Assembly: GCA_020048915.1 (NCBI GenBank)
Contig: JAIFLU010000041.1
Coordinates: 1 to 64,000, forward strand
DNA from: Bacteroidota bacterium
GTDB lineage: Bacteria; Bacteroidota; Bacteroidia; Bacteroidales; JAAUTT01
Reading direction: 5' to 3'
DNA length: 64,000 nt
Shown here: in pieces, positions 1 to 64,000 of the stretch
How the letters are laid out: the number at the start of each line of letters is the position of its first letter
Numbering within the stretch: position 1 is the stretch's first letter
Position numbers and translations under genes: made by a program
The notes under the pieces: model-generated
What the model saw: only the letters and a program-made list of their open reading frames with translations
What the model was told of the DNA's origin: nothing
Databases searched by the model: none

Positions 1-1
1 T

Positions 2-193
2 TTTGTTTTCATTCAATCTGAAAAGAATTTTACCTTCAAATTATTCAGCAATTCGGGGATTTTAATTAACAGCAGTATAACTAATGCAGGCCAATTAATA
101 AAGTTAGATATATCAAACCTACTACCCGGAATACATTTATTGATTATTGAAATTGACGGAATTAGCTGTTACCGAAAAATAATTAAATTCTGA
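2..193 (+). CDS. C-terminal end of a T9SS-secreted protein (partial)
   Basis: An open frame enters from the left edge in frame 2 and stops with TGA at 191-193, giving 63 residues with no start in the window. The translation has the pattern of a type IX secretion C-terminal sorting domain: a strand like KLFSNSG, a polar stretch, then KLDISNLLPGIHLLIIEIDG, and a basic tail ending YRKIIKF. This matches the usual shape of 'IxLxxLxxGxYxxxI...KxxxK' in Bacteroidota sorting domains. It would direct the upstream protein, which lies outside the window, across the outer membrane. What the cargo is cannot be told. It is convergent with the giant minus-strand gene at 453. Confidence is good for the sorting domain because the whole visible frame fits it. 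Confidence 0.75.
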   Translation, partial: FVFIQSEKNFTFKLFSNSGILINSSITNAGQLIKLDISNLLPGIHLLIIEIDGISCYRKIIKF

Positions 194-199
194 CAGTAA

Positions 200-262
200 C
201 AGGTCAATCTTAGTTTAACGGAAATATATAATGTAACATTCTTTTAAACCGAGATTGACCTG
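200..262. terminator. Long inverted repeat between convergent genes
   Basis: Two 19-base arms (200-218 and 244-262) are reverse complements at 17 of 19 positions and enclose a 25-base AT-rich loop. The hairpin begins seven bases after the stop of the plus-strand sorting-domain gene and lies between convergent genes, so a bidirectional transcript-end structure is the simplest reading. No clear T run follows, so it could also be a small palindromic repeat element. Confidence 0.5.
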
Positions 263-452
263 ACGAATATAATTTAAATGGATATATTTACGGAACAACA
301 TCTAAACGTAGAATTTCCGAGTTGGAAAAACTGATCCTTTTATTACAAAATATTGATTACTAAGATATTTTTGCTTAAGCTCGCAGTACTTAGTATAAAG
401 ATAAAACGGATCAAATTTAACACATGAATTCAATCTAGGCATCACTTTATAA

Positions 453-3400
453 TTAATTATTGGGTTTTCTATAAAACTCACCTGAACTTGGTAAATCAAC
501 TACTGTAACGGTTTGATTTGCTGAATTGCTACAATTATTCAAATCAGTTACAATAACTATATAATTAAGTGTGTTGACCGGACTAACACTAATTATGGCA
601 GTGTTCTGGCCACTTGACCACGAGTAATTATTCCCTCCGGAGGCTGTTAAGGTGATAGAATGACTTCTGCAAATAGTCCCATCATTATCAGATGCACCGG
701 AAGTTTCAGCCACTGCAATGGTTGCAGCAGGCAGCGCATTAACAGTCAAACTTTGACTGGTAGAAGCGATGCATCCGCTGGCATTGGTCACAGTTACAGT
801 ATATGTCCCGACAATATTTTTAGAAATTGCTGCCGTAGTTTCGCCTGATGACCAGGCGTAACCCGTTCCACCTGAGGCTGTCAATGTAGCAGAAGCACCT
901 GAACAGAGGATACCATCGTTATTGGTGGTTCCTGAAGTTTCAGTAATAGCTATTGCTGCACTTGGAGGGTTATTTACAGTTAAGGTAGCCAAACCATTTG
1001 AAGTCGCAGCAGGTGTGCAAGCATTACTGACCACACACCTATATTTGTTCCCATTCATCGCAAATGTAGGGTTGGTAACAGTTAGTGTGGCAGTGGCAGA
1101 ACCTCCATATGTCGCACTATTGGTGACATTATTCCAGGAAGAAACAAATTCCTGCCATTGGTAGGTGAGGCCTGAACCTGTTGCCGAAACGGAAAAATTT
1201 GCTGTTCCAGTTCCCGCACATGCAGCAGCAGGGTTTGCCGGTTGACTTGTAATTGATGGCGCTGTACCCCAGGTTATTAACCTGGTAGCAGTACTATTTC
1301 CACATCCACTTGTTCCTGCTAATGATAAAGTTGCTGTAATTGATCCGGAAGAAGTTGAAGGAGTGAAGGTGGCCAGCGCCGGATCCGGGTTTTGAACCCA
1401 TGTTCCACCAGTACCTGTCCATGTAGGTGTGCCAGAATAGGATCCGGATGCGCTAGCTCCGGTCATTGAGATTCCGGTAGCTCCTGAACATGAAAGAATA
1501 TCTGAACCGGCTGATGCAACTGGCATCGGATTTATGGTAACATCCGCAGTTGCTATTTGAGAGCAATTGTTCCCATCGGTAACAGTTAAAGTATATGTCC
1601 CTGAATTTATTGCAGCAGCATTCGAAATTGTTGGATTTTGCGTTGTAGTTGAATAGGTATTTGGGCCACTCCACGAATAGCTCAATGTAGCAACCCCCGT
1701 TCCACTCCCCGTTAAATTAAGCGTTTGTCCTGAACATAAGGGACTATTACTTCCTGCTGTAGCGGTTGGTGGAGTATTCATAGCAATAGGATAATTGGAA
1801 GAAGTTGCTCCCGTTCCACATCCTACACCTTTCACTGTAAGGTTACCTATGGTTGCTGTAGTTGAAAAATCAATTGAAATTGAATTCCCAACAGTCGAAA
1901 CTCCTGTGGCATTAATGACACTTCCATCAGCATGATTGGTTGCTCCTGTTCCGGAATACATCCAAAGATAGCTGGTTGCATTTGTTATTGCGGGTACGGT
2001 ATAGTTATTATTATAACTTCCCTTACAAACCGGAGAAGCTCCCGTTATTGAACCAGCGGCTCCAACTGCACCTGCCGAAGAAACTGTAACTGGGAAATTT
2101 GCCGAAATAGTTCCACCCCCACATGCATTCGTTCCCCTTACCGTAATATTACCTGACGAAGTTCCAAAGTTTACGGTGATGCTGTTTGTATTTGTACCTG
2201 AAGCAATTGTTGCTCCTGTTGGAAGTGTCCAAACATATCCTGTTGCATTGGTAATTGCAGGAACACTATACCCCACACCTGATGAACTATTGCATACAGA
2301 AATTGATCCCGAAATTGTTCCGGCACCATATGGTAATGGATTAACTATAGAACTACTGGTAGTGGAACAATTGGAAGAATTGGTTGCTATAACATCAACT
2401 GATTGGCCATTGCCTAATGTGGATGTAGTATATGTGTTTGCTGCACTATTTTGAACAGTGGTTCCATTTACTCTGAAATTATAGCTGGTTAATCCACTGG
2501 AAGCCGTAAAAATTAAAGTATTTCCTGTTCCTCCCGGGCAGGTTGAATTCAGTAATACCGTTGGCGATGGACTAACTGTAACCTTAGTATCAATATTTCC
2601 TACCAGAGAACCGGGCACCCCACCTGCTGTTACAGAAGTTAATGTATAAGTGGTGGTAGTTGTCGGAGAAACAGTAATATTGTAAGGGCTTGTATTAATA
2701 CTGGGCGAAGTAATTGTTGATGCTCCGGCAATATACGTAATTACCCAAGGTCCAGATCCTGTTAGCGCTACAACTATATCAGCAGTAGATCCGCTACAGA
2801 GGTTAAAATCTGAATTGGTAATAGTTGCTGTACCCGAAATTATTGGAGATACTGAGGCTAATGTAAAATACCGATAATTATCCATATTTACAGAGGATGT
2901 TGTGGTAACTTTTCCTGAAGTGGAAGTTCCGGCTACAGATACATTACCCCCAACAACTTCCCATTTGGATGTTGTAGAATTCCATCCTACAACTCTTAAA
3001 TTATTTATATTTGAAACAGCACTGGCAACATCGCTTGATCCATCGAGATAGAAACTCAACGATGTTTTTGCTCCGGAAGGTCCCTGTATATCCCAATATT
3101 CTGTTTTACAAACCTGACTGATTGGAGCTCCAAAATTGGTGGCATCATAACCAGCCGAAGAGGGGTTTGCATAATGATATGTCGCATTCCAATCCTGTAT
3201 TCCGCTTGTTCCGCTTATGTTCACTAATTGAGCGGCTCCTAAATTGCCATTATTATCCCCAATAGGGAAAGTAAAACTATTACTATTCATTAATTCTTTA
3301 GTAAGAGTTCCATTAACAAATGAGGTTGATAAGCCAATTATAGGCGTTACATCCGCATTATATTTAATTCTTAGTGTGTTGCCATTTGTGTTAACTAAGC

Positions 3401-6400
3401 CATTTGTAAGTTTTAGCTGGTTGGTAATTTCAATATCATTTAATAAGCTAAGTCCATTGTTATTTTTTATTTCTAGAATATTGAAAGAATTAGATCCCGT
3501 AAATGAGCCTTGAATTTGTTGGGTCAGCGCACCAGCAAATACAACGGCTGCTCCGGAACCGTTTCCTGCAATAAAGTTGCCGGCAGTTCTTATTAAATTT
3601 CCTTCCAGGGTAATTTTCTTATTATTAATGTTAATAACATTAAAACTTGCCCCTCCATTAATAGTAATACTTCCATACAAATGAAAGTCATTATTAGGAA
3701 GTCGTTTATCTCCTATACCCGAGAATATTACATTATTAAGATCAATGATGTTTCCAAGTGCATCATAACTGCTGGAGCCTCCATATTCAATTGTACCTCC
3801 TATAGCAGAAAAGAAATTGTCATAATTTCCTGCAGGTAAATCGCCTTGTTCAAGGTAAATTAATCCATTGCCATTAATAATACCGAGTCGATGGCCATAA
3901 GTGGAATATAATTTAAGCTTTCCGAAAATTTCGGTTGAATACCCCGACAAATAGTTTTGAGTTACATCAACAGTATGCCCTACATTAATTCTAGCGATAG
4001 CTCCTCTTGGACCTCCGGTAATTGTTGGATCCCAAATTGGCTCATTTACCCAATCTCCTGATGTAGTTGTTTGATATAGTGGTACGGTATTAGGTATGGC
4101 AGGATTTGTTCCGGCAGTATAGTCACCGCTAATATCCGAATCATTCGCGCCGGTGAAAGGGAAATTGAGTTCAAAATTAGTCGTATTAATAGTGCCAAAT
4201 GGCTTATTCCAGTTACCAGTCCCATCATTTAATAACCTGGCAGAAATATAATCATTAATGGTATTTGAACCGGTTACTTTTACATCAGATGCTATGAACT
4301 TCATAATCGCAGTTGCAGATAAGCCAGACACCCCATTTGTCTTAAGCGACCAATAATATTGTAAAACATTATTAGGGTCTAAAACACTGGGTTGATATTC
4401 GTTTGCAGGTTTTACAGTAATACTGCCGGTACTATTGCCATTTGCGGAAATTGAGATAGTTACCGGAGTATATTTTCCGGTTGAACCCATAGGGAAAATA
4501 AATGGGGTTCCGCTTGCTCCAGCAGGAAAAACTTTACGAACACCATAATCGGAAAACGAAATATTGGTTTGAATCATATTGGTTTTAGAGAAAGGCGATG
4601 CTTGCTCAATTGTTGCATTCACTCCCAAATCCAAAAGGTTTTTACCAATATTGAGGATGCCATTTTGCATTTTAAGAGAATTGGTAATCTTTAACAAGTT
4701 TCCTACCGGGATATCAACACCGTTAATGTTATTTATACTGAGCTTGCCAAATGTGCCATTCCCGGTCAATATCTGGTTCTGAGTGCCATTCAATAGTATT
4801 CCGTCTCCACTTCCTCCATAAATATGAGTAGCGTCGTTTTGACAATCGCCTTTTACATTAATGGTATTGTTGTTATCAGTAAGTGTACCGGCGTTAAGGG
4901 CCAAATTATTTGTAATATTGAGTTGTGTAGTTCCTGCAGTTAATATTAAATTGTTTGCAGATGTTTTGATAAGGTTATAAAAATTGGTGTTTCCTGCAAT
5001 GGTTTGACTTGCCGAGGAACCACTAAAGTAAGTCGTATTGCCTTTGGGCAAAAAGGTTCCACTATTTATCAAATTCCCGTTGATAATCAGATCTAACCCA
5101 TTTGCGTCGAATATTGCATTGGCATCAATCTGCAGAAGATTGGAAACAGTTGCAGGAACAATTTGAAGTTGCGCCGTTGGATTGTTTGTACTTGCATTAT
5201 TTACCCGAATGTTTGGAATGGCAGTTTCGGAATAGATGCCAATAACCTGATTTGCGGGTGTTGAAGAATAGCCAATGTGAATAATGCCTGCTGTATTAGT
5301 ATTGCTGGTTGATGGATTAAGATAAAGCGCAGCAATTGAAGGATTAATTTGCTGGCGTGCAATATAAAGATTTCCTCCGGTCATATCAAAGGAACTTCCG
5401 GTATTTAGGACTTCGAAAACGCCTCTTGCTCCGGTAGGTGCAGAAAATTGACCAACAATTACATTTCCTCCGGATTGATTATATTTTAAGATACCTACGT
5501 TGGAAGTTAAACTTCGACGAATTTGGCTACCAACTGTTAATGTTCCGCTTGAAATAACAAGGTTGGCATTGCCGGAAGCTGAATATTCAATTAAATTGTC
5601 GCCACCACTCATATCTAATGAACCTCCGCTTAGATTTAAGAGACCGTCAAGTCCAATTCCTGAATTTCCTTTTGCGGCAGCATTTCCTTGTTTTAATTCT
5701 AATCCGGCAGTTGAAGGAATTTCAAAATTATCATTTCCACTGGTTAAGTTTAGAATTCTGGCTGCATTAGGGTTGTTGTAAATAAATGTTCCATTATTTA
5801 ATTGTAAGGCTTTTGCAACCCCAATTCCGGAAGTTGGTCCATTCAGTATGAAATCACTGTTAAACTGAGCATTTGTGGCAATGGAAGTTCCTTTATTTAC
5901 AACAATTCTATAAAGATTAGGTATTGCTCCTGATAGTACATTGAAAGTCATATTATTTGAGCCATCCAGAAAGAGGGATACCCGGTCCTGATTGGCGGCT
6001 GTCCATAATTGAAGCCCGCTTCCTGCCGAAGTTGTGTTTTGAATAATATTTCCCGAAACGTGTAATTCATGATTAATCGGCGTTGTACCTGGTGCATTTA
6101 TATGAATAGTGCCGCCGTTGTTATTCATTTTGAGATCACCATTAACAATTATTTTTCGTGCCGTTCCGGAATTAGGATATACTAATCGGCAACCACCGCC
6201 ACTATTATTTCCTCCAGAGTTGCTTTCAAACATTACCAGATTACGGCCAACGGTAATATTACCGGTTGCCCCGTTGGGGAGCAGCAGGTTAAGGTCCCCC
6301 AATAATTCAACATTTCCTGTTGTAACAATATCATTAGCAAAGGTGAAATTTATATCGTTGCTTCCCCAACCATCATTTGAAATATACAAATTAGGAAACA

Positions 6401-9400
6401 AAGGGGCGGTTTTTGTAACAATTCTATTATCTGTAAAGTTTTCGTAAATAACATAGGAAGAATCTTCCCTTGCAAAATCTCCAATATCCATTATTGTATA
6501 ATCAGGATCGCTGTTTCGGTTCCAAAATAAGCCTTCGCCCTTAACCAATTTAGCAATTAATACTCCCGATGTTCCAACCGCATTAATACACAACGTTGGT
6601 CTGAATTGAAAATTAGACCGATAGACGCGTGGAACAGGATTCCCTAAACCATCGGTCATCTTAGTGAATACAACCTCAGCTACCTGACGGGTGTCATTAA
6701 GGAATATTCCATGAGGCTGGCCTCTGAGTGCAGCTCCTCTATTAGTGTCGGTCCAAGGAATCCATCCGATAACAGCAACGTCGCCATTTCCTGGAACAGC
6801 TCCTGCCACAGGTTGGCGACTATCGTGAGGTTCGTATATTGGGTTTAGTTTGTCACTTCTGGTCCAGGTATTGGTATTATCCCAAGGTGCTTGTTGCTGA
6901 TCGTCCCGGGTGTAATAAATATAGACACTGCCACTAAAACGATTTGCTACGCCAGCTGTATAGTTGGCATTTTCCAGAGGGACACCGGCAATAGCTGGAC
7001 TAAACAACCCATTTGTGCTGGTTCCGTTTATTGTAATTGCCCGGGTATTGGTTGTACCTATTGTTTTGATAATATCATTATCAGTTAATAGTTCGTTCGA
7101 TCGGGTGTAAGGATTTACATCGAGTACCTTCCCTGGAACATATGTTGCTTCATTTGCAGCTCCTGTAGGTAAATCAAGATTAGCTATGGTGGTTTGATTT
7201 CTGTAGTAAAAACGATATGCAACCTTAGGTAGTGAGGTAAAACCTGAATGACTTACCCTCCAATAGTGTTGCAGAACTTCCCCTCCTGTTAAATTGGTTG
7301 TTTGTAAAGAACCCATAATTGGACGGATAGTTACATAGCCATCGTCACTGAAGTTGTTCACAACCATTTGAGCAGGCCTGAAATACAATGTGGTGCCGGC
7401 ATTAGGAGTAAAACCAATGGGGAATGTTAATGGCCCCGTATTGTTAATCATATTTGGCTGATTCTCGGTGGAACTATTTGCCTTAATTTTTAAAGTTAAA
7501 CCTCCGTCGCTGGCTTTTCCATTGGTATATATTAAAGAATTTGCAGTATAATTATTGTTTGCCACTTTAAGGTAACTCGAAGTGGATGTATTTTCGAAAA
7601 GCCCGGTTTCCATATTCCACATGTCGTCCACCTTTAAGTTGTATCCTTTCAGGTAGATAAGCCCTTTAAGATATTCCATGCGCTCGATGTAAACATCACT
7701 CGTAAGTGTAATTTTTGTTGGCGGAGTAACATTCATCTGTACATTACCAAAAATAGCATTTTGAGTGGTTGTAATAGTTAAGGCCGGATTGTCGGCAAAT
7801 TGTATCTGAGCTTTACTGGGTGTTGTTCCCGAATACCATGTTCCCATCCGGTCGTTATTCACAATACTTCCCCAGGTGCGAATTGTATACATTCCCTGAT
7901 TTAATGTTCCCGATAACACAGATGCATTGCCATTAATATCCAGGGCAATTGATTCACTTAGTCTAGCAGCCGAGGAAGCAGAACGAAGCTCATACCCATG
8001 GGTTCGGTTAATCTCAAAATTACCTACTTCCAATTCCGAAGTTGCATTTCCCCAGTAAATTGTATCAATACCAGAGGTGCCTGCTGTTTGATTAAAATGA
8101 GTTGTATTTGTATAGGTTGGCTGATTTGCTATTGAGTTGTAGGGTGAAGTCCCGCCAAAAAAAGGAATATATTGAACTCCGTTTTCTATATAAAATGAGC
8201 CACCTATAAATACATCATTCACATTGGTTGCGCTTGTTACAGGTTTGAAACTTATTGCGGGGTAACTTGCACCGCCAGATTCTTTCCCCCAAATCTTGAA
8301 ATCATTTAAAACAATTAATGGCTGAGCAGCAAGATTTATATCGGTTGGTCCGACATTAGAACCAGGTTCTAATGAAAAATTACGAGCAACTGTAGTCGAA
8401 TTTTTGAAATGCAGGTTCCAAAAAGGTGCCCTTGATGTTATCAGGAAATTTTGTGCTGAATTATTTGTTTCGCAAATTACCGTACCTCCGGTTACTTTCA
8501 CGTTTTCAGGATCGGAATTAATAAAGATACTTCCTTTTCCATTCGATGTAAATATATGGAGAGTTCCCCCGGACATATTAAATACACTGCTCGGATATGT
8601 GAGGCAAAAAACATAAAAATCGGTGTTTGTAGTTCCTCCGAGTAAATTTACAGTTCCGTCTGTCTGAACAAACCCGCCAATATTTGAAGCTCCAAGTTCT
8701 GAGGTTCTTAATTGATTAATATTAACTGTTCCTCCATTTACATATAAAGTTCCATTATTTCGAAGGGTAATTCCACTGTTTATTTTTGCTTCAAGTGTAC
8801 CTGAGTTGATTTTAATTTTACCATAAGGTACAATTGCTGTTCCTGTATTTTTGGCTACAAATCCGCCATCAACTAATAATTGTGCCGCTTCTGAAATATT
8901 ATAATTGCTATTGTTTGATAAAATGGGGATATTAATATTATTTCCAATTCGTACAGTTCCTTTTAATAAACCGAGCGCATTATTATTTACGGCAAGTTGT
9001 GCTACCGAGCCATGGTCTTCGGCGGCAAATCCAAATAAATTAAAGTTAGCTCCAGATGTGGCATCAATGTTTAGAATATAGGTATCATCAGACCCTTTGT
9101 CTATCTCAATCCTATAAAAATTTGTAACGCCGTTGCAGAGGATATTTTGGTTTTTTGAAGGATTTAAAAAATTAGCATCTACAATACCATCCGTTGCTTC
9201 TGCTGAATAATTCGCAACGGTTCGGTTTGTAAATTTTATTTCGCCATTGTTTGTTAAATTTCCATAGAAATTGAATTGGTGCCTTGCGTTTCCTGTCCCT
9301 GTATGAAGTTTTCCACTGGAAGTTAAAGATACATCGCCATTTACAGTGATATTTATGCTTGTAGTCGCAGTATTATTGATTTTGAAGATTCCATTCTGGA

Positions 9401-11381
9401 TAATTAAATTTCCGCCAATATTATAATTTTTTAGTAATGTCAATATGTTGTTAGTTGCATCCATATTGATTATCACATTATAGAAGTATCGTGCAATATT
9501 TAGGTCTCGAGTCAGGCCATAAAATTCAACAGTACCTTCTCCTTGTCCTTTGGTAATAAAATCCGTTGCATTTCCTGTCGGGAAATTATCAGCAGCGAGC
9601 CGAATTATACCTGTTCCATTTATGATGGTGAAATTATGACCTGTTGTATTTTTTAAATCCAAACGACCACTCACAGTAAGTTTTGCATTTGTTTTATTGT
9701 CATTTCCAGATTGAATTGTTACAGTTCTTCCTGAAAGAATTACCACTTCGTCAAATGCACTAGTTGGTGATGTGGAAGGAGTTATATTTGTTGGATTATT
9801 AAATTGAGCACCAGATGGGTCTAAGGTCCAGGTTAAGGGATTGTCCCAATCTCCGCTAATCATGGAGTAGAATATTCTTTTATTTTGCACAGATGCTGAC
9901 CATGTTGCATTTAGGTTTGAAGCAGTAGATGAGTAAATTGGATTTGATCCGGTAGGACTCATGCCTCCAGGATTGGTCCATGCTCCCGGGTTAAAAAAAA
10001 TATCGTAATCACTCGCAGATGCTGAAGCATTTACATCAGCAGCTACATATGTAAACCGAATGTCCGAAACCAAAGGTTGCGTTATATTATTTGTTGAAGT
10101 TACCCAATATCTGTTTAATGGGTTCACTCCGGGCATTCCAATTGCTGCCGCTGCAACAGTCCGCACTTTAATGGTTCCAGGTACTGTAATGCCGGTTGGG
10201 GTAATACTGGCAATTTGCATAGGAGTATAGGAGGTTCCTGTGCCTATAGGATATATAATTGCAAATGATGCGTTTGTTGTACCTTGCTTTACCAATGAGC
10301 CTGTACCATTGGTTATAATCATATGCGTATTGTTAAATGTTCCCGAAACGGGATTTAAGATAGTGAGGTCATTATTTCCAAGGGTCAGGTTTCCATTGGT
10401 GAGCGTTAAAGTGCCATTAATAGTAGAATTACTATTTAATATTACTCCATTAGCGTTGTTTAGTGTCAGATTATTTAATGCAATAACGCTTGAAGGAATT
10501 GAAATCCCACTTGAAGTTCCCCCGAATATTAGATTTGACGAAGATGTTGTACTTAGATTGGAAGGTATACCAGCAATGGCGGGACCATTTAGTGTGAGTG
10601 TATTTGCTCCAACAGCCAATGTGCCTGAGGTTAAGTTAAGAGTGTTATTAACAATCGTAGAACCCAAAAGAGTTTTAGTGCCATTTCCTGAAATGGTTAA
10701 GTTGTTGTAAGTGGCTGCAACAATATTTTGCGGGCCAGTACCGCTGTATAGAACTGTACTCCCGGCATTATTTGCGGTAAAAGTGCCCCCATTTGAAAAT
10801 GAGCCTGCGATTGTTAGCGTTTCATTTGCTCCCAGATTTACAGTAACATTTGCAGTACTGCTTATAGTTCCATCTATTATTGTTGTAGTGTTGATGTTTT
10901 GAAAAGTAAGATTCACAGCATTACCTGCTGAGCCATCACCAAGTGTAAGAGTGTTTCCTGCTCCAATCGAAAGAGCCGACGTTGTATTTGTATTATTGAT
11001 GGTTATGGTTCTTGCAGTACCATTGGTTACAAATGAAACATTCGCAGAAATAGTAAGTGAGTTCAGAATAATATCTGGCACTCTTAAAATATTCGCATTA
11101 ATAGGTATGATTACGTCATCTCCATCAGCAGGGGCAATACCACCTGCCCAATTGTTAACATTAGTCCATCTGTTGTTACCATTCCCATTAGTCCAGGTTC
11201 TTGTTGCGCCAAAAGCTGAAAGACTTATAAATAATGTGATTAAAAATGAAAATATTAAACGCATTGCCATGGGAGATAATATTTTATGAAAAAATAAATT
11301 CAATTTAGGAAGCTTTTTCCCTATTCTGTTTTTCTCTTTATTTCGAATAATAAAGGTGTTGAAAAAAATATGATGGTGCAT
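453..11381 (-). CDS. Giant secreted adhesin-like multidomain protein
   Basis: This codes for 3,642 residues of low-complexity Asn/Thr/Ser/Gly-rich sequence. A hydrophobic signal segment ending in SAFGA (about residues 40-57) is followed at about residue 60 by a module rich in 'W.n..NW..G..P..gDdViIp' features. Related module starts with a 'sGdW...W' signature recur near residues 507, 1500 and 2440. Between them are many 'LTLNNG'-like strand repeats suggesting beta-helical or filamentous structure. From about residue 2840 the protein is a chain of PKD/Ig-like repeats ('SYLWxxxxGAT...', 'GTYTVTVTNASGC'). Such proteins are typically cell-surface adhesins or biofilm proteins in Bacteroidota. The start is uncertain. 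The ATG at 11381 has an A-rich leader typical of the phylum and gives a long basic n-region; ATG at 11270 would start just before the hydrophobic core. The C-terminus stops abruptly after a 'TVTVVDLPSSG' linker with no T9SS sorting domain. Function is inferred from architecture only. Confidence 0.85.
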   Translation of the reverse strand: MHHHIFFNTFIIRNKEKNRIGKKLPKLNLFFHKILSPMAMRLIFSFLITLFISLSAFGATRTWTNGNGNNRWTNVNNWAGGIAPADGDDVIIPINANILRVPDIILNSLTISANVSFVTNGTARTITINNTNTTSALSIGAGNTLTLGDGSAGNAVNLTFQNINTTTIIDGTISSTANVTVNLGANETLTIAGSFSNGGTFTANNAGSTVLYSGTGPQNIVAATYNNLTISGNGTKTLLGSTIVNNTLNLTSGTLAVGANTLTLNGPAIAGIPSNLSTTSSSNLIFGGTSSGISIPSSVIALNNLTLNNANGVILNSNSTINGTLTLTNGNLTLGNNDLTILNPVSGTFNNTHMIITNGTGSLVKQGTTNASFAIIYPIGTGTSYTPMQIASITPTGITVPGTIKVRTVAAAAIGMPGVNPLNRYWVTSTNNITQPLVSDIRFTYVAADVNASASASDYDIFFNPGAWTNPGGMSPTGSNPIYSSTASNLNATWSASVQNKRIFYSMISGDWDNPLTWTLDPSGAQFNNPTNITPSTSPTSAFDEVVILSGRTVTIQSGNDNKTNAKLTVSGRLDLKNTTGHNFTIINGTGIIRLAADNFPTGNATDFITKGQGEGTVEFYGLTRDLNIARYFYNVIINMDATNNILTLLKNYNIGGNLIIQNGIFKINNTATTSINITVNGDVSLTSSGKLHTGTGNARHQFNFYGNLTNNGEIKFTNRTVANYSAEATDGIVDANFLNPSKNQNILCNGVTNFYRIEIDKGSDDTYILNIDATSGANFNLFGFAAEDHGSVAQLAVNNNALGLLKGTVRIGNNINIPILSNNSNYNISEAAQLLVDGGFVAKNTGTAIVPYGKIKINSGTLEAKINSGITLRNNGTLYVNGGTVNINQLRTSELGASNIGGFVQTDGTVNLLGGTTNTDFYVFCLTYPSSVFNMSGGTLHIFTSNGKGSIFINSDPENVKVTGGTVICETNNSAQNFLITSRAPFWNLHFKNSTTVARNFSLEPGSNVGPTDINLAAQPLIVLNDFKIWGKESGGASYPAISFKPVTSATNVNDVFIGGSFYIENGVQYIPFFGGTSPYNSIANQPTYTNTTHFNQTAGTSGIDTIYWGNATSELEVGNFEINRTHGYELRSASSAARLSESIALDINGNASVLSGTLNQGMYTIRTWGSIVNNDRMGTWYSGTTPSKAQIQFADNPALTITTTQNAIFGNVQMNVTPPTKITLTSDVYIERMEYLKGLIYLKGYNLKVDDMWNMETGLFENTSTSSYLKVANNNYTANSLIYTNGKASDGGLTLKIKANSSTENQPNMINNTGPLTFPIGFTPNAGTTLYFRPAQMVVNNFSDDGYVTIRPIMGSLQTTNLTGGEVLQHYWRVSHSGFTSLPKVAYRFYYRNQTTIANLDLPTGAANEATYVPGKVLDVNPYTRSNELLTDNDIIKTIGTTNTRAITINGTSTNGLFSPAIAGVPLENANYTAGVANRFSGSVYIYYTRDDQQQAPWDNTNTWTRSDKLNPIYEPHDSRQPVAGAVPGNGDVAVIGWIPWTDTNRGAALRGQPHGIFLNDTRQVAEVVFTKMTDGLGNPVPRVYRSNFQFRPTLCINAVGTSGVLIAKLVKGEGLFWNRNSDPDYTIMDIGDFAREDSSYVIYENFTDNRIVTKTAPLFPNLYISNDGWGSNDINFTFANDIVTTGNVELLGDLNLLLPNGATGNITVGRNLVMFESNSGGNNSGGGCRLVYPNSGTARKIIVNGDLKMNNNGGTIHINAPGTTPINHELHVSGNIIQNTTSAGSGLQLWTAANQDRVSLFLDGSNNMTFNVLSGAIPNLYRIVVNKGTSIATNAQFNSDFILNGPTSGIGVAKALQLNNGTFIYNNPNAARILNLTSGNDNFEIPSTAGLELKQGNAAAKGNSGIGLDGLLNLSGGSLDMSGGDNLIEYSASGNANLVISSGTLTVGSQIRRSLTSNVGILKYNQSGGNVIVGQFSAPTGARGVFEVLNTGSSFDMTGGNLYIARQQINPSIAALYLNPSTSNTNTAGIIHIGYSSTPANQVIGIYSETAIPNIRVNNASTNNPTAQLQIVPATVSNLLQIDANAIFDANGLDLIINGNLINSGTFLPKGNTTYFSGSSASQTIAGNTNFYNLIKTSANNLILTAGTTQLNITNNLALNAGTLTDNNNTINVKGDCQNDATHIYGGSGDGILLNGTQNQILTGNGTFGKLSINNINGVDIPVGNLLKITNSLKMQNGILNIGKNLLDLGVNATIEQASPFSKTNMIQTNISFSDYGVRKVFPAGASGTPFIFPMGSTGKYTPVTISISANGNSTGSITVKPANEYQPSVLDPNNVLQYYWSLKTNGVSGLSATAIMKFIASDVKVTGSNTINDYISARLLNDGTGNWNKPFGTINTTNFELNFPFTGANDSDISGDYTAGTNPAIPNTVPLYQTTTSGDWVNEPIWDPTITGGPRGAIARINVGHTVDVTQNYLSGYSTEIFGKLKLYSTYGHRLGIINGNGLIYLEQGDLPAGNYDNFFSAIGGTIEYGGSSSYDALGNIIDLNNVIFSGIGDKRLPNNDFHLYGSITINGGASFNVININNKKITLEGNLIRTAGNFIAGNGSGAAVVFAGALTQQIQGSFTGSNSFNILEIKNNNGLSLLNDIEITNQLKLTNGLVNTNGNTLRIKYNADVTPIIGLSTSFVNGTLTKELMNSNSFTFPIGDNNGNLGAAQLVNISGTSGIQDWNATYHYANPSSAGYDATNFGAPISQVCKTEYWDIQGPSGAKTSLSFYLDGSSDVASAVSNINNLRVVGWNSTTSKWEVVGGNVSVAGTSTSGKVTTTSSVNMDNYRYFTLASVSPIISGTATITNSDFNLCSGSTADIVVALTGSGPWVITYIAGASTITSPSINTSPYNITVSPTTTTTYTLTSVTAGGVPGSLVGNIDTKVTVSPSPTVLLNSTCPGGTGNTLIFTASSGLTSYNFRVNGTTVQNSAANTYTTSTLGNGQSVDVIATNSSNCSTTSSSIVNPLPYGAGTISGSISVCNSSSGVGYSVPAITNATGYVWTLPTGATIASGTNTNSITVNFGTSSGNITVRGTNACGGGTISANFPVTVSSAGAVGAAGSITGASPVCKGSYNNNYTVPAITNATSYLWMYSGTGATNHADGSVINATGVSTVGNSISIDFSTTATIGNLTVKGVGCGTGATSSNYPIAMNTPPTATAGSNSPLCSGQTLNLTGSGTGVATLSYSWSGPNTYSTTTQNPTISNAAAINSGTYTLTVTDGNNCSQIATADVTINPMPVASAGSDILSCSGATGISMTGASASGSYSGTPTWTGTGGTWVQNPDPALATFTPSTSSGSITATLSLAGTSGCGNSTATRLITWGTAPSITSQPANPAAACAGTGTANFSVSATGSGLTYQWQEFVSSWNNVTNSATYGGSATATLTVTNPTFAMNGNKYRCVVSNACTPAATSNGLATLTVNNPPSAAIAITETSGTTNNDGILCSGASATLTASGGTGYAWSSGETTAAISKNIVGTYTVTVTNASGCIASTSQSLTVNALPAATIAVAETSGASDNDGTICRSHSITLTASGGNNYSWSSGQNTAIISVSPVNTLNYIVIVTDLNNCSNSANQTVTVVDLPSSGEFYRKPNN

Positions 11382-12007
11382 TTTTTTTAATTTTTAAGTT
11401 CTATTTACTTGTCCAACCTAGAAGGATATGTTTTTATTAAGAAAAAGAATGAACTTTTTCTATAGAGTGTAAATTAAAAAATTATAATTATTAGTTTTTC
11501 AAATTTCTGGATTACCACAATATTGCCCTTTCTAAGGTAAATCATGTATGTGAATTTATGAAATATTATATAATTATCTGTTATTGTTTTGTTTATAACT
11601 TAGTTATCCTGGTAATAATTCTTTTTACTGTATATTCAAAACATGTAAAACTTTTAACGGGAATTATCGCGAATGGTTATAAAAATTCCACGAACGGAAG
11701 ATATTGATTTGCCATCTAACAAAAGAAACAGGTAGTAGTTTTTACAAAATTAATTAAGTTATAAGATGGCATTTATTTGCATCAATAATTATATTGATTT
11801 TTTAATGTGAAATTACAAAAATTTGTTTTACAGTTAGAAGGGTTTGGCTATTCAATATGTTGATTTAATTATGAATAGGATAGTTTATTATTTGTTTTTA
11901 TTTGGATTATTTTCTGTTGATTCTATTGCTTGTATTTGTTAAGCTTTGATAAATTTGTTTATTCTAAGTCTTAATACAAATCTACCTCTAACTAAACAAC
12001 AAAAGTT
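11382..12007. other. 626-base AT-rich non-coding region
   Basis: No convincing gene or RNA is seen here. The stretch separates the giant minus-strand gene from the plus-strand DoxX gene, so it should hold two divergent promoters. A candidate for the DoxX side is listed separately. No clear TAnnTTTG box was found for the giant gene. Confidence 0.6.
11926..11957 (+). promoter_or_regulatory. Candidate Bacteroidota promoter for the DoxX gene
   Basis: TAAATTTG at 11950-11957 matches the phylum's -7 consensus TAnnTTTG. A TTG at 11926-11928, 21 bases upstream, could act as the -33 element. It lies about 50 bases before the DoxX start. The region is AT-rich, so a chance match is possible. Confidence 0.35.
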
Positions 12008-12505
12008 ATGCATCGAAAAAATGGGTTTCATTCTTACTCGAATAGCCAGTTAACTTTACTGGTTATTTTAAGGATCTTAATTGGCTGGCATTTTCTATAT
12101 GAAGGTGTTACGAAGCTTTTAAGTTCCTCCTGGTCGTCAATAGGCTATTTGGCCGATTCCAAAGGATTTATGTCGGGCATTTTCTTAAGCTGGGCAGGGG
12201 ATCCCGACGTTGTCAAAATTATCGACTTTATGAATATGTGGGGACTCACATTGGTTGGGCTTGGGCTTATCATGGGCTGCTTGACCCGGATATCTATTAT
12301 CGGCGGAATACTTTTATTAGCGTTTTACTATTTATCTCCCCCGCCAATGGTTGGGTATACATTTGCTTTGCCCAGCGAAGGTAGCTACTTATGGGTAAAT
12401 AAAAACCTTATAGAAATTTTTGCTTTAGCCGTTCTGTATGTGTTTCCAACACAGCAAATCTTTGGGATCGACCGGCTGATTTTCAAAAAAAGAATTCGTG
12501 ACTAA
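12008..12505 (+). CDS. DoxX-family membrane protein
   Basis: This 165-residue protein is mostly hydrophobic, with about four transmembrane helices. The first helix carries the DoxX-like pattern 'RILIGWHFLYEGVTKL', and later helices follow the MNMWGLTLVGLGLI and GGILLLAFYY segments. DoxX-family proteins are integral membrane proteins; some are quinone-linked oxidase subunits, but most have no proven role. The gene is followed closely by a Tat-exported Gfo/Idh/MocA oxidoreductase. This pairing suggests the membrane protein serves the exported redox enzyme, perhaps as an electron-transfer or anchoring partner. That role is inference from adjacency. The start ATG at 12008 directly precedes basic residues and the first helix. 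Confidence 0.8.
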   Translation: MHRKNGFHSYSNSQLTLLVILRILIGWHFLYEGVTKLLSSSWSSIGYLADSKGFMSGIFLSWAGDPDVVKIIDFMNMWGLTLVGLGLIMGCLTRISIIGGILLLAFYYLSPPPMVGYTFALPSEGSYLWVNKNLIEIFALAVLYVFPTQQIFGIDRLIFKKRIRD

Positions 12506-12533
12506 TTTTCTTCTCCTTTTAAAAATATTTAAA

Positions 12534-14129
12534 ATGTCTGATATAAAGAGTACTAAAACCCAAACTTTTAGCCGGAGGAGTATTTTAAAAGCATTTGCAG
12601 CAGTTCCCGTGCTTGGGGCCTTTGGGTATGGAGTGTTTCGAAAAAGAACATACGACAGCGAAATACGGGACCAAATTGTTAAGGAGCTGGGCATTAGCTA
12701 CAACCCTCCTGTATTGCCTGCCATTAAAGGGGTTGATATGTCGAAGCCAATAAAGGTTGGTATTATTGGTTATGGAATTCGGGGAGAACAATTAATGCGG
12801 GCTGCCGGTTTTGCTAATCCTGCCACCATTGATGAATGGGAAGAGTCAGCTAAAAAAAATAGCAACGATCACCGATTGGAAGAATTCTTATCTCAGGAGG
12901 ATCTTAACTTACAATTTACTGGTGCTTGCGATTTGTTTGATGTACGCGCAAAAAGCGCTTTAGAAGCCTGTTCCAATTTAAAACGAAAAGGGGTTAAGGA
13001 ACAAGCATCTCAACTAACATGTAAGCGCTATCTAAATTACAAAGAAATGCTGGCCTCCCCGGATATTGATGCTGTTATTATAGCTACTCCCGATCATTGG
13101 CATACTCAGATTGCTATTGATGCGGCTCTTGAAGGAAAGCATGTTTATGTTGAAAAAGGAATGACCCGGACAATTGATGAAGTGTATCAACTAGCAGAAG
13201 TTATTAAGAAGACAGGTGTGGTTTTTCAGCTTGGACATCAAGGTAGGCAGACCGAAAGCTTTATTAAAGCAAAGGAAATAATTGATCAGGGATTAATTGG
13301 AAAAATCAATCTCATTGAGGTTTGTACCAATCGAAATTCTCCAAACGGAGCTTGGGTTTATGATATCCATCCTGAAGCAAGCGAAAAAACTATTGATTGG
13401 GAACAATTTCAAGGACCAACTCCTAACCGGGTACCTTTTAGTAAAGAAAGGTTTTTCCGCTGGCGTTGCTGGTGGGATTATGGAACAGGTCTTGGTGGAG
13501 ATTTATTAACCCACGAATACGATGCCTTGAATCAGATTCTGAATCTTGGAATTCCCCATTCTTGCGTTGCTTCCGGAGGTGTTTATTATTATAAGGATGG
13601 CCGCGAAGTTCCCGATGTCTTTCAAGCCGTATATGAATACCCGGATCGGGATTTTACTTTTATGTATAGTGCATCGCTTGCGAGCAACCGCGATCGCGGT
13701 AAAATAATTATGGGGCACGATGGTAATATGACTATTGGCGGCGAACTTATTGTTTACGCCGATCCCGAATCTACTAAATATAAAGCCTTAATAGATAAAG
13801 GAGTTATTGACCCTGCAAACCCGATATTCCTTTATTCTCCTGGAAGTAAGCGAATTGATGCGGTAACTTCAGCAACAGCCAAATATTTTGCCGGACGAGG
13901 CCTCTTATATACATACCGCCAGGGAAAAAGAGTTGATACGACCCACTTGCATATTAAGGAGTGGACAGATTGTATCCGTACCCAACAACAGCCAAGCTGT
14001 AATATCGATCAGGGTTTTCAGGAAGCGATAACCGCACATATGGCTACCATATCGTATCGGGAAGGCGTTAAGATATATTGGGATAAAGAGAAGCAGGTTA
14101 TTATTAAAGGAGAACCTGCCAAAATCTAA
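12534..14129 (+). CDS. Tat-exported Gfo/Idh/MocA-family oxidoreductase
   Basis: This is a 531-residue NAD(P)-dependent oxidoreductase-like protein. I chose the ATG at 12534 rather than 12498 because it places a twin-arginine motif (SRRSILK, residues 13-19) and a hydrophobic segment at the N-terminus and avoids overlap with the DoxX gene. The Rossmann fold begins at KVGIIGYGIRG. The family strand 'DAVIIATPDHWH' is present, and the usual EKP motif reads YVEKGM. A conserved His lies in GGDLLTHEYDALNQ. Members act on sugars or cyclitols, and a few relatives are glycosidases using NAD. Export by Tat implies a folded, cofactor-loaded enzyme in the periplasm. The substrate is not predictable. It shares a likely operon with the preceding DoxX gene. 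Confidence 0.85.
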   Translation: MSDIKSTKTQTFSRRSILKAFAAVPVLGAFGYGVFRKRTYDSEIRDQIVKELGISYNPPVLPAIKGVDMSKPIKVGIIGYGIRGEQLMRAAGFANPATIDEWEESAKKNSNDHRLEEFLSQEDLNLQFTGACDLFDVRAKSALEACSNLKRKGVKEQASQLTCKRYLNYKEMLASPDIDAVIIATPDHWHTQIAIDAALEGKHVYVEKGMTRTIDEVYQLAEVIKKTGVVFQLGHQGRQTESFIKAKEIIDQGLIGKINLIEVCTNRNSPNGAWVYDIHPEASEKTIDWEQFQGPTPNRVPFSKERFFRWRCWWDYGTGLGGDLLTHEYDALNQILNLGIPHSCVASGGVYYYKDGREVPDVFQAVYEYPDRDFTFMYSASLASNRDRGKIIMGHDGNMTIGGELIVYADPESTKYKALIDKGVIDPANPIFLYSPGSKRIDAVTSATAKYFAGRGLLYTYRQGKRVDTTHLHIKEWTDCIRTQQQPSCNIDQGFQEAITAHMATISYREGVKIYWDKEKQVIIKGEPAKI

Positions 14130-14149
14130 GGAATTGTAGTTGACATAAG

Positions 14150-14182
14150 AAAGGGTTGTCTGTTTGCCAGGCAACCCTTTTT
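14150..14182. terminator. Intrinsic terminator (bidirectional)
   Basis: A 10-base-pair GC-rich stem (arms 14153-14162 and 14168-14177, one G-U type mismatch) with a 5-base loop is flanked by A's on the left and a T5 run at 14178-14182. It sits between convergent genes and could end transcription on both strands. Confidence 0.8.
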
Positions 14183-14207
14183 AGTTTTACTTTTTCAGAA
14201 ATAATTC

Positions 14208-14747
14208 TCAGGAAAGTTGTTTATAAAATTCCCAAAGCACAATTCCTGCACAAACCGAAATATTGAAGGAGTGTTTGGTTCCGAATTGAGGAATTTCCAA
14301 ACTTAGATGGCAAAGGTCAATTACTGATTGCGAAATACCGTGTACTTCATTTCCAAATACCAAGGCATAAGGTTTGTGCTTTTCAGTCGCCAGCTCATCG
14401 AGCGAAATGCTCCTTTCGGTTTGCTCTATTGCAAAAGGAATGTAATTGTGGGAAAGCAAATCGGCGATGGCATCTTCGGTTTTTTCAAAGTATTTCCAGT
14501 TTACAGTATCTTCCGCCCCAAGCGCCGATTTGTGTATTTCTTTGTTGGGAGGAGTAGAGCAAATACCACATAAGTAAATTGCTTCGACAAGAAAAGCATC
14601 GCATGTGCGAAAAACGGATCCAATATTATGTTGGCTCCTGACATTATCTAATACTACTATGATTTTGTTTTTATGGCTTTCTTTAAATTCATCGATTGTT
14701 TTTCTGTTAAGTTCAGTAATATCCAGTTTTCTTCGTATTTCACTCAT
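14208..14747 (-). CDS. SpoU/TrmH-family RNA methyltransferase
   Basis: This is a 179-residue SPOUT-class methyltransferase that would transfer a methyl group from S-adenosylmethionine to a ribose 2'-OH in tRNA or rRNA. The three SpoU motifs are visible: NIGSVFRTCDAF (about residues 41-52), ALVFGNEVHGIS (about 129-140) and the knot-forming 'LEIPQFGTKHSFNISVCAG' near the C-terminus. Its length matches short TrmH-like proteins without an added substrate-binding domain, so the modified nucleotide cannot be assigned. It is a single-gene unit on the minus strand, divergent from sucC and separated from the upstream gene by a terminator. Confidence 0.88.
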   Translation of the reverse strand: MSEIRRKLDITELNRKTIDEFKESHKNKIIVVLDNVRSQHNIGSVFRTCDAFLVEAIYLCGICSTPPNKEIHKSALGAEDTVNWKYFEKTEDAIADLLSHNYIPFAIEQTERSISLDELATEKHKPYALVFGNEVHGISQSVIDLCHLSLEIPQFGTKHSFNISVCAGIVLWEFYKQLS

Positions 14748-14858
14748 GGGAACATTGTATTTTGTTCAATTGCTTTAGTATGTTTTATAACTTGTTTCAA
14801 AATAGGCGCAAAATAAATAAATTTAAGCGAGTTTAATTGTATTCAAATAGAATCATTT

Positions 14859-16052
14859 ATGAACCTGCACGAGTATCAGTCAAAAAACATTTTGCGAAAG
14901 TTTGGAGTTATTGTTCCCGAAGGTCGTGTTACTGACAATGCCGAGGATGCGGTAGAAATTGCATCACGAATTCACGACATTACCGGTAACGACTCCTGGG
15001 TTGTGAAAGCTCAGATTCATGCGGGTGGGAGAGGAAAAGGAGGAGGTGTAAAAGTTGCCAAGAGCCTTACCGAAGTTAAAGCATTCTCGAAACAAATTTT
15101 GGGGATGAATCTTGTTACGCACCAAACCGGACCGGAAGGGAAAATAGTACATAAAATCCTGATTGAACAAGGTATTTATTACCCTGGCGAAAAACCAATA
15201 CAAGAGTTTTATTTAAGCATTTTGCTTAACCGGAATATTGGCAGGAATATGATTCTTTATTCTCCCCAGGGAGGAATGGATATTGAATCTGTTGCTGAGC
15301 AAACTCCTCATTTGGTGTTTCAGGAACAAATTGAACCCAAAGTAGGAATTCAGGCTTTTCAGGCTCGTCGAATTGCTTTTAATCTTGGCCTATCGGGCAA
15401 AGCCTTTAAAGAGATGATTCATTTTGTCAGCCGATTGACAGAAGCTTACATCAAGTCGGACGCTACAATGATTGAGATCAATCCTGTAATAAAAACCTCT
15501 GATGATATGATTATGGCTGCAGATGCCAAGATAACCCTCGACGATAACGCGCTTTACCGTCATCCCGAATATATCAATATGCGCGACATTGAGGAAGAAG
15601 ATCCCATTGAAGTGGAAGCTGGCAAATTCGATCTGAATTTTGTTAAACTTCCGGGTAATGTTGGATGTATGGTAAATGGAGCTGGTTTAGCAATGGCAAC
15701 CATGGATATTATCAAACTTTCGGGAGGAGAACCTGCCAATTTTTTAGATGTAGGAGGTTCTGCCAATGCTAAAAGAGTAGAAAACGGCTTTCGGATTATA
15801 TTGCTCGACCCAAATGTTAAAGCTATTTTGATTAATATTTTCGGAGGAATTGTTCGATGCGACAGGGTTGCACAGGGCGTTGTTGATGCCTATAAAGCCC
15901 TGGGAAGTTTGCCTGTACCGGTAATTGTCAGGTTACAAGGAACCAATGCGCTTGAAGGGAAGGAATTGATAGATCAGTCGGGACTGGAAGTTTACTCTGC
16001 AACTACCTTAAAAGAAACAGCTGAAACTATTCAAAAGATCTTAGGGTACTAA
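14859..16052 (+). CDS. sucC: Succinate-CoA ligase (ADP-forming) beta subunit
   Basis: This 397-residue protein begins MNLHEYQSK, typical of SucC. It has the ATP-grasp domain with 'VVKAQIHAGGRGKGGGVKVA' (about residues 48-67) and the C-terminal CoA-ligase flavodoxin-like domain including NIFGGIVRCDRVAQG. With SucD it interconverts succinyl-CoA and succinate with substrate-level ATP formation, in the TCA cycle or in the succinate/propionate fermentation branch. The length is normal for the family. The alpha subunit gene sucD is not next to it: a terminator follows at once and the next gene is rpmH on the other strand. The catalytic His-bearing partner must therefore be encoded elsewhere. Confidence 0.93.
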   Translation: MNLHEYQSKNILRKFGVIVPEGRVTDNAEDAVEIASRIHDITGNDSWVVKAQIHAGGRGKGGGVKVAKSLTEVKAFSKQILGMNLVTHQTGPEGKIVHKILIEQGIYYPGEKPIQEFYLSILLNRNIGRNMILYSPQGGMDIESVAEQTPHLVFQEQIEPKVGIQAFQARRIAFNLGLSGKAFKEMIHFVSRLTEAYIKSDATMIEINPVIKTSDDMIMAADAKITLDDNALYRHPEYINMRDIEEEDPIEVEAGKFDLNFVKLPGNVGCMVNGAGLAMATMDIIKLSGGEPANFLDVGGSANAKRVENGFRIILLDPNVKAILINIFGGIVRCDRVAQGVVDAYKALGSLPVPVIVRLQGTNALEGKELIDQSGLEVYSATTLKETAETIQKILGY

Positions 16053-16061
16053 AAACAAAAA

Positions 16062-16092
16062 GGCAAAAAGCCCTTGAGCTTTTTGCCTGTAT
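16062..16092. terminator. Intrinsic terminator after sucC
   Basis: Perfect 10-base-pair stem (16062-16071 with 16078-16087) and 6-base loop, 10 bases after the sucC stop. The stem contains A5/T5 tracts, so it could also serve the convergent rpmH transcript. Confidence 0.8.
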
Positions 16093-16110
16093 TATTTAAA
16101 AATATCCTGT

Positions 16111-16266
16111 TTATTTACGGCTATATTCGTCGGAAACAGTTAATCTTTTTCTTCCTTTAGCACGACGCGAAGCCAAAACTTTTCTTCCATTGGCGGTCGA
16201 CATTCTTTCACGGAAACCGTGTTTATTTTTTCTTTTTCTGTTCGATGGTTGAAATGTCCTTTTCAT
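16111..16266 (-). CDS. rpmH: Large ribosomal subunit protein bL34
   Basis: This short gene encodes 51 residues. The protein begins [20 protein letters not shown] and continues [22 protein letters not shown], which is the near-invariant L34 sequence, with a short tail [10 protein letters not shown]34 is a small, very basic protein of the large ribosomal subunit that binds 23S rRNA. The start ATG is at 16264-16266 and the stop TAA at 16111-16113. A good promoter lies just upstream, so it can be expressed apart from the rsmG unit. There is no rnpA or dnaA beside it, unlike in many other phyla. Confidence 0.96.
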
Positions 16267-16307
16267 CGTATGTATTTTTTATCCTGTTTCTATAAAATTT
16301 GAGAGTG

Positions 16308-16338
16308 CAAAGGTAATTTTTTTTTCTATTTACCAAAA
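16308..16338 (-). promoter_or_regulatory. rpmH promoter, Bacteroidota type
   Basis: On the minus strand, TTTG (16334-16337, in a TTTTG context to 16338) is followed about 18 bases later by TACCTTTG (16308-16315). This is a full match to the phylum's -33/-7 pair TTTG...TAnnTTTG, about 40 bases before the rpmH start. Confidence 0.65.
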
Positions 16339-16360
16339 CAATCGTTTAAATTTTCTTTTA

Positions 16361-16984
16361 TTATTGCAATGGCAGGTAAACTATCTTTTTCTCAACGAAA
16401 TACTCTTCGGTAAAAAAGTCGGAGATCGAAAAAACCGACACCTTTTTCTTGTAAGGTTCAATTTCGTTGGTAAGATCGCCCCCTTTTAAATAGAATATTC
16501 CATTGTGAACTTTGTGCTTGTTTAATTTTAAAAATTTCCCCTGCACCCAACCGCAAAATTCGGGTAAAGTAGTAACGGCACGCGATACAATAAAGTCGAA
16601 TTTGTCTTTAACCTGTTCAACACGTATGTGTTCGGCCGTAACGTTTTTTAAACCCAACGCATTTACCACTTCGTTTACAACTTTAATTTTTTTTCCGATA
16701 GAATCGACTAAATGAAATTCCACCTCCGGAAACATTATTGCAAGCGGTATTCCAGGAAACCCTCCTCCGGTGCCAACATCCATAATTTTACTTCCCGGCA
16801 TAAAACCAATTACTTTGGTAAGAGCCAGGGAATGAAGAATGTGATGGATGTATAAGTTGTCAATATCCTTTCGCGAAATAAGGTTTATCTGGGCATTCCA
16901 AAACCGATAAAGCTCGTCCAGTTGGGCTAATTGCGAATATTGAATTTCTGTTAACTTTGGGAAATACCGGTTTACAACATCCAT
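16361..16984 (-). CDS. rsmG: 16S rRNA (guanine-N7) methyltransferase RsmG (GidB)
   Basis: This is a 207-residue class I SAM-dependent methyltransferase. The SAM-binding motif IMDVGTGGGFPGIPLAI lies at about residues 67-83, preceded by the typical RsmG region 'FWNAQINLISRKD' and 'HHILHSLAL'. The family signature 'DFIVSRAVTTLPEF' is present. RsmG methylates N7 of G527 (E. coli numbering) in 16S rRNA, and loss often gives low-level streptomycin resistance. The length is normal. The start lies 18 bases after the stop of the sigma-factor gene, so it is probably co-transcribed with it and with the glycosyltransferase upstream. Confidence 0.92.
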   Translation of the reverse strand: MDVVNRYFPKLTEIQYSQLAQLDELYRFWNAQINLISRKDIDNLYIHHILHSLALTKVIGFMPGSKIMDVGTGGGFPGIPLAIMFPEVEFHLVDSIGKKIKVVNEVVNALGLKNVTAEHIRVEQVKDKFDFIVSRAVTTLPEFCGWVQGKFLKLNKHKVHNGIFYLKGGDLTNEIEPYKKKVSVFSISDFFTEEYFVEKKIVYLPLQ

Positions 16985-17002
16985 CTTGTTATTGCAAATA
17001 TG

Positions 17003-17602
17003 CTAAAACTTGTGCGTAGTATTTTTCAATACATTATAAAGGAGTTCCCTGGCACGAAATAATTGAGCTTTCACAGTCCCAATCGGTAATTCAAGTTCTG
17101 CGCTGATTTCTTCGTAAGAGTATTCGTAGAAATACCGAAGTTCAATAAGCTTTCGATAGCGGGGTTTGAGTTTTGAAACAACCGATCGAAGTAAAAGCAC
17201 TTTCTGTTGGCTGATCATATTTTCTTCCGGGTCAAGGCCATCCGATGGAATGGTCATTGGCATAGAATCCTCGTTGTGGGAGCTCTGATCGATTGAAATA
17301 TTGTTTAGCTTTTTTTTGCGGATAAAGTCGATGCAGTTATTCGTAGCGATTTTAAATAACCAGGTACTGAACGCGTAATTCGGAGTGTATTGCCTAATAT
17401 TCTTAAAGGCTTTCCCAAAGGCTTCGATTGTCAGGTCTTCTGCATCACTTGGATTACTCACCATTTTTAGCAGCATAAAGTAGATAGCGTCCCTATAACG
17501 GCCTAGCAATTCCCCATATGCTTTTTGGTCCCCCTCAATTGCCTGCAATACTAATTCGTAATCATACTGAGCCTTATCCGAAAGATTTAGATTTACTTCC
17601 AT
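17003..17602 (-). CDS. ECF-like RNA polymerase sigma factor
   Basis: This 199-residue protein has sigma region 2 ('RYRDAIYFMLLKMVSNPSDAEDLTIEAF', then 'FSTWLFKIATNNCIDFIRKKK', about residues 30-98) and region 4 ('LKPRYRKLIELRYFYEYSYEEIS...GTVKAQLFRARELL', about 140-190). There is no region 1.1 or 3, so it belongs to the extracytoplasmic-function class and should direct RNA polymerase to a specific promoter set. Its start overlaps the end of the glycosyltransferase gene by 10 bases, so the two are translationally coupled. No anti-sigma gene is adjacent, which suggests control by expression level or an unlinked partner. Regulon unknown. Confidence 0.88.
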   Translation of the reverse strand: MEVNLNLSDKAQYDYELVLQAIEGDQKAYGELLGRYRDAIYFMLLKMVSNPSDAEDLTIEAFGKAFKNIRQYTPNYAFSTWLFKIATNNCIDFIRKKKLNNISIDQSSHNEDSMPMTIPSDGLDPEENMISQQKVLLLRSVVSKLKPRYRKLIELRYFYEYSYEEISAELELPIGTVKAQLFRARELLYNVLKNTTHKF

Positions 17603-18729
17603 TTATTTTTTTTTGTAGTAAATAAGTTAATCGTGTACAAATTTAAATTAATAAACGGTAAAATTATATCGAAGATTACCGAAAGAGGTAATATTTGTTT
17701 TTCGTTTAACCGTTTAAGTGCTTTTGCAAATATAATTTGTTGAATGATTATTCTTAAAAAAAAGATTCCAATCGCAGCATACCAATATTTGCTTATGATG
17801 CCTAAAGCAATGCAGAGTCCCCAGAAAACCAAGCGGGAGAATGGTTCAAGGGCGAGCATGTATTTATGCGATGTTTTATAATACTTGGAAGTAGTGAGGT
17901 GCCTTTTTTTCTGTGCTGCCCAATTTGCAAAAGTTGTTTTTGGGTTCGAACGGGTGTGCGCGCTCACCGAGAACTCTACACCGGTGGTTGCACTTTGAGC
18001 CACTTCGTTGATAAATAGATCGTCGTCGCCAGAGGTTAGATGTGCATGTGATGCAAATCCTTTGTTTTTTATGAACAGTGATTTTCGGTATGCTAAATTA
18101 CGTCCAACCCCCATATAAGGCATCTTGGTCATAGCAAAACCAAGATATTGCAATGCAATAAAAAAGGTGTCGTACCGTATTAGCTTATTGAGAAAACCTT
18201 TCAAAGATTTGTAGCCTCCATATCCTAAAACAATATTTTTATTGTCAGTAAAATGAGTTTGCATAGTAGAAATCCATTGCCGGTTCTCTGGCATACAATC
18301 GGCATCGGTAAAAAGGAGCCATTCATTTTTGGCAGCTTTTATTCCTATGGTCATCGCCAGTTTTTTGCCATGCACAAATTTCTCATCCTGTTTAATGGCG
18401 GTGGATCGCAAATGGGGATAAATGTTTTTAAAGCGCTTAAGTACATCTTCGGTATCGTCTACTGAGCAATCGTCTACAATAATTACTTCATAGTCGAAAT
18501 ATTCCTGTTCCATGATTATCGGCAGGTGTGCTTCCAGGTTTTCTGCTTCGTTTCTGGCACAAATAATTACCGACACGGGCTGAGGGGCTGCCTGTTCAAC
18601 GGGAGATTTTCGAAAGGCAACTTTACCAAAAACTATCAGATAATAAAGTACTTGTATTAGGAAGAACAAAAATAAAACTATCCATAAAATCAATTCTTCA
18701 ATCGAAAAGCTAAGTAAAAATTCCTTCAC
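17593..18729 (-). CDS. Membrane-bound family 2 glycosyltransferase
   Basis: This 378-residue protein has an N-terminal transmembrane helix (about residues 12-34), a GT2/GT-A catalytic domain starting PVSVIICARNEAENL, and further membrane helices at about 295-370. The nucleotide-sugar and metal motifs are visible: VIIVDDCS, the DxD-like LLFTDADC, and TSGDDDLF. QKKRH stands where processive enzymes have a QxxRW motif. It should transfer a sugar from a nucleotide donor to a lipid or growing glycan at the inner membrane. Donor and acceptor are not predictable. It is the first gene of a probable three-gene unit with the sigma factor and rsmG. Confidence 0.87.
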   Translation of the reverse strand: MKEFLLSFSIEELILWIVLFLFFLIQVLYYLIVFGKVAFRKSPVEQAAPQPVSVIICARNEAENLEAHLPIIMEQEYFDYEVIIVDDCSVDDTEDVLKRFKNIYPHLRSTAIKQDEKFVHGKKLAMTIGIKAAKNEWLLFTDADCMPENRQWISTMQTHFTDNKNIVLGYGGYKSLKGFLNKLIRYDTFFIALQYLGFAMTKMPYMGVGRNLAYRKSLFIKNKGFASHAHLTSGDDDLFINEVAQSATTGVEFSVSAHTRSNPKTTFANWAAQKKRHLTTSKYYKTSHKYMLALEPFSRLVFWGLCIALGIISKYWYAAIGIFFLRIIIQQIIFAKALKRLNEKQILPLSVIFDIILPFINLNLYTINLFTTKKNKWK

Positions 18730-18921
18730 AACCTTTAGTTTTAAAAACGCAACAAGTTTATTAAAAATTTTTTTCTTAAAGAAACATATCCGTGCCAGAA
18801 TACTCTTTAAAGTATAAGTATCATATATTAATGGTATGTATTCTCGTTTATACTATTTAAAAATATTTTCAATTGTATAGTTTATTGAAAACAGTTAAAC
18901 TAAAATGATCTGAATTCATTC

Positions 18922-18929
18922 TATCTTTG
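18922..18929 (+). promoter_or_regulatory. -7 box of the tgt promoter
   Basis: TATCTTTG is a perfect TAnnTTTG match, 17 bases before the GTG start of tgt. No convincing -33 TTTG was found at the usual spacing. The short leader is common in this phylum. Confidence 0.5.
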
Positions 18930-18946
18930 CCACTAAAATTTAATTT

Positions 18947-20077
18947 GTGAAATTTACGCTCGAGAATAAAGATACAAAAAGTAATGCACGATGTGGTTTT
19001 ATTGAGACCGATCATGGTAAAATATTAACCCCGATTTTTATGCCGGTAGGGACGTTGGCCAGTGTAAAGGGCATTCACCAACGGGAACTGAATACGGATA
19101 TCCGTGCCCAAATAATCCTTGGAAATACATACCATTTATACTTGCGGCCAGGAATGGAAATAATGCATGCTGCCGGTGGTTTGCACAAATTCATGGCATG
19201 GGATAAACCAATCCTTACCGATAGTGGAGGCTATCAGGTTTTTTCATTATCTGAGAACCGAAAACTTACCCGGGAAGGAGCTCTTTTTAAATCGCATATT
19301 GATGGTTCGAAACATATTTTTACTCCCGAGAATGTTGTGGAAACCCAGCGCATTATAGGTTCAGACATTATGATGGCCCTGGATGAGTGTACTCCCTATC
19401 CTTCGGAATACGAATACGCTAAAAACTCGCTCGAATTAACCTATCACTGGTTAAAACGTGGTTGGAAAACCTTTCAGGAAACAGAACCGCTTTATGGTCA
19501 TAGTCAAACTTTTTTTCCAATTGTTCAGGGAAGTACATTTAAAGATTTGCGAATTCGGGCAGCAGAGCAGGTGGCTGAGCTTGGATGTGAAGGGAATGCT
19601 ATTGGTGGTTTGGCTGTTGGCGAACCTGCCGAAACAATGTATGAATTGGTAGAAGTAGTTAATGCAATTCTTCCTGAGGATAAGCCCCGATATCTTATGG
19701 GTGTTGGAACTCCGGTTAACTTGCTCGAAAGTATTGCACGTGGGGTAGATATGTTTGACTGCGTTATGCCTACCAGAAATGGTCGAAATGGAATGCTCTT
19801 TTCACGGAACGGAATTATCAATATCCGAAACGAAAAATGGAAAAGTGATTTCTCCCTGCTGGATTCAGAAAGCGATTGTTATGTCGATTTAACTTATTCT
19901 AAAGCTTACCTGAGGCATCTGGTAATAAATAATGAAATGTTGGGTGCTCAAATTGCCAGTATTCATAATTTAGCATTTTATTTATGGCTTATGGGCGAAG
20001 CACGAAAAAAAATACAGGAAGGGGTCTTTGAACAATGGAAAAGTATAATGGTAAAGCAAATAGCTATTAGATTATGA
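18947..20077 (+). CDS. tgt: tRNA-guanine transglycosylase
   Basis: This 376-residue TIM-barrel enzyme exchanges guanine-34 for the queuine precursor preQ1 in GUN-anticodon tRNAs. Diagnostic segments include 'NTYHLYLRPG', the nucleophile and binding region LTDSGGYQVFSLS, 'GGLAVGEP' and 'DMFDCVMPTRNGRNG'. The start is GTG at 18947, which aligns with the family N-terminus (KFTLENKDTKSNARCGFI). The C-terminal zinc site looks degraded. Where the family has CxCxxC, this protein reads ESDCYVDLTYSKAYLRHL, keeping one of three cysteines, while the later His in ASIHNL remains. The stop overlaps the start of the LptF/G-type permease gene (ATGA), so the two are translationally coupled. Confidence 0.93.
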   Translation: MKFTLENKDTKSNARCGFIETDHGKILTPIFMPVGTLASVKGIHQRELNTDIRAQIILGNTYHLYLRPGMEIMHAAGGLHKFMAWDKPILTDSGGYQVFSLSENRKLTREGALFKSHIDGSKHIFTPENVVETQRIIGSDIMMALDECTPYPSEYEYAKNSLELTYHWLKRGWKTFQETEPLYGHSQTFFPIVQGSTFKDLRIRAAEQVAELGCEGNAIGGLAVGEPAETMYELVEVVNAILPEDKPRYLMGVGTPVNLLESIARGVDMFDCVMPTRNGRNGMLFSRNGIINIRNEKWKSDFSLLDSESDCYVDLTYSKAYLRHLVINNEMLGAQIASIHNLAFYLWLMGEARKKIQEGVFEQWKSIMVKQIAIRL

Positions 20078-21168
20078 GAGACTTGAGAATAAATATTATT
20101 GATAAATATGTTATTAAGAAGTTTCTTGGTACATTCTTTTTTGCACTTCTATTAATAATAGTTATAGCAGTTGTTTTTGATGTTTCGGAGAAAATTGATG
20201 ATTTTATGGAGAAGGATGCTCCATTAAAAGCAATTGTATTTGATTATTACATGAATTTCATACCCCATTTTGCTGTTCTTTTCAGCTCATTATTTACTTT
20301 TATTTCTGTTATCTTCTTTACTTCCAAAATGGCATACAATACTGAGATTGTAGCTATTTTAGCCAGTGGTAGGAGTTTTAAGAGAATAATTTATCCGTAT
20401 GTAATTTCAGCCGCAATTATTTCCCTATTTTCTTTTTTGCTTAGTAATTATGTGATTCCCGGAGCAAATAAAGAGCGTTTGGAATTCGAAGAAACCTATA
20501 TTCGTAACCGGCCATATAATTTTGATAAGCGAAATGTGCATAAACAAATTCAACCCGGTATATATATATTCATGGAATCGTTTAGTAATTCTTCCGATTT
20601 GGGGTATAAATTTTCGTTAGAGAAATTTGAAAAAGGCCAGCTTAAATCAAAATTGATGGCTGAATATATTAAATGGGACAGCACCAAACGGAAATGGAAC
20701 CTTCAAAACTATTATATCCGTAATTTAAATGGGTTGGATGAGAAAATAACAAAAGGGCAATCGCTTGACACTACCATCAATCTTAACCCAAATGAGTTTA
20801 AGCGGCGCGACGATTTTGTCGAAACCATGAACCTCGCTGATCTTAACAACTATATTCGTACACTTCGAACCCAGGGGTCTGATAATATTGATATGTTTGT
20901 TATTGAAAAGCATAAGCGCCTTGCGTACCCCATTTCTACATTTATATTAACCATGATTGGGGTTACCTTATCGTCCCGTAAAATTCGGGGAGGCATTGGA
21001 ATGCACATCGGTGTTGGGCTAGGCTTAAGTTTTGGGTATATTCTTTTTATGCAATTTTCTTCTCAGTTTGCTATCAGTGGCACTTTAAGTCCCTTTTTAG
21101 CTGCATGGGTTCCTAACTTTATCTTTATTATCATTTCTATAGTACTTTACCGGATGGCCCCAAAATGA
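20074..21168 (+). CDS. LptF/LptG-type (YjgP/YjgQ) permease
   Basis: This 364-residue inner-membrane protein has the family layout: three N-terminal transmembrane helices (about residues 16-38, 62-82 and 108-130), a soluble periplasmic beta-jellyroll-like domain (about 135-275) and three C-terminal helices. Family features include 'DKYVIKKFLGTFFFALLL' at the start and the conserved helix pair 'ISTFILTMIGVTLSSRKIRGG' near the end. LptF and LptG form the membrane part of the ABC transporter that lifts lipopolysaccharide to the LptC-A-D bridge. Whether it is LptF or LptG cannot be settled here. It overlaps tgt by four bases, an arrangement I regard as typical of the phylum. Confidence 0.88.
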   Translation: MRDLRINIIDKYVIKKFLGTFFFALLLIIVIAVVFDVSEKIDDFMEKDAPLKAIVFDYYMNFIPHFAVLFSSLFTFISVIFFTSKMAYNTEIVAILASGRSFKRIIYPYVISAAIISLFSFLLSNYVIPGANKERLEFEETYIRNRPYNFDKRNVHKQIQPGIYIFMESFSNSSDLGYKFSLEKFEKGQLKSKLMAEYIKWDSTKRKWNLQNYYIRNLNGLDEKITKGQSLDTTINLNPNEFKRRDDFVETMNLADLNNYIRTLRTQGSDNIDMFVIEKHKRLAYPISTFILTMIGVTLSSRKIRGGIGMHIGVGLGLSFGYILFMQFSSQFAISGTLSPFLAAWVPNFIFIIISIVLYRMAPK

Positions 21169-21313
21169 TTTTGTAATATTCTGGAATATAGCGCAGAATG
21201 CTTGTCATTCGCAGTTTATATGCTAAAATATTTTTCATTGTAATTTGGATTTTGTAACGTTGTAGTCATTTTTTTAAAACAAAAAACGATTTTATAAACT
21301 TAAAATCAGCATT

Positions 21314-22858
21314 ATGCCAATTAAAAACAAAATTCTGGAACTTCAAAAACGTAGGGAGCTAGTTCAGCTTGGAGGCGGCGAAAAGGCCATCGAAAAGCAG
21401 ATAGCTATGGGAAAACTAACAGCCAGGGATCGGATCACATCAATTCTTGATACCGAATCATTCCACGAATATGATTTGTTTGTGCAACACGATGCACGCG
21501 ATTTTGGAATGGACAAGAAAGAATTGCATGGCGATGGCGTTATTACCGGAACAGGAACAATGTTCGGCAAGCCTATCAGTATTTTTGCTCAGGATTTTAC
21601 TGTTGTAGGGGGGTCGCTCGGCCGTATGCACGCCGGAAAGATTACCAAAATAATGGACCACGCCCTTAAAATGAAAATGCCTCTTATCGGAATAAACGAT
21701 TCCGGAGGTGCCCGTATCCAGGAAGGGGTTAACTCCCTGGCCGGCTATGGTGAAATATTTTTCCGTAATACTATTGCATCAGGTGTAATTCCACAAATAT
21801 CGGTTATTCTTGGTCCTTGTGCCGGCGGAGCTGTTTATTCGCCAGCATTAACCGACTTTGTGTTTGTGGTCGATAAAATTTCGAAAATGTTTATCACCGG
21901 TCCCGAAGTAATTAAAAGCGTATTAGGCGAAGAAATTAGTCAGGAAGATCTGGGAGGCGCTAAAGTTCACAGTCACATTACCGGTAATGCCCATTTTTAT
22001 GCCGAGAGCGAAGTAGAATGCTTCGAGCAAATTAAGAAACTTTTAAGCTTCTTACCATGGAGTAATCTTCATAAAGCCGAAAAAATTGAAGCTAAACCGC
22101 CGAAAGCAAAATATAAAATCAACAGTATTGTTCCTGAGGATGCAAAACAGCCATACGACGTGCGCGATGTAGTGCGTTGCCTGGTCGATGATTCCGACTT
22201 CCTGGAAGTTATGGAGCATTGGGCAGCAAATGCTGTAATTGGCTTTGGTCGTATGAATGGCGAAACCGTTGGTTTTGTTTGTAACCAACCACTTGTTTTG
22301 GCTGGTGTTTTAGATGTAGATTCTTCCGATAAGATTGCACGTTTTATTCGTTTTTGTGATGCCTTTAATATCCCGCTGGTGACGTTGGTTGATTTACCCG
22401 GTTATTTACCAGGTGTTGATCAGGAACATGCCGGTGTGATTCGTCATGGCGCAAAAATATTATATGCATATAGCGAAGCTACTGTACCTAAAATTTCGGT
22501 AGTGTTGCGTAAGGCATATGGTGGTGGATACATTGCTATGAATTCGCGCCATCTTCGTGCCGATTTCTATTTTGCGTGGCCAGGTGCCGAAATTGCTGTT
22601 ATGGGTCCTGAAGGTGCTGCTAATATAATCTTCCGCAAGGAAATAACCGAAGCTGCCGATCCGGATGCAATGCGTAAGGAAAAAGTAAAGGAATATGCCG
22701 ATAAATTTGCAAATCCATTTGTTGCTGCTTCCAAAGGATATATCGACTCTGTTATAGAACCTGCCGAAACACGCAAATATATTATTCATGCGTTGGAAGT
22801 TTCAATTTCGAAGGATGCTGGTATGCCTCGCAAGAAACATGGAATCCCTCCATTTTAA
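21314..22858 (+). CDS. Acyl-CoA carboxylase / methylmalonyl-CoA decarboxylase carboxyltransferase subunit
   Basis: This 514-residue protein has the two crotonase-like halves of a biotin-dependent carboxyltransferase. The N-half carries DSGGARIQEGVNSLAGYGEI and the acyl-CoA oxyanion segment GPCAGGAVYSPALTDF. The C-half carries 'FNIPLVTLVDLPGYLPG' and 'YGGGYIAMNSRHL'. It moves a carboxyl group between biotin and propionyl-CoA/methylmalonyl-CoA. It could be the beta subunit of propionyl-CoA carboxylase or the alpha subunit (MmdA) of sodium-pumping methylmalonyl-CoA decarboxylase. The biotin carrier follows 58 bases downstream, and no biotin carboxylase or membrane pump subunit is adjacent, so the direction stays open. 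The succinate-propionate pathway is the likely context. Confidence 0.9.
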   Translation: MPIKNKILELQKRRELVQLGGGEKAIEKQIAMGKLTARDRITSILDTESFHEYDLFVQHDARDFGMDKKELHGDGVITGTGTMFGKPISIFAQDFTVVGGSLGRMHAGKITKIMDHALKMKMPLIGINDSGGARIQEGVNSLAGYGEIFFRNTIASGVIPQISVILGPCAGGAVYSPALTDFVFVVDKISKMFITGPEVIKSVLGEEISQEDLGGAKVHSHITGNAHFYAESEVECFEQIKKLLSFLPWSNLHKAEKIEAKPPKAKYKINSIVPEDAKQPYDVRDVVRCLVDDSDFLEVMEHWAANAVIGFGRMNGETVGFVCNQPLVLAGVLDVDSSDKIARFIRFCDAFNIPLVTLVDLPGYLPGVDQEHAGVIRHGAKILYAYSEATVPKISVVLRKAYGGGYIAMNSRHLRADFYFAWPGAEIAVMGPEGAANIIFRKEITEAADPDAMRKEKVKEYADKFANPFVAASKGYIDSVIEPAETRKYIIHALEVSISKDAGMPRKKHGIPPF

Positions 22859-22916
22859 ATCGTAGTATTTGAAATGAGTTAAGTAAAATTTTAAGTTAAA
22901 CTTAATAACGGATTAC

Positions 22917-23252
22917 ATGCTAAAAAAAGATGCAAACGGAGAAAAGCCGAAATTAAAAACACTGACAATAGAGGACTCTGCCTATAAAACCACCTATACC
23001 GATAAGTTCGAAAACCGGGTAAAGTGGGAAAAACCTGATGAGCGGAAAATCTATTCTATTCTTCCCGGAACTCTTATTAAATTAAATATTGCAAAAGGGG
23101 ATAAGGTAAAAGCCGGTCAGCAATTGTTGATTTTTGAATCGATGAAAATGATGAATATTATGAAAGCTGCTCAAAGCGGTGTTATCAAAGAAATTTTGAT
23201 TAAACCGGGGGAGACATTTCCCAAGAATCAGTTATTATTGGAGTTTGAATAA
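22917..23252 (+). CDS. Biotin carboxyl carrier protein
   Basis: This 111-residue protein ends in a biotinyl/lipoyl domain (about residues 42-111). The biotinylated lysine is expected at K77 in ESMKMMN, a variant of the usual AMKM motif. The flanking turns 'GTLIKLNIAKGDKVKAGQQL' and 'KPGETFPKNQLL' are typical. The first 40 residues are charged and probably flexible. It should carry the carboxyl group for the carboxyltransferase encoded just upstream, and the two form a probable operon closed by a strong terminator. Confidence 0.92.
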   Translation: MLKKDANGEKPKLKTLTIEDSAYKTTYTDKFENRVKWEKPDERKIYSILPGTLIKLNIAKGDKVKAGQQLLIFESMKMMNIMKAAQSGVIKEILIKPGETFPKNQLLLEFE

Positions 23253-23274
23253 TATCATCTCTAAAAATGAATTT

Positions 23275-23303
23275 AAAAAGGCGCGGGTTTCTGCGCCTTT
23301 TTT
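23275..23303 (+). terminator. Intrinsic terminator after the biotin carrier gene
   Basis: Ten-base-pair stem (23275-23284 with 23293-23302), including a GGCGC/GCGCC core, with an 8-base loop and ending in a T6 run. It lies 22 bases after the stop. Confidence 0.88.
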
Positions 23304-23442
23304 ATTTGGTAACAAAAGTTCATGTTAGCTATTTTGGCGAATGCTTTAATGTACGAAACCTTTTTTAAGTTGGCATCAGCTTTCAATTAAAAAAATGAGA
23401 TAGGGAAATAAATTTCAAATTCCCTTATCTCCTTTAAATAAA

Positions 23443-23450
23443 TATCTTTG
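23443..23450 (+). promoter_or_regulatory. -7 box upstream of the SDR gene
   Basis: TATCTTTG matches TAnnTTTG exactly, 26 bases before the ATG at 23477 and after the terminator, so it is well placed. No clear -33 element was found. Confidence 0.5.
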
Positions 23451-23476
23451 CCACAAATTTAAGTGCGGAGAAATTA

Positions 23477-25030
23477 ATGGAAAACAATACAAAGCAGGCG
23501 AAAGTAGTTACATCAGCAGAGGTAGATCAGTGTATTGGGATATTAGAACAACTTTTAAATAATAACGAACAGCTTCTTCAATTAAGCGAAGAACAGCGCA
23601 TAGCGCTCATGAAAACTGCCGGACAACTTACCAGACCCGATCGGCATGAAATAAAACGCCGCAATAAAACTGTCAAGGTAGCCCGAAAATATGGCGATCA
23701 GCAAAACGATCGTAAGGCACGTGCCGCCGCTGGTATTCGTTCAGCCCGGGAGGCTTCTGTTTTTCAGGCTCCTAAACAACTAGCTTCGCCGGAAATTCCG
23801 AATCCATCTCCTGAAAGAGAGCAAAGGGCTCCCCGAAACTGTTATGTTTGCAAAGCCGAATACACCACTGTGCACCATTTTTACGATTCGATGTGCCAAA
23901 TATGCGGTGATCTTAATTATACCAAACGTTTTCAACGCTGCGATTTAACCGGACAAGTTGCGCTGATTACCGGCTCCCGACTTAAAATTGGCTATCAGGC
24001 TACACTTATAATGCTTCGCTCTGGGGCTACTGTAATAGCAACTACCCGTTTCCCAGCTGATTCCGCTATCCGTTATGCAAAAGAAGAGGATTTTAAAGAA
24101 TGGGGACACCGATTAAAAATTTATGGATTAGACCTTCGGCATATTCCAAGTGTCGAATTATTTGCCACTTATGTGGAACGAAAATACCATCGCCTGGATA
24201 TTTTAATTAACAATGCCGCGCAAACGGTTCGCCGTCCCTCCGGGTTTTTCTCGCATTTAATGGCAAACGAAACGCTTGGTTATAATCAACATTCGCCTGA
24301 AGTTCAAATGCTTTTAAGCGATCATCATACTTTTTTGAATGAATTGGATGGCATGGGGCATTCTCACTCAAATCCTAATCTGGCATTATCGGTGAACTGG
24401 AATGCGAATGAACCTGGTATTGGAGTCAGGGCATCGGCTCAATTATCACAAATCCCTTATCGGTTCGATAATTCAATTGATGCAAAGGAAGTTTTCCCGC
24501 AAGGGAAGCTTGATGCAGATCTTCAACAAGTAGATTTGCGAAAAACGAACAGTTGGCGATTGCGGTTAGGAGAGATTGAACCGCTCGAAATGATAGAGGT
24601 ACAACTTGTGAATTCAGTTGCTCCGTTTGTTCTCTGTAATCGACTGGTATCGCTTATGCGAAAGGAATACACCGGCAAGAAGCATATTGTAAATGTGTCG
24701 GCCATGGAAGGTAAATTTCATGGTTTTACAAAGGCCGACCGGCATCCGCATACCAATATGGCCAAAGCTGCCCTAAATATGATGACCCATACAGCCGCCA
24801 GCGATTTTGCCAAAGATGGCATTTATATGAATGCTGTAGATACAGGTTGGGTTACCGATGAAGATCCGGCCGAACTATCGTTGCATAAACAAAAGGTGCA
24901 CGACTTTCAGCCTCCGTTGGACATTGTGGATGGAGCAGCCAGGGTTTGTGATCCCTTTATTGATGGAATATTGACAGGGAAACACTGGTGCGGACAATTC
25001 CTGAAAGATTATTTCCCGATTAGTTGGTAA
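23477..25030 (+). CDS. Atypical SDR-fold protein with N-terminal Cys4 motif
   Basis: This 517-residue protein has a charged N-terminal region, a likely zinc-binding Cys4 motif (C122, C125, C140, C143) and a C-terminal short-chain dehydrogenase fold from about residue 155. The nucleotide loop reads TGSRLKIG (165-172), with Lys where the family has its second Gly. NNAAQT follows. The catalytic Ser region is 'NVSAMEG' (S408), but the active-site Tyr of YxxxK is replaced: the motif reads TNMAK (T426, K430). The C-terminus resembles SDR ends ('[14 protein letters not shown]'). It may bind NAD(P) yet use different chemistry or act as a non-catalytic partner. Its stop overlaps the end of the convergent phosphodiesterase gene by 11 bases. 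Function unknown. Confidence 0.8.
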
Positions 25031-25862
25031 TAACTTTAGGAATATTGCATAAGTCCGTCTGAATAAAATCAGGCTTTATAGAAATAGCTTCTTCTAAAAT
25101 CTCTTCGCTTTCGAGCGTCCAAAGCTGAATTTTCAAGCCATGCTTATGTAGCAATGAAATGTGATCGGAAGTAATCTCATCTTTAAACATATATTCGAAC
25201 GAAATGCCACTAAAGCCTTTCTCCAGGGCAATTCCCATTCCCCGATCGAAATCGCCGAAAGCAGTTAAGTATGTTTCTATATCTTTATTTCGGTTTTTGA
25301 TATAAGTTAGAAAAGTAGCAGTCTCCGATTCTACCATTACATGTTTTACACCGTGTTTTTTTGTTAGCTGCAAAATTCCATCTGCAACAACATTAAGCTC
25401 CCCAATCATATCGATGTTGCCTATATCACAGGGAGTCCATGCTTTTGCGTCGATCGAAATATATTTGTCGGGAAAAGAATCAGCCATCAATTTGAAAACT
25501 TCTTCTAACCGTGTAAAATTGTCCTCTGGTCCAAGACAGGAATCAAGCTGCGAAATTGAATTATCGGATGTTTCCCTAAAGCAGTTAGTATTGTAATTTC
25601 CGCAGGATGGCAGCAGGTAATCGTGGCTTAACCAAACGGTATTGTTTATGGAAATTTGAACGTCGACCTCAATGCCATCAAGTCTTTTCAACCCTTCATA
25701 AACGGCTTCTAACGTATTGGGCGTAAAGCCACATTCTCCGTTTCCTTTATGGGCGAGTGTTCTGGTCGCGGCACCTATGTTTTCACTGAAACGATCATAA
25801 TATTTTATCTTTTCACATGACGAAAAGCTTAAAAGAATGATTATTCCAATAATTAAGCGCAT
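25020..25862 (-). CDS. Glycerophosphodiester phosphodiesterase-family lipoprotein
   Basis: This 280-residue protein starts with a lipoprotein signal (lipobox LSFSSC, lipidated Cys16). The GDPD TIM barrel follows with '[19 protein letters not shown]', 'GIEVDVQIS' and 'WLSHD', the expected catalytic His, Glu-x-Asp metal ligands and second His. The C-terminal '[12 protein letters not shown]...DFIQTDLC' is also typical. It would release glycerol-3-phosphate from glycerophosphodiesters in the periplasm or at the outer membrane. It follows the small secreted-protein gene with a one-base overlap, and both lie downstream of ispE. Confidence 0.85.
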
Positions 25863-26377
25863 TATAGTTTGAAATTATAGGTTAAACAAGCATTAAGGAG
25901 GAGTTTTTTGGGCCAGCCTGCATGCTCGAATGTAAGACGTTTATAATCTAATACTACCATAAGAACCGGGCCTATTTCGCAATTGAGGTAGTTATTTGGG
26001 TTTAAATAAATGATTTTCCCCAGAGTTGGTTGTATCGATAATGTTTTCCATAGATATCTCTGATCGTTCATCTGCCAGTAAAACAGTTTCTGATTGAAAG
26101 ACCAGGTTGAAGGCATCTCTTTGTTCTTTTTACATGGCAACCTCCATTCATTCGAAAGTGTCATCGCCCAATACTTTTTAGCATTTATTAAATTAAAAAA
26201 GCTTCCAATAGCTACCCCGGCAGATAGATTAGGGAGGTAGTTGTATCTGAAACCGGCATGAATGGCTTCATGGGAGCCAATTCCGGCAAATAGCGACATA
26301 CGATTATTATCCTGTCCCCAGACATTTGATTGCGCTAATAAAAAAGTAATTACAACTATTCGGATTCGCAAAGTCAT
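25862..26377 (-). CDS. Small secreted, probably outer-membrane beta-barrel protein
   Basis: This 171-residue protein has a signal peptide ending near VWGQ (about residue 22). Alternating hydrophobic/aromatic strands follow ('MSLFAGIGSHEAIHAGFRYNYLP', 'LSAGVAIGSF', 'LSIQPTLGKIIYL'), and the protein ends LTYNFKL with the C-terminal aromatic typical of outer-membrane barrels. I do not recognise the family. It sits 16 bases after ispE and overlaps the GDPD lipoprotein gene by one base, so the three are probably one transcript. Confidence 0.65.
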   Translation of the reverse strand: MTLRIRIVVITFLLAQSNVWGQDNNRMSLFAGIGSHEAIHAGFRYNYLPNLSAGVAIGSFFNLINAKKYWAMTLSNEWRLPCKKNKEMPSTWSFNQKLFYWQMNDQRYLWKTLSIQPTLGKIIYLNPNNYLNCEIGPVLMVVLDYKRLTFEHAGWPKKLLLNACLTYNFKL

Positions 26378-26393
26378 TGAACGTATATAAACA

Positions 26394-27215
26394 CTAGAGC
26401 AAACCTTCCCAATAAAAGCAATCCTTAAAACTTTCCTTTAAATTCTGCGGATCACGAAAGATTCCAAATACGGTAGAGCCACTGCCCGACATGCATGCAT
26501 ATATTGCCCCTATTTCGTAAAGCTGCTTCTTGATATTCTCAATTTCTGGATGGTTTGAGAAAACAGTTACTTCGAAATTGTTTTTCAGGTTGTTTTTCCA
26601 ATCCGAAACAGGCTGTTTTACCATTTCCAATAGCGTTATTTCGGGAAATCCTAATTTCACTCCTTTGTATGCTTCTGCTGTTCCTACTGATGTGGCAGGC
26701 TTTACCAGAACCAACGAATGTCCTTTCAAACTTAGTTCAACGGGCGAGAGAATTTCGCCTCTTCCGGAGCCCAACATTGGCTGATTGTATATAAAAAAGG
26801 GACAATCGCTTCCAATTTTTGCTGCATAGTTGGCCAGAACATCTTTTGAAAGGTTGAGGTCAAACATATCGTTCAATAAGGTGAAAGTAAAAGCGCCATC
26901 GGCAGAACCGCCTCCTAAGCCGGCCCCCATGGGGACTACTTTGTGCAAAATAATTTTTACGGGAGGCAGGTTGAAGTCGGCATCCAATAAATGATATGCT
27001 TTCACACACAGGTTTTTTTCAGCGCTGCAATCAATATTAATTCCTGTACTTTCGAACTCCACCTTTTCGGATTGTTTTTTTTCGGATGGTAAAATTTCAA
27101 GTAAATCGTGCAGCGGAATTGGAAAAAAAACGGTCTCAATATTATGAAAACCATCGGAACGTTTTTCGGTAACGTACAAGCCAAGGTTTATTTTCGAATT
27201 AGGAAAAACCAACAT
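26394..27215 (-). CDS. ispE: 4-diphosphocytidyl-2-C-methyl-D-erythritol kinase
   Basis: This is a 273-residue GHMP-family kinase of the non-mevalonate isoprenoid pathway. It phosphorylates CDP-methylerythritol at the 2-OH. The ATP-binding GHMP motif 'PMGAGLGGGSADGAF' lies at about residues 91-105. The N-terminus 'FPNSKINLGLYVTEKRSDGFHNIETVF' and the C-terminal 'YACMSGSGSTVFG' are both diagnostic. The length is slightly short of the usual 280-300 but all motifs are present. It is divergent from thpR and heads a probable three-gene unit. Confidence 0.94.
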   Translation of the reverse strand: MLVFPNSKINLGLYVTEKRSDGFHNIETVFFPIPLHDLLEILPSEKKQSEKVEFESTGINIDCSAEKNLCVKAYHLLDADFNLPPVKIILHKVVPMGAGLGGGSADGAFTFTLLNDMFDLNLSKDVLANYAAKIGSDCPFFIYNQPMLGSGRGEILSPVELSLKGHSLVLVKPATSVGTAEAYKGVKLGFPEITLLEMVKQPVSDWKNNLKNNFEVTVFSNHPEIENIKKQLYEIGAIYACMSGSGSTVFGIFRDPQNLKESFKDCFYWEGLL

Positions 27216-27304
27216 ACTGTTTTTATTTGCGAAGATAAATATTATTCGAAGTTTTTTTGTAGGTTGGTATTCAATAAGACTGAAAACCTTTTGAGTCCCG
27301 TTGC

Positions 27305-27859
27305 ATGAAACGCACCTTTATTGCCCTGAATATTCCTGTTCCGGATAATTTGTTAAAACAAATATTTGCCTTTCGCGAAGAATTGAAAGGATTGATTGTA
27401 AAATGGGTAGAACCGCATAATTATCACCTTACGCTGGCGTTTCTGGGGGACACCACGCCTGTTCAAATTCAAAATATTTCTGTTTTACTGCAAGCTATTG
27501 TTTGCAAATACAAACCTTTTAACTTTCGTTTTAATGAAATTGGAGCATTCAAATCGTTGAAAAATCCCCAGGTAATTTGGCTCGGAGGAAATGAACCTGA
27601 GAATTTAGGCGACATTGTAGCTGAAATACGGCTGATGCTTGTTGAGAATGGATTAGAACCAGAACAGAAAAAATTTAAAGCTCACCTGACTTTGGGAAGG
27701 GTGAAAGAGGTTTTTCAACATAACCTGGAGAAGCTTTCGGTCGGATTCCAGCCTGAATTATTAAGTATTATTCCTGCTGATACGTTGGTGTTTTATGAGA
27801 GTACTCTTACACAATCGGGGCCGATTTATAAACCGATTAGGATTTATAAACTCAGTTAG
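27305..27859 (+). CDS. thpR: RNA 2',3'-cyclic phosphodiesterase (2H family)
   Basis: This 184-residue protein has the two catalytic HxT motifs of the 2H phosphoesterase superfamily: HLTLAFLG (H41, T43) and HLTLGR (H127, T129). The N-terminus KRTFIALNIP is typical of ThpR/LigT. It hydrolyses 2',3'-cyclic phosphate RNA ends and in vitro can ligate tRNA halves through 2'-5' bonds. The length is normal. It is a single-gene unit facing the sulfatase gene, with a shared terminator between them. Confidence 0.9.
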   Translation: MKRTFIALNIPVPDNLLKQIFAFREELKGLIVKWVEPHNYHLTLAFLGDTTPVQIQNISVLLQAIVCKYKPFNFRFNEIGAFKSLKNPQVIWLGGNEPENLGDIVAEIRLMLVENGLEPEQKKFKAHLTLGRVKEVFQHNLEKLSVGFQPELLSIIPADTLVFYESTLTQSGPIYKPIRIYKLS

Positions 27860-27927
27860 GAAATATCTAATTTATCAGGTTTTTAATTGGAGGTATCAGA
27901 TTACTATCGGATCTCGATTTAAATGAA

Positions 27928-27958
27928 AAAGCCATCAGCTTGAGGGCTAATGGCTTTT
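27928..27958. terminator. Bidirectional terminator between thpR and sulfatase
   Basis: Arms 27928-27935 and 27950-27957 form an AAAGCCAT/ATGGCTTT stem around a 14-base loop that can pair further. It is flanked by an A run on one side and T's on the other, and lies between convergent genes. Confidence 0.65.
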
Positions 27959-27979
27959 AATAATTGCATATTTACTCTT

Positions 27980-29683
27980 TTACTTTATTCCGAAACTACC
28001 TTTGGTTATATCACTATCCTTATAACCATAGCGTACCGCTTTTATCTGAATAGTATAGTTCCCGGGTTTTAACCTGAGCGGTCCGTTATACAATAACCAT
28101 CGGGGATTCACTCCGTCTTCGAGCGTATAGACAATGGAAGCTCCATGTGTTGGGCAATAGAAAGCCAAAGTCATTGGGGAAGAGTAGGTTCCGCCGGTAC
28201 GGTAGTTTTTCGATCCGCGATCTTCCACTGCATTCACAATAAAATATGGAGCATCGGTAACCGGTTGCTTTCCGCCGGGCCACATCATCTCCACCATTTC
28301 GGGTTCGTTCATACGGCCCAGATCGTTGGTCTGAATTGCCCACTCATCCTGAGCTTTGCGCATCTTCTCCAGAATGGGTTTATATTTGGGATCTCTGGCA
28401 AGATTGTTTATCTGGTTAAGATCAGCTTTTATATCATACAACTCTTCGGGAGGCCGCGATGGTGCCATCCAGCTCTTCTGGACTTCATTGAGTTTCCCTT
28501 CGGCATCAAGTCGCATCATCTCTTGCATAATAGGCATATTATTCAGGTAGGGAACCCAGATATTAAAAGGTTCATTTGGATAAAAGTTGCGGATGTAAAG
28601 AAAATCCTTCGAACGTACCGAGCGGATCATGTCATACGACTCATCCACCCGGTCGCGGGCTCCGAACACAAGCTCTCGCTGCTTGCCGGTTTGTTCGCCC
28701 AGAAAAGGGATTCCCTGCATATGTACTGGAACCTGCACATTGGCCATCGAAAGTACGGTAGGCCCAAAATCGATGGAGCTGATTAGCTGATCGTCGATAC
28801 TCCCCGGTTTCAGGGTTCCGGGCCATCGGATGATAAGCGGTATCTTCAAGCCAGAATCATACAACCAGCGTTTGGCTCGTGGCAGCCCATCTCCATGATC
28901 GCCCCAGAAAAACACTATGGTATTTTCGGCCAGCCCTTCCTTTTCAAGTTCTTTCAACAAACTGCCCACCATCGAATCGAGCTCGGCTGTATTATCGTAT
29001 GATTTCGCAAGGTTTTTCCGCACAATCTCATTATCGGGATAATAAGGAGGAACATTGATTTTGCTGATATCGGTTTTCACGTTGCTTATGTCCCAGTTAT
29101 GACTTTCGTGTGTACCTAAGTAGTTAAAAACAGCAAAGAAAGGCTGGTTTTTGTCGGGACGATTTTTGTAATGTGCCGTTTTGCTGCAATCGTCCCAAAT
29201 GCTTGCCGGAACAGGGTCTTTTGCAAACTGGTAATCGGTTTTATTGTTGTTGGTGCAATAATAACCAGCAACCCTGAGGTATTCGGTAAACGCTTTCACA
29301 TAGTGAGGAGGAACGGCGGTAAATTCAACCGGATTATCCACCGAGCGGCGGTACGAAGTGGTGCGCATGTGCATGCACCCGATGGAGGTCTGGTACATGC
29401 CTGTTATAATTCCTGCGCGGCAGGGAGCGCTTATTGCAGCCGAAGTGAAAACATTATCATAGCGGGTTCCCTGCAAAGCGAGGCGATCAATATTCGGGGT
29501 CTTCGCCACCGGATCGCCATAGCAGCCCAAATGGGAACTGAAATCTTCGGTTGATATCCAGAGGATATTGGGGTGTGAAGATGTCTGTTGGGTAGCCCCC
29601 ATACTTTTTGCCGACAAAGAGACTAGCCCAGAAAGCGCTACCGGCAGCAATCCAAAATATTTGGTAACAAGAGATGTCTGCAT
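27980..29683 (-). CDS. Serine-type sulfatase with chitobiase-type C-terminal domain
   Basis: This 567-residue secreted sulfatase starts at ATG 29683 (MQTSLVTKYFG), which gives a clean signal peptide ending near SMGA; the longer frame to 29779 adds an unlikely N-terminus. The S1 signature reads SAPCRAGIITG with Ser85 as the residue converted to formylglycine. 'NILWISTEDFSSHLGCYGD' provides metal ligands, and 'TSIGCMHMRTTSYRR' follows the signature. The pattern resembles N-sulfoglucosamine sulfohydrolase-like enzymes (tentatively S1_8). The last 65 residues resemble the CHB_HEX_C domain ('PTHGASIVYTLEDG...PGNYTIQIKAVRYGYKDS'), perhaps a binding module. It has its own candidate promoter and a terminator, so it is probably a separate transcript at the end of the PUL. 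Confidence 0.88.
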   Translation of the reverse strand: MQTSLVTKYFGLLPVALSGLVSLSAKSMGATQQTSSHPNILWISTEDFSSHLGCYGDPVAKTPNIDRLALQGTRYDNVFTSAAISAPCRAGIITGMYQTSIGCMHMRTTSYRRSVDNPVEFTAVPPHYVKAFTEYLRVAGYYCTNNNKTDYQFAKDPVPASIWDDCSKTAHYKNRPDKNQPFFAVFNYLGTHESHNWDISNVKTDISKINVPPYYPDNEIVRKNLAKSYDNTAELDSMVGSLLKELEKEGLAENTIVFFWGDHGDGLPRAKRWLYDSGLKIPLIIRWPGTLKPGSIDDQLISSIDFGPTVLSMANVQVPVHMQGIPFLGEQTGKQRELVFGARDRVDESYDMIRSVRSKDFLYIRNFYPNEPFNIWVPYLNNMPIMQEMMRLDAEGKLNEVQKSWMAPSRPPEELYDIKADLNQINNLARDPKYKPILEKMRKAQDEWAIQTNDLGRMNEPEMVEMMWPGGKQPVTDAPYFIVNAVEDRGSKNYRTGGTYSSPMTLAFYCPTHGASIVYTLEDGVNPRWLLYNGPLRLKPGNYTIQIKAVRYGYKDSDITKGSFGIK

Positions 29684-30044
29684 TAGGATAAGTTTTGTAG
29701 TTATGGCTAACAAATGTAAAACTTGCCAGAAGCAATTCCAACAAGGTAATTCAAATTTAAGCAGTAATATAGAATTCAATATTTAATTAACGATTCAGCG
29801 AAAAATTTACTTTTTTTAACTTCAATTACTTCCTTCAAATTCACTCACTCAAAAGAGCTATTGAATGCCCTAACTCTTCTTCGCCACTCAACGGTTTTAA
29901 ATGTTTCTATAAATTATTTGGAACAAGGATAATTATCCTCGGAGTCGCACCCTTCAACACTATTATCTTTCTATCTATATTCCACTCCTCTGATATCTGA
30001 CAATAATTACTAAATGTCTGATTCAATAACTAAAATCGGCACTA
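29684..30044. other. 361-base intergenic region between sulfatase and GH92
   Basis: No gene is seen. It holds a candidate promoter for the downstream sulfatase (listed) and a perfect 14-base palindrome AGGATAATTATCCT at 29926-29939, which could be a protein-binding site or the base of a weak hairpin after the GH92 gene. There is no T-run terminator. Confidence 0.5.
29711..29741 (-). promoter_or_regulatory. Candidate promoter of the terminal sulfatase
   Basis: On the minus strand TACATTTG (29711-29718) matches TAnnTTTG and lies 28 bases before the sulfatase start. A TTG at 29739-29741, 20 bases further up, fits a -33 element. Confidence 0.45.
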
Positions 30045-32300
30045 TTAGTTATACATAAACGAAGGAGGTGCATCCTCTGGTTTTGCCCCCCACTCTTTAT
30101 TGGCTTTGTTACCCATGATTAAATACAACTCGCCGCCATTTTTAATATCATCATGACTAAACCAGGGCTTTCCCCAGTTAACGCCATTCAATTTTGCCGA
30201 TTGTATGTATTTATTCTCAGTACCTGCGTTTTCAGCAATGATTTTGAATTCTTTCCCATTGGACAATTGGATAACAGATTCTCTGAAAACCGGGCTTCCA
30301 ATATTATAGATCGGCAATCCGGGAGTTACAGGATAAAAGCCCAATTGCGAAAAAACAATAAAGGCCGACATACCACCACCGTCTTCGTCACCCGGGATAC
30401 CGAGTAAATCGTTGCGGAACCATGTATCCAGCAAGGTTCTGATTCTTTTCTGTGTTTTCCAGGGTTGACCTGCATAATTGTATAAATATGGGATATGAAG
30501 TGAAGGCTCATTTGCCATCGAAAATTGCCCCACATTGCCGGTATGGTCAGGAAGTTGCGCATAAAATTCAAATTTACCTTTGCCTAATGGTTGAGAGAAC
30601 ATGTCATCCAGATTTTTGATAAAATTCTGATTACCATGCATCAGATTTATTAAATCGGCAATATTATGTTGTACATCCCAACGGTAAATCCAGGCATTAT
30701 TTTCTCCATAATAGCCTCTTGCCCCCTGTCCTCCGGAAAAAACATAATTAAATGGTTGAATGAAATTTCCCTTATTGTCTTTGGGATGAAAAAACTGGGT
30801 TTTGGGATGAAACAGGTTACGATAGTTAAATGACCTGTTTTTAAAGTATTCAAAATCATTTGTATTTCCCAACTGTTTTGCGATTTGCGCAAGGCACCAA
30901 TCATCATAGGCTGTTCCCAATGTTACGGCCACCGGTTGCCTTCTCTCAAAATGGTGTACTTCCGGAATTGTTTCAGCTTCTCCTTCTCTTAATGCCGGGA
31001 TATAGCCATGTTCTTTATAAAACCTGTCCATCTCACCGGCAGGTTTGCCCGACCATGGAGCAAGTGTCTTCTCTGTAATACCTCTTTTGCAGGCTTCGTA
31101 TGCTTTCTTTAAATCAAAATCTTTAAGACCTTTAGTATAAGCATCAATTACCGTTGCAACGGCGTGATTTGAATTCATTCTCCGGCTGTCGCCAGTAATC
31201 TCCGGAAATGTTGGCATCCAGAAATTATCCATTTGTCCGGCCATTCGGATAAATGAGTGGATGATATTCTGTTCCATTTCAGGTTCAGTAATAACCCTGA
31301 GCGGATGGCTGGCCCGATAGGTGTCCCAAATCCAGTCATCGGTATAAAATGGTTTTCCTTCATCGTTATGAACCTTGTTGTCGAAAGCACTGTAGTAATT
31401 CCCATCTTCCGAAATGCAAACAGGTCGCTCATACGTGCGATAAACCGAGGTGTAAAAAACAGAAAGCTCATTTTGAGTCCCTCCGCCTACATTTGTTTTC
31501 AGCAATGCTTTGTTCCAGATTTCCCGGCCTTTTTGTGCGATTTTTTTCAGATCGTAATGAGGGATTTCCCTAAGTAGATTTTTTGCAGCTTGTTCTTCGC
31601 TGATAAACGAGATTCCATACCTGACCATTAGCGAACTGGTATGATCAGGATATTTTAATACCAAACAGGCATTCTTTCCCCTGGCTATATTTGCATTTTC
31701 TCTTACTTTATCATTTATCAAGGCCACCTGATTCATTGGTTTTGTTTCCGGTTCGAGATAAATAAAAACCTTTGTGTTGTTTTCCAGTTGCTGATAGCCG
31801 GTAATTGCTGTGCCATTCCATTTTAATTCGCCATCCTTTGAATTAATAATAAGCGAAAGCGGTTCCTTTTTATTAAACTCCATGCTGTATATGGCCGCCT
31901 GATGAGAAACAGCATATTCTATGCTGGTCTGTTGATCATCGAGATAAACAGAATAAGAGTATGGTGTTACTTTTTCGAGATCGTAACTGAAGGGGATGAC
32001 AGGTTTTAAATCTTTATCACTTCCTTGCCAGGGACTTAGATTGAAAGCAGATCTGCCCCGATGGCTGGTAACCACCAAAGGTAACCCTTTAATTAAATCG
32101 CCGGTAAAGTCCGACCGTTCAGGGTAAACTCGTAACATACTGTTGGGCAAATGAATGGTCGGAAAAGTTGGAACCAACAGATGGCTGATGTTTCCCATGT
32201 ATGGATTTACGTAATCAACAGGTTCATTTTGCAGTTGTGAATATCCCACCTGTGTTAGCAGAAAAAAGGACATCATCCAGAGAGCAATTCTTGTTTTCAT
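30045..32300 (-). CDS. GH92 exo-alpha-mannosidase-family protein (copy A)
   Basis: This 751-residue secreted protein has a signal peptide ending near GYSQ. It has the GH92 layout of an N-terminal beta-sandwich and a C-terminal (alpha/alpha)6 barrel. Visible family motifs are 'DDWIWDTYRASHPL', 'SMANEPSLHIPYLYN' (the Glu of NEP is the family general acid) and 'GIPGDEDGGGMSAF' (the acidic residues that activate water in this calcium-dependent inverting family). GH92 enzymes remove alpha-1,2/1,3/1,4/1,6-linked mannose or phosphomannose caps. The N-terminal 'NPYMGNISHLLVPTFPTIHLPN' differs from classical members and matches copy C in this locus, so linkage specificity is uncertain. The start is 15 bases from the stop of the upstream sulfatase, indicating co-transcription. 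Confidence 0.92.
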   Translation of the reverse strand: MKTRIALWMMSFFLLTQVGYSQLQNEPVDYVNPYMGNISHLLVPTFPTIHLPNSMLRVYPERSDFTGDLIKGLPLVVTSHRGRSAFNLSPWQGSDKDLKPVIPFSYDLEKVTPYSYSVYLDDQQTSIEYAVSHQAAIYSMEFNKKEPLSLIINSKDGELKWNGTAITGYQQLENNTKVFIYLEPETKPMNQVALINDKVRENANIARGKNACLVLKYPDHTSSLMVRYGISFISEEQAAKNLLREIPHYDLKKIAQKGREIWNKALLKTNVGGGTQNELSVFYTSVYRTYERPVCISEDGNYYSAFDNKVHNDEGKPFYTDDWIWDTYRASHPLRVITEPEMEQNIIHSFIRMAGQMDNFWMPTFPEITGDSRRMNSNHAVATVIDAYTKGLKDFDLKKAYEACKRGITEKTLAPWSGKPAGEMDRFYKEHGYIPALREGEAETIPEVHHFERRQPVAVTLGTAYDDWCLAQIAKQLGNTNDFEYFKNRSFNYRNLFHPKTQFFHPKDNKGNFIQPFNYVFSGGQGARGYYGENNAWIYRWDVQHNIADLINLMHGNQNFIKNLDDMFSQPLGKGKFEFYAQLPDHTGNVGQFSMANEPSLHIPYLYNYAGQPWKTQKRIRTLLDTWFRNDLLGIPGDEDGGGMSAFIVFSQLGFYPVTPGLPIYNIGSPVFRESVIQLSNGKEFKIIAENAGTENKYIQSAKLNGVNWGKPWFSHDDIKNGGELYLIMGNKANKEWGAKPEDAPPSFMYN

Positions 32301-32315
32301 TAGCTTTGTATTGTA

Positions 32316-33719
32316 TTATAATGGATTGTGAATAGAATGCATATATTTTTCATATTTTCTGATCAAATCTTTTTTAATCTGAGGATATTTATCAGACACA
32401 TCAATGCTTTCCGCAGGATCATTCTCCAGGTCGAATAATAGCATTTCCCCATCTATTCTTCCCGGCTTGACACCTGGGTAATCAGCTGGAGTTGCCTGAG
32501 CAAAAGGAGCAATAATGGTTGTACCATCAGGCCCTCTTTCGTCTTTCCAGTTTGTCAGGTTAATTTCCCGGTAAAAGTCAGGTTTTTTCAGAAACAATTT
32601 CCATTTTCCATCCCGGATGGTTCGTATGGTTGTATCTTTCATCGAAAAGACAGGTGAATGATTGTCTGATTTGCCTTTAATTATCGCTGAAATATTCTGA
32701 CCATCGAGTTTTATTTCCGGATTAGTTTTGATACCTGTCAGTTTCATCAAGGTTGGCATTATATCAAGCGACCAGCAAGGTGTTTCAACTTTTTTCTGCT
32801 GCGGAAATTCTTTTGGATAACTGATGATAAACGGAACACGAATTCCCCCTTCCCAGTTTGTGGCCTTCATACCTTTTAAACCGCCCGTATTTCCGCCATA
32901 CCAGGGGCCGTTATCCGACATGAAAATTATTATTGTGTTATCGAGTATACCCAATTTCTTTAATGCATTAACCACCTCACCAGTTGACCAATCAAGTTCT
33001 TTGATAACACTGTTATATAATTCTTTAGAATTCCCCTGTGAATAAAAATTATCGGAGGCTGCCAATGGTTTGTGAGGCATGGCATGTGCCAGATAAAGAA
33101 AAAATGGTGAATGTTGATTACTTTCAATAAAATTCAATGCTTTGGCTGTATATTTTTGGGTAAGTAATCGCTGATCCACCTTATGTTCAACAGTATCCAT
33201 ATTTTCGATGATCTGGACAGGGCGCATATCGTTCGAATACAGGATTCCGTAGTACTCATCAAAGCCATGTTTAACAGGAAAATATTCAGGTTTATGTCCC
33301 AAATGCCATTTGCCGATGCACTTGGTGCGATAACCTGCGCCCTGAAAAAGCTCAGCCATTGTAACTTCAGAAGCTTTTAATCCAATGTTATTAATTCCAG
33401 CATCGGGTGCAGGATTTTGAACCATTCCGTGCCGAAGCGGAAATCGTCCTGTAAGCAAACTTGCTCTGGATGGAGCAGAATAAGGTGTTGGAACATAAAA
33501 ATTGGTAAAACGAACGCCTTTGTCTGCAAGAGCATCTATGTTTGGCGTTTGTATCTGATTTTTATTATAACATGAGATTTCGCCATAGCCCATATCATCG
33601 GCTAAAATAATTATGACATTGGGGTTTTTTGCGGCCAATGAAACACTCTTGCCTGATAGCAGAAAGCCATTCGTAACCAGGGATGTTGTAAGAAGAAATG
33701 ATCCGGAGATAATTTTCAT
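32316..33719 (-). CDS. Serine-type sulfatase
   Basis: This 467-residue S1-family sulfatase has a signal peptide (about residues 1-30). 'VIIILADDMGYGEISCY' supplies the first calcium ligands, and the signature SAPSRASLLTG has Ser81 as the future formylglycine. 'IGKWHLGH' and 'MSDNGPWYGGNTGGLKGMK' are further conserved active-site segments. The sequence resembles arylsulfatase A/N-acetylgalactosamine-sulfatase-type enzymes that act on sulfated sugars, but the sulfate position is not predictable. It lies between the GH92 copy A gene (15 bases) and the GH99-like lipoprotein gene (21 bases) in one transcript. No T9SS domain is present, so it should act in the periplasm. Confidence 0.92.
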   Translation of the reverse strand: MKIISGSFLLTTSLVTNGFLLSGKSVSLAAKNPNVIIILADDMGYGEISCYNKNQIQTPNIDALADKGVRFTNFYVPTPYSAPSRASLLTGRFPLRHGMVQNPAPDAGINNIGLKASEVTMAELFQGAGYRTKCIGKWHLGHKPEYFPVKHGFDEYYGILYSNDMRPVQIIENMDTVEHKVDQRLLTQKYTAKALNFIESNQHSPFFLYLAHAMPHKPLAASDNFYSQGNSKELYNSVIKELDWSTGEVVNALKKLGILDNTIIIFMSDNGPWYGGNTGGLKGMKATNWEGGIRVPFIISYPKEFPQQKKVETPCWSLDIMPTLMKLTGIKTNPEIKLDGQNISAIIKGKSDNHSPVFSMKDTTIRTIRDGKWKLFLKKPDFYREINLTNWKDERGPDGTTIIAPFAQATPADYPGVKPGRIDGEMLLFDLENDPAESIDVSDKYPQIKKDLIRKYEKYMHSIHNPL

Positions 33720-33740
33720 GATTTCTAATTTTTTCGGAAA

Positions 33741-35066
33741 TTAATTTCGTACAGGTTTTGTAATTCCATGAGATGTGGAACCATGAATCCATTTTGCAGC
33801 TTCGCCGGTCAACCACAGATAATAATCAATGCTGAGGCCGGATTCTATTCCTACAAATTTACCACTTCCGTTAAGTGGCAGATCACCTTCTTTTTTACAT
33901 TTATAAATTGCTGTCCCTTCATCAATTTCATCAAACATCGCTACGTAAAGCGATTGAGCACCTGCCTGTTTTGCACCCGCAACCTGTTGCCAGAAAAAAT
34001 CACCCTTTAGCCTTGGTATCTGATTATACAATGTAACATCATTTTTAAGATTCCCCCAACTAAATCCCGGAAAGACCAGCGGAACATAATCAATTTTATT
34101 CAACGAACACCAGTTTATATCACCCGCAAGTGTTCCCGAGGCTGTATTAGAATAGCTTTCGGATTTATATCGCCCTACGGCCCATGGCATTATTATATCA
34201 GCAGCTTTTATAACCGTGTGAAGAGCCGGATTATTTTCGGTATCTTTGGTTAAAGTACGCCAATAGTAAGGTACGCCAAGCATAATGGACACCTTTTTTT
34301 CAGGGCCTTTCAGGTTAGTTACCAGCGATTGAACATCGGCTATGGTGTATTTGCGGTTGTCGTTAAATCCTACCCCCCAGATTACAAGCAAAGGTTTTTT
34401 ATTATGCCGCAAATAGGTAGGGTTTTTTACATTGTCGAAAAGGGAGAATGTATTTTGAAGTTCATTCCAATCGTTTATTAAAATCTGCATATCTGCAGAA
34501 GAACAGCCACTCAAGTCGTACATCACGCAAACTGCTCTTTGGTATTTTTTAGCCGCTTTAAGTGCATTTTCAAGTACTTTATTGAAATGCCGTTTCCCCT
34601 TTTCGCTTTTTATCTCACTTATAAAGCGTTGCATAAATACACCATCCAAGCCATATTCTTTCATCCATTTAAAATGGAGATCAACACTTTCTTCGTCGTA
34701 AGGACTATAGACAAAAGCATCGGTTCCATCAGCATATTGAAAAGATGTTTTATATGTTTTGGAATACTCAGTAACATCGGGCCAGAAATCTATGGTATTC
34801 ATTCCCGGTTCAAATTTTCCGCTTTTTTCATAATGATGCCATCCTCTTTCAGCACCATCCCCTTCGGCTGTAAACCATCCCTGATACCCCGCCATTACCA
34901 AACCTTTATAGCTTGTATAAAAGCAACCGGTCTCGTCGTAAATTTTCTCAATTGGTTTTGGTGGTATCTCCTCTTGTTTTTGCTCTTCTTTAGTTGAACA
35001 ATTCAGGCACATTATAAGTGCTGTGACAATAAAACAGCTCATAGACAAGTGTATTTTCATTTTCAT
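33741..35066 (-). CDS. GH99-like (GH71/99-type) lipoprotein
   Basis: This 441-residue protein has a lipoprotein signal (Cys at about residue 23, CLNCSTKEEQKQEE). The acidic residues after the Cys resemble the surface-export signal of Bacteroidota lipoproteins. The body is a TIM-barrel glycosidase-like domain starting 'VMAGYQGWFTAEGDGAERGW', with 'YGLDGVFMQRF' and 'VMYDLSGC'. Near the end, 'AMFDEIDEGTAIY' places Glu380 and Glu383 three apart, as are the catalytic glutamates of GH99 endo-alpha-mannosidases/mannanases. It may therefore cut internal alpha-mannosidic bonds at the cell surface, which fits the GH92 and GH130 neighbours. Family membership is by resemblance and not proven. Confidence 0.78.
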   Translation of the reverse strand: MKMKIHLSMSCFIVTALIMCLNCSTKEEQKQEEIPPKPIEKIYDETGCFYTSYKGLVMAGYQGWFTAEGDGAERGWHHYEKSGKFEPGMNTIDFWPDVTEYSKTYKTSFQYADGTDAFVYSPYDEESVDLHFKWMKEYGLDGVFMQRFISEIKSEKGKRHFNKVLENALKAAKKYQRAVCVMYDLSGCSSADMQILINDWNELQNTFSLFDNVKNPTYLRHNKKPLLVIWGVGFNDNRKYTIADVQSLVTNLKGPEKKVSIMLGVPYYWRTLTKDTENNPALHTVIKAADIIMPWAVGRYKSESYSNTASGTLAGDINWCSLNKIDYVPLVFPGFSWGNLKNDVTLYNQIPRLKGDFFWQQVAGAKQAGAQSLYVAMFDEIDEGTAIYKCKKEGDLPLNGSGKFVGIESGLSIDYYLWLTGEAAKWIHGSTSHGITKPVRN

Positions 35067-35176
35067 AATTTATTCGCTTAGCCTGCTATTCAGATTCAAT
35101 TCTACAGAACTTATAACAGGTTTTTGCATATTGTATTCATTAGAAATCATTCTTTAATCTGACCGTTAAATGAAAC

Positions 35177-35184
35177 CAAAATTA
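35177..35184 (-). promoter_or_regulatory. Weak candidate -7 box in a 277-base gap
   Basis: TAATTTTG on the minus strand matches TAnnTTTG and lies 110 bases before the GH99-like gene, in the widest gap of the PUL's left half (35067-35343). No good -33 element was seen. It could be an internal promoter for the last three genes of the operon. Confidence 0.25.
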
Positions 35185-35343
35185 ACCCCACTGTATTAAT
35201 AGAATGATTAATTCAGCATAAAAGAGGACTTAATCCGGTATTAATATTTACTTAATATTGAAAATAGAATATGTATCAATTAACAAGCGCCCCAGGTAAG
35301 CATAACTTGCCACTCTATCAACCCCTTTTTCAGCCTTTGTTTT

Positions 35344-37080
35344 CTAATTTACTATAAATCGGTTAACAGCTTTTGTTTGTCCCGACTCAACTGAAAGAAC
35401 ATAGACTGATTTTTTCAGCATACCTGAGGCATCAAATTCTAAATGGGTTGAATTATTTAAGCATGTCTGATAAACGGTTTGTCCTTTGAGATTGATTATT
35501 TTAACCTGGGCATTATTCGCTTTTTCAAAGCCGGTTACAACCACTGAAAAGCTATCCTGACTTACCGGGTTAGGATAAACGGCAACATTCTTCCCAATTA
35601 ATTCCGTTTCTGTATTTTTTATGCCAAGTGTTCCTGAAGAAATACTTACCACTGATGTACTACTTGCATCCAGATCAACTGACACATCCACCACATGAAA
35701 GGAGCTGCCGTCGAACTCCTGCTCTATTGCGCCATTTGTAACATGATAAGCATATCCGTAGGGCAAAACAAAACGAACCTTGGCACCAATTATGGGAAAA
35801 TTGAATTTGTTAACGATTGTAGCTGTATTGTTACCCACAGTGCCATTGTTTTCGCATTGGTAAGTGAGTTTCAGATTGGGTACCCAGGTGGATGGAGCAG
35901 CTTCATCGCCGCTGAAAAGAACATTAGTTGATCCGGTTGTACCGGTAGGCGTTGTAAATGTCCCATCTGTATTATTAATTTTAAACAGATTGAATGCAAA
36001 ATGATCTCTGATAGATGCTGTAATATATGCAACAGCAACACTGCCTATTGCAAAGGAGTATGGGTTAGCCGTATAAATATGATGTTTATCTCCGGCAAGC
36101 ACTAAGCTAAGGGGTTTATATTCATTAATAGAATGATGCATCTTATTGTAGCAATGCGCTGCTGTCAGAAAAAAATTACCTCCTGCACCATCACCGGTCA
36201 ACCAGGTTTTGGCATCTTCAACTTCATACTGGTGCACTCCATTACTTGTAAGCGACGTACCCCAGGCATTATTGAGGGTCATAAACCGACCGTTACCATA
36301 TTTAAAAAAATGATTCTGGAGTCCCCAATAGTCGTTAACAAAATCGGAATTCTCCTGTACAGTTCCCTGAACCCAATCATTGGCATTGAGTCCCTCATGA
36401 TCGCCAGGTGTTAAAAAACTTGCGGCTGAGGCTTTTGTCATTCCCTTTGTTCCTATTGCATCATTACCAAGGAAATAATGAATTTCTCTTTCCGGATGAT
36501 TCCTGACATTGTACATATTATCGCCGGTTTCAATAATTATCTGGGCATCTATGATGTTGGCGATATCAATCATAGTCGATTTCTTTTTCAGCAAAACATC
36601 GGTATCATACCCATTCTGATACAAGTGACCATCTGAAATGTGCATGATATAATACTCATCTTTAAACTTTAAAACCACCTTAACACCACCATGGGAAATA
36701 ACATCGCCTGTTGAAGTTTTTAACACAAGATCGTACCTCTCGGCCGGAGTGCCTACCGGAACAGCAACAGTTATTTTCTGGTTATAGGTATTGCCCGACA
36801 AGGGATCATAAATCCAATTGCCTTTCACAATACTCATGGTTACATTAACTTCATTGAAAGGCCCCTTCAGCTTTACGGAATTAACGGACTGCCCTGCATC
36901 GGCATTAAACCAAATTTCAAATGCTTCACCACTTTTTACAATGGCCGTTGTGGAACGCCAGGGATAAACTACATTACCACTCCAGACTGTGGTTGAAAAG
37001 CTGAATATTAACAGGAAAAATAAAAGTGCAAATGATTTTTTCTTTGCATTAAATATAGATAGCAATGTATGTTTTCTCAT
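35344..37080 (-). CDS. T9SS-secreted calcineurin-like metallophosphoesterase
   Basis: This 578-residue protein has a signal peptide (to about residue 34), an N-terminal Ig-like domain (about 38-140), a calcineurin-like phosphoesterase domain (about 142-350) and a C-terminal T9SS sorting domain (about 499-578, starting VAVYPNPVS and ending NRFIVN). The metal-binding motifs are readable: D150 and H152 in ISDGH, D187 and N188 in GDN, D227 and H228 in PGDHE (usually GNHE), then AAHCYN and AGDKHH. It should be a surface or released phosphatase or phosphodiesterase with a two-metal centre. Inside a mannan-type PUL, a phosphate or phosphodiester substituent on the glycan is an attractive target, but that is inference. 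It follows the DUF5010-like gene by 70 bases. Confidence 0.85.
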   Translation of the reverse strand: MRKHTLLSIFNAKKKSFALLFFLLIFSFSTTVWSGNVVYPWRSTTAIVKSGEAFEIWFNADAGQSVNSVKLKGPFNEVNVTMSIVKGNWIYDPLSGNTYNQKITVAVPVGTPAERYDLVLKTSTGDVISHGGVKVVLKFKDEYYIMHISDGHLYQNGYDTDVLLKKKSTMIDIANIIDAQIIIETGDNMYNVRNHPEREIHYFLGNDAIGTKGMTKASAASFLTPGDHEGLNANDWVQGTVQENSDFVNDYWGLQNHFFKYGNGRFMTLNNAWGTSLTSNGVHQYEVEDAKTWLTGDGAGGNFFLTAAHCYNKMHHSINEYKPLSLVLAGDKHHIYTANPYSFAIGSVAVAYITASIRDHFAFNLFKINNTDGTFTTPTGTTGSTNVLFSGDEAAPSTWVPNLKLTYQCENNGTVGNNTATIVNKFNFPIIGAKVRFVLPYGYAYHVTNGAIEQEFDGSSFHVVDVSVDLDASSTSVVSISSGTLGIKNTETELIGKNVAVYPNPVSQDSFSVVVTGFEKANNAQVKIINLKGQTVYQTCLNNSTHLEFDASGMLKKSVYVLSVESGQTKAVNRFIVN

Positions 37081-37150
37081 TTAAATTAAAAATTTCATCG
37101 GTTTAGAAAGTATTCTGTAGCAGTCCAAGTTTATTTTATTGGCAATTCTA

Positions 37151-38941
37151 TTAGTTTACTATCAATTTCTTAACAACCCTATGTGAACCAGCTTCTACCG
37201 TGATAAAATAAATGGATTCTTTTAAAACATTAGTCAGTTCTGCTTCAATGAAAGTGGAGTTGCTCCAAACCTGTTTAAATACTGTTTTCCCCATGGGATT
37301 GGTGATTGTAACCATTACTTTGTCATTATTTTCGAATCCCTTCAAAAGGAATTTTAAACTACCCCTTAAATAAGGATTTGGATACACATGAACCGATAGT
37401 TGCACCCCAACCGGATTCGCCATTTCACTATGAACAGATGTACTTTTATTTTCCTCACCCACTTGTAAGAAATAATTAACATCAGGTGTTCCTGAGGCAA
37501 CTGTTAAGCGGATCGTGTGAAGACCGTTACTGACCGATGTAAAAGTACCGGCATTTATGGTTGTCCACACATCGCTGGTTGAAGGAAGATGCACCGCTGT
37601 TGAAGCAACCCCGTCAACCGAAAACATAATTGAGGCATCGGCCGATGATTTATACCGGAGAAGAAATTTAGTTTTGGCTTGCAGGGGCAACTCCTTCCAT
37701 TCCATCCATTCGTTGGCCTGGGAATTGGTAACATACCAGCCGCCAAGGTTGTCGGTACATTTCAAAACGTCGAGGTCTCCCTCATGCAAAAAGGCGGCAC
37801 CACTATTTCCGGCAGTCAGGTCTGAGTATGCATCACAGGCCTCTACCTCAACACGTAAGGTGTCAGGATAAGGATTTTTAGTATAACGTCGTAAAATATT
37901 CAGCCGTTGATTGGGATAGTTGTAATAAAGCTTGTCGTTACTGCGCCATAATGCAGCCCCTTCAGCAGCATCGGTAAATCCTTCAGCCAAAGTTACTCTT
38001 GCTCCGGCCTTAATTGTGTTGTCCAAACCTAATTTAAGTCTTGTTCCCTGGTCACTAGTGCCCATGGCTGGTTCCAATACACCGTTTTGGGGTTCGGCAG
38101 GTTTTACAAATGAAGGAACACAAACACCGGCTTTTATGCCATTAAGTGTATTCAGCGTAAAAGAAGTTCCTCCGGCAGCCGAAAACCAGTTATGCGCAGC
38201 ATCAACCATGGATGCAGTTAACGATTTATCTCTGTCGAACCAAGGCTGTTGAACAATTATATAAGGCACAAAACCAAAGGTTTTCTGGCACTGATCTTTG
38301 ATATAAGAAACAATTTTCGATAGATTTCCATCAATATTAGTCATCCATGTTGATTTTACCGACCAGAAATAGATGACCATTCTATTGTCAATTTTATACC
38401 TCATATTCTCGGGTATGCTTTCAATAGCCAGTTTCAGATTGTAATCCCAGATATATTTGTAGTTATCAGTATTTCCGCAATCGAACATCTCATATTTTGA
38501 CTGGTCTTTGCCATATAAATTATAGTTTCTGCTATTTTGCCAGGAGTTGGGACAATCGTCGAAAATACACAACTTAAACTTTGCATTCCGTTCTTTCATA
38601 TACTTCACTAAAGTAGGGATGTGTTTTGGGTCACCCACTCCAAGGTCTTTTATTTGATTAGGCTGTGTTCCTCTGGATAGAAGAGCAATGAAATCAATAC
38701 CGGAATAGTCAACTTCTTCAACCATATTTTCCCACCATTGCTCCATCCCTTCCCATTTGGTGGAAGTTACAGTAGGAAGGTTTCGTGTAACAATAGATTG
38801 GTTGTAAGGGTAATCGTGCCCTCCGTATATCTCGTTGTAATGCCAGCAAAAGGTAGCGCCCAAATCCTGTGCCTGGCCAAATGGCAGAGCAACAAACAGA
38901 CTCAATATTGTGATGACAACACCTAAGTAATTTTTTTTCAT
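37151..38941 (-). CDS. T9SS-secreted DUF5010-like glycosidase-fold protein
   Basis: This 596-residue protein has a signal peptide ending FGQAQ. The N-terminal region (about 25-360) looks like a TIM barrel: 'VDYSGIDFIALLSRG', 'KLCIFDDCPNSW' and 'DNRMVIYFWSV' would be successive strands. A C-terminal carbohydrate-binding-like domain (about 365-500, beginning 'RVEVEACDAYSDL') and a T9SS sorting domain (about 517-596, VHVYPNPYLRG to KKLIVN) follow. I match it by memory to the uncharacterised DUF5010 family, found mostly in Bacteroidota PULs. The fold and neighbours suggest a new endo-acting glycosidase related to GH99/GH71-type enzymes. Catalytic acids cannot be assigned with confidence. Activity is unproven. 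Confidence 0.72.
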   Translation of the reverse strand: MKKNYLGVVITILSLFVALPFGQAQDLGATFCWHYNEIYGGHDYPYNQSIVTRNLPTVTSTKWEGMEQWWENMVEEVDYSGIDFIALLSRGTQPNQIKDLGVGDPKHIPTLVKYMKERNAKFKLCIFDDCPNSWQNSRNYNLYGKDQSKYEMFDCGNTDNYKYIWDYNLKLAIESIPENMRYKIDNRMVIYFWSVKSTWMTNIDGNLSKIVSYIKDQCQKTFGFVPYIIVQQPWFDRDKSLTASMVDAAHNWFSAAGGTSFTLNTLNGIKAGVCVPSFVKPAEPQNGVLEPAMGTSDQGTRLKLGLDNTIKAGARVTLAEGFTDAAEGAALWRSNDKLYYNYPNQRLNILRRYTKNPYPDTLRVEVEACDAYSDLTAGNSGAAFLHEGDLDVLKCTDNLGGWYVTNSQANEWMEWKELPLQAKTKFLLRYKSSADASIMFSVDGVASTAVHLPSTSDVWTTINAGTFTSVSNGLHTIRLTVASGTPDVNYFLQVGEENKSTSVHSEMANPVGVQLSVHVYPNPYLRGSLKFLLKGFENNDKVMVTITNPMGKTVFKQVWSNSTFIEAELTNVLKESIYFITVEAGSHRVVKKLIVN

Positions 38942-38999
38942 GTTTTCTAATTTATTTCACTGAAAATACAATCCGTAATCCTATTGACAATCATTCATT

Positions 39000-39908
39000 C
39001 TAACCAATCTTTGCTTTATGGCATCCATAACTTTTCAATTGTTCAACCCATTTTTCTGCAACTTCGGACGATACTGTTTTCAATTCAGCAAGCGTTTCAT
39101 CGAGGCCAATGCTGATTCGTTTGCTATTGCCCATAGTATGATAAGGTAATATTTCGATGCCTTTTAATTTGGGATACTTTTTATCCATATCGCAAATCGC
39201 TCTAAAATGTAACTCGTTATCATTTACTCCAGGAATTATGGGACAACGGAGTATAATTGGAACTGCAAAATGATATGCGGTATCCAAGTTTTTAAGAATC
39301 CGCTCGTTGGATACTCCTGTATATCTCTTATGATCAGCTAATCCGGTAACTTTGTAATCAAAAAGAAAAATATCAACAAAAGGCATAATTTGGCTAAACT
39401 TTTGGCTTGTTATTTCGCCCGATGTTTCTACGCAGGTATTCACACCCAATTCCTTGCACTTTTTCAGTATTTCCATTGAAAAGTCAAATTGCAACATAGG
39501 CTCTCCCCCGCTCAATGTCATTCCGCCACCTGATTTTTTATAGAAATCAAAATCGGCCATTACTTCATGCAATACTTCACCGGAAGTCATTTCCCGGCCA
39601 ACCATCCGCAGCCCGCTATCATTGCATACCTCAACACATTTTCCACAAAGCGTACATTTATCGAAATCAATGGAATGATTGCCATCCGCAAAACGATGTA
39701 CATTTTCCCCGCATACTTCTGAACATTTTTTACATTTTGAGCATTTATCGAAATGAAAAAACAGCTGAGGTTTTGCGATTCCTGACTCCGGGTTATGACA
39801 CCAAAGACAATTCAGCGGACATCCCTTCAGAAATATTGTAGTTCTGATTCCCGGCCCATCGTGCAACGATGCCCGCTGAATGTCAAAAACAATTGCCTTT
39901 TCGCTCAT
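39000..39908 (-). CDS. Glycyl-radical enzyme activating enzyme (radical SAM)
   Basis: This 302-residue radical SAM protein has the SAM-cluster motif CxxxCxxC at C30, C34 and C37 (GCPLNCLWCHNPE), preceded by the activase signature RASLHDGPGIRT. A ferredoxin-like insert carries two more 4Fe-4S clusters (C56, C59, C62, C66 and C85, C88, C91, C95). This is the architecture of activases of glycyl radical eliminases, whereas PFL activase lacks the insert. 'GGGMTLSGGEPMLQ' is the SAM-binding GGE motif. It abstracts hydrogen from the glycine of the partner enzyme, encoded 15 bases upstream, under anoxic conditions. It is not a sulfatase-maturing enzyme; those have different cluster spacing and length. 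Confidence 0.93.
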   Translation of the reverse strand: MSEKAIVFDIQRASLHDGPGIRTTIFLKGCPLNCLWCHNPESGIAKPQLFFHFDKCSKCKKCSEVCGENVHRFADGNHSIDFDKCTLCGKCVEVCNDSGLRMVGREMTSGEVLHEVMADFDFYKKSGGGMTLSGGEPMLQFDFSMEILKKCKELGVNTCVETSGEITSQKFSQIMPFVDIFLFDYKVTGLADHKRYTGVSNERILKNLDTAYHFAVPIILRCPIIPGVNDNELHFRAICDMDKKYPKLKGIEILPYHTMGNSKRISIGLDETLAELKTVSSEVAEKWVEQLKSYGCHKAKIG

Positions 39909-39923
39909 TTTAAAGGTCGATGT

Positions 39924-42185
39924 TTAATAAGTTACCCGGCTAAGGATTTCCATTTGTACATCCCTGGGCAAATCGATATAGCGAGAACTAAAGCCTCCAA
40001 TCCTGACAAAAAGATCCTTGTAGTTTTCGGGTTCTGTCAGCGCTTTTTCCAGATCGCCCCGGTTGATCACCGTAATCATAGCCTGTGCACCACCTTTTTT
40101 GAAATAGGTATCCAGCAGTACTTCAAACTGTGGACGGCTAGTGATAAAGAAATCACGGCCAAAACGCATATTCTGCACCGAACCGGCGTGTATATAGTGA
40201 CTAGGTTTTACCAATGAATTGATAAGCGCCGTAATTCCTTTTTTGTCATTACCACCAGCCGGAGTATTGGCATTAGCCATTTCGCGCCCGGCTTTACGGC
40301 CATCGGCAGAAGCCCCCACCCACCGGCCAAGTATTGTGTTTTGTTTGTTGTTGATAAGCACATTCAGGTACCAGTCCAGGTTGGTCCGTTCGCGCTGATC
40401 GCGGATAGTATTGCACATATAATTGTGTAATTCTACCATCATATCATCGGCATAAGCGTCGTCGTTACCGTATTTCGGACACGCTTTCAGCATTTTATGC
40501 TCCTTTTCGTAACCCACAAAATTGTGGTTCAGCGCCTCAATAAGCCGTTCTGCCGAAATCAGTTTCTCATCGTAAACCATTTTTTTAATAGCTGTCAAAC
40601 TATCGGCAGCATTTACACTGCCAAACGATTCCAGCGAACCTCCCAGATATTTGATGCCACCTGAAAAAATCCCTTTACCACGAGCAATACAATCGTCGTA
40701 CAACATACTAAGATACAGGTAAGGAGCTTGTTTCCCCGATTCCACATATTCCAGCTCTTCGTGGTCGGCGAGTATTTCAATAAAGAAAGCCAGTTGCTTT
40801 TTAAAGGCATCGAAGAATTCTTCAAAAGTTTCAAATTCATTCAGATCTCCGGTGGGCAGTCCTAATCGTTTTCCGGTAATCTGGTCAACACCATCGCGAA
40901 GTGTAATATCCAATGCTTTTAATACGTTCAACGAACCACTTGGCGTACCAAAACCCATGTGGTCAATTACAATTTCGCCGCAACCAAGGGGCATATATTG
41001 TTCAGCATCTTCAACCGGAACATCGTGGGCAGCAGCTACGCCAGGCACAAGCACATCGTCGTTATAAAGCAACGGAAAGGTATGCCCGTCACCAATGAGG
41101 GAAATTGATTTTTCCATTAAGCCGGGGTTCATACCTTCGTAAAAACGAAGGGTGGTCTGGGGCAAAATGGCGCGACCATAAGTACACATGGTTTCGAGTA
41201 CCAGGAATGCAAACCGGTCGGCATTTTCCTCGTTTCTGCGGCCTTTGCCACCAATGATAACCCGGCCGTCTACATCGCGGAAGAGTTCGTTAATCAATCG
41301 CCAGTAGGAATGCATTAACGATAAAGCCTCTTCTTCGGTAATTATTCCGTTATCAATATCATGTACATAAAAATCTCCCAGGTAAACATCTACCCTTCCC
41401 AATTCCAACGAACCACAAATCAACGTATAAAGCCATGATAACTGCAGTGCTTCGTAAAACGATTCGGGTTTGGCAACTGCATTTTTCTTTAAAACCTCGG
41501 CAAGTTGGAGAAGCTCTTCTTTGCGTTTTGAGTCAGCACAAATATGGGCTTTCTGCATTGCCTGCATTTCGTAATGGCGGCAAGAATCGACAAATACATC
41601 AAGGGCAATAAGCATACCTTCATACAGCTTCCAATCTCCGCCGGAATCCTTTGACTTGTCCCTATAGCCTGCAATTTCGGTTTTCAGGCCAGGTATTCCA
41701 AGTCGCAGTAATTTATCATAATCCACAAACACGCCTGCCATACGATAAATCGGATTGGCAATCAGCGGTTTAAAATTATATGGAAGTGACACAATTTCGT
41801 CGCGAAACAATACAGGTAGCATTTTGGGAGTAAAAGCTGCTTCCACTTTAGCCTTTGAGGTTTCCTTTTTCCAGAAATGCAGCATTTCGTGCACGCCATC
41901 CCGTTGTTCCATTGGAATATTGCCTCTTTCAATGGCCTCGATAATTTTTTGTTCATGGCAAAAATATCCGTAAGCAGCGCCCCCTGGGGCATTGTGTGGA
42001 CTGAAGCCTACCCAGCCCCAGAAGGTGCGACCGGCTAACCTGTCTTTTTCCTGAATTTCGTTTAGTACCGCCGGAAATTGCGCCTGATGACACCGGGCTT
42101 CGCGGATGGCGGTGTGTTCTTTTATGTTTTTCCGGTATGCTTCCGTGAAATTCAATTCCATTGAGAAATCGTCTATCTTTTGCAT
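39924..42185 (-). CDS. Glycyl radical enzyme of unknown substrate (eliminase class)
   Basis: This 753-residue cytoplasmic protein of the PFL/glycyl-radical superfamily carries the thiyl-radical Cys402 in 'QYMPLGCGEI'. The following Glu404 matches the CxE pair of the dehydratase/lyase group; formate lyases have Cys-Cys. The glycyl radical is predicted at Gly731 in RIGGFSSRY, 22 residues from the C-terminus. The usual CxE motifs I know are GCTE and GCVE; GCGE is unfamiliar and suggests a separate clade. The length is shorter than choline lyase and similar to glycerol dehydratase-type enzymes. There are no microcompartment shell or aldehyde dehydrogenase genes nearby. It sits between its activase and GH130 in a PUL, so it probably acts on a sugar-derived molecule released from the glycan. 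The substrate is not known. Confidence 0.9.
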   Translation of the reverse strand: MQKIDDFSMELNFTEAYRKNIKEHTAIREARCHQAQFPAVLNEIQEKDRLAGRTFWGWVGFSPHNAPGGAAYGYFCHEQKIIEAIERGNIPMEQRDGVHEMLHFWKKETSKAKVEAAFTPKMLPVLFRDEIVSLPYNFKPLIANPIYRMAGVFVDYDKLLRLGIPGLKTEIAGYRDKSKDSGGDWKLYEGMLIALDVFVDSCRHYEMQAMQKAHICADSKRKEELLQLAEVLKKNAVAKPESFYEALQLSWLYTLICGSLELGRVDVYLGDFYVHDIDNGIITEEEALSLMHSYWRLINELFRDVDGRVIIGGKGRRNEENADRFAFLVLETMCTYGRAILPQTTLRFYEGMNPGLMEKSISLIGDGHTFPLLYNDDVLVPGVAAAHDVPVEDAEQYMPLGCGEIVIDHMGFGTPSGSLNVLKALDITLRDGVDQITGKRLGLPTGDLNEFETFEEFFDAFKKQLAFFIEILADHEELEYVESGKQAPYLYLSMLYDDCIARGKGIFSGGIKYLGGSLESFGSVNAADSLTAIKKMVYDEKLISAERLIEALNHNFVGYEKEHKMLKACPKYGNDDAYADDMMVELHNYMCNTIRDQRERTNLDWYLNVLINNKQNTILGRWVGASADGRKAGREMANANTPAGGNDKKGITALINSLVKPSHYIHAGSVQNMRFGRDFFITSRPQFEVLLDTYFKKGGAQAMITVINRGDLEKALTEPENYKDLFVRIGGFSSRYIDLPRDVQMEILSRVTY

Positions 42186-42243
42186 GTTGTTTTCTATTAA
42201 TGTTTTTGTTGAATAATTAGCCTGAGAAACACCTCACCCCCTT

Positions 42244-42266
42244 CCCCTCTCCTCTCAGGAGAGGGG
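42244..42266. repeat. REP-like palindrome
   Basis: A perfect 10-base-pair stem CCCCTCTCCT/AGGAGAGGGG with a 3-base loop lies between the GH130 and glycyl radical enzyme genes. It is far more GC-rich than its surroundings and resembles interspersed palindromic elements seen in many genomes. It may also modulate the message downstream of GH130. Confidence 0.6.
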
Positions 42267-42291
42267 AGAAAGGATCGATTTACATTAGGTT

Positions 42292-43299
42292 TCATGAATT
42301 TTCTTTTATATAAGTTATAATTTCATCGATGTTTGCATAAGCAATGGCGGTGTATGTATCAGCAGCTCCATAATATATGGCTAAGCGGCCTGTGGCTCCA
42401 TCGGCAAGTACGCCTGTCGGGAATACCACATTTCCTACGTAACCGGCTGTTTCGTATATTTTTTCGGGTGTCATTAACGGAAATTTGCAACGATAAAGGA
42501 CTTTCCATGGTTCGTTAATATCCAGCAATGCGGCACCCATGCTGTACACAAAACTATCGCAGGTGTCGGTAACTCCATGATAGAGCAACAACCACCCTTC
42601 ACTGGTTTCGATAGGAATAGGTCCCGGACCTATTTTCACCCTCTCCCATTTGCCGGGTCCACGCGTAAATACAATGCGGTGTTTCCCCCAATAAGTCAGG
42701 TCAGGGCTTTCGCTGAAGAATATATCGCCATAGTCCACGGCCATTCCTTTACCCATGGGTCGGCTCAGCATGGCATATTTGCCGTTAATCTTTTTCGGAA
42801 ATAGCACGCCATTGCGGTTATAAGGCATAAACGCATTTTCGAGCTGGTGGAAAGTTTTAAAATCTCTCGTCCAAGCCTGGCCAATTGTCGCGCCGTAATA
42901 AGCATTACACCACGAAATGTAATACATATCTTCGATTCTGGTTACTCGTGGATCATAAGCCACTGTAATTTTTCCCAATGCAGAATCGGGGCAGATAAAA
43001 TTGATTGGTTCTTCTTCAATAGTCCATTTTATCCCATCCGGACTTGTACCCAGATGCAGGTTCGGATCCATGGAGAGCGAATCGACTCGGAATACTCCAA
43101 TAAAACCATCGCCCCAGGGTATAACGCAACTGTTGAATACACTGCGTGCTTTAGGCATAGGATGCAAATCGATGACAGGGTTACTGCTGTGACGCCAAAC
43201 AATTTCTTTGCAATCAGCAGGTTTTGGCTCCCATGGCATATTGGGGAGGGCATCAGCAATGAGCGCTGTCTTTTTAATCGTATTATTTTCAGTTATCAT
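42292..43299 (-). CDS. GH130 beta-mannoside phosphorylase/hydrolase
   Basis: This 335-residue protein has a five-bladed propeller fold and no signal peptide, so it is cytoplasmic. Family motifs include 'VAYDPRVT' with the catalytic Asp116, 'MPYNRNGVLFPKKINGKYAMLSRP' and 'KIGPGPIPIETSEGWLLLYHGV'. GH130 enzymes phosphorolyse or hydrolyse beta-mannosides, often giving mannose-1-phosphate from mannosyl-glucose, mannosyl-GlcNAc or beta-1,2-mannosides. In the 'LSRP' segment the His often seen in phosphorylases ('LHRP') is Ser, so phosphorylase versus hydrolase cannot be decided by eye. It lies between the symporter and glycyl radical enzyme genes, which suggests it processes an imported mannoside. 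It is flanked by two short palindromes. Confidence 0.9.
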   Translation of the reverse strand: MITENNTIKKTALIADALPNMPWEPKPADCKEIVWRHSSNPVIDLHPMPKARSVFNSCVIPWGDGFIGVFRVDSLSMDPNLHLGTSPDGIKWTIEEEPINFICPDSALGKITVAYDPRVTRIEDMYYISWCNAYYGATIGQAWTRDFKTFHQLENAFMPYNRNGVLFPKKINGKYAMLSRPMGKGMAVDYGDIFFSESPDLTYWGKHRIVFTRGPGKWERVKIGPGPIPIETSEGWLLLYHGVTDTCDSFVYSMGAALLDINEPWKVLYRCKFPLMTPEKIYETAGYVGNVVFPTGVLADGATGRLAIYYGAADTYTAIAYANIDEIITYIKENS

Positions 43300-43363
43300 T
43301 ATAAATTTCTTATATTTTATTAATTATGAATTATTTATACTTCATTATTTAGCTGTTTATGCC

Positions 43364-43380
43364 ACGCATTGTAAATGCGT
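43364..43380. repeat. Short palindrome between symporter and GH130
   Basis: A 7-base-pair stem ACGCATT/AATGCGT with a GTA loop, in the 98-base gap between the SSS symporter and GH130 genes. It has the look of a REP-like element and lacks a T run, so termination is unlikely. Confidence 0.45.
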
Positions 43381-43397
43381 ACCAGCTTTACAAGTAC

Positions 43398-45596
43398 CTA
43401 ACTTCCCAGACTAACGAAAAACACCAGTAGCGCCACAACACTCACAACGGCAATGGACGATACAATTACCCCAACCAGGTCTTCCCTGTTCCACCGGCGA
43501 AATTCCCAGTTTGAATTCGGGAAAATCTTCAGATGATTGAAATGGGTTGGGTTAGCACGGGTAAGAGCCATTGCGCGGTCGTCGTCTTCGTGAGTACCAA
43601 CAACAGGTGTAAGCATTTTGCCATAAAACTGGTTCAATGCTTCTTCATCTTCTCTCTTTGTAAACCAGGCCACCAGCATCAAAACCAGGAATGGAACTAT
43701 AATGCGGAACAGAAAAGTAAGTGTTTCATTCAGTGAATAAGAATTTTTGGATAAATCCCAACCGAGACAATCCAAAGCAATCAATTCCACTTTCAAATAG
43801 CCTTTGCCGGTAGGTTGCTGATCAGGAAACACAATACCCTCACTCCAGAAAACTGATTTTTTAGGCAACAAAACCTTTTTCTCAAACTGCTCACCAGGCT
43901 TAAGCGCCTTAGGACGTTCGCCTTCGGCTTTTCCGGCGAGTTTTAACTTGTACCAACTATCGATTGCCCTGTCGCGTTCATGAACATCCATTTCCCTGGC
44001 TTGGTAGGTCCGGCTTACCGGTATTGCTTCGGTTGTTTTGCATAAATATTCCGAAGTGCGCACTCCCGGAACAGCAGGAAGTCCAAATGGCAACACTACC
44101 GTTGCAATAAACATCACCACCATCGAAGCCCATGCACCGGCACGGTTTGCCCTGCGCCAAAGCATTCCCAGCCAGAAAGCCGCGGCAAGGATACTGTTGA
44201 ACATCATTGTCATTTTAAAAAGTTCGAACAAACCTTTGGATTGTGTGGCAATGTAAGCGGAAATTAACATGTACAATGCACTAAATACCCGACCTGCCCA
44301 GATGTAATGAGTCTCGGAACAATTTGGACGAAACGGGCGGTACAGATTATTGGTAATCAGAGCTGAAGCCGTAAGCATAAAAGCAGATTTGGAAGCCATC
44401 AGTGCTGCAATAAGGCAGGCAATCATCAGGCCAACCAGACCCATATTGAGAGGACCCAACAAATCGCGCGTGGCATGGCCCCAAACATAGTCAGGATCGG
44501 AGATTGTTCCGCCGTAAAGAACCACAGTCATCAGCGCCACTAGGCCCCACATTACACTCGAATACCGTTTTAGCAACATCCCCGAAACAAAACCATAGCG
44601 GGCAGTATAATCATCCTTTGCTGAACCACATGCAGTCATCTGATTTGCCTGAACAGCGGTAGCAAAAATGACCATGATAGAAAAACCCGCGATCCAATAC
44701 CAGGAAAATTCAATCAGGCTCGGCGATCCCCATAATTCCAGAAACGAAGCGGGTAATACGTTGTGCATGGTCGAGAAGGAACCCAATACCCCCTCAGCGC
44801 CAAATTGCAGATTAATTTTGGCCATTGCGAAAGGGATTAGCAAAATAGAGAGTAAAATAATAAACATCCCCTGAACCAGATCGACCATGAATGCCGCTGC
44901 AAGCCCGCCAATGCTGGCATACAACAATGTAACCAGGGCAACAACTATAATTAGCCAATTTTCATTCACATACGAATATTCTTTCTTTGGATTTAGCTCC
45001 TGCAATTCTACCAAACGCGACTGCTGACCGGCAGAAAGTAAAGCAAAATCGGCAGCTTCCAATTTCTCGCGCTCCACAGCTTTGTTATATTCCGCACGTT
45101 CCACTATGCTATATTCTGCTAAAGGTTTCGATGCAATTGCCGATACCGTTTTCGACATAGCCACTAAGCCAATGGCGGCTATCAACACGAAATATATCGT
45201 TTGGCACACGGCATAAAAAGCAGCCATCCGTTTAGATCGGTAGCGTTCTTCAAAAAAATCGCCAAGGGTAAGTAAACGTAAGCGACGGTACCAGATGGAT
45301 GTCATCCAGAAGACGGGCAGGTTTACCAGTCCACCAGCCAACATAGCCCAGATTCCCGATGCACCGTTAGAATTAACCATAGTGGTGGTAGTGGTAACGT
45401 TTTCAACCGAAGTTGCCTGTCCAAATGCGGCGAAAGTCTGAATTAATTTACCGAAACGCCGCCCCGCCATAAAATAATCTTCACGGTTTTTCACCAAACG
45501 AGCGGCACGGATAGCTATATAAACAATAGCCACAAAATAGACAACGACCACTGCAATGTCGATGAATGATAAACCCCAGAATGTATTATTAGTCAT
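43398..45596 (-). CDS. Sodium/solute symporter (SSS family)
   Basis: This 732-residue inner-membrane transporter has about 13-14 transmembrane helices. The N-terminal helices have SSS features: 'VVYFVAIVYIAIRAARLVKNREDYFMAGRRFGKLI' and 'QATSVENVTTTTTMVNSNGASGIW'. A hydrophilic loop lies between early helices (about residues 150-205). A larger charged segment of about 110 residues (about 530-640) precedes the last helices, and a soluble tail follows. SSS members carry sugars, sialic acid, organic acids or amino acids with sodium. In this PUL it is the only inner-membrane importer visible, so it is the likely route for the product fed to GH130 and the glycyl radical enzyme. Substrate is inferred only. 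Confidence 0.9.
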   Translation of the reverse strand: MTNNTFWGLSFIDIAVVVVYFVAIVYIAIRAARLVKNREDYFMAGRRFGKLIQTFAAFGQATSVENVTTTTTMVNSNGASGIWAMLAGGLVNLPVFWMTSIWYRRLRLLTLGDFFEERYRSKRMAAFYAVCQTIYFVLIAAIGLVAMSKTVSAIASKPLAEYSIVERAEYNKAVEREKLEAADFALLSAGQQSRLVELQELNPKKEYSYVNENWLIIVVALVTLLYASIGGLAAAFMVDLVQGMFIILLSILLIPFAMAKINLQFGAEGVLGSFSTMHNVLPASFLELWGSPSLIEFSWYWIAGFSIMVIFATAVQANQMTACGSAKDDYTARYGFVSGMLLKRYSSVMWGLVALMTVVLYGGTISDPDYVWGHATRDLLGPLNMGLVGLMIACLIAALMASKSAFMLTASALITNNLYRPFRPNCSETHYIWAGRVFSALYMLISAYIATQSKGLFELFKMTMMFNSILAAAFWLGMLWRRANRAGAWASMVVMFIATVVLPFGLPAVPGVRTSEYLCKTTEAIPVSRTYQAREMDVHERDRAIDSWYKLKLAGKAEGERPKALKPGEQFEKKVLLPKKSVFWSEGIVFPDQQPTGKGYLKVELIALDCLGWDLSKNSYSLNETLTFLFRIIVPFLVLMLVAWFTKREDEEALNQFYGKMLTPVVGTHEDDDRAMALTRANPTHFNHLKIFPNSNWEFRRWNREDLVGVIVSSIAVVSVVALLVFFVSLGS

Positions 45597-45624
45597 AATA
45601 GTTGTTTCATTAGTCCAGTCCTGT

Positions 45625-47070
45625 TCACCAGTTATCTGTCCTGAACGGAGCTACCGGCAGGCCCGACAAACTGAAAATACTAGCTTCTACATAGTTTTTA
45701 TATCCATATCGCACTGATACAGGATTAGGTACTTTGTCGCTCCACACCACCAAACGGGTGGTGGAGGTTTCAATTTCGGCATTGGCAGGATGGAAAACCC
45801 GATCCTCGCCGGCTATTTCAAATCCCTTTAATGCAGTCCACATGGGATAAATCCCATTGACAGCATTTTTAAAATCTATGTAAATTTTTTCGCCTTTTTT
45901 CTCCATTGCTTTATAAACAGGCGGAGCATATCCAAAACCTTTCCGGCCGTAGGTAGCGCCTAAAGCCCATAATGCCAGCCGTTCACCAACAGTTTCTTTA
46001 TCAGCAGGGTGAATAGAAACCGGGTTTCCAATATCCATAGTAGTTACCATGCCGGAATTGGGAATGTCGGTCATATTTTGAAGTTGGATTTCCCGTAAAA
46101 TAGCTGCCGAAGTGCTATCGACGCCTTCGTACTTAAAAGGGGCAATCTGCACATAATAAAACGGAAACTCCCCAATATTCCATTTTGCGCGTAAATCGTT
46201 GACAAAAGCGGGCATCAGTTTTCCGTATAAGTCAGCATTTTTGCGGTTGCTTTCGCCCTGATACCATAAAAATCCTTTGATGGTGAAATTCGTTAGAGGT
46301 GCTATTTTGGCATTATACAAAACACAAGGGGTTGCTTGCGGCTTTTTAACTTCAGCATCATTGTCCAGGATAGATGTATTTATTTCTTTAAAAGGTTCTA
46401 TTGCTTCCCGACTCATCCAGGCCTCGACAACCGAGCCGCCCCACGATGAAACAATTATACCAACAGGAACATTTAACACTTCCTGAACATATTTAGCAAA
46501 ATAATAAGCAGCTGCACTGACATTCACTACATTTTCCGAATTATTTTCGAGCCATTCTCCCTGGCAATCAGTTTGAGGAGTTTTATTGAATTGTCTCACC
46601 CAATTTCCGTTTTTCGAATCGGTGGTGTACATGCGGATGGGCACTTTCGGATTTGCTCTGGCAATGATATTATTGCTCCCTTTTACCGGTTGCCTGTCGA
46701 ACCCGCGCATAGGCATTTCCATGTTTGATTGTCCGGAGCAAAACCAAATTTCTCCGATAAGAATGTTATCCAATATAAGGGCTTCACCATCCGATATGGT
46801 TATCTGATAAGGGCCTCCAGCCTGAGGTGTGCTAATCCTGAGTAACCACGAGCCATTGCTGTCAGCAATTGTTGTATAGGACTTTTTGTCCCATGAGGTT
46901 TTTACTTTAATTGTTGCATTTCCGGCTGACCAACCCCATATTTTTACTGATGTTTGCTGTTGTAAAACCATATTATCGCCCAGAATACCGGGTAAATTCA
47001 CTTTTGCATGAAGATTTGCTACCGATAATAATGAAACCAGAATAATCGTTTTCCAATAGTGAGCTTTCAT
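45625..47070 (-). CDS. SASA-family carbohydrate acetylesterase (sialate O-acetylesterase-like)
   Basis: This 481-residue secreted protein has a signal peptide ending near LHAK. The SGNH/SASA catalytic block 'WFCSGQSNMEMPMRGF' has the nucleophile Ser115, 'GIIVSSWGGSVVEAWMS' provides the oxyanion Gly, and 'FLWYQGESN' is the third conserved block. An N-terminal beta-sandwich ('VNLPGILGDNMVLQQQ') is typical of this group. It should remove O-acetyl groups from sugars. In this locus it probably strips acetyl groups that block glycosidases or sulfatases. It is 28 bases upstream of the symporter gene, in the same transcript. Confidence 0.9.
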   Translation of the reverse strand: MKAHYWKTIILVSLLSVANLHAKVNLPGILGDNMVLQQQTSVKIWGWSAGNATIKVKTSWDKKSYTTIADSNGSWLLRISTPQAGGPYQITISDGEALILDNILIGEIWFCSGQSNMEMPMRGFDRQPVKGSNNIIARANPKVPIRMYTTDSKNGNWVRQFNKTPQTDCQGEWLENNSENVVNVSAAAYYFAKYVQEVLNVPVGIIVSSWGGSVVEAWMSREAIEPFKEINTSILDNDAEVKKPQATPCVLYNAKIAPLTNFTIKGFLWYQGESNRKNADLYGKLMPAFVNDLRAKWNIGEFPFYYVQIAPFKYEGVDSTSAAILREIQLQNMTDIPNSGMVTTMDIGNPVSIHPADKETVGERLALWALGATYGRKGFGYAPPVYKAMEKKGEKIYIDFKNAVNGIYPMWTALKGFEIAGEDRVFHPANAEIETSTTRLVVWSDKVPNPVSVRYGYKNYVEASIFSLSGLPVAPFRTDNW

Positions 47071-47107
47071 GATGCCTTTTTAATAAGTAATTATCTGTAT
47101 TTTTAAA

Positions 47108-47332
47108 TCAGGTACCTGTTTTTCTTTTTCGTGAACAGGAAAAATGATAATCCAAAATGTCTTCTATTTCATTATCATTTAATCCTTTAATCCAATCCAC
47201 TTTCTTTTTAAAAGAAAGCTTATCCATCCTTATAAAGGGACAACCATCAATTCTTAGAAGATACGGACAGTTATAGGCTAATCCATAGATATCAAATGCT
47301 TCAATTTTCCGGGTTTGAATGATGTTGTCCAT
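47108..47332 (-). CDS. Small conserved Cys-containing protein (74 residues)
   Basis: This short gene fits snugly between GH92 copy B (3 bases) and the SASA esterase (37 bases), so it is almost certainly expressed. The protein has no signal peptide. Three cysteines (C22 in NCPY, C31 in GCPF, C66 in FSCSRKR) lie in an otherwise helical, charged sequence with 'LSFKKKVDWIKGLNDNEIEDILDYH'. I recall similar short proteins from Bacteroidota PULs, but no function is established. It could bind a metal or act as a small regulator or chaperone. It is well worth keeping as a real gene. Confidence 0.75.
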   Translation of the reverse strand: MDNIIQTRKIEAFDIYGLAYNCPYLLRIDGCPFIRMDKLSFKKKVDWIKGLNDNEIEDILDYHFSCSRKRKTGT

Positions 47333-47335
47333 TAC

Positions 47336-49609
47336 CTATTCTTCTAAAGTCAATCTTAGACTTTTATTCGGGTTGTTTCCCATTACTATTTTCAAAAGCC
47401 CTCCTTTTACAATGTCCTCATGGTTGATTGCACCTTTCGTCAGCTCCTGCCCGTTCAACTCAATTTTCTGTATATAAATGTTTCCCGAACTGTTGTTTAT
47501 CGCTTCAACCGTAAACTTTTTTCCTCCGGGTAAATTGAGGGTTGCTTTATCAAACAAAGGGCTTCCCAATACATAATTTCCTGAGGCTGGGAAAACCGGG
47601 TAAAAACCTAGGGACGAAAAAATATACCAGGCCGACATCTGCCCGCAGTCTTCGTTTCCGATTACTCCATCAGGGTCATCGTGGTAAAATTTCTTCATGA
47701 TGTAGCGGACTTTCTCGGCCGTTTTCCATTGCTGACCAGAATAGGCATACAAATAGGCAATATGGTGGCTGGGTTCGTTGCCATGAGCGTACTGACCAAT
47801 AAGGCCTGTGAGATCAACCAGTACTTCGGTGGAATCTTTAGGTTGAATTGTAAAAAAAGTATCCAATCGTGCGTTGAAAACATCTTTCCCTCCCAGGAAT
47901 TTTATCAATCCTGAAACATTCTGAGGAGCCAACCACAAATATTGCCAGGCATTGCCTTCGGCATAATCGGCCGCCCAGGGCTTTGTAGATTTAAAGGGAT
48001 CAAACACCGGATTGCGGGTACCATCACTTTTTATGCCTCTGAAAAAACCAACAGATGGATCGTAAAAAAGTTGGTAATTTTTAGCTCGCTTGCTGAAATA
48101 ATTATAGTCTTCATTTTTACCTAAAGCTTTTGCCATCAAGGCAATACTGCCATCGGAAATAGAAAGTTCCATGGCCTGGGCTACTGTTCTGATGGATTTA
48201 GCGTCGGAAGGAATGGCTTTCAAAACGCTGGCATCGGATGGGATAACCTTAAAGTCGCGCAGATAATTAAGTCCGCGCAAGTCGGACATGGCTGTATTTT
48301 TGATGGCCTGATATGCTCTTTCTGCATCAAAGCCACGAAAACCTTTCAGGTAGGCCTCGGCCACTATCTGTAAGCTGCTGATCCCGGTCATAGTTTCGGT
48401 TTCATAGCCATTGAGGTGCCAAATAGGCATATGGCCCTGCTGATCGTTAATAGCCAACATGCTATTGATGAAATCATCCACCCGGTCAGGTGCAACTAAT
48501 GTAAATAGTGAATGTGCCGCCCGGTAAGTGTCCCAGGTCGATAACACCGAATAGTTTTGAAAACCAGGCTTGTTATAAATTTTATTGTCGGCTCCCTGAT
48601 AATCTCCATTGTGATCGTTGAAAAGCGAGGGGTGAATTAAGGCGTGATACATTGCTGTATAAAAAATCCTTTTATCAGATAAGTTTTTGGTTTCAATCAC
48701 AATCCGTGAGAGTTCTTTATTCCATTTGGCATCAGCGAGTTTCGCTATTTCATTGAAATTCCAATCCGGAATCTCTGCTTCAATATTGGCAAGCGCATTA
48801 TCGGCGCTAACAGGCGAAATGCCCACTTTCAACTGAACAAAATCGCCTTGGTTGAAACCAATTACTCCTTTTACCGTTTTTCCTTGTCCTTTTTTACCCG
48901 CAAGCGGTTTGTCTTCGTTATAGATAACCAGATTTTTAATGGGTTTTGATGAACGAATGGCAAAATAAACCTGCTGCTCCTTAGCCCATCCCGACGAGAA
49001 ACGGTGTCCTTTGATGGTAAATTCGTCGGTTTGTTCCAGATAGGTATCGGTACTTTTGTCGTTAATCCCTTCCTTAAGATCAATCATCACGTGTGCATCT
49101 TTTCCTTTGGGGAAACGATACTGATGAAACCCTACCCTTTCGGTTGCTGTAAGCTCTACGGCTACTCCGTTATCCATTTTAACCGCATAATATCCGGGTT
49201 TAGCCGTTTCGTTTTTGTGGCTGAAAGTGGATAAATATCCATTGTGCGGATACTCCTGCCGACCTTTGTCAAGCTTTACTTCTCCGGCTATGGGCATAAT
49301 CAGTACATCAGCCAGATCGCCTATGCCTGTTCCGCTGAGGTGTAACTGGGAAAAACCAATAATAAGACTATCGGAATAATGATAGCCTGAGCACCAGTCC
49401 CAGCCTTTGTAAATATTATTGGGGCCAATTTGCACCGCGCCAAAAGGCACGCTTGCTCCAACAAATACATGTCCATGGCCGCCGGACCCAATCATCGGAT
49501 CGACAAACCGGGTTAGTTTCTGAGCCGCAATATTAATCTGAAACCCAAAAAAAGTGCATATAATTAAGGAGGCTTTATACATTGATCCTCTTAAAACAGA
49601 ACTGTACAT
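47336..49609 (-). CDS. GH92 alpha-mannosidase (copy B, classical type)
   Basis: This 757-residue secreted protein has a signal peptide ending NIAAQ. Its N-terminus 'VDPMIGSGGHGHVFVGASVPFGAVQIGPNN' and 'GFSQLHLSGTG' are those of typical Bacteroidota GH92 alpha-mannosidases. The catalytic region has 'HGNEPSHHIAYLY' (general acid Glu) and 'GNEDCGQMSAWYIFSSLGFYP' (base-activating acidic residues). It should release terminal mannose from alpha-mannosides in the periplasm. It is clearly different from copies A and C and closer to alpha-1,2-mannosidases. The alternative start at 49582 would shorten the basic n-region by nine residues. The 13-base gap to the upstream sulfatase indicates one transcript. 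Confidence 0.93.
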   Translation of the reverse strand: MYSSVLRGSMYKASLIICTFFGFQINIAAQKLTRFVDPMIGSGGHGHVFVGASVPFGAVQIGPNNIYKGWDWCSGYHYSDSLIIGFSQLHLSGTGIGDLADVLIMPIAGEVKLDKGRQEYPHNGYLSTFSHKNETAKPGYYAVKMDNGVAVELTATERVGFHQYRFPKGKDAHVMIDLKEGINDKSTDTYLEQTDEFTIKGHRFSSGWAKEQQVYFAIRSSKPIKNLVIYNEDKPLAGKKGQGKTVKGVIGFNQGDFVQLKVGISPVSADNALANIEAEIPDWNFNEIAKLADAKWNKELSRIVIETKNLSDKRIFYTAMYHALIHPSLFNDHNGDYQGADNKIYNKPGFQNYSVLSTWDTYRAAHSLFTLVAPDRVDDFINSMLAINDQQGHMPIWHLNGYETETMTGISSLQIVAEAYLKGFRGFDAERAYQAIKNTAMSDLRGLNYLRDFKVIPSDASVLKAIPSDAKSIRTVAQAMELSISDGSIALMAKALGKNEDYNYFSKRAKNYQLFYDPSVGFFRGIKSDGTRNPVFDPFKSTKPWAADYAEGNAWQYLWLAPQNVSGLIKFLGGKDVFNARLDTFFTIQPKDSTEVLVDLTGLIGQYAHGNEPSHHIAYLYAYSGQQWKTAEKVRYIMKKFYHDDPDGVIGNEDCGQMSAWYIFSSLGFYPVFPASGNYVLGSPLFDKATLNLPGGKKFTVEAINNSSGNIYIQKIELNGQELTKGAINHEDIVKGGLLKIVMGNNPNKSLRLTLEE

Positions 49610-49622
49610 AATTTCTTAGAAA

Positions 49623-51218
49623 TTAAATTAATGGTCTTTTTTTCACTCCTTCAAAATGGCTCGATTTATTTTTTTTCAACCACTCAAGCAGGCATTTACG
49701 AAGCTCTTCCGTTTTTGCAGCGTAGTTTAGTTTTTCCGGGTTATTACCAATCAGGTTGTTCATTTCGTAAGGATCATCATTCAGGTTATACATGGCATTG
49801 ATCACCTTTGAAGTTTCAGAATAAGGAATAATTAATTTCCAGCCATCCTTTACAATCATGTAGTTGGATTCGGTATCGCCCCGGTAATCCCATTCCGTCA
49901 CCACATATTCTCGATGCTTTTTATCATTTCCTTCCATTAATCCCCGCAGGCTTTTCCCATCCGACTTGTATTTTCCGGCTTTTGTATAATCCAGAATTGT
50001 GGGAAATAAATCAACCAGGGAAACATAGCCGTTTACCACAGTATTTTCTTTAATTTTCCCGGGAAAGCGAATAAATAAGGGGATATGGGCCGATTCTTCG
50101 TAAAACACATTTTTTTCGCGAAGGCCGTGCGCGCCGAGCATTTCGCCATGGTCGCTGGTGAAAATAACAAGGGTATTATTGGTCAAACCCAGTTCATCTA
50201 CTTTGGCTAAAATTTCCCCCACCCAGTCATCAATTTCCGTAACCAAACCATAATAGTTAGAAATCATATACTTGATTTTGGCGGTATCGGAATATTCAGG
50301 ATTTGCTAACCTTCCATTTGCTTTTTTATAGGGAGAGTTTTCCATATTATCCGAAATACTAAATGGCGGAACCATGTCTTTTACCGGGTACATGCCATAA
50401 TAAGGCTCGGTTGGCAACATGGGGGCATGTGGAAAATGAAAAGAACAGGTAATGCTAAATGTCGAGTCTTTCAACCTTTCAATGGCTTCGATAGTTTGTT
50501 TTGCCTGAAAGGCAGTTAAACTATGCTCTTTGTCAATCAATAATTTTCCATGCAAATCTGGTTGAATGGACTTCAGCTTTTGCTCAACCACTTCTTCATA
50601 ACTTTTCCCATAAAACTTATCCAGAGGATCGGGTATGTAAGGTCTTTTAACTGTTCCATCAAGCAACTCTCCTGTTTTTACTTTCCTTGCAGGAGATTTT
50701 TCGTCAAGGTAATCAGCATAAATATGAGATTGCCCCCCTGGACCAAAAATTGACTTCCCGTTTTTTGCCAATTGAATCGGATTCTTATATATTTCGGCAT
50801 GAGATGAAAGCACATGCCATTTTCCAAAATATTCGCAATGATAGCCTTTGGTTGTAAGAATTTCATCGAAAGTAGGCATAGTCATTAATCCTTCCTGTTT
50901 AAAATCATACGTGTGTCCATTTGTTTTCACACCGTTATTTTCAACAGTAGTACCTGTCAGAATACACGACCTCGCTGGCCCTGATACAGCACAGGGAGTA
51001 TATGCATTTTTAAAATATGCTCCTTGTCTGGCCAAACGGTCGAGATTGGGCGTTTTTATAACTTCATTCCCCGCAAAACTCAATGCATCAAACCTTTGCT
51101 GGTCGGTCATAATGAACAGCAGGTTGGGCTTTTTTTGTGCGTTTGTGTGTAATGAAAAAAACAAGCTTAAAAGCAGGCCGGAACCAGATTTCAAAACAGC
51201 TATATGAGATGGTTTCAT
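49623..51218 (-). CDS. Serine-type sulfatase
   Basis: This 531-residue S1-family sulfatase has a signal peptide ending HTNAQ. 'LLFIMTDQQRFDALSFAGN' holds the first metal ligands, and the signature SGPARSCILTG has Ser79 as the formylglycine precursor. 'YFGKWHV' and 'VIFTSDHGEMLGAHGL' complete the active site. It is closely related to the sulfatases at 51242-52828 and 60147-62042 through long shared stretches, which suggests duplication within the locus. No sorting domain is present, so it is periplasmic. Sulfate position unknown. Confidence 0.92.
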   Translation of the reverse strand: MKPSHIAVLKSGSGLLLSLFFSLHTNAQKKPNLLFIMTDQQRFDALSFAGNEVIKTPNLDRLARQGAYFKNAYTPCAVSGPARSCILTGTTVENNGVKTNGHTYDFKQEGLMTMPTFDEILTTKGYHCEYFGKWHVLSSHAEIYKNPIQLAKNGKSIFGPGGQSHIYADYLDEKSPARKVKTGELLDGTVKRPYIPDPLDKFYGKSYEEVVEQKLKSIQPDLHGKLLIDKEHSLTAFQAKQTIEAIERLKDSTFSITCSFHFPHAPMLPTEPYYGMYPVKDMVPPFSISDNMENSPYKKANGRLANPEYSDTAKIKYMISNYYGLVTEIDDWVGEILAKVDELGLTNNTLVIFTSDHGEMLGAHGLREKNVFYEESAHIPLFIRFPGKIKENTVVNGYVSLVDLFPTILDYTKAGKYKSDGKSLRGLMEGNDKKHREYVVTEWDYRGDTESNYMIVKDGWKLIIPYSETSKVINAMYNLNDDPYEMNNLIGNNPEKLNYAAKTEELRKCLLEWLKKNKSSHFEGVKKRPLI

Positions 51219-51241
51219 AGTTTGTTTTATTAGTAGTATTT

Positions 51242-52828
51242 TTAACGGATCAGAATTCTTTGCTCAACTCCTTTTACAAGTGGATAATTAACATCCTTTA
51301 AATAACCCACCAATTTTGAGCGCAATTCTTCGCTTATCATTTTGTAATTAAATCGTTCAGGATTTGTGCCCAAAAGATTATTAAGTTCAAACGGGTCGCT
51401 TTTTAAATCGAACAGCGCTTCAATGTTATTGCCCCCGGTAAAATGCGTAGTCATTAATTTCCAATTTTCTGTCCGGATCATTATTGTTGGGACATTGCCT
51501 TTTGCAGACTCCCATTCGGAAACAGCAAAATCGTATTTTGGGGATTCTGTTCCTTCCAAAACACCTTTGAGCGAATAACCATCAGTTGGGATTGATTTGA
51601 CTCCGGCATAATCAAGTATTGTAGGGAAAATATTGAGGACTGAAACCGGAGTTGAAATGGTTTGTCCAGCTTTTATTTTCCCCGGGTAACGAATTAAAAA
51701 CGGCACCCGGACTGATTCTTCATAAAAACAAAATTTTCCGCGCATTCCATGAGCTCCCAACATTTCACCATGATCGGAAACAAATATGACCAGGGTGTTT
51801 TCAGCCAGTTTCAATTCATCCAGTTTATTCAGAATCTTACCCACCCAATCATCAATTTCAGTAACAAAGGCATAGTAATTCGCAGTCATATACTGCACTT
51901 TATCTTTTTCGTTATAAGGCGAAAGTATTTTACCCGGGTGGTATGGTGAATTCTCTCTCCGGTCCTGAATTGAAACAGGAGTAACCATATCCTTTGCCTT
52001 GTACATTGATGCATAAGGTTCCGAAGGAGTTATGGGCACATGAGGACAGTGAAAAGAGCTTGTAAGGATAAATTGTTTATTTTTCAGCCGTTCCAATGCA
52101 GCAATCGTTTGCTTGCCTTGCACTGCAGTAATTGTATAATCGGCAGGTAAATCGAGCACTCCATGAACATCAGCCTGACTCAGTTTATTTTTTAGTTCGT
52201 CTTCCGGGATAATACCGGTAGCTAAATATTTAAAATACCGGTCGGTCGGATCAAGTTTGTAAGGAACAGTGCCGCCATAGAATGTAGTTTCATACATTTC
52301 ACCTGGTTTCAGTGGCCTTTTTTTGAAATTTTCCTGAATATATTTCACATAAAGGGGTTCCCAGTGAACAATAGGGTCGGTGCCTGTCATACCTTTTACC
52401 GGCAGGTTCATATAAACTCTCGCCATATGTTCCGGTGAATGGAATTTGCCGTAAACTTCGGGTGTATATCCTCTTTTTGCAAGAATTTCATCGAAAGTAG
52501 GAAAATAACAGTCGCCTGTTTTGGCATCCGTATTACCCCGAATTGTGGTTTTCTCCGTTAATCGCCCGGTTAAAATTGAGGTCCGTGCAGGTGCACTAAC
52601 GGCACATGGTGTAATTGCCTGGCTAAAGTTAACCCCCTCGCTTGCCAGTCTGTCGAGATTTGGCGTTTTGATCAGTTTGTTCCCGGCATAACCAACTGCA
52701 TCCCAGGCCTGCTGGTCGGTCATTATCAAAAGGACATTCGGATACCTTGCATTCTGCCCCGAAGCCACAGCAGCAGATGAAAGAAAACCGGTAATTAACA
52801 AGGAAGATGTATAATAAAATTGTTTCAT
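51242..52828 (-). CDS. Serine-type sulfatase
   Basis: This 528-residue S1-family sulfatase has an N-terminal signal (to about ASGQ). The signature SAPARTSILTG has Ser78 as the residue to be oxidised. 'VLLIMTDQQAWDAVGYAGN', 'VYGKFHS' (the usual GKWH reads GKFH) and 'VIFVSDHGEMLGAHGM' are the other active-site blocks. It is paralogous to the two neighbouring sulfatases but has a different middle region ('EMYETTFYGGTVPYKLDPTDRYF'), so it probably removes another sulfate from the same glycan. It lies 23 bases upstream of the preceding sulfatase gene, in the same transcript. Confidence 0.92.
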   Translation of the reverse strand: MKQFYYTSSLLITGFLSSAAVASGQNARYPNVLLIMTDQQAWDAVGYAGNKLIKTPNLDRLASEGVNFSQAITPCAVSAPARTSILTGRLTEKTTIRGNTDAKTGDCYFPTFDEILAKRGYTPEVYGKFHSPEHMARVYMNLPVKGMTGTDPIVHWEPLYVKYIQENFKKRPLKPGEMYETTFYGGTVPYKLDPTDRYFKYLATGIIPEDELKNKLSQADVHGVLDLPADYTITAVQGKQTIAALERLKNKQFILTSSFHCPHVPITPSEPYASMYKAKDMVTPVSIQDRRENSPYHPGKILSPYNEKDKVQYMTANYYAFVTEIDDWVGKILNKLDELKLAENTLVIFVSDHGEMLGAHGMRGKFCFYEESVRVPFLIRYPGKIKAGQTISTPVSVLNIFPTILDYAGVKSIPTDGYSLKGVLEGTESPKYDFAVSEWESAKGNVPTIMIRTENWKLMTTHFTGGNNIEALFDLKSDPFELNNLLGTNPERFNYKMISEELRSKLVGYLKDVNYPLVKGVEQRILIR

Positions 52829-52885
52829 TCCGAATTGTGATTTATTTAGGTCTTGTTTAAAATGAATGTTTGATATTCCAACTTG

Positions 52886-54193
52886 TTATAGTTTCATTTC
52901 CCATCCATTTTCATAGCTTCTCCTCCAAAGTTTTGAAGCTTCTTTGTTTCCTTTGATATGCCCGGTTTTAGGATCACAATGAAGTGTTGAGCCAGTGCGT
53001 TGGGCAATGTTTGCCAGGTGACAGAGCAGCACACTCTTATGGGCTTCCTCGATTGAAGCGGTAAGTTTTGCATTACCACGTATGGTTTCAATAAAATTAA
53101 CAAGATGAGCTACATCGGCATTTCCAGTAGAACTTACTGTATTGGTTGAACTTGCGTTAATGTCGGTTTTTATTTCTTTAATAATTTTATTCTCCATATC
53201 ATAAAATTTGGTTCCATTAACAAGAGTACCTTTCTCACCATACACAATGAAACCTCTGCTATCCATTTCTACCGGGTACGAATTGCAACTCCGGCCTTCC
53301 CAGGTGATGACTTTGTCATTCCCAAATTCGAACGATGCTATTTGTGTATCTGGGGTTTCCCAATCGTCTTTGGCTGCATAACGTCCGCCAGACGAGTTTA
53401 CCTTTGTGGCAAAATCAACATCCATAAACCAGCGAAGACAATCCAGTTCGTGGTTGGCATTGTTGCAGGTTTCGCCGGTACCCCAGTGCCAGAACCAATG
53501 CCAGTTATAATGTACCAGATTGTCCTTATAATCCCTGCGGGGAGCAGGTCCTTGCCATAAATCAAAATCGAGCGTTGAAGGAACGGGTATTACTTTACCG
53601 GTACCAATTGGTTTGCGGTTGTTGGTGTACCACGATTTGCCCATATATGGCTTACCTATAATACCTTCACTTACTAACTTTTTTGCCTCTATCAAATAGG
53701 GAAATGAGCGGCGTTGGCTACCTACCTGTATAAGTTTATTGTATTTAGCACTTGCCTGAATCAAAATTTCACTTTCCCAAGGATTATGACCGGCGGGTTT
53801 CTCAACATAAACGTGTTTGCCGTTTGCAATTCCCATCAAAGTAGCCGGTGCATGCCAATGGTCGGGAGCTGCAATTACAAGAGCATCAAAATCGTTTTTA
53901 GCGACTAATTTGCGAATATCTCTTTCAAGCATGGGCTTGCGTGGGGAATCTTTCAGGGCATTAAAGCCCTTTTTTATTGCACCATCTTCCACATCGCAAA
54001 TGTAGGCTACTTCTACTCCCGGAATTTGGGAAAAGTATTTAAGGTGAAAAGCGCCCCTACTGTTAACACCCATTAAGGCAATAACTACTTTGTTGCTGGG
54101 AGCATTTTTTCCGAATATCGGAAAATTTAATATCGTCAATCCACCGGCTGTGGCCAGAGAAGTTTTTCTTACAAACGAACGTCGATTCATCAT
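52886..54193 (-). CDS. Tat-exported Gfo/Idh/MocA-family oxidoreductase
   Basis: This 435-residue protein has a twin-arginine signal NRRSFVRK at residues 3-10. The Rossmann region begins 'VVIALMGVNSRGAFHL', 'ALVIAAPDHWHAPATL' is typical, and YVEKPAGHN contains the conserved EKP. The second domain holds 'WHWFWHWGTGETCNNANHELDCLRW' with the expected catalytic His. It should bind NAD(P) tightly and oxidise or reduce a sugar, or act as an NAD-dependent glycosidase as in GH109-type relatives. Its place inside the sulfatase cluster and its export to the periplasm suggest it works on glycan fragments. The stop of the upstream sulfatase is four bases away. Confidence 0.88.
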   Translation of the reverse strand: MMNRRSFVRKTSLATAGGLTILNFPIFGKNAPSNKVVIALMGVNSRGAFHLKYFSQIPGVEVAYICDVEDGAIKKGFNALKDSPRKPMLERDIRKLVAKNDFDALVIAAPDHWHAPATLMGIANGKHVYVEKPAGHNPWESEILIQASAKYNKLIQVGSQRRSFPYLIEAKKLVSEGIIGKPYMGKSWYTNNRKPIGTGKVIPVPSTLDFDLWQGPAPRRDYKDNLVHYNWHWFWHWGTGETCNNANHELDCLRWFMDVDFATKVNSSGGRYAAKDDWETPDTQIASFEFGNDKVITWEGRSCNSYPVEMDSRGFIVYGEKGTLVNGTKFYDMENKIIKEIKTDINASSTNTVSSTGNADVAHLVNFIETIRGNAKLTASIEEAHKSVLLCHLANIAQRTGSTLHCDPKTGHIKGNKEASKLWRRSYENGWEMKL

Positions 54194-54197
54194 TTCT

Positions 54198-55814
54198 TTA
54201 TTTTTTTGTTTTATTTATTACCTCCTGTTTACCAACATCGGATATTTGTGCGGAAAAATCCTGATAGTAAGCTCTTAGCTTTTTAATTTCAGCCTGATAA
54301 GCCTCATTTTTGATTTGATTTTTCACTTCGAGCGAATCGGATTTTCGCACAAAGAATTGGTCACCAAATGACCGGAAATCAAATTTCCGCATGGCATCGG
54401 TGGGGTCGATCATCATCCCCAGTTTATAGTCTCTGGTAATTACCGTTGCCTGCGACCAGCTTTCCGACACAATATACTCGCGGTTCACCGGCTTCCCTTT
54501 GGTAAGCGTCTTAGCTATGGATTGTCCCTGAACAGGATACTTGGGTTCCGGCATTTTTAAGTCCAACAAATCTATTAAAGTTGGATAAATATCCACTAAA
54601 CTCACCAATTCGGCTACTCGTTTGCCATTCTGTTTGTTCCCGGGATAACGGATGATTAAAGGAACATTCAAAATATCTTCATACACATTTTGTCCAAGCG
54701 CTGCTTTTTCAACCATTCCATGATTACCAACAAAATCGCCGTGGTCGGATGTGTAAATCACAATAGTTTCATCGGCTATACCGGCATCTTCCAGTGCTTT
54801 GAGTATTTCGCCAACGCAATGGTCAATTTCGGTAACCAATGCATAATAAGCTCCAACGTAATTGCGCCAATTTTGCTCATCGGCAAATGCCTTATCGACA
54901 TTCCAAACCTTATTCTCACCTTTTCGGATGGACTGCATCATTGGAGGAATATTCTCTTTAGGTTCATAAAGACTGGCAGGTTTACTGATCGAACTTCCAT
55001 TTATCCGTCCGATTCCCCACGCAGTAGCATCGTACATATCCATGTACTTTTTTAATGGAGTGTAGGGTTGATGAGGCCGGTAAAATGTAGACCAACAAAA
55101 GAATGGCTGATCACTTTGCGCATGCTCTTTAATCATTTTAACTGTAAGCTGCGTAGTGAAAGCTTCCATGGTCATATTCTCTGGCAAAGTAGAAACACGG
55201 GTTCCCAAATCGGCAATGGGCAATTTTTGCCCTGCAAACGACGAACATTCCGAACCTTTGCCAAACTCGGCAGCCCAGTCCATGGCAAACTCTTTTCCAT
55301 AGCCATTTTTCTCCACCCATTCAGTATAACTATTCCCGGGTGTTTCGCTGCATAAATGGCTTTGCTGCTCATCCCATCCGGCATCAATACCACCATGGGT
55401 GTGCCTTTTTCCGAATGCATAAGTTCGATAGTTATTCTTTTGAAAAACAGATGCCAACGAAATCGTTTCTTCCATCACAGAAGTTCTTTCGCTGTTTGAA
55501 AGCAAACCCAGCGTGCGCGGATATAATCCCGACATGAGTGAAGATCTGGAAGGGGCGCTGATTCCAACGGAACAATAAGCACGGTCGAATACTACCGACT
55601 GGTTTGCAAGTTTATCCAGGTTCGGCGTTATCACATCAGGGTGACCTTCAAATCCCATCACATTTTTATGGTGCTGATCGGAAAACAGGATGATGACATT
55701 GGGCTTTTTCTTCGGGGATTTGGTTTTTGTACCATTCGCAACTTGCGAATGGGTATTAAAAGCCATTAATGTCAGGCCCGCTGTTAATTGTCCAATTAAT
55801 TTGAGGTTTTTCAT
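54198..55814 (-). CDS. Serine-type sulfatase
   Basis: This 538-residue S1-family sulfatase starts at ATG 55814 (MKNLKLIGQLTAG). The longer frame would overlap the GH92 gene upstream and lacks a signal-like start. The signature SAPSRSSLMSG has Ser86; the usual LTG is MSG. 'VIILFSDQHHKNVMGFEGH' supplies metal ligands, 'FGKRHTHG' replaces the usual GKWH, and 'VIYTSDHGDFVGNHGM' completes the site. It is less similar to the other sulfatases in the locus and so probably targets a different sulfate ester. No sorting domain is present. Confidence 0.91.
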   Translation of the reverse strand: MKNLKLIGQLTAGLTLMAFNTHSQVANGTKTKSPKKKPNVIILFSDQHHKNVMGFEGHPDVITPNLDKLANQSVVFDRAYCSVGISAPSRSSLMSGLYPRTLGLLSNSERTSVMEETISLASVFQKNNYRTYAFGKRHTHGGIDAGWDEQQSHLCSETPGNSYTEWVEKNGYGKEFAMDWAAEFGKGSECSSFAGQKLPIADLGTRVSTLPENMTMEAFTTQLTVKMIKEHAQSDQPFFCWSTFYRPHQPYTPLKKYMDMYDATAWGIGRINGSSISKPASLYEPKENIPPMMQSIRKGENKVWNVDKAFADEQNWRNYVGAYYALVTEIDHCVGEILKALEDAGIADETIVIYTSDHGDFVGNHGMVEKAALGQNVYEDILNVPLIIRYPGNKQNGKRVAELVSLVDIYPTLIDLLDLKMPEPKYPVQGQSIAKTLTKGKPVNREYIVSESWSQATVITRDYKLGMMIDPTDAMRKFDFRSFGDQFFVRKSDSLEVKNQIKNEAYQAEIKKLRAYYQDFSAQISDVGKQEVINKTKK

Positions 55815-55831
55815 AGAAATGATAATATCTG

Positions 55832-58087
55832 TTACAATTTCGCGAGAGGAACTGCATTCTTCCCCCATTCTGTATTTGGCAACTTGCCCAAAACCAGTTC
55901 AAGTGTTCCACCTGCCATCAATTGCTGATGTGTAAAGAAAGGTGAATCGATTTCCCTGCCATTGAAAAAAGCTTTCTGAATGTATTTATTCTCCTTGCTT
56001 GCCTCTTTTGCAATTACCGTAAATTGCTTTTTGTCAGCTAAATTGATTGTTATTTTTTCAAACACAGGACTTCCTATGGTATAAATAGGCAAACCTGGAG
56101 TTACCGGGTAAAATCCCATCGCCGAAAACACAACAAACGCCGACATACCGCCACCATCCTCATCACCGGGAATTCCGAAGATATTATCCTTGAACCAGAC
56201 ATCGAGCAGGAAACGGATGCGTTTTTGCGTTTTCCAGGGAGCACCGAAATAGTTATACAAATACGGGATATGAAAGGAAGGTTCGTTACCCATCGAAAAT
56301 TGGCCGACCAATCCTGTTGAATTTGATCCATCTACATAAAACAGATTCTTTTTGGTGTCCAAAGGTTCCCTGAAAAGTTGATCGAGGCGTTCTTCTGCCA
56401 GTTTCTTTCCTCCCAGTAAGTTTATCAAACCATCAATATCATGTTGCACATTCCATGCGTAAGTCCAGCCGTTATTTTCGTCATAATATTCACGAAAACC
56501 TTTACCTCCGTCTAATTTCGGGTTGATTTTTATCCACTCGCCTTTATCGTCCCTGGGCATAAAAAGCCTCAATTCAGGATGCCAGAGCTTGGAATAGTTT
56601 TTTGCCATTCCGGAAAATTTCTGATAGTCATTCTCTTCTTTGAGTTCTTTGGCCAATTCGGCCAATGTCCAGGCATCATAGCTCATGCCCAGCGTAACAG
56701 CCACAGGCTGCCTTTTTTCAAATCCATCCACCAGGGGTTCTGTTTCTTCTTCCCCCGGTCGAAGGGCAGGAAAATAACCATGGGTATGATAAAAATCGTC
56801 AATCGCAACTTTGGGGATACCTTGCCTCCAGGGTATCATGGTAGCTTGGGTCAAATTCTTTTTTACCCCTTCGTACGCTTTTTTTACATCAAACCCTGAG
56901 ATGTTTTTCCGGTAAGCATCAATAAACAGTGCCGATGAGTGATAACTATTCATGCACAAGTGGTTACCCAATGTTTGGGGGAAAGTAGGCATCCACCCGC
57001 TTTGTTCATACATCTGAACATAAGAATTTAAAACATCGCTTTGCATTTTTGGATTGAGAATGGAACTTAATGGATGCTTGGCAAGGTAAGTATCCCATAT
57101 CCAATCATCCACGAAAAACGGCCGGTTACTTTGGTGAACTTTTCCATCATATCCGCTGTAATACTGACCATCTTCATTGATGTCGACCATTCTTTCATAC
57201 GTACGGTACAAGGCTGTGTAGAACGATCGTTTCTGGGCTTCGGTCCCGCCGGTGACTTCAATTTGATTGATTACTTTTTCCCAGGCTTTTTTACCATTGG
57301 CAACAGTATTTTCGAAGTTTGCATTGGCTACTTCGGTTTTAAAATTCTTCTTTGCCTGATCCATGCTGATATAGGAAACCGCATATTTTATTATGGCTGT
57401 TTTCGCCTCATTTCCGGAGATGGTGATTGACATTCTCCCTTTTGATTCCCGTATCTGAATATCAGTCAATGGCGCGCCTTTCAAATCGGTAAACTCTCCA
57501 TAGCAAAAAACTAACATTGTGCGTGTTTCAGGCGAGGAACCTTTCGTTTTGTATGTGTATTGCTCCGTCATCGAAAAAGTATTTCCACCCACGGCTTCGC
57601 CTATCATCGCTTCGGTTCCTGAAATCAGAATATTCTTCATCTTAACTGTGGATGGAAAATCAATTTTATACATGGCACATTTTTTTGCCGGGGCGAAACT
57701 CACCGAAATATGATCTTCAATAAGATAAGTTGAATAATACCACGGACGAACCACTTCGAGATCGTGATCAATATTCATTTTAGTTTTCCACGATTCCGCA
57801 GTAATCTCTCCCAGGCTTACCTTCATTTTAAGGATACCTGCGGTGCGGTGTTTTTCAACCTGGAATGGCCACGCAATTATCTGATCATCAATATAATCGG
57901 TTTTAATCGGGAACATACGGACCATTTGGTTGGGAAGGCTAAATGTTGGATAGGTGGGAACCAAAAATTGCGAAACATTTCCAATTGTTGGGTCCACATA
58001 TTTTGTATAGTCTTCCTGCCCGTTTGTCAAAGCAAAGGAACATATTGACAAAGCAACAGTTGTTAGTATCTTTCGTAGTTTTTGCAT
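55832..58087 (-). CDS. GH92 exo-alpha-mannosidase-family protein (copy C)
   Basis: This 751-residue secreted protein has a signal peptide ending LTNGQ. It shares its unusual N-terminus 'VDPTIGNVSQFLVPTYPTFSLPNQMVR' and its length with copy A, so the two are paralogs. Conserved blocks are 'DDWIWDTYLAKHPL', 'SMGNEPSFHIPYLYN' and 'GIPGDEDGGGMSAF'. It should remove terminal alpha-mannose, perhaps substituted mannose, because the pocket region 'ITNGDSRRMNSNH'-like of copy A reads 'TLGNHLCMNSYHSS' here. It lies 33 bases from the beta-helix gene and 17 bases from the next sulfatase gene in one transcript. Confidence 0.92.
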   Translation of the reverse strand: MQKLRKILTTVALSICSFALTNGQEDYTKYVDPTIGNVSQFLVPTYPTFSLPNQMVRMFPIKTDYIDDQIIAWPFQVEKHRTAGILKMKVSLGEITAESWKTKMNIDHDLEVVRPWYYSTYLIEDHISVSFAPAKKCAMYKIDFPSTVKMKNILISGTEAMIGEAVGGNTFSMTEQYTYKTKGSSPETRTMLVFCYGEFTDLKGAPLTDIQIRESKGRMSITISGNEAKTAIIKYAVSYISMDQAKKNFKTEVANANFENTVANGKKAWEKVINQIEVTGGTEAQKRSFYTALYRTYERMVDINEDGQYYSGYDGKVHQSNRPFFVDDWIWDTYLAKHPLSSILNPKMQSDVLNSYVQMYEQSGWMPTFPQTLGNHLCMNSYHSSALFIDAYRKNISGFDVKKAYEGVKKNLTQATMIPWRQGIPKVAIDDFYHTHGYFPALRPGEEETEPLVDGFEKRQPVAVTLGMSYDAWTLAELAKELKEENDYQKFSGMAKNYSKLWHPELRLFMPRDDKGEWIKINPKLDGGKGFREYYDENNGWTYAWNVQHDIDGLINLLGGKKLAEERLDQLFREPLDTKKNLFYVDGSNSTGLVGQFSMGNEPSFHIPYLYNYFGAPWKTQKRIRFLLDVWFKDNIFGIPGDEDGGGMSAFVVFSAMGFYPVTPGLPIYTIGSPVFEKITINLADKKQFTVIAKEASKENKYIQKAFFNGREIDSPFFTHQQLMAGGTLELVLGKLPNTEWGKNAVPLAKL

Positions 58088-58120
58088 TTAGTTTATAGGT
58101 AAATTAGAAAGATTTAGCTT

Positions 58121-60109
58121 TTAATGTTTAGATAATTTCCCGAAATACGACTGATTTTTACCGCTTATCCTGAGAATATAAACCCCTTCCGGAAAGCTAT
58201 TCAGGTCAAGAATTTCATTTGTACTGTTTGATTTTCTATTTATTATAATTTTGCCTGATAAGTTGTAAATAGTAATAGAATAATCACTATCCATATTCGT
58301 TTTCAGATTAAACTCACCTTTCGAAGGGTTAGGATAAACAATGAGGTTATTCTCCGAATTATTATTGTCAGCATTACTAATGCCTACCCCGGTTGATGGA
58401 CTTTGCCAGCTGTTTCCGCTGCTGGTGGTTACAAATGTTGAGGGTGCATTGTTCTGAAACGCCAGATAACTATTATCCAAATCTGTAACAACATTCGTTG
58501 TAAAGGTTCCGGCTCCTGTAGCACCCGATTTGATGAGGAAGCCCTGCAAAGCCGGACGATTAATAGTATTACTGGTGAAAACAGCATTGGAGGTTTGTAC
58601 ATCAATGCCCAAACCGGGAGAATCGGTAATGGTGTTCGAAGTAATATTCGCACTTGCACCGTCGGCAACACATATTCCGCCGTGGCCATAAACAGGTCTT
58701 AAACCGCAACCACGAAGAATCAGGTTTTCGGTAACCAGTGCAGATTCGCAAGGATTTCCGTTGGTACCGAACTTGCCGATCCTCAGTCCATTGGAGGAGG
58801 TAGGGTCGGTAATTAAATTATCTTTTAAGATGGTATTTCTGCCGCCGGCAATACGCATACCATTGCCCCACATTGTTCCTATGGAAGTATTATTGAGAAT
58901 CCTGACATCAACCATATTATTTGCTGTACCACCCCCATTCTGAGCGTTTAAAGCTATTCCGTCATCTCCGGAACCTATAATAAAGTTGTTTTGGGCAGTC
59001 ATCCTTAGTCCTGCATAATTAGTCTGAATTGATGCGCTGTTATTCAGGTTGATCCCATCGGCCCAGCTTTCAATTGCACGGCAATCTTTTATTGTAACAT
59101 CAGTGCCACTTAACCAGAAACAAGCGCCTAAATGTTGCGCCCAAACCCGCTGAATCGTATATCCCTTTGTACCCTGACAAGTCATTCCGTAATCATGTCC
59201 ATTTATTAAATCCCTGGCGGTTTGGGGGTTAAAAATATACAGATCCTGCACATTACAATCAGTCAGATTCCACTTGTGCCTGCCACCAATAATGCGGGTG
59301 TTTTGGGTATACCACATTCCGGCACCAAAAATACTTATACCGGTTGCATTAATAATTCCTTTCGTATGAAATTCGCCAGCAGGTATCCACATCCCCTTAC
59401 CCTGAGATTGGCAGGCAGTTATGCAACTCACAAAAGCCGGAGAATCATCAGTACCATCATTGGCAACAGCGCCATACTCAGTTACCGAAAGGGTATTTGC
59501 AGGTTGCGTGAGCGGTGGGCCAACGTTTTCGAGCGTAACAAGGTCAATTTTATAATAGGCAGCCGTATTATCTGCATCTTTTTTGAGTGTGAGGGTGCTT
59601 CCCGCCGGAACTATTGCTCCTGTTATGAAAGCACGGCTCGATTCAAAAAAACGTTTTGCATAACCGGAAGCGGGATTGTTGTCAATCTGTTGATCTCCTG
59701 TACTGCCATAAATCCAGGTATATTTAGATGTTGTGCTAATTGTCTGGCGGAATTCGCCATTTACATACAGGTTTAATGTTGCATCAATTCCACCACCTGA
59801 AGGAGAATCAGGGATACAAACGCGCACCACAATGGCATTATAGTCGGCCGTTGTTGTCCAGGATACCGATTCGCCCGTTGCATCTAACTGTACCAACGAT
59901 CGTCCCGACGATTCAAACTCAGCAGAAGGCTCAGCAGGTATCGCAAACTGGAAATGGGTAGTTGCCCCAATGCTCAATGTGCCGCTTTCTGCTTCATAAA
60001 TCTCAAACGGAGTAACAGCCCCTTGTGCAACAGCATTATTGTATACAAAAACTACAAGGACAAAACAGAAAATAGAAATTAAATCAAATTTTAGTATTCT
60101 TGTTTTCAA
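58121..60109 (-). CDS. T9SS-secreted CBM plus right-handed beta-helix protein
   Basis: This 662-residue protein has a signal peptide ending NAVAQG and a CBM6/35-like domain (about residues 32-200: 'YEAESGTLSIGA', then 'VVRVCIPDSPSGGGIDATLNLYVNG'). A pectin-lyase-like right-handed beta-helix follows (about 212-560: 'VTEYGAVANDGTDDSPAF', 'GKGMWIPAGEFHTKG', and repeated 'NNTSIG/NTIT' turns). A T9SS sorting domain ends the protein (about 589-662, LIVYPNPSKGEF). This CBM-helix arrangement resembles GH87 alpha-1,3-glucanase (mycodextranase)-like proteins. It is probably a surface glycan-binding or depolymerising protein acting first on the polymer. The exact activity is not predictable. Confidence 0.85.
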   Translation of the reverse strand: MKTRILKFDLISIFCFVLVVFVYNNAVAQGAVTPFEIYEAESGTLSIGATTHFQFAIPAEPSAEFESSGRSLVQLDATGESVSWTTTADYNAIVVRVCIPDSPSGGGIDATLNLYVNGEFRQTISTTSKYTWIYGSTGDQQIDNNPASGYAKRFFESSRAFITGAIVPAGSTLTLKKDADNTAAYYKIDLVTLENVGPPLTQPANTLSVTEYGAVANDGTDDSPAFVSCITACQSQGKGMWIPAGEFHTKGIINATGISIFGAGMWYTQNTRIIGGRHKWNLTDCNVQDLYIFNPQTARDLINGHDYGMTCQGTKGYTIQRVWAQHLGACFWLSGTDVTIKDCRAIESWADGINLNNSASIQTNYAGLRMTAQNNFIIGSGDDGIALNAQNGGGTANNMVDVRILNNTSIGTMWGNGMRIAGGRNTILKDNLITDPTSSNGLRIGKFGTNGNPCESALVTENLILRGCGLRPVYGHGGICVADGASANITSNTITDSPGLGIDVQTSNAVFTSNTINRPALQGFLIKSGATGAGTFTTNVVTDLDNSYLAFQNNAPSTFVTTSSGNSWQSPSTGVGISNADNNNSENNLIVYPNPSKGEFNLKTNMDSDYSITIYNLSGKIIINRKSNSTNEILDLNSFPEGVYILRISGKNQSYFGKLSKH

Positions 60110-60146
60110 TCTCTTCCATTATTATAAGTGTTAAAATTTAAAATCA

Positions 60147-62042
60147 CTATTCAATCCATATTTTTTGTGCTGAAAATTGAAGTCCACTCTTTGGTTTAAT
60201 GATGTAAACACCAGGATGTTCCGGCAAGTCAATGATTTTTATTCCGGTAAAGGATTGGTTGTCGCTGTATATTGATCGTCCTGTCAAGTTAAAAATATCC
60301 ACTCCATCTATTTTCATATTTTGGCTGTCAATTGTTAACTGACTGGATGCGGGATTAGGGTATATTCGGAACTGATTTTTAAGAACAAAGGCGCTCACTG
60401 CCGACAGGGGAATTCCTGTCAGATTGCGAGTTCTAACCCCATCATAGTTGGTTGATTTATGATTTTTCAACCAGGTAACCAAATCGGTATGCAGTTCATT
60501 TACTTTTTCAGAGTACTGTTTTTTATTTGGATTACTGCCCAGCAGGTTGGTCATTTCATAAGGATCATCCTTCAGGTTGTAAAGCGCATCAACAACTGTT
60601 GATGTAGCAGTATAAGGGATAAACATTTTCCAGGAATCTTTTAAAATCATATACCCCGGAACCTTGTCAGTACCGCTCAACCATTCGGTTACCACATATT
60701 TGCCATGCGTGCTGTCTGTTCCATCAATAAGGCCACGCAGACTTTTACCATCCGAAGCGGGACCAGCCACACCGCAATAATCCAGGATTGTATTATAAAG
60801 ATCAATGTTTGAAACGTAACCATCTACCATTGTTTCAGATTTAATATGGCCGCCTGGAAACCTGATAATAAGGGGAACATGCGCTGACTCTTCCAAAAAC
60901 ACATTCTTTTCGCGCATTCCGTGTGCACCAAGCATTTCGCCATGGTCGCTGGTAAAAATAACCATAGTGTTTTCACTTAGCCCAAGCTCATCCAGTTTAT
61001 CCAGAATTTTTCCAACCCAATCATCTATTTCTTTTACAAGTCCGTAGTAATCTGAAATCAAGTATTTTATCTTCTGAGCATCGCTATATTCAGGATTTTT
61101 CGTCCGTGAATTAGAATTCAGATAAGGCGAATTAGCCATAGGATCGTTAATACTAAAGGGAACAGGCATATTATTAACCGGGAACATATCGGAATAATAT
61201 TTGCTTGGTAGCATTGGCGCATGAGGAAAGTGAAAAGAACAGGTAATACTGAAGGTGGTATTTTTAAGGCGTTCAAGGGCCTCTATCGTTTGCTTTGCCC
61301 TGTATGCTGTGAGTGAATGCTCATCGGGTATTGATATTGTTCCGTGAAGGTCGGGCTGGGCATATGCAATGCCGGAATTATCTGCCTGAGTTTGTGTCAT
61401 TCCATACCGCTTATCCAGGATATTTGGAATATAGGGCCGCTCGGAATAAGTGTCATATAATTCTCCCACGTTAAGAGCTGCCTTCGGGAAAACCTGGTTC
61501 AGATAGTTGTCTTTATAAAAACGTACATCGCTATTTGAAGCAAAAATATACCTCCCGCTGGTTGCATACTTTACCTCATTTTGGTAGCATGAAGCAGCAA
61601 ATTCAGGACAGTGCCATTTTCCATAATACTCGCAATGATATCCGCCATCGTCGGTCAATACCTGATCAAAAGTTTTCTGAGGCATAAAGGAGGGGGACTG
61701 TGGTGTTCCCGAATCTGCCAGACCATTGTTAATGATCCCGTGGTTTTCAACAATGCAGCCGGTAAGAATGGAGGCACGCGCGGGGCCACTAACAGCGCAT
61801 TGAGTATAGGCATTCTTAAACCAAACTCCTTGTTTTGCCAAACGGTCCAGATTAGGCGTCTTCAATATCGTGTTCCCTGCAAGGCTTAAAGCGTCAAACC
61901 TTTGCTGGTCAGTCATAATAAACAGCAGATTTGGCTTTTTTTGTGTTTGTGCCTGAATATCATTATTCAGCAAAAATCCACCAATGGCAATGAAGCCTAA
62001 ATGCAGGCCTTTATAAAAATCAGGTTTCAAATGAAGATGCAT
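60147..62042 (-). CDS. T9SS-secreted serine-type sulfatase
   Basis: This 631-residue protein has a signal peptide (to about residue 32). The S1 sulfatase domain contains 'LLFIMTDQQRFDALSLAGN', the signature SGPARASILTG (Ser85), 'YYGKWHC' and 'VIFTSDHGEMLGAHGM'. A C-terminal sorting domain (about 555-631, FRIYPNPASSQ to AQKIWIE) sets it apart from the other five sulfatases and implies action outside the cell, before import. The catalytic domain is closely related to the sulfatase at 49623-51218, so the same sulfate may be removed both outside and inside the outer membrane. It follows the DUF3823 gene after a 175-base gap with a large hairpin. Confidence 0.92.
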   Translation of the reverse strand: MHLHLKPDFYKGLHLGFIAIGGFLLNNDIQAQTQKKPNLLFIMTDQQRFDALSLAGNTILKTPNLDRLAKQGVWFKNAYTQCAVSGPARASILTGCIVENHGIINNGLADSGTPQSPSFMPQKTFDQVLTDDGGYHCEYYGKWHCPEFAASCYQNEVKYATSGRYIFASNSDVRFYKDNYLNQVFPKAALNVGELYDTYSERPYIPNILDKRYGMTQTQADNSGIAYAQPDLHGTISIPDEHSLTAYRAKQTIEALERLKNTTFSITCSFHFPHAPMLPSKYYSDMFPVNNMPVPFSINDPMANSPYLNSNSRTKNPEYSDAQKIKYLISDYYGLVKEIDDWVGKILDKLDELGLSENTMVIFTSDHGEMLGAHGMREKNVFLEESAHVPLIIRFPGGHIKSETMVDGYVSNIDLYNTILDYCGVAGPASDGKSLRGLIDGTDSTHGKYVVTEWLSGTDKVPGYMILKDSWKMFIPYTATSTVVDALYNLKDDPYEMTNLLGSNPNKKQYSEKVNELHTDLVTWLKNHKSTNYDGVRTRNLTGIPLSAVSAFVLKNQFRIYPNPASSQLTIDSQNMKIDGVDIFNLTGRSIYSDNQSFTGIKIIDLPEHPGVYIIKPKSGLQFSAQKIWIE

Positions 62043-62145
62043 TTAATTTGGTTTTTAAATTGAAAAGGATGATGAAACTATTTTCGTCCACCAATCCTTT
62101 CCAGTAAATGAATTGTAAACCAATCGAAAACAAGGCATGTTATAT

Positions 62146-62200
62146 TATGCAAAGTCGCAAATGCTAACATTCTATATTTAACTCTTTGCGACTTCGCATA
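62146..62200. repeat. Large hairpin between DUF3823 and the first enzyme gene
   Basis: Arms 62146-62161 and 62185-62200 pair at 15 of 16 positions around a 23-base loop. No T run follows on the minus strand. It could stabilise or process the mRNA and so set a different level for the upstream SusC/SusD/DUF3823 part and the enzyme genes, or it may be a mobile palindromic element. Confidence 0.6.
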
Positions 62201-62217
62201 AAAAATTCAGAAAACAC

Positions 62218-62940
62218 CTATTGTTGAAGAACTACAGTTTTGATATTTGTATAATTATACTTTTTAAAAGCATCATTACTGTTTACCCCTCCTCTTACAT
62301 AGTAAGTTCTGTTTGGGTAAACCACTTTTGCCTTTGAAAGAATGGTTATAGGATTTGCGGTAACATTTACCTCATCGTTAGTCAACAAAGCATCAAAAGT
62401 AGCCGCCCCTGCATATTGTGTAGGAGAAATGAACAATCTGTATTTAAACGGAGCGGGAGCAGTAAGGCCATCCACTATATTGCTTGTATACTTGATTGTT
62501 GCCTGAATATACCCCTCTTCGTTAATAAAAGGCTCAGTTACCCATTCTACATTCTGATATGGAGTAACTGTAAAACTCTTCGTAATACTCCCCGAAATAT
62601 CAACAGTATCTCCGGCAATATTGTAAGGATAAAAAGCGCCTTCGATAGGAGTCATTACGTATTTACCTGCGAATATTTTGCTATTTACATAAGAACCATC
62701 CTGTTTTACAGCCAGGTAGGTTGGTGTTATAGCCTGCCCACCTTGTTCTGTTATCCAGGTAAGTTCTTCCATTTTTATCTTCATACTACCCTGCCCCTGA
62801 TCGAATTGAAGTGGAAGTCCACTCGGATCGAGAATTTGCCCCTGAATGGCTGCATTGGGGCCTTCGTAATTATCTTTTTCACAAGAAGATATAGATAATA
62901 CGAAAAATGCCATACAGAGAAAATAAAGTATTTTTTTCAT
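62218..62940 (-). CDS. DUF3823 surface lipoprotein (SusE/F position)
   Basis: This is a 240-residue lipoprotein. I chose ATG 62940 because it gives a clean signal MKKILYFLCMAFFVLSISSC with lipidated Cys20; the frame extends to 62994 but would overlap susD. 'IQGQILDPSGLPLQFDQGQG' and the following Ig-like strands are characteristic of DUF3823, a family encoded right after SusC/SusD pairs. It is expected to be anchored on the outer membrane, bind glycan and help hand it to the SusCD transporter. It lies 47 bases after the SusD stop. Confidence 0.85.
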   Translation of the reverse strand: MKKILYFLCMAFFVLSISSCEKDNYEGPNAAIQGQILDPSGLPLQFDQGQGSMKIKMEELTWITEQGGQAITPTYLAVKQDGSYVNSKIFAGKYVMTPIEGAFYPYNIAGDTVDISGSITKSFTVTPYQNVEWVTEPFINEEGYIQATIKYTSNIVDGLTAPAPFKYRLFISPTQYAGAATFDALLTNDEVNVTANPITILSKAKVVYPNRTYYVRGGVNSNDAFKKYNYTNIKTVVLQQ

Positions 62941-62987
62941 ATTCAAAACTTTAAGTTTTTGTTGAATTAAATTGAACATTTGCTTTA

Positions 62988-64000
62988 TTACCATTGCAAG
63001 TTTTGCTTTAGCAACGGATTACTGACTAATTCACCGCCAGGTATACCGAAATAGTAAAATTTGGTGGCAAAACTAATTCCACTGGCAGCTCTTTCTGCAA
63101 CTCGAGCATCGTAAATATATTTCCCCACGGGGTTACCTGCAGGATTAAGGGTTGCACCTTTAGCAAAAAGGAACGGGCTTAGCATTCTTCGTCTGTAATT
63201 TAATATTTGAGCATCGGCTGTAAACCAACGACGAATGTCCCAATAAAGTTTATGCTCAAATGCCAGTTCTTTATAGCGCTCAACCCGCACAAGCTGCAAA
63301 CCCCGGGTTGGGGCAGCTACAAATGATTTAGGCCCGGTTCCCATGGCCAAACCCGCGTCGGATGATAGTTCTGCTGGGCTTGTCAGTAATGTTGCTCCGG
63401 CCCGATTGCGAATCAGGTTTATTTGGTCGAAAGCATCGGTTTGCATATCAACACCCCCATAATTGGCAACGCCATTCTGCGCTAATTCCAAGGCAGCTTC
63501 GGCACGGTTTAATATAACTTCAGCCAAACGAATGTCTATCCAACTTTGAAAAGATGAATGCAACTTTGTTAAGGAAGGTGTTAAGGTCAGATCGAGCCAT
63601 TTTCTTCCATGAAAACCAGTTATAGTAGTCGTGGTACCTCCGGATGTACCCCATGGCCCATCCATTCCATTTTTCTTAAGCTTTACACCAGTTGATGTTT
63701 CTAAAGGAATTTGAACATATACTCCTTCAGTAGTTGTTAATACATTATTCTTAAACCATGTATTTGAAGCATAGGCGGTTGTTGTTACACCATCATCCTT
63801 TACAAATTTCTGAATTGGCGTTGAAAAATCTATTGCTTCTTTAATTATCCCTTTTCTGATGTCAAGTTCAATTGTTTTATAAGTGTTACCCGGAATTAAA
63901 ATACTTGCTTTTAACCGGGGTTCGGCATTGGCATATAAAGCCTGGGGGCCATCGTAAACAATATAATTGTTGCTGGCATCAACAGTAGCAATTCTTCCTG
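62988..64000 (-). CDS. SusD/RagB family glycan-binding protein (5' end outside window)
   Basis: The frame is open from the right edge (64000) to the stop at 62988, giving about 337 C-terminal residues. No start is present; the first in-frame ATG in the window, at 63665, is internal. C-terminal SusD motifs are clear: 'WIDIRLAEVILNRAEAALEL', 'QINLIRNRAGATLL' and 'LVRVERYKELAFEHKLYWDIRRWF', followed by the short C-terminal segment 'LVSNPLLKQNLQW'. SusD is the lid of the SusCD outer-membrane transporter and binds the oligosaccharide. The SusC partner and any regulator should lie beyond the right edge. This anchors the cluster as a genuine PUL. Confidence 0.92.
   Translation of the reverse strand, partial: GRIATVDASNNYIVYDGPQALYANAEPRLKASILIPGNTYKTIELDIRKGIIKEAIDFSTPIQKFVKDDGVTTTAYASNTWFKNNVLTTTEGVYVQIPLETSTGVKLKKNGMDGPWGTSGGTTTTITGFHGRKWLDLTLTPSLTKLHSSFQSWIDIRLAEVILNRAEAALELAQNGVANYGGVDMQTDAFDQINLIRNRAGATLLTSPAELSSDAGLAMGTGPKSFVAAPTRGLQLVRVERYKELAFEHKLYWDIRRWFTADAQILNYRRRMLSPFLFAKGATLNPAGNPVGKYIYDARVAERAASGISFATKFYYFGIPGGELVSNPLLKQNLQW

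Follow-up and report, generated by a model that had tools for sequence, protein, structure and literature searches.

Our analysis of 64,000 nucleotides of a Bacteroidota contig (JAIFLU010000041.1; the whole stretch is hereafter called the window) identifies a glycyl radical enzyme (GRE) of a deep, uncharacterised subfamily within a known kind of enzyme, recognizable by the active-site motif GCGE. Tentatively, and with slightly less than even confidence, we read this subfamily as cleaving a saccharide C-O bond in β-mannoside catabolism.

The GRE of the window and its remoteness from known enzymes

The GRE gene (39924-42185, minus strand) is a complete open reading frame with an ATG start that encodes 753 amino acids, and its assignment to the GCGE clade draws on the reading frame, motif, Pfam matches, alignment and tree. 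Residues 401-404 read GCGE (codons at 40974-40985, minus strand), giving Cys402-Gly403-Glu404; the radical glycine is Gly731, in a RIGGFSSRY segment whose RIGGF starts at residue 728. Both GRE domains score above their Pfam cut-offs (PFL-like PF02901, 376 bits; Gly_radical PF01228, 55.7 bits), Gly731 and Cys402 are invariant in the clade, and an activase gene lies nearby: the protein is a member of the GRE superfamily. GRE structures match its AlphaFold model over the full length, the match being to eliminases and best to glycerol dehydratase (1r8w, TM 0.83); with a mean pLDDT of 74, and values below 50 in loops 409-416 and 729-733, the model is too weak for pocket work. The gene is the sole Gly_radical match in the source genome assembly (92% complete) and is under purifying selection (dN 0.07-0.11; dS saturated; dN/dS about 0.03 where computable).

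Profile comparison places the window GRE below every NCBIfam equivalog cut-off: the HypD profile gives 304 bits where 1100 are required, and the PFL2-3 subfamily profile 317 where 678 are required. HypD, CutC, sulfopropanediol dehydratase, HPAD and PFL were each considered as identities and rejected, the protein coming near none of their equivalog cut-offs. Its closest solved sequences (HypD, glycerol dehydratase and N-methyl-hydroxyproline dehydratase) share about 24-25% identity with it and score at most 258 bits, whereas E. coli YbiW reaches about 350 bits or higher with 28 solved GRE sequences, a hydroxyphenylacetate decarboxylase included; the window GRE is thus more remote from known enzymes than many of these are among themselves. 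HypD, the best sequence match (258 bits), belongs to the eliminase class, but has GCVE and other pocket residues and falls into a separate clade with 100/100 support. The glycerol dehydratase of Clostridium butyricum (1r8w) and the propanediol dehydratases (5i2a, 9rco) have in common with the window GRE the barrel fold (TM 0.83), the CxE motif, the radical glycine and a partner activase; they differ in sequence (about 24% identity), in having GCVE for GCGE, and in having AGY for GGF.

A distinct clade marked by GCGE

The unusual motif pointed out in the preliminary description is real and is common to all the relatives that we aligned (35 sequences at 34-89% identity, from named genome contigs and other genomes): position 403 is Gly in 35/35, Cys402 and Glu404 are likewise invariant (35/35), as in the CxE of GRE eliminases, and position 730 is Gly in every aligned member that reaches the C-terminus. 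Three more members (L108-L110) have the same Gly403 and Gly730 pattern. The middle residue of the motif in the compared GREs outside the clade is Val, Ile, Leu, Gln or Trp; the preliminary description had named Val or Thr for characterised enzymes, and the compared characterised eliminases have Val or Ile. Similarly, the glycine before the radical glycine is present as described, but it substitutes for the usual Ala (RVAGY to RIGGF) and is not an additional residue. Nor is xGG exclusive to the clade: a Chloroflexota GRE that lies outside it (L017, 7365-9890) has a VGGF radical loop together with GCVT in place of CxE, and represents another uncharacterised type.

In a tree built without the motif columns, which included glycerol dehydratase, propanediol dehydratases, HypD, YbiW, PflD and other GREs, the GCGE sequences form a single clade (100/100 support) to which none of the characterised eliminases in the tree belongs; the clade was recovered again with extra sequences and with PflB as outgroup. 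The clade marked by GCGE and xGG that had been proposed from the window alone therefore exists and contains no characterised enzyme, and no characterised clade with GCGE, with which it might have clustered, was found among the characterised GREs in the tree. In the PflB-outgroup tree, whose root is uncertain because PflB is a long branch, the stem of the GCGE clade measures 1.69 changes per site, while those of the HypD group and the diol dehydratases measure 0.57 and 0.32; a stem of this length points to a sizeable gap in functional knowledge of GREs. In the mainly openly accessible literature on GREs in glycan and sugar contexts, we found no description of the clade.

Carriers of the clade occur in Bacteroidales, another Bacteroidota class, Bacillota (Petrocella), the phylum of the Lentisphaerae genome L018 (Verrucomicrobiota-like) and the phylum of L010. 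Their distribution is sparse (2/295 genomes of the order; 6/82 in the phylum of L010), a pattern suggestive of frequent loss or transfer. Among 398 sampled Bacillota genomes, Petrocella alone carries the clade. Within the clade, one subclade (L088-L093) adjoins GH16 genes and has SPSLLDS in place of FGTPSG after the motif; judged by these altered residues, its substrate is probably different. Another member (L060, G638 contig 51, 1-1961, minus strand), whose gene is truncated where the contig stops, begins with MNNQSRRRFLKQSIMASSLAFVPGTS, which resembles a twin-arginine export signal; no such signal was seen in the other clade members inspected. Export would be a highly uncommon property for a GRE.

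Predicted active site

Every clade member retains the equivalents of glycerol dehydratase Cys433 and Glu435. The clade lacks, however, the set His164, His281, Ser282 and Asp447, which bind the substrate in the published crystal structure of glycerol dehydratase: His164 is a gap in 35/35 members, His281 is deleted in 35/35, Ser282 is deleted or replaced by His, and Asp447 is Pro or Leu. Also missing, relative to the diol dehydratases, is a segment of about 12 residues between strands 2 and 3 (window INELFRDVDGRVIIGG vs. LNDINKVRDEISTKHFGGYPMYQNLIVGG), the region in which HypD contacts its substrate through Ser334 and Asp339 (PMC7077986). In turn, the clade has polar residues of its own: Arg308 (35/35), Asn613 and Tyr253, together with Gln343 and His666, which have few exceptions. 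The preliminary description had suggested an open active site and had traced it to the two glycines. An opened site would fit the three deletions, at positions that hold the substrate in glycerol dehydratase, and they are its best support; the two glycines alone would be weak evidence.

Gene neighbourhood in the window

The GRE is the fourth of five co-directional genes on the minus strand, separated by gaps of 28, 98, 106 and 15 bp. The run comprises a SASA-family carbohydrate esterase (45625-47070; Pfam), 28 bp upstream of the symporter gene and possibly in the same operon in this genome; a sodium:solute symporter of the SSF family (43398-45596; Pfam); a GH130 β-mannoside phosphorylase (42292-43299; PF04041, 219.5 bits against a cut-off of 26); the GRE; and, 15 bp downstream of it, the radical SAM GRE-activating enzyme (39000-39908; TIGR02494, 325 bits against a cut-off of 174). 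The GH130 protein resembles the β-1,4-mannoside phosphorylases UhgbMP (a mannosyl-chitobiose phosphorylase; 4udg, 409 bits) and TM1225 (408 bits), its nearest solved relatives.

Around these genes, positions 27980-62042 form a dense carbohydrate locus with six sulfatase-type genes, three GH92 α-mannosidases, a DUF5010/CBM35 protein and an α-1,3-glucanase-like β-helix protein, followed by a SusD-like tail at 62988-63998; its content suggests breakdown of a sulfated mannose-rich glycan. Elsewhere in the window, a repetitive open reading frame of 3642 amino acids (453-11381, minus strand) is probably a large secreted protein.

Gene neighbourhood across the clade

An activase gene lies near the GRE in 32/32 clade loci. 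In eight further Bacteroidales loci the GRE likewise has symporter and GH130 genes beside it, in the order SSS-GH130-GRE-AE. In G345, the GRE and its activase lie 4.8 kb from a separate GH130 gene that itself adjoins a gene for a GPH-type transporter; GH2, GH94 and GH5 genes are found in the vicinity. In two genomes of another phylum (G1515 and G1535), a GPH symporter, the GRE, the activase, a β-helix protein and a cellobiose 2-epimerase homologue follow one another on one strand; after this run comes a mannosylglucose phosphorylase-type GH130 in G1515 and, by family search, in G1535 too, and then a sulfatase. In L109, a locus with this set of genes (GPH symporter, GRE, activase, β-helix protein and 2-epimerase homologue), the mannosylglucose phosphorylase scores 572 bits to 3was. 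Transporter, epimerase and phosphorylase in L109 are thus of the same families as those of the β-mannobiose pathway (cellobiose 2-epimerase and GH130 mannosylglucose phosphorylase), a pathway that differs in being without a radical enzyme. Overall, GH130 genes lie at most 8 kb from the GRE in three separate lineages, where 0.16 are expected (P = 6e-4, with gene counts from family search), the test being a rough one: the 8-kb limit and the choice of lineages were post hoc, and GH130 genes occur in clusters with other carbohydrate genes.

Other neighbours include GH16 (6 loci), GH5 (2), GH92 (7), AraC-type regulators (12), aldo-keto reductases (6 loci) and aldolases (3: DeoC in L060 and L086, a class II aldolase in L087). 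No obvious carbohydrase stands directly beside the GRE in the Petrocella, L010 and L083-L085 loci, and in the clade loci compared no single downstream enzyme common to all lineages was found. In some Bacteroidales, Exo_endo_phos, calcineurin-like and alkaline phosphatase genes stand beside the symporter-GH130-GRE block (L001, 2402-4720; L002 and L008, about 6906-7972), hinting at a phosphorylated glycan. These phosphatases prompted us to consider inositol or another phospho-glycan as the substrate, a candidate that we set aside, as the phosphatases differ between loci.

Discussion

From motif and gene context we infer the elimination class, the sugar substrate and the pathway order of the window GRE. 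The CxE motif, common to GRE eliminases, whose Glu contacts a substrate hydroxyl (PMC7077986), together with the nearby activase, points to a radical elimination; the recurring link to β-mannoside importers and phosphorylases points to an intracellular saccharide as substrate, so that the sugar-like substrate of the preliminary description is favoured by GH130 and importer context. In the proposed pathway, the symporter would import a β-mannosyl saccharide, which GH130 would phosphorolyse to mannose-1-phosphate and an aglycone sugar, and the GRE would act on one of the released hexose units or on the saccharide itself. The activase would generate the radical on Gly731, from where it would pass to Cys402 as a thiyl radical; this would abstract hydrogen from a hydroxyl-bearing carbon while Glu404 would accept the hydroxyl proton; and the resulting ketyl radical would eject the C-O group next to it, either as water or as a glycosyl oxygen, to yield a deoxy-keto sugar that could then be reduced or undergo aldol cleavage.

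As far as we are aware, the known breakdown of β-mannobiose by importer, 2-epimerase and GH130 needs no radical enzyme. If our reading is right, the GRE would therefore serve an unusual saccharide unit, or would turn a hexose into a deoxy-keto sugar, possibly providing an electron sink together with the aldo-keto reductases of some loci. The same consideration also weighs against our reading: co-regulation, or another aglycone, may account for the GH130 linkage. A bolder form of our reading, which we consider improbable, has the clade act by radical chemistry on sugars or oligosaccharides that carry no modification, breaking a glycosidic or hydroxyl C-O bond in them directly; the opened pocket would then hold a mono- or disaccharide.

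The strongest competitor, unlikely in our estimate yet more probable than that bolder form, is a non-carbohydrate substrate or another GRE reaction (C-N or C-S lysis, or decarboxylation), the carbohydrate genes being incidental. It is kept alive by the loci in which the carbohydrase link fails (L010, L083, L084, L085 and Petrocella); the carrier genomes are moreover rich in carbohydrases and sulfatases, such that chance neighbours are possible, and an acidic substrate, bound via Arg308, would likewise be compatible with the polar residues of the clade. Chance neighbourhood, however, has to contend with GH130, GH16, GH5 and 2-epimerase genes directly adjacent to the GRE on the same strand in several separate lineages, and with GH130 being commoner than expected. 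An ordinary pyruvate formate-lyase or hydroxyproline dehydratase, which the generic Pfam name PFL-like and the top PDB sequence match (HypD) might suggest, is hardly credible, being already contradicted by motif and tree: pyruvate formate-lyase needs two adjacent cysteines (ACCV at the aligned site of PflB), where the window GRE has Gly401-Cys402 followed by Gly, and HypD is far away in identity (about 25%) and in equivalog score.

Two further alternatives take known eliminases as their model. YbiW and PflD are likewise CxE GREs; they open anhydroglucitol-6-phosphate and anhydromannitol-6-phosphate, and thus provide precedent for radical opening of sugar-like rings (PMC12441222; PDB titles), making similar chemistry conceivable for the clade: a 1,5-anhydrohexitol or its phosphate would become a 1-deoxyketose, then be split by an aldolase such as those near some clade GREs. 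We regard this as rather remote, since the two enzymes have GCIE and GCVE, keep the His164 position and the His281 loop that the clade lacks, and group with the glycerol and propanediol dehydratases, the window GRE falling into a separate clade (100/100); their context is PTS and aldolase rather than GH130, the neighbours of the window GRE include no recognisable PTS or hexitol kinase, and aldolases are not conserved across the clade. Marginally less probable still is a dehydratase of small diols, acting as an electron sink on glycerol or 1,2-propanediol from sugar fermentation: it would agree with the best fold match and with the aldo-keto reductases, but the diol-binding residues are absent or changed clade-wide, no equivalog cut-off is reached, no microcompartment genes were recognised within the window, and it would offer no explanation for the GH130 and importer linkage.

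In conclusion, the clade has a simple signature (GCGE, xGG, Arg308 and a missing His281 loop), and offers a testable substrate class as well as carriers with near-complete genomes. If direct cleavage of unmodified sugars were true, anaerobic glycan breakdown would have a radical route alongside hydrolysis and phosphorolysis. Should the substrate indeed be a sugar, mannoside breakdown in anaerobic bacteria would include an oxygen-sensitive radical step, carried out by enzymes that present annotation would place in the general PFL/glycerol dehydratase family.
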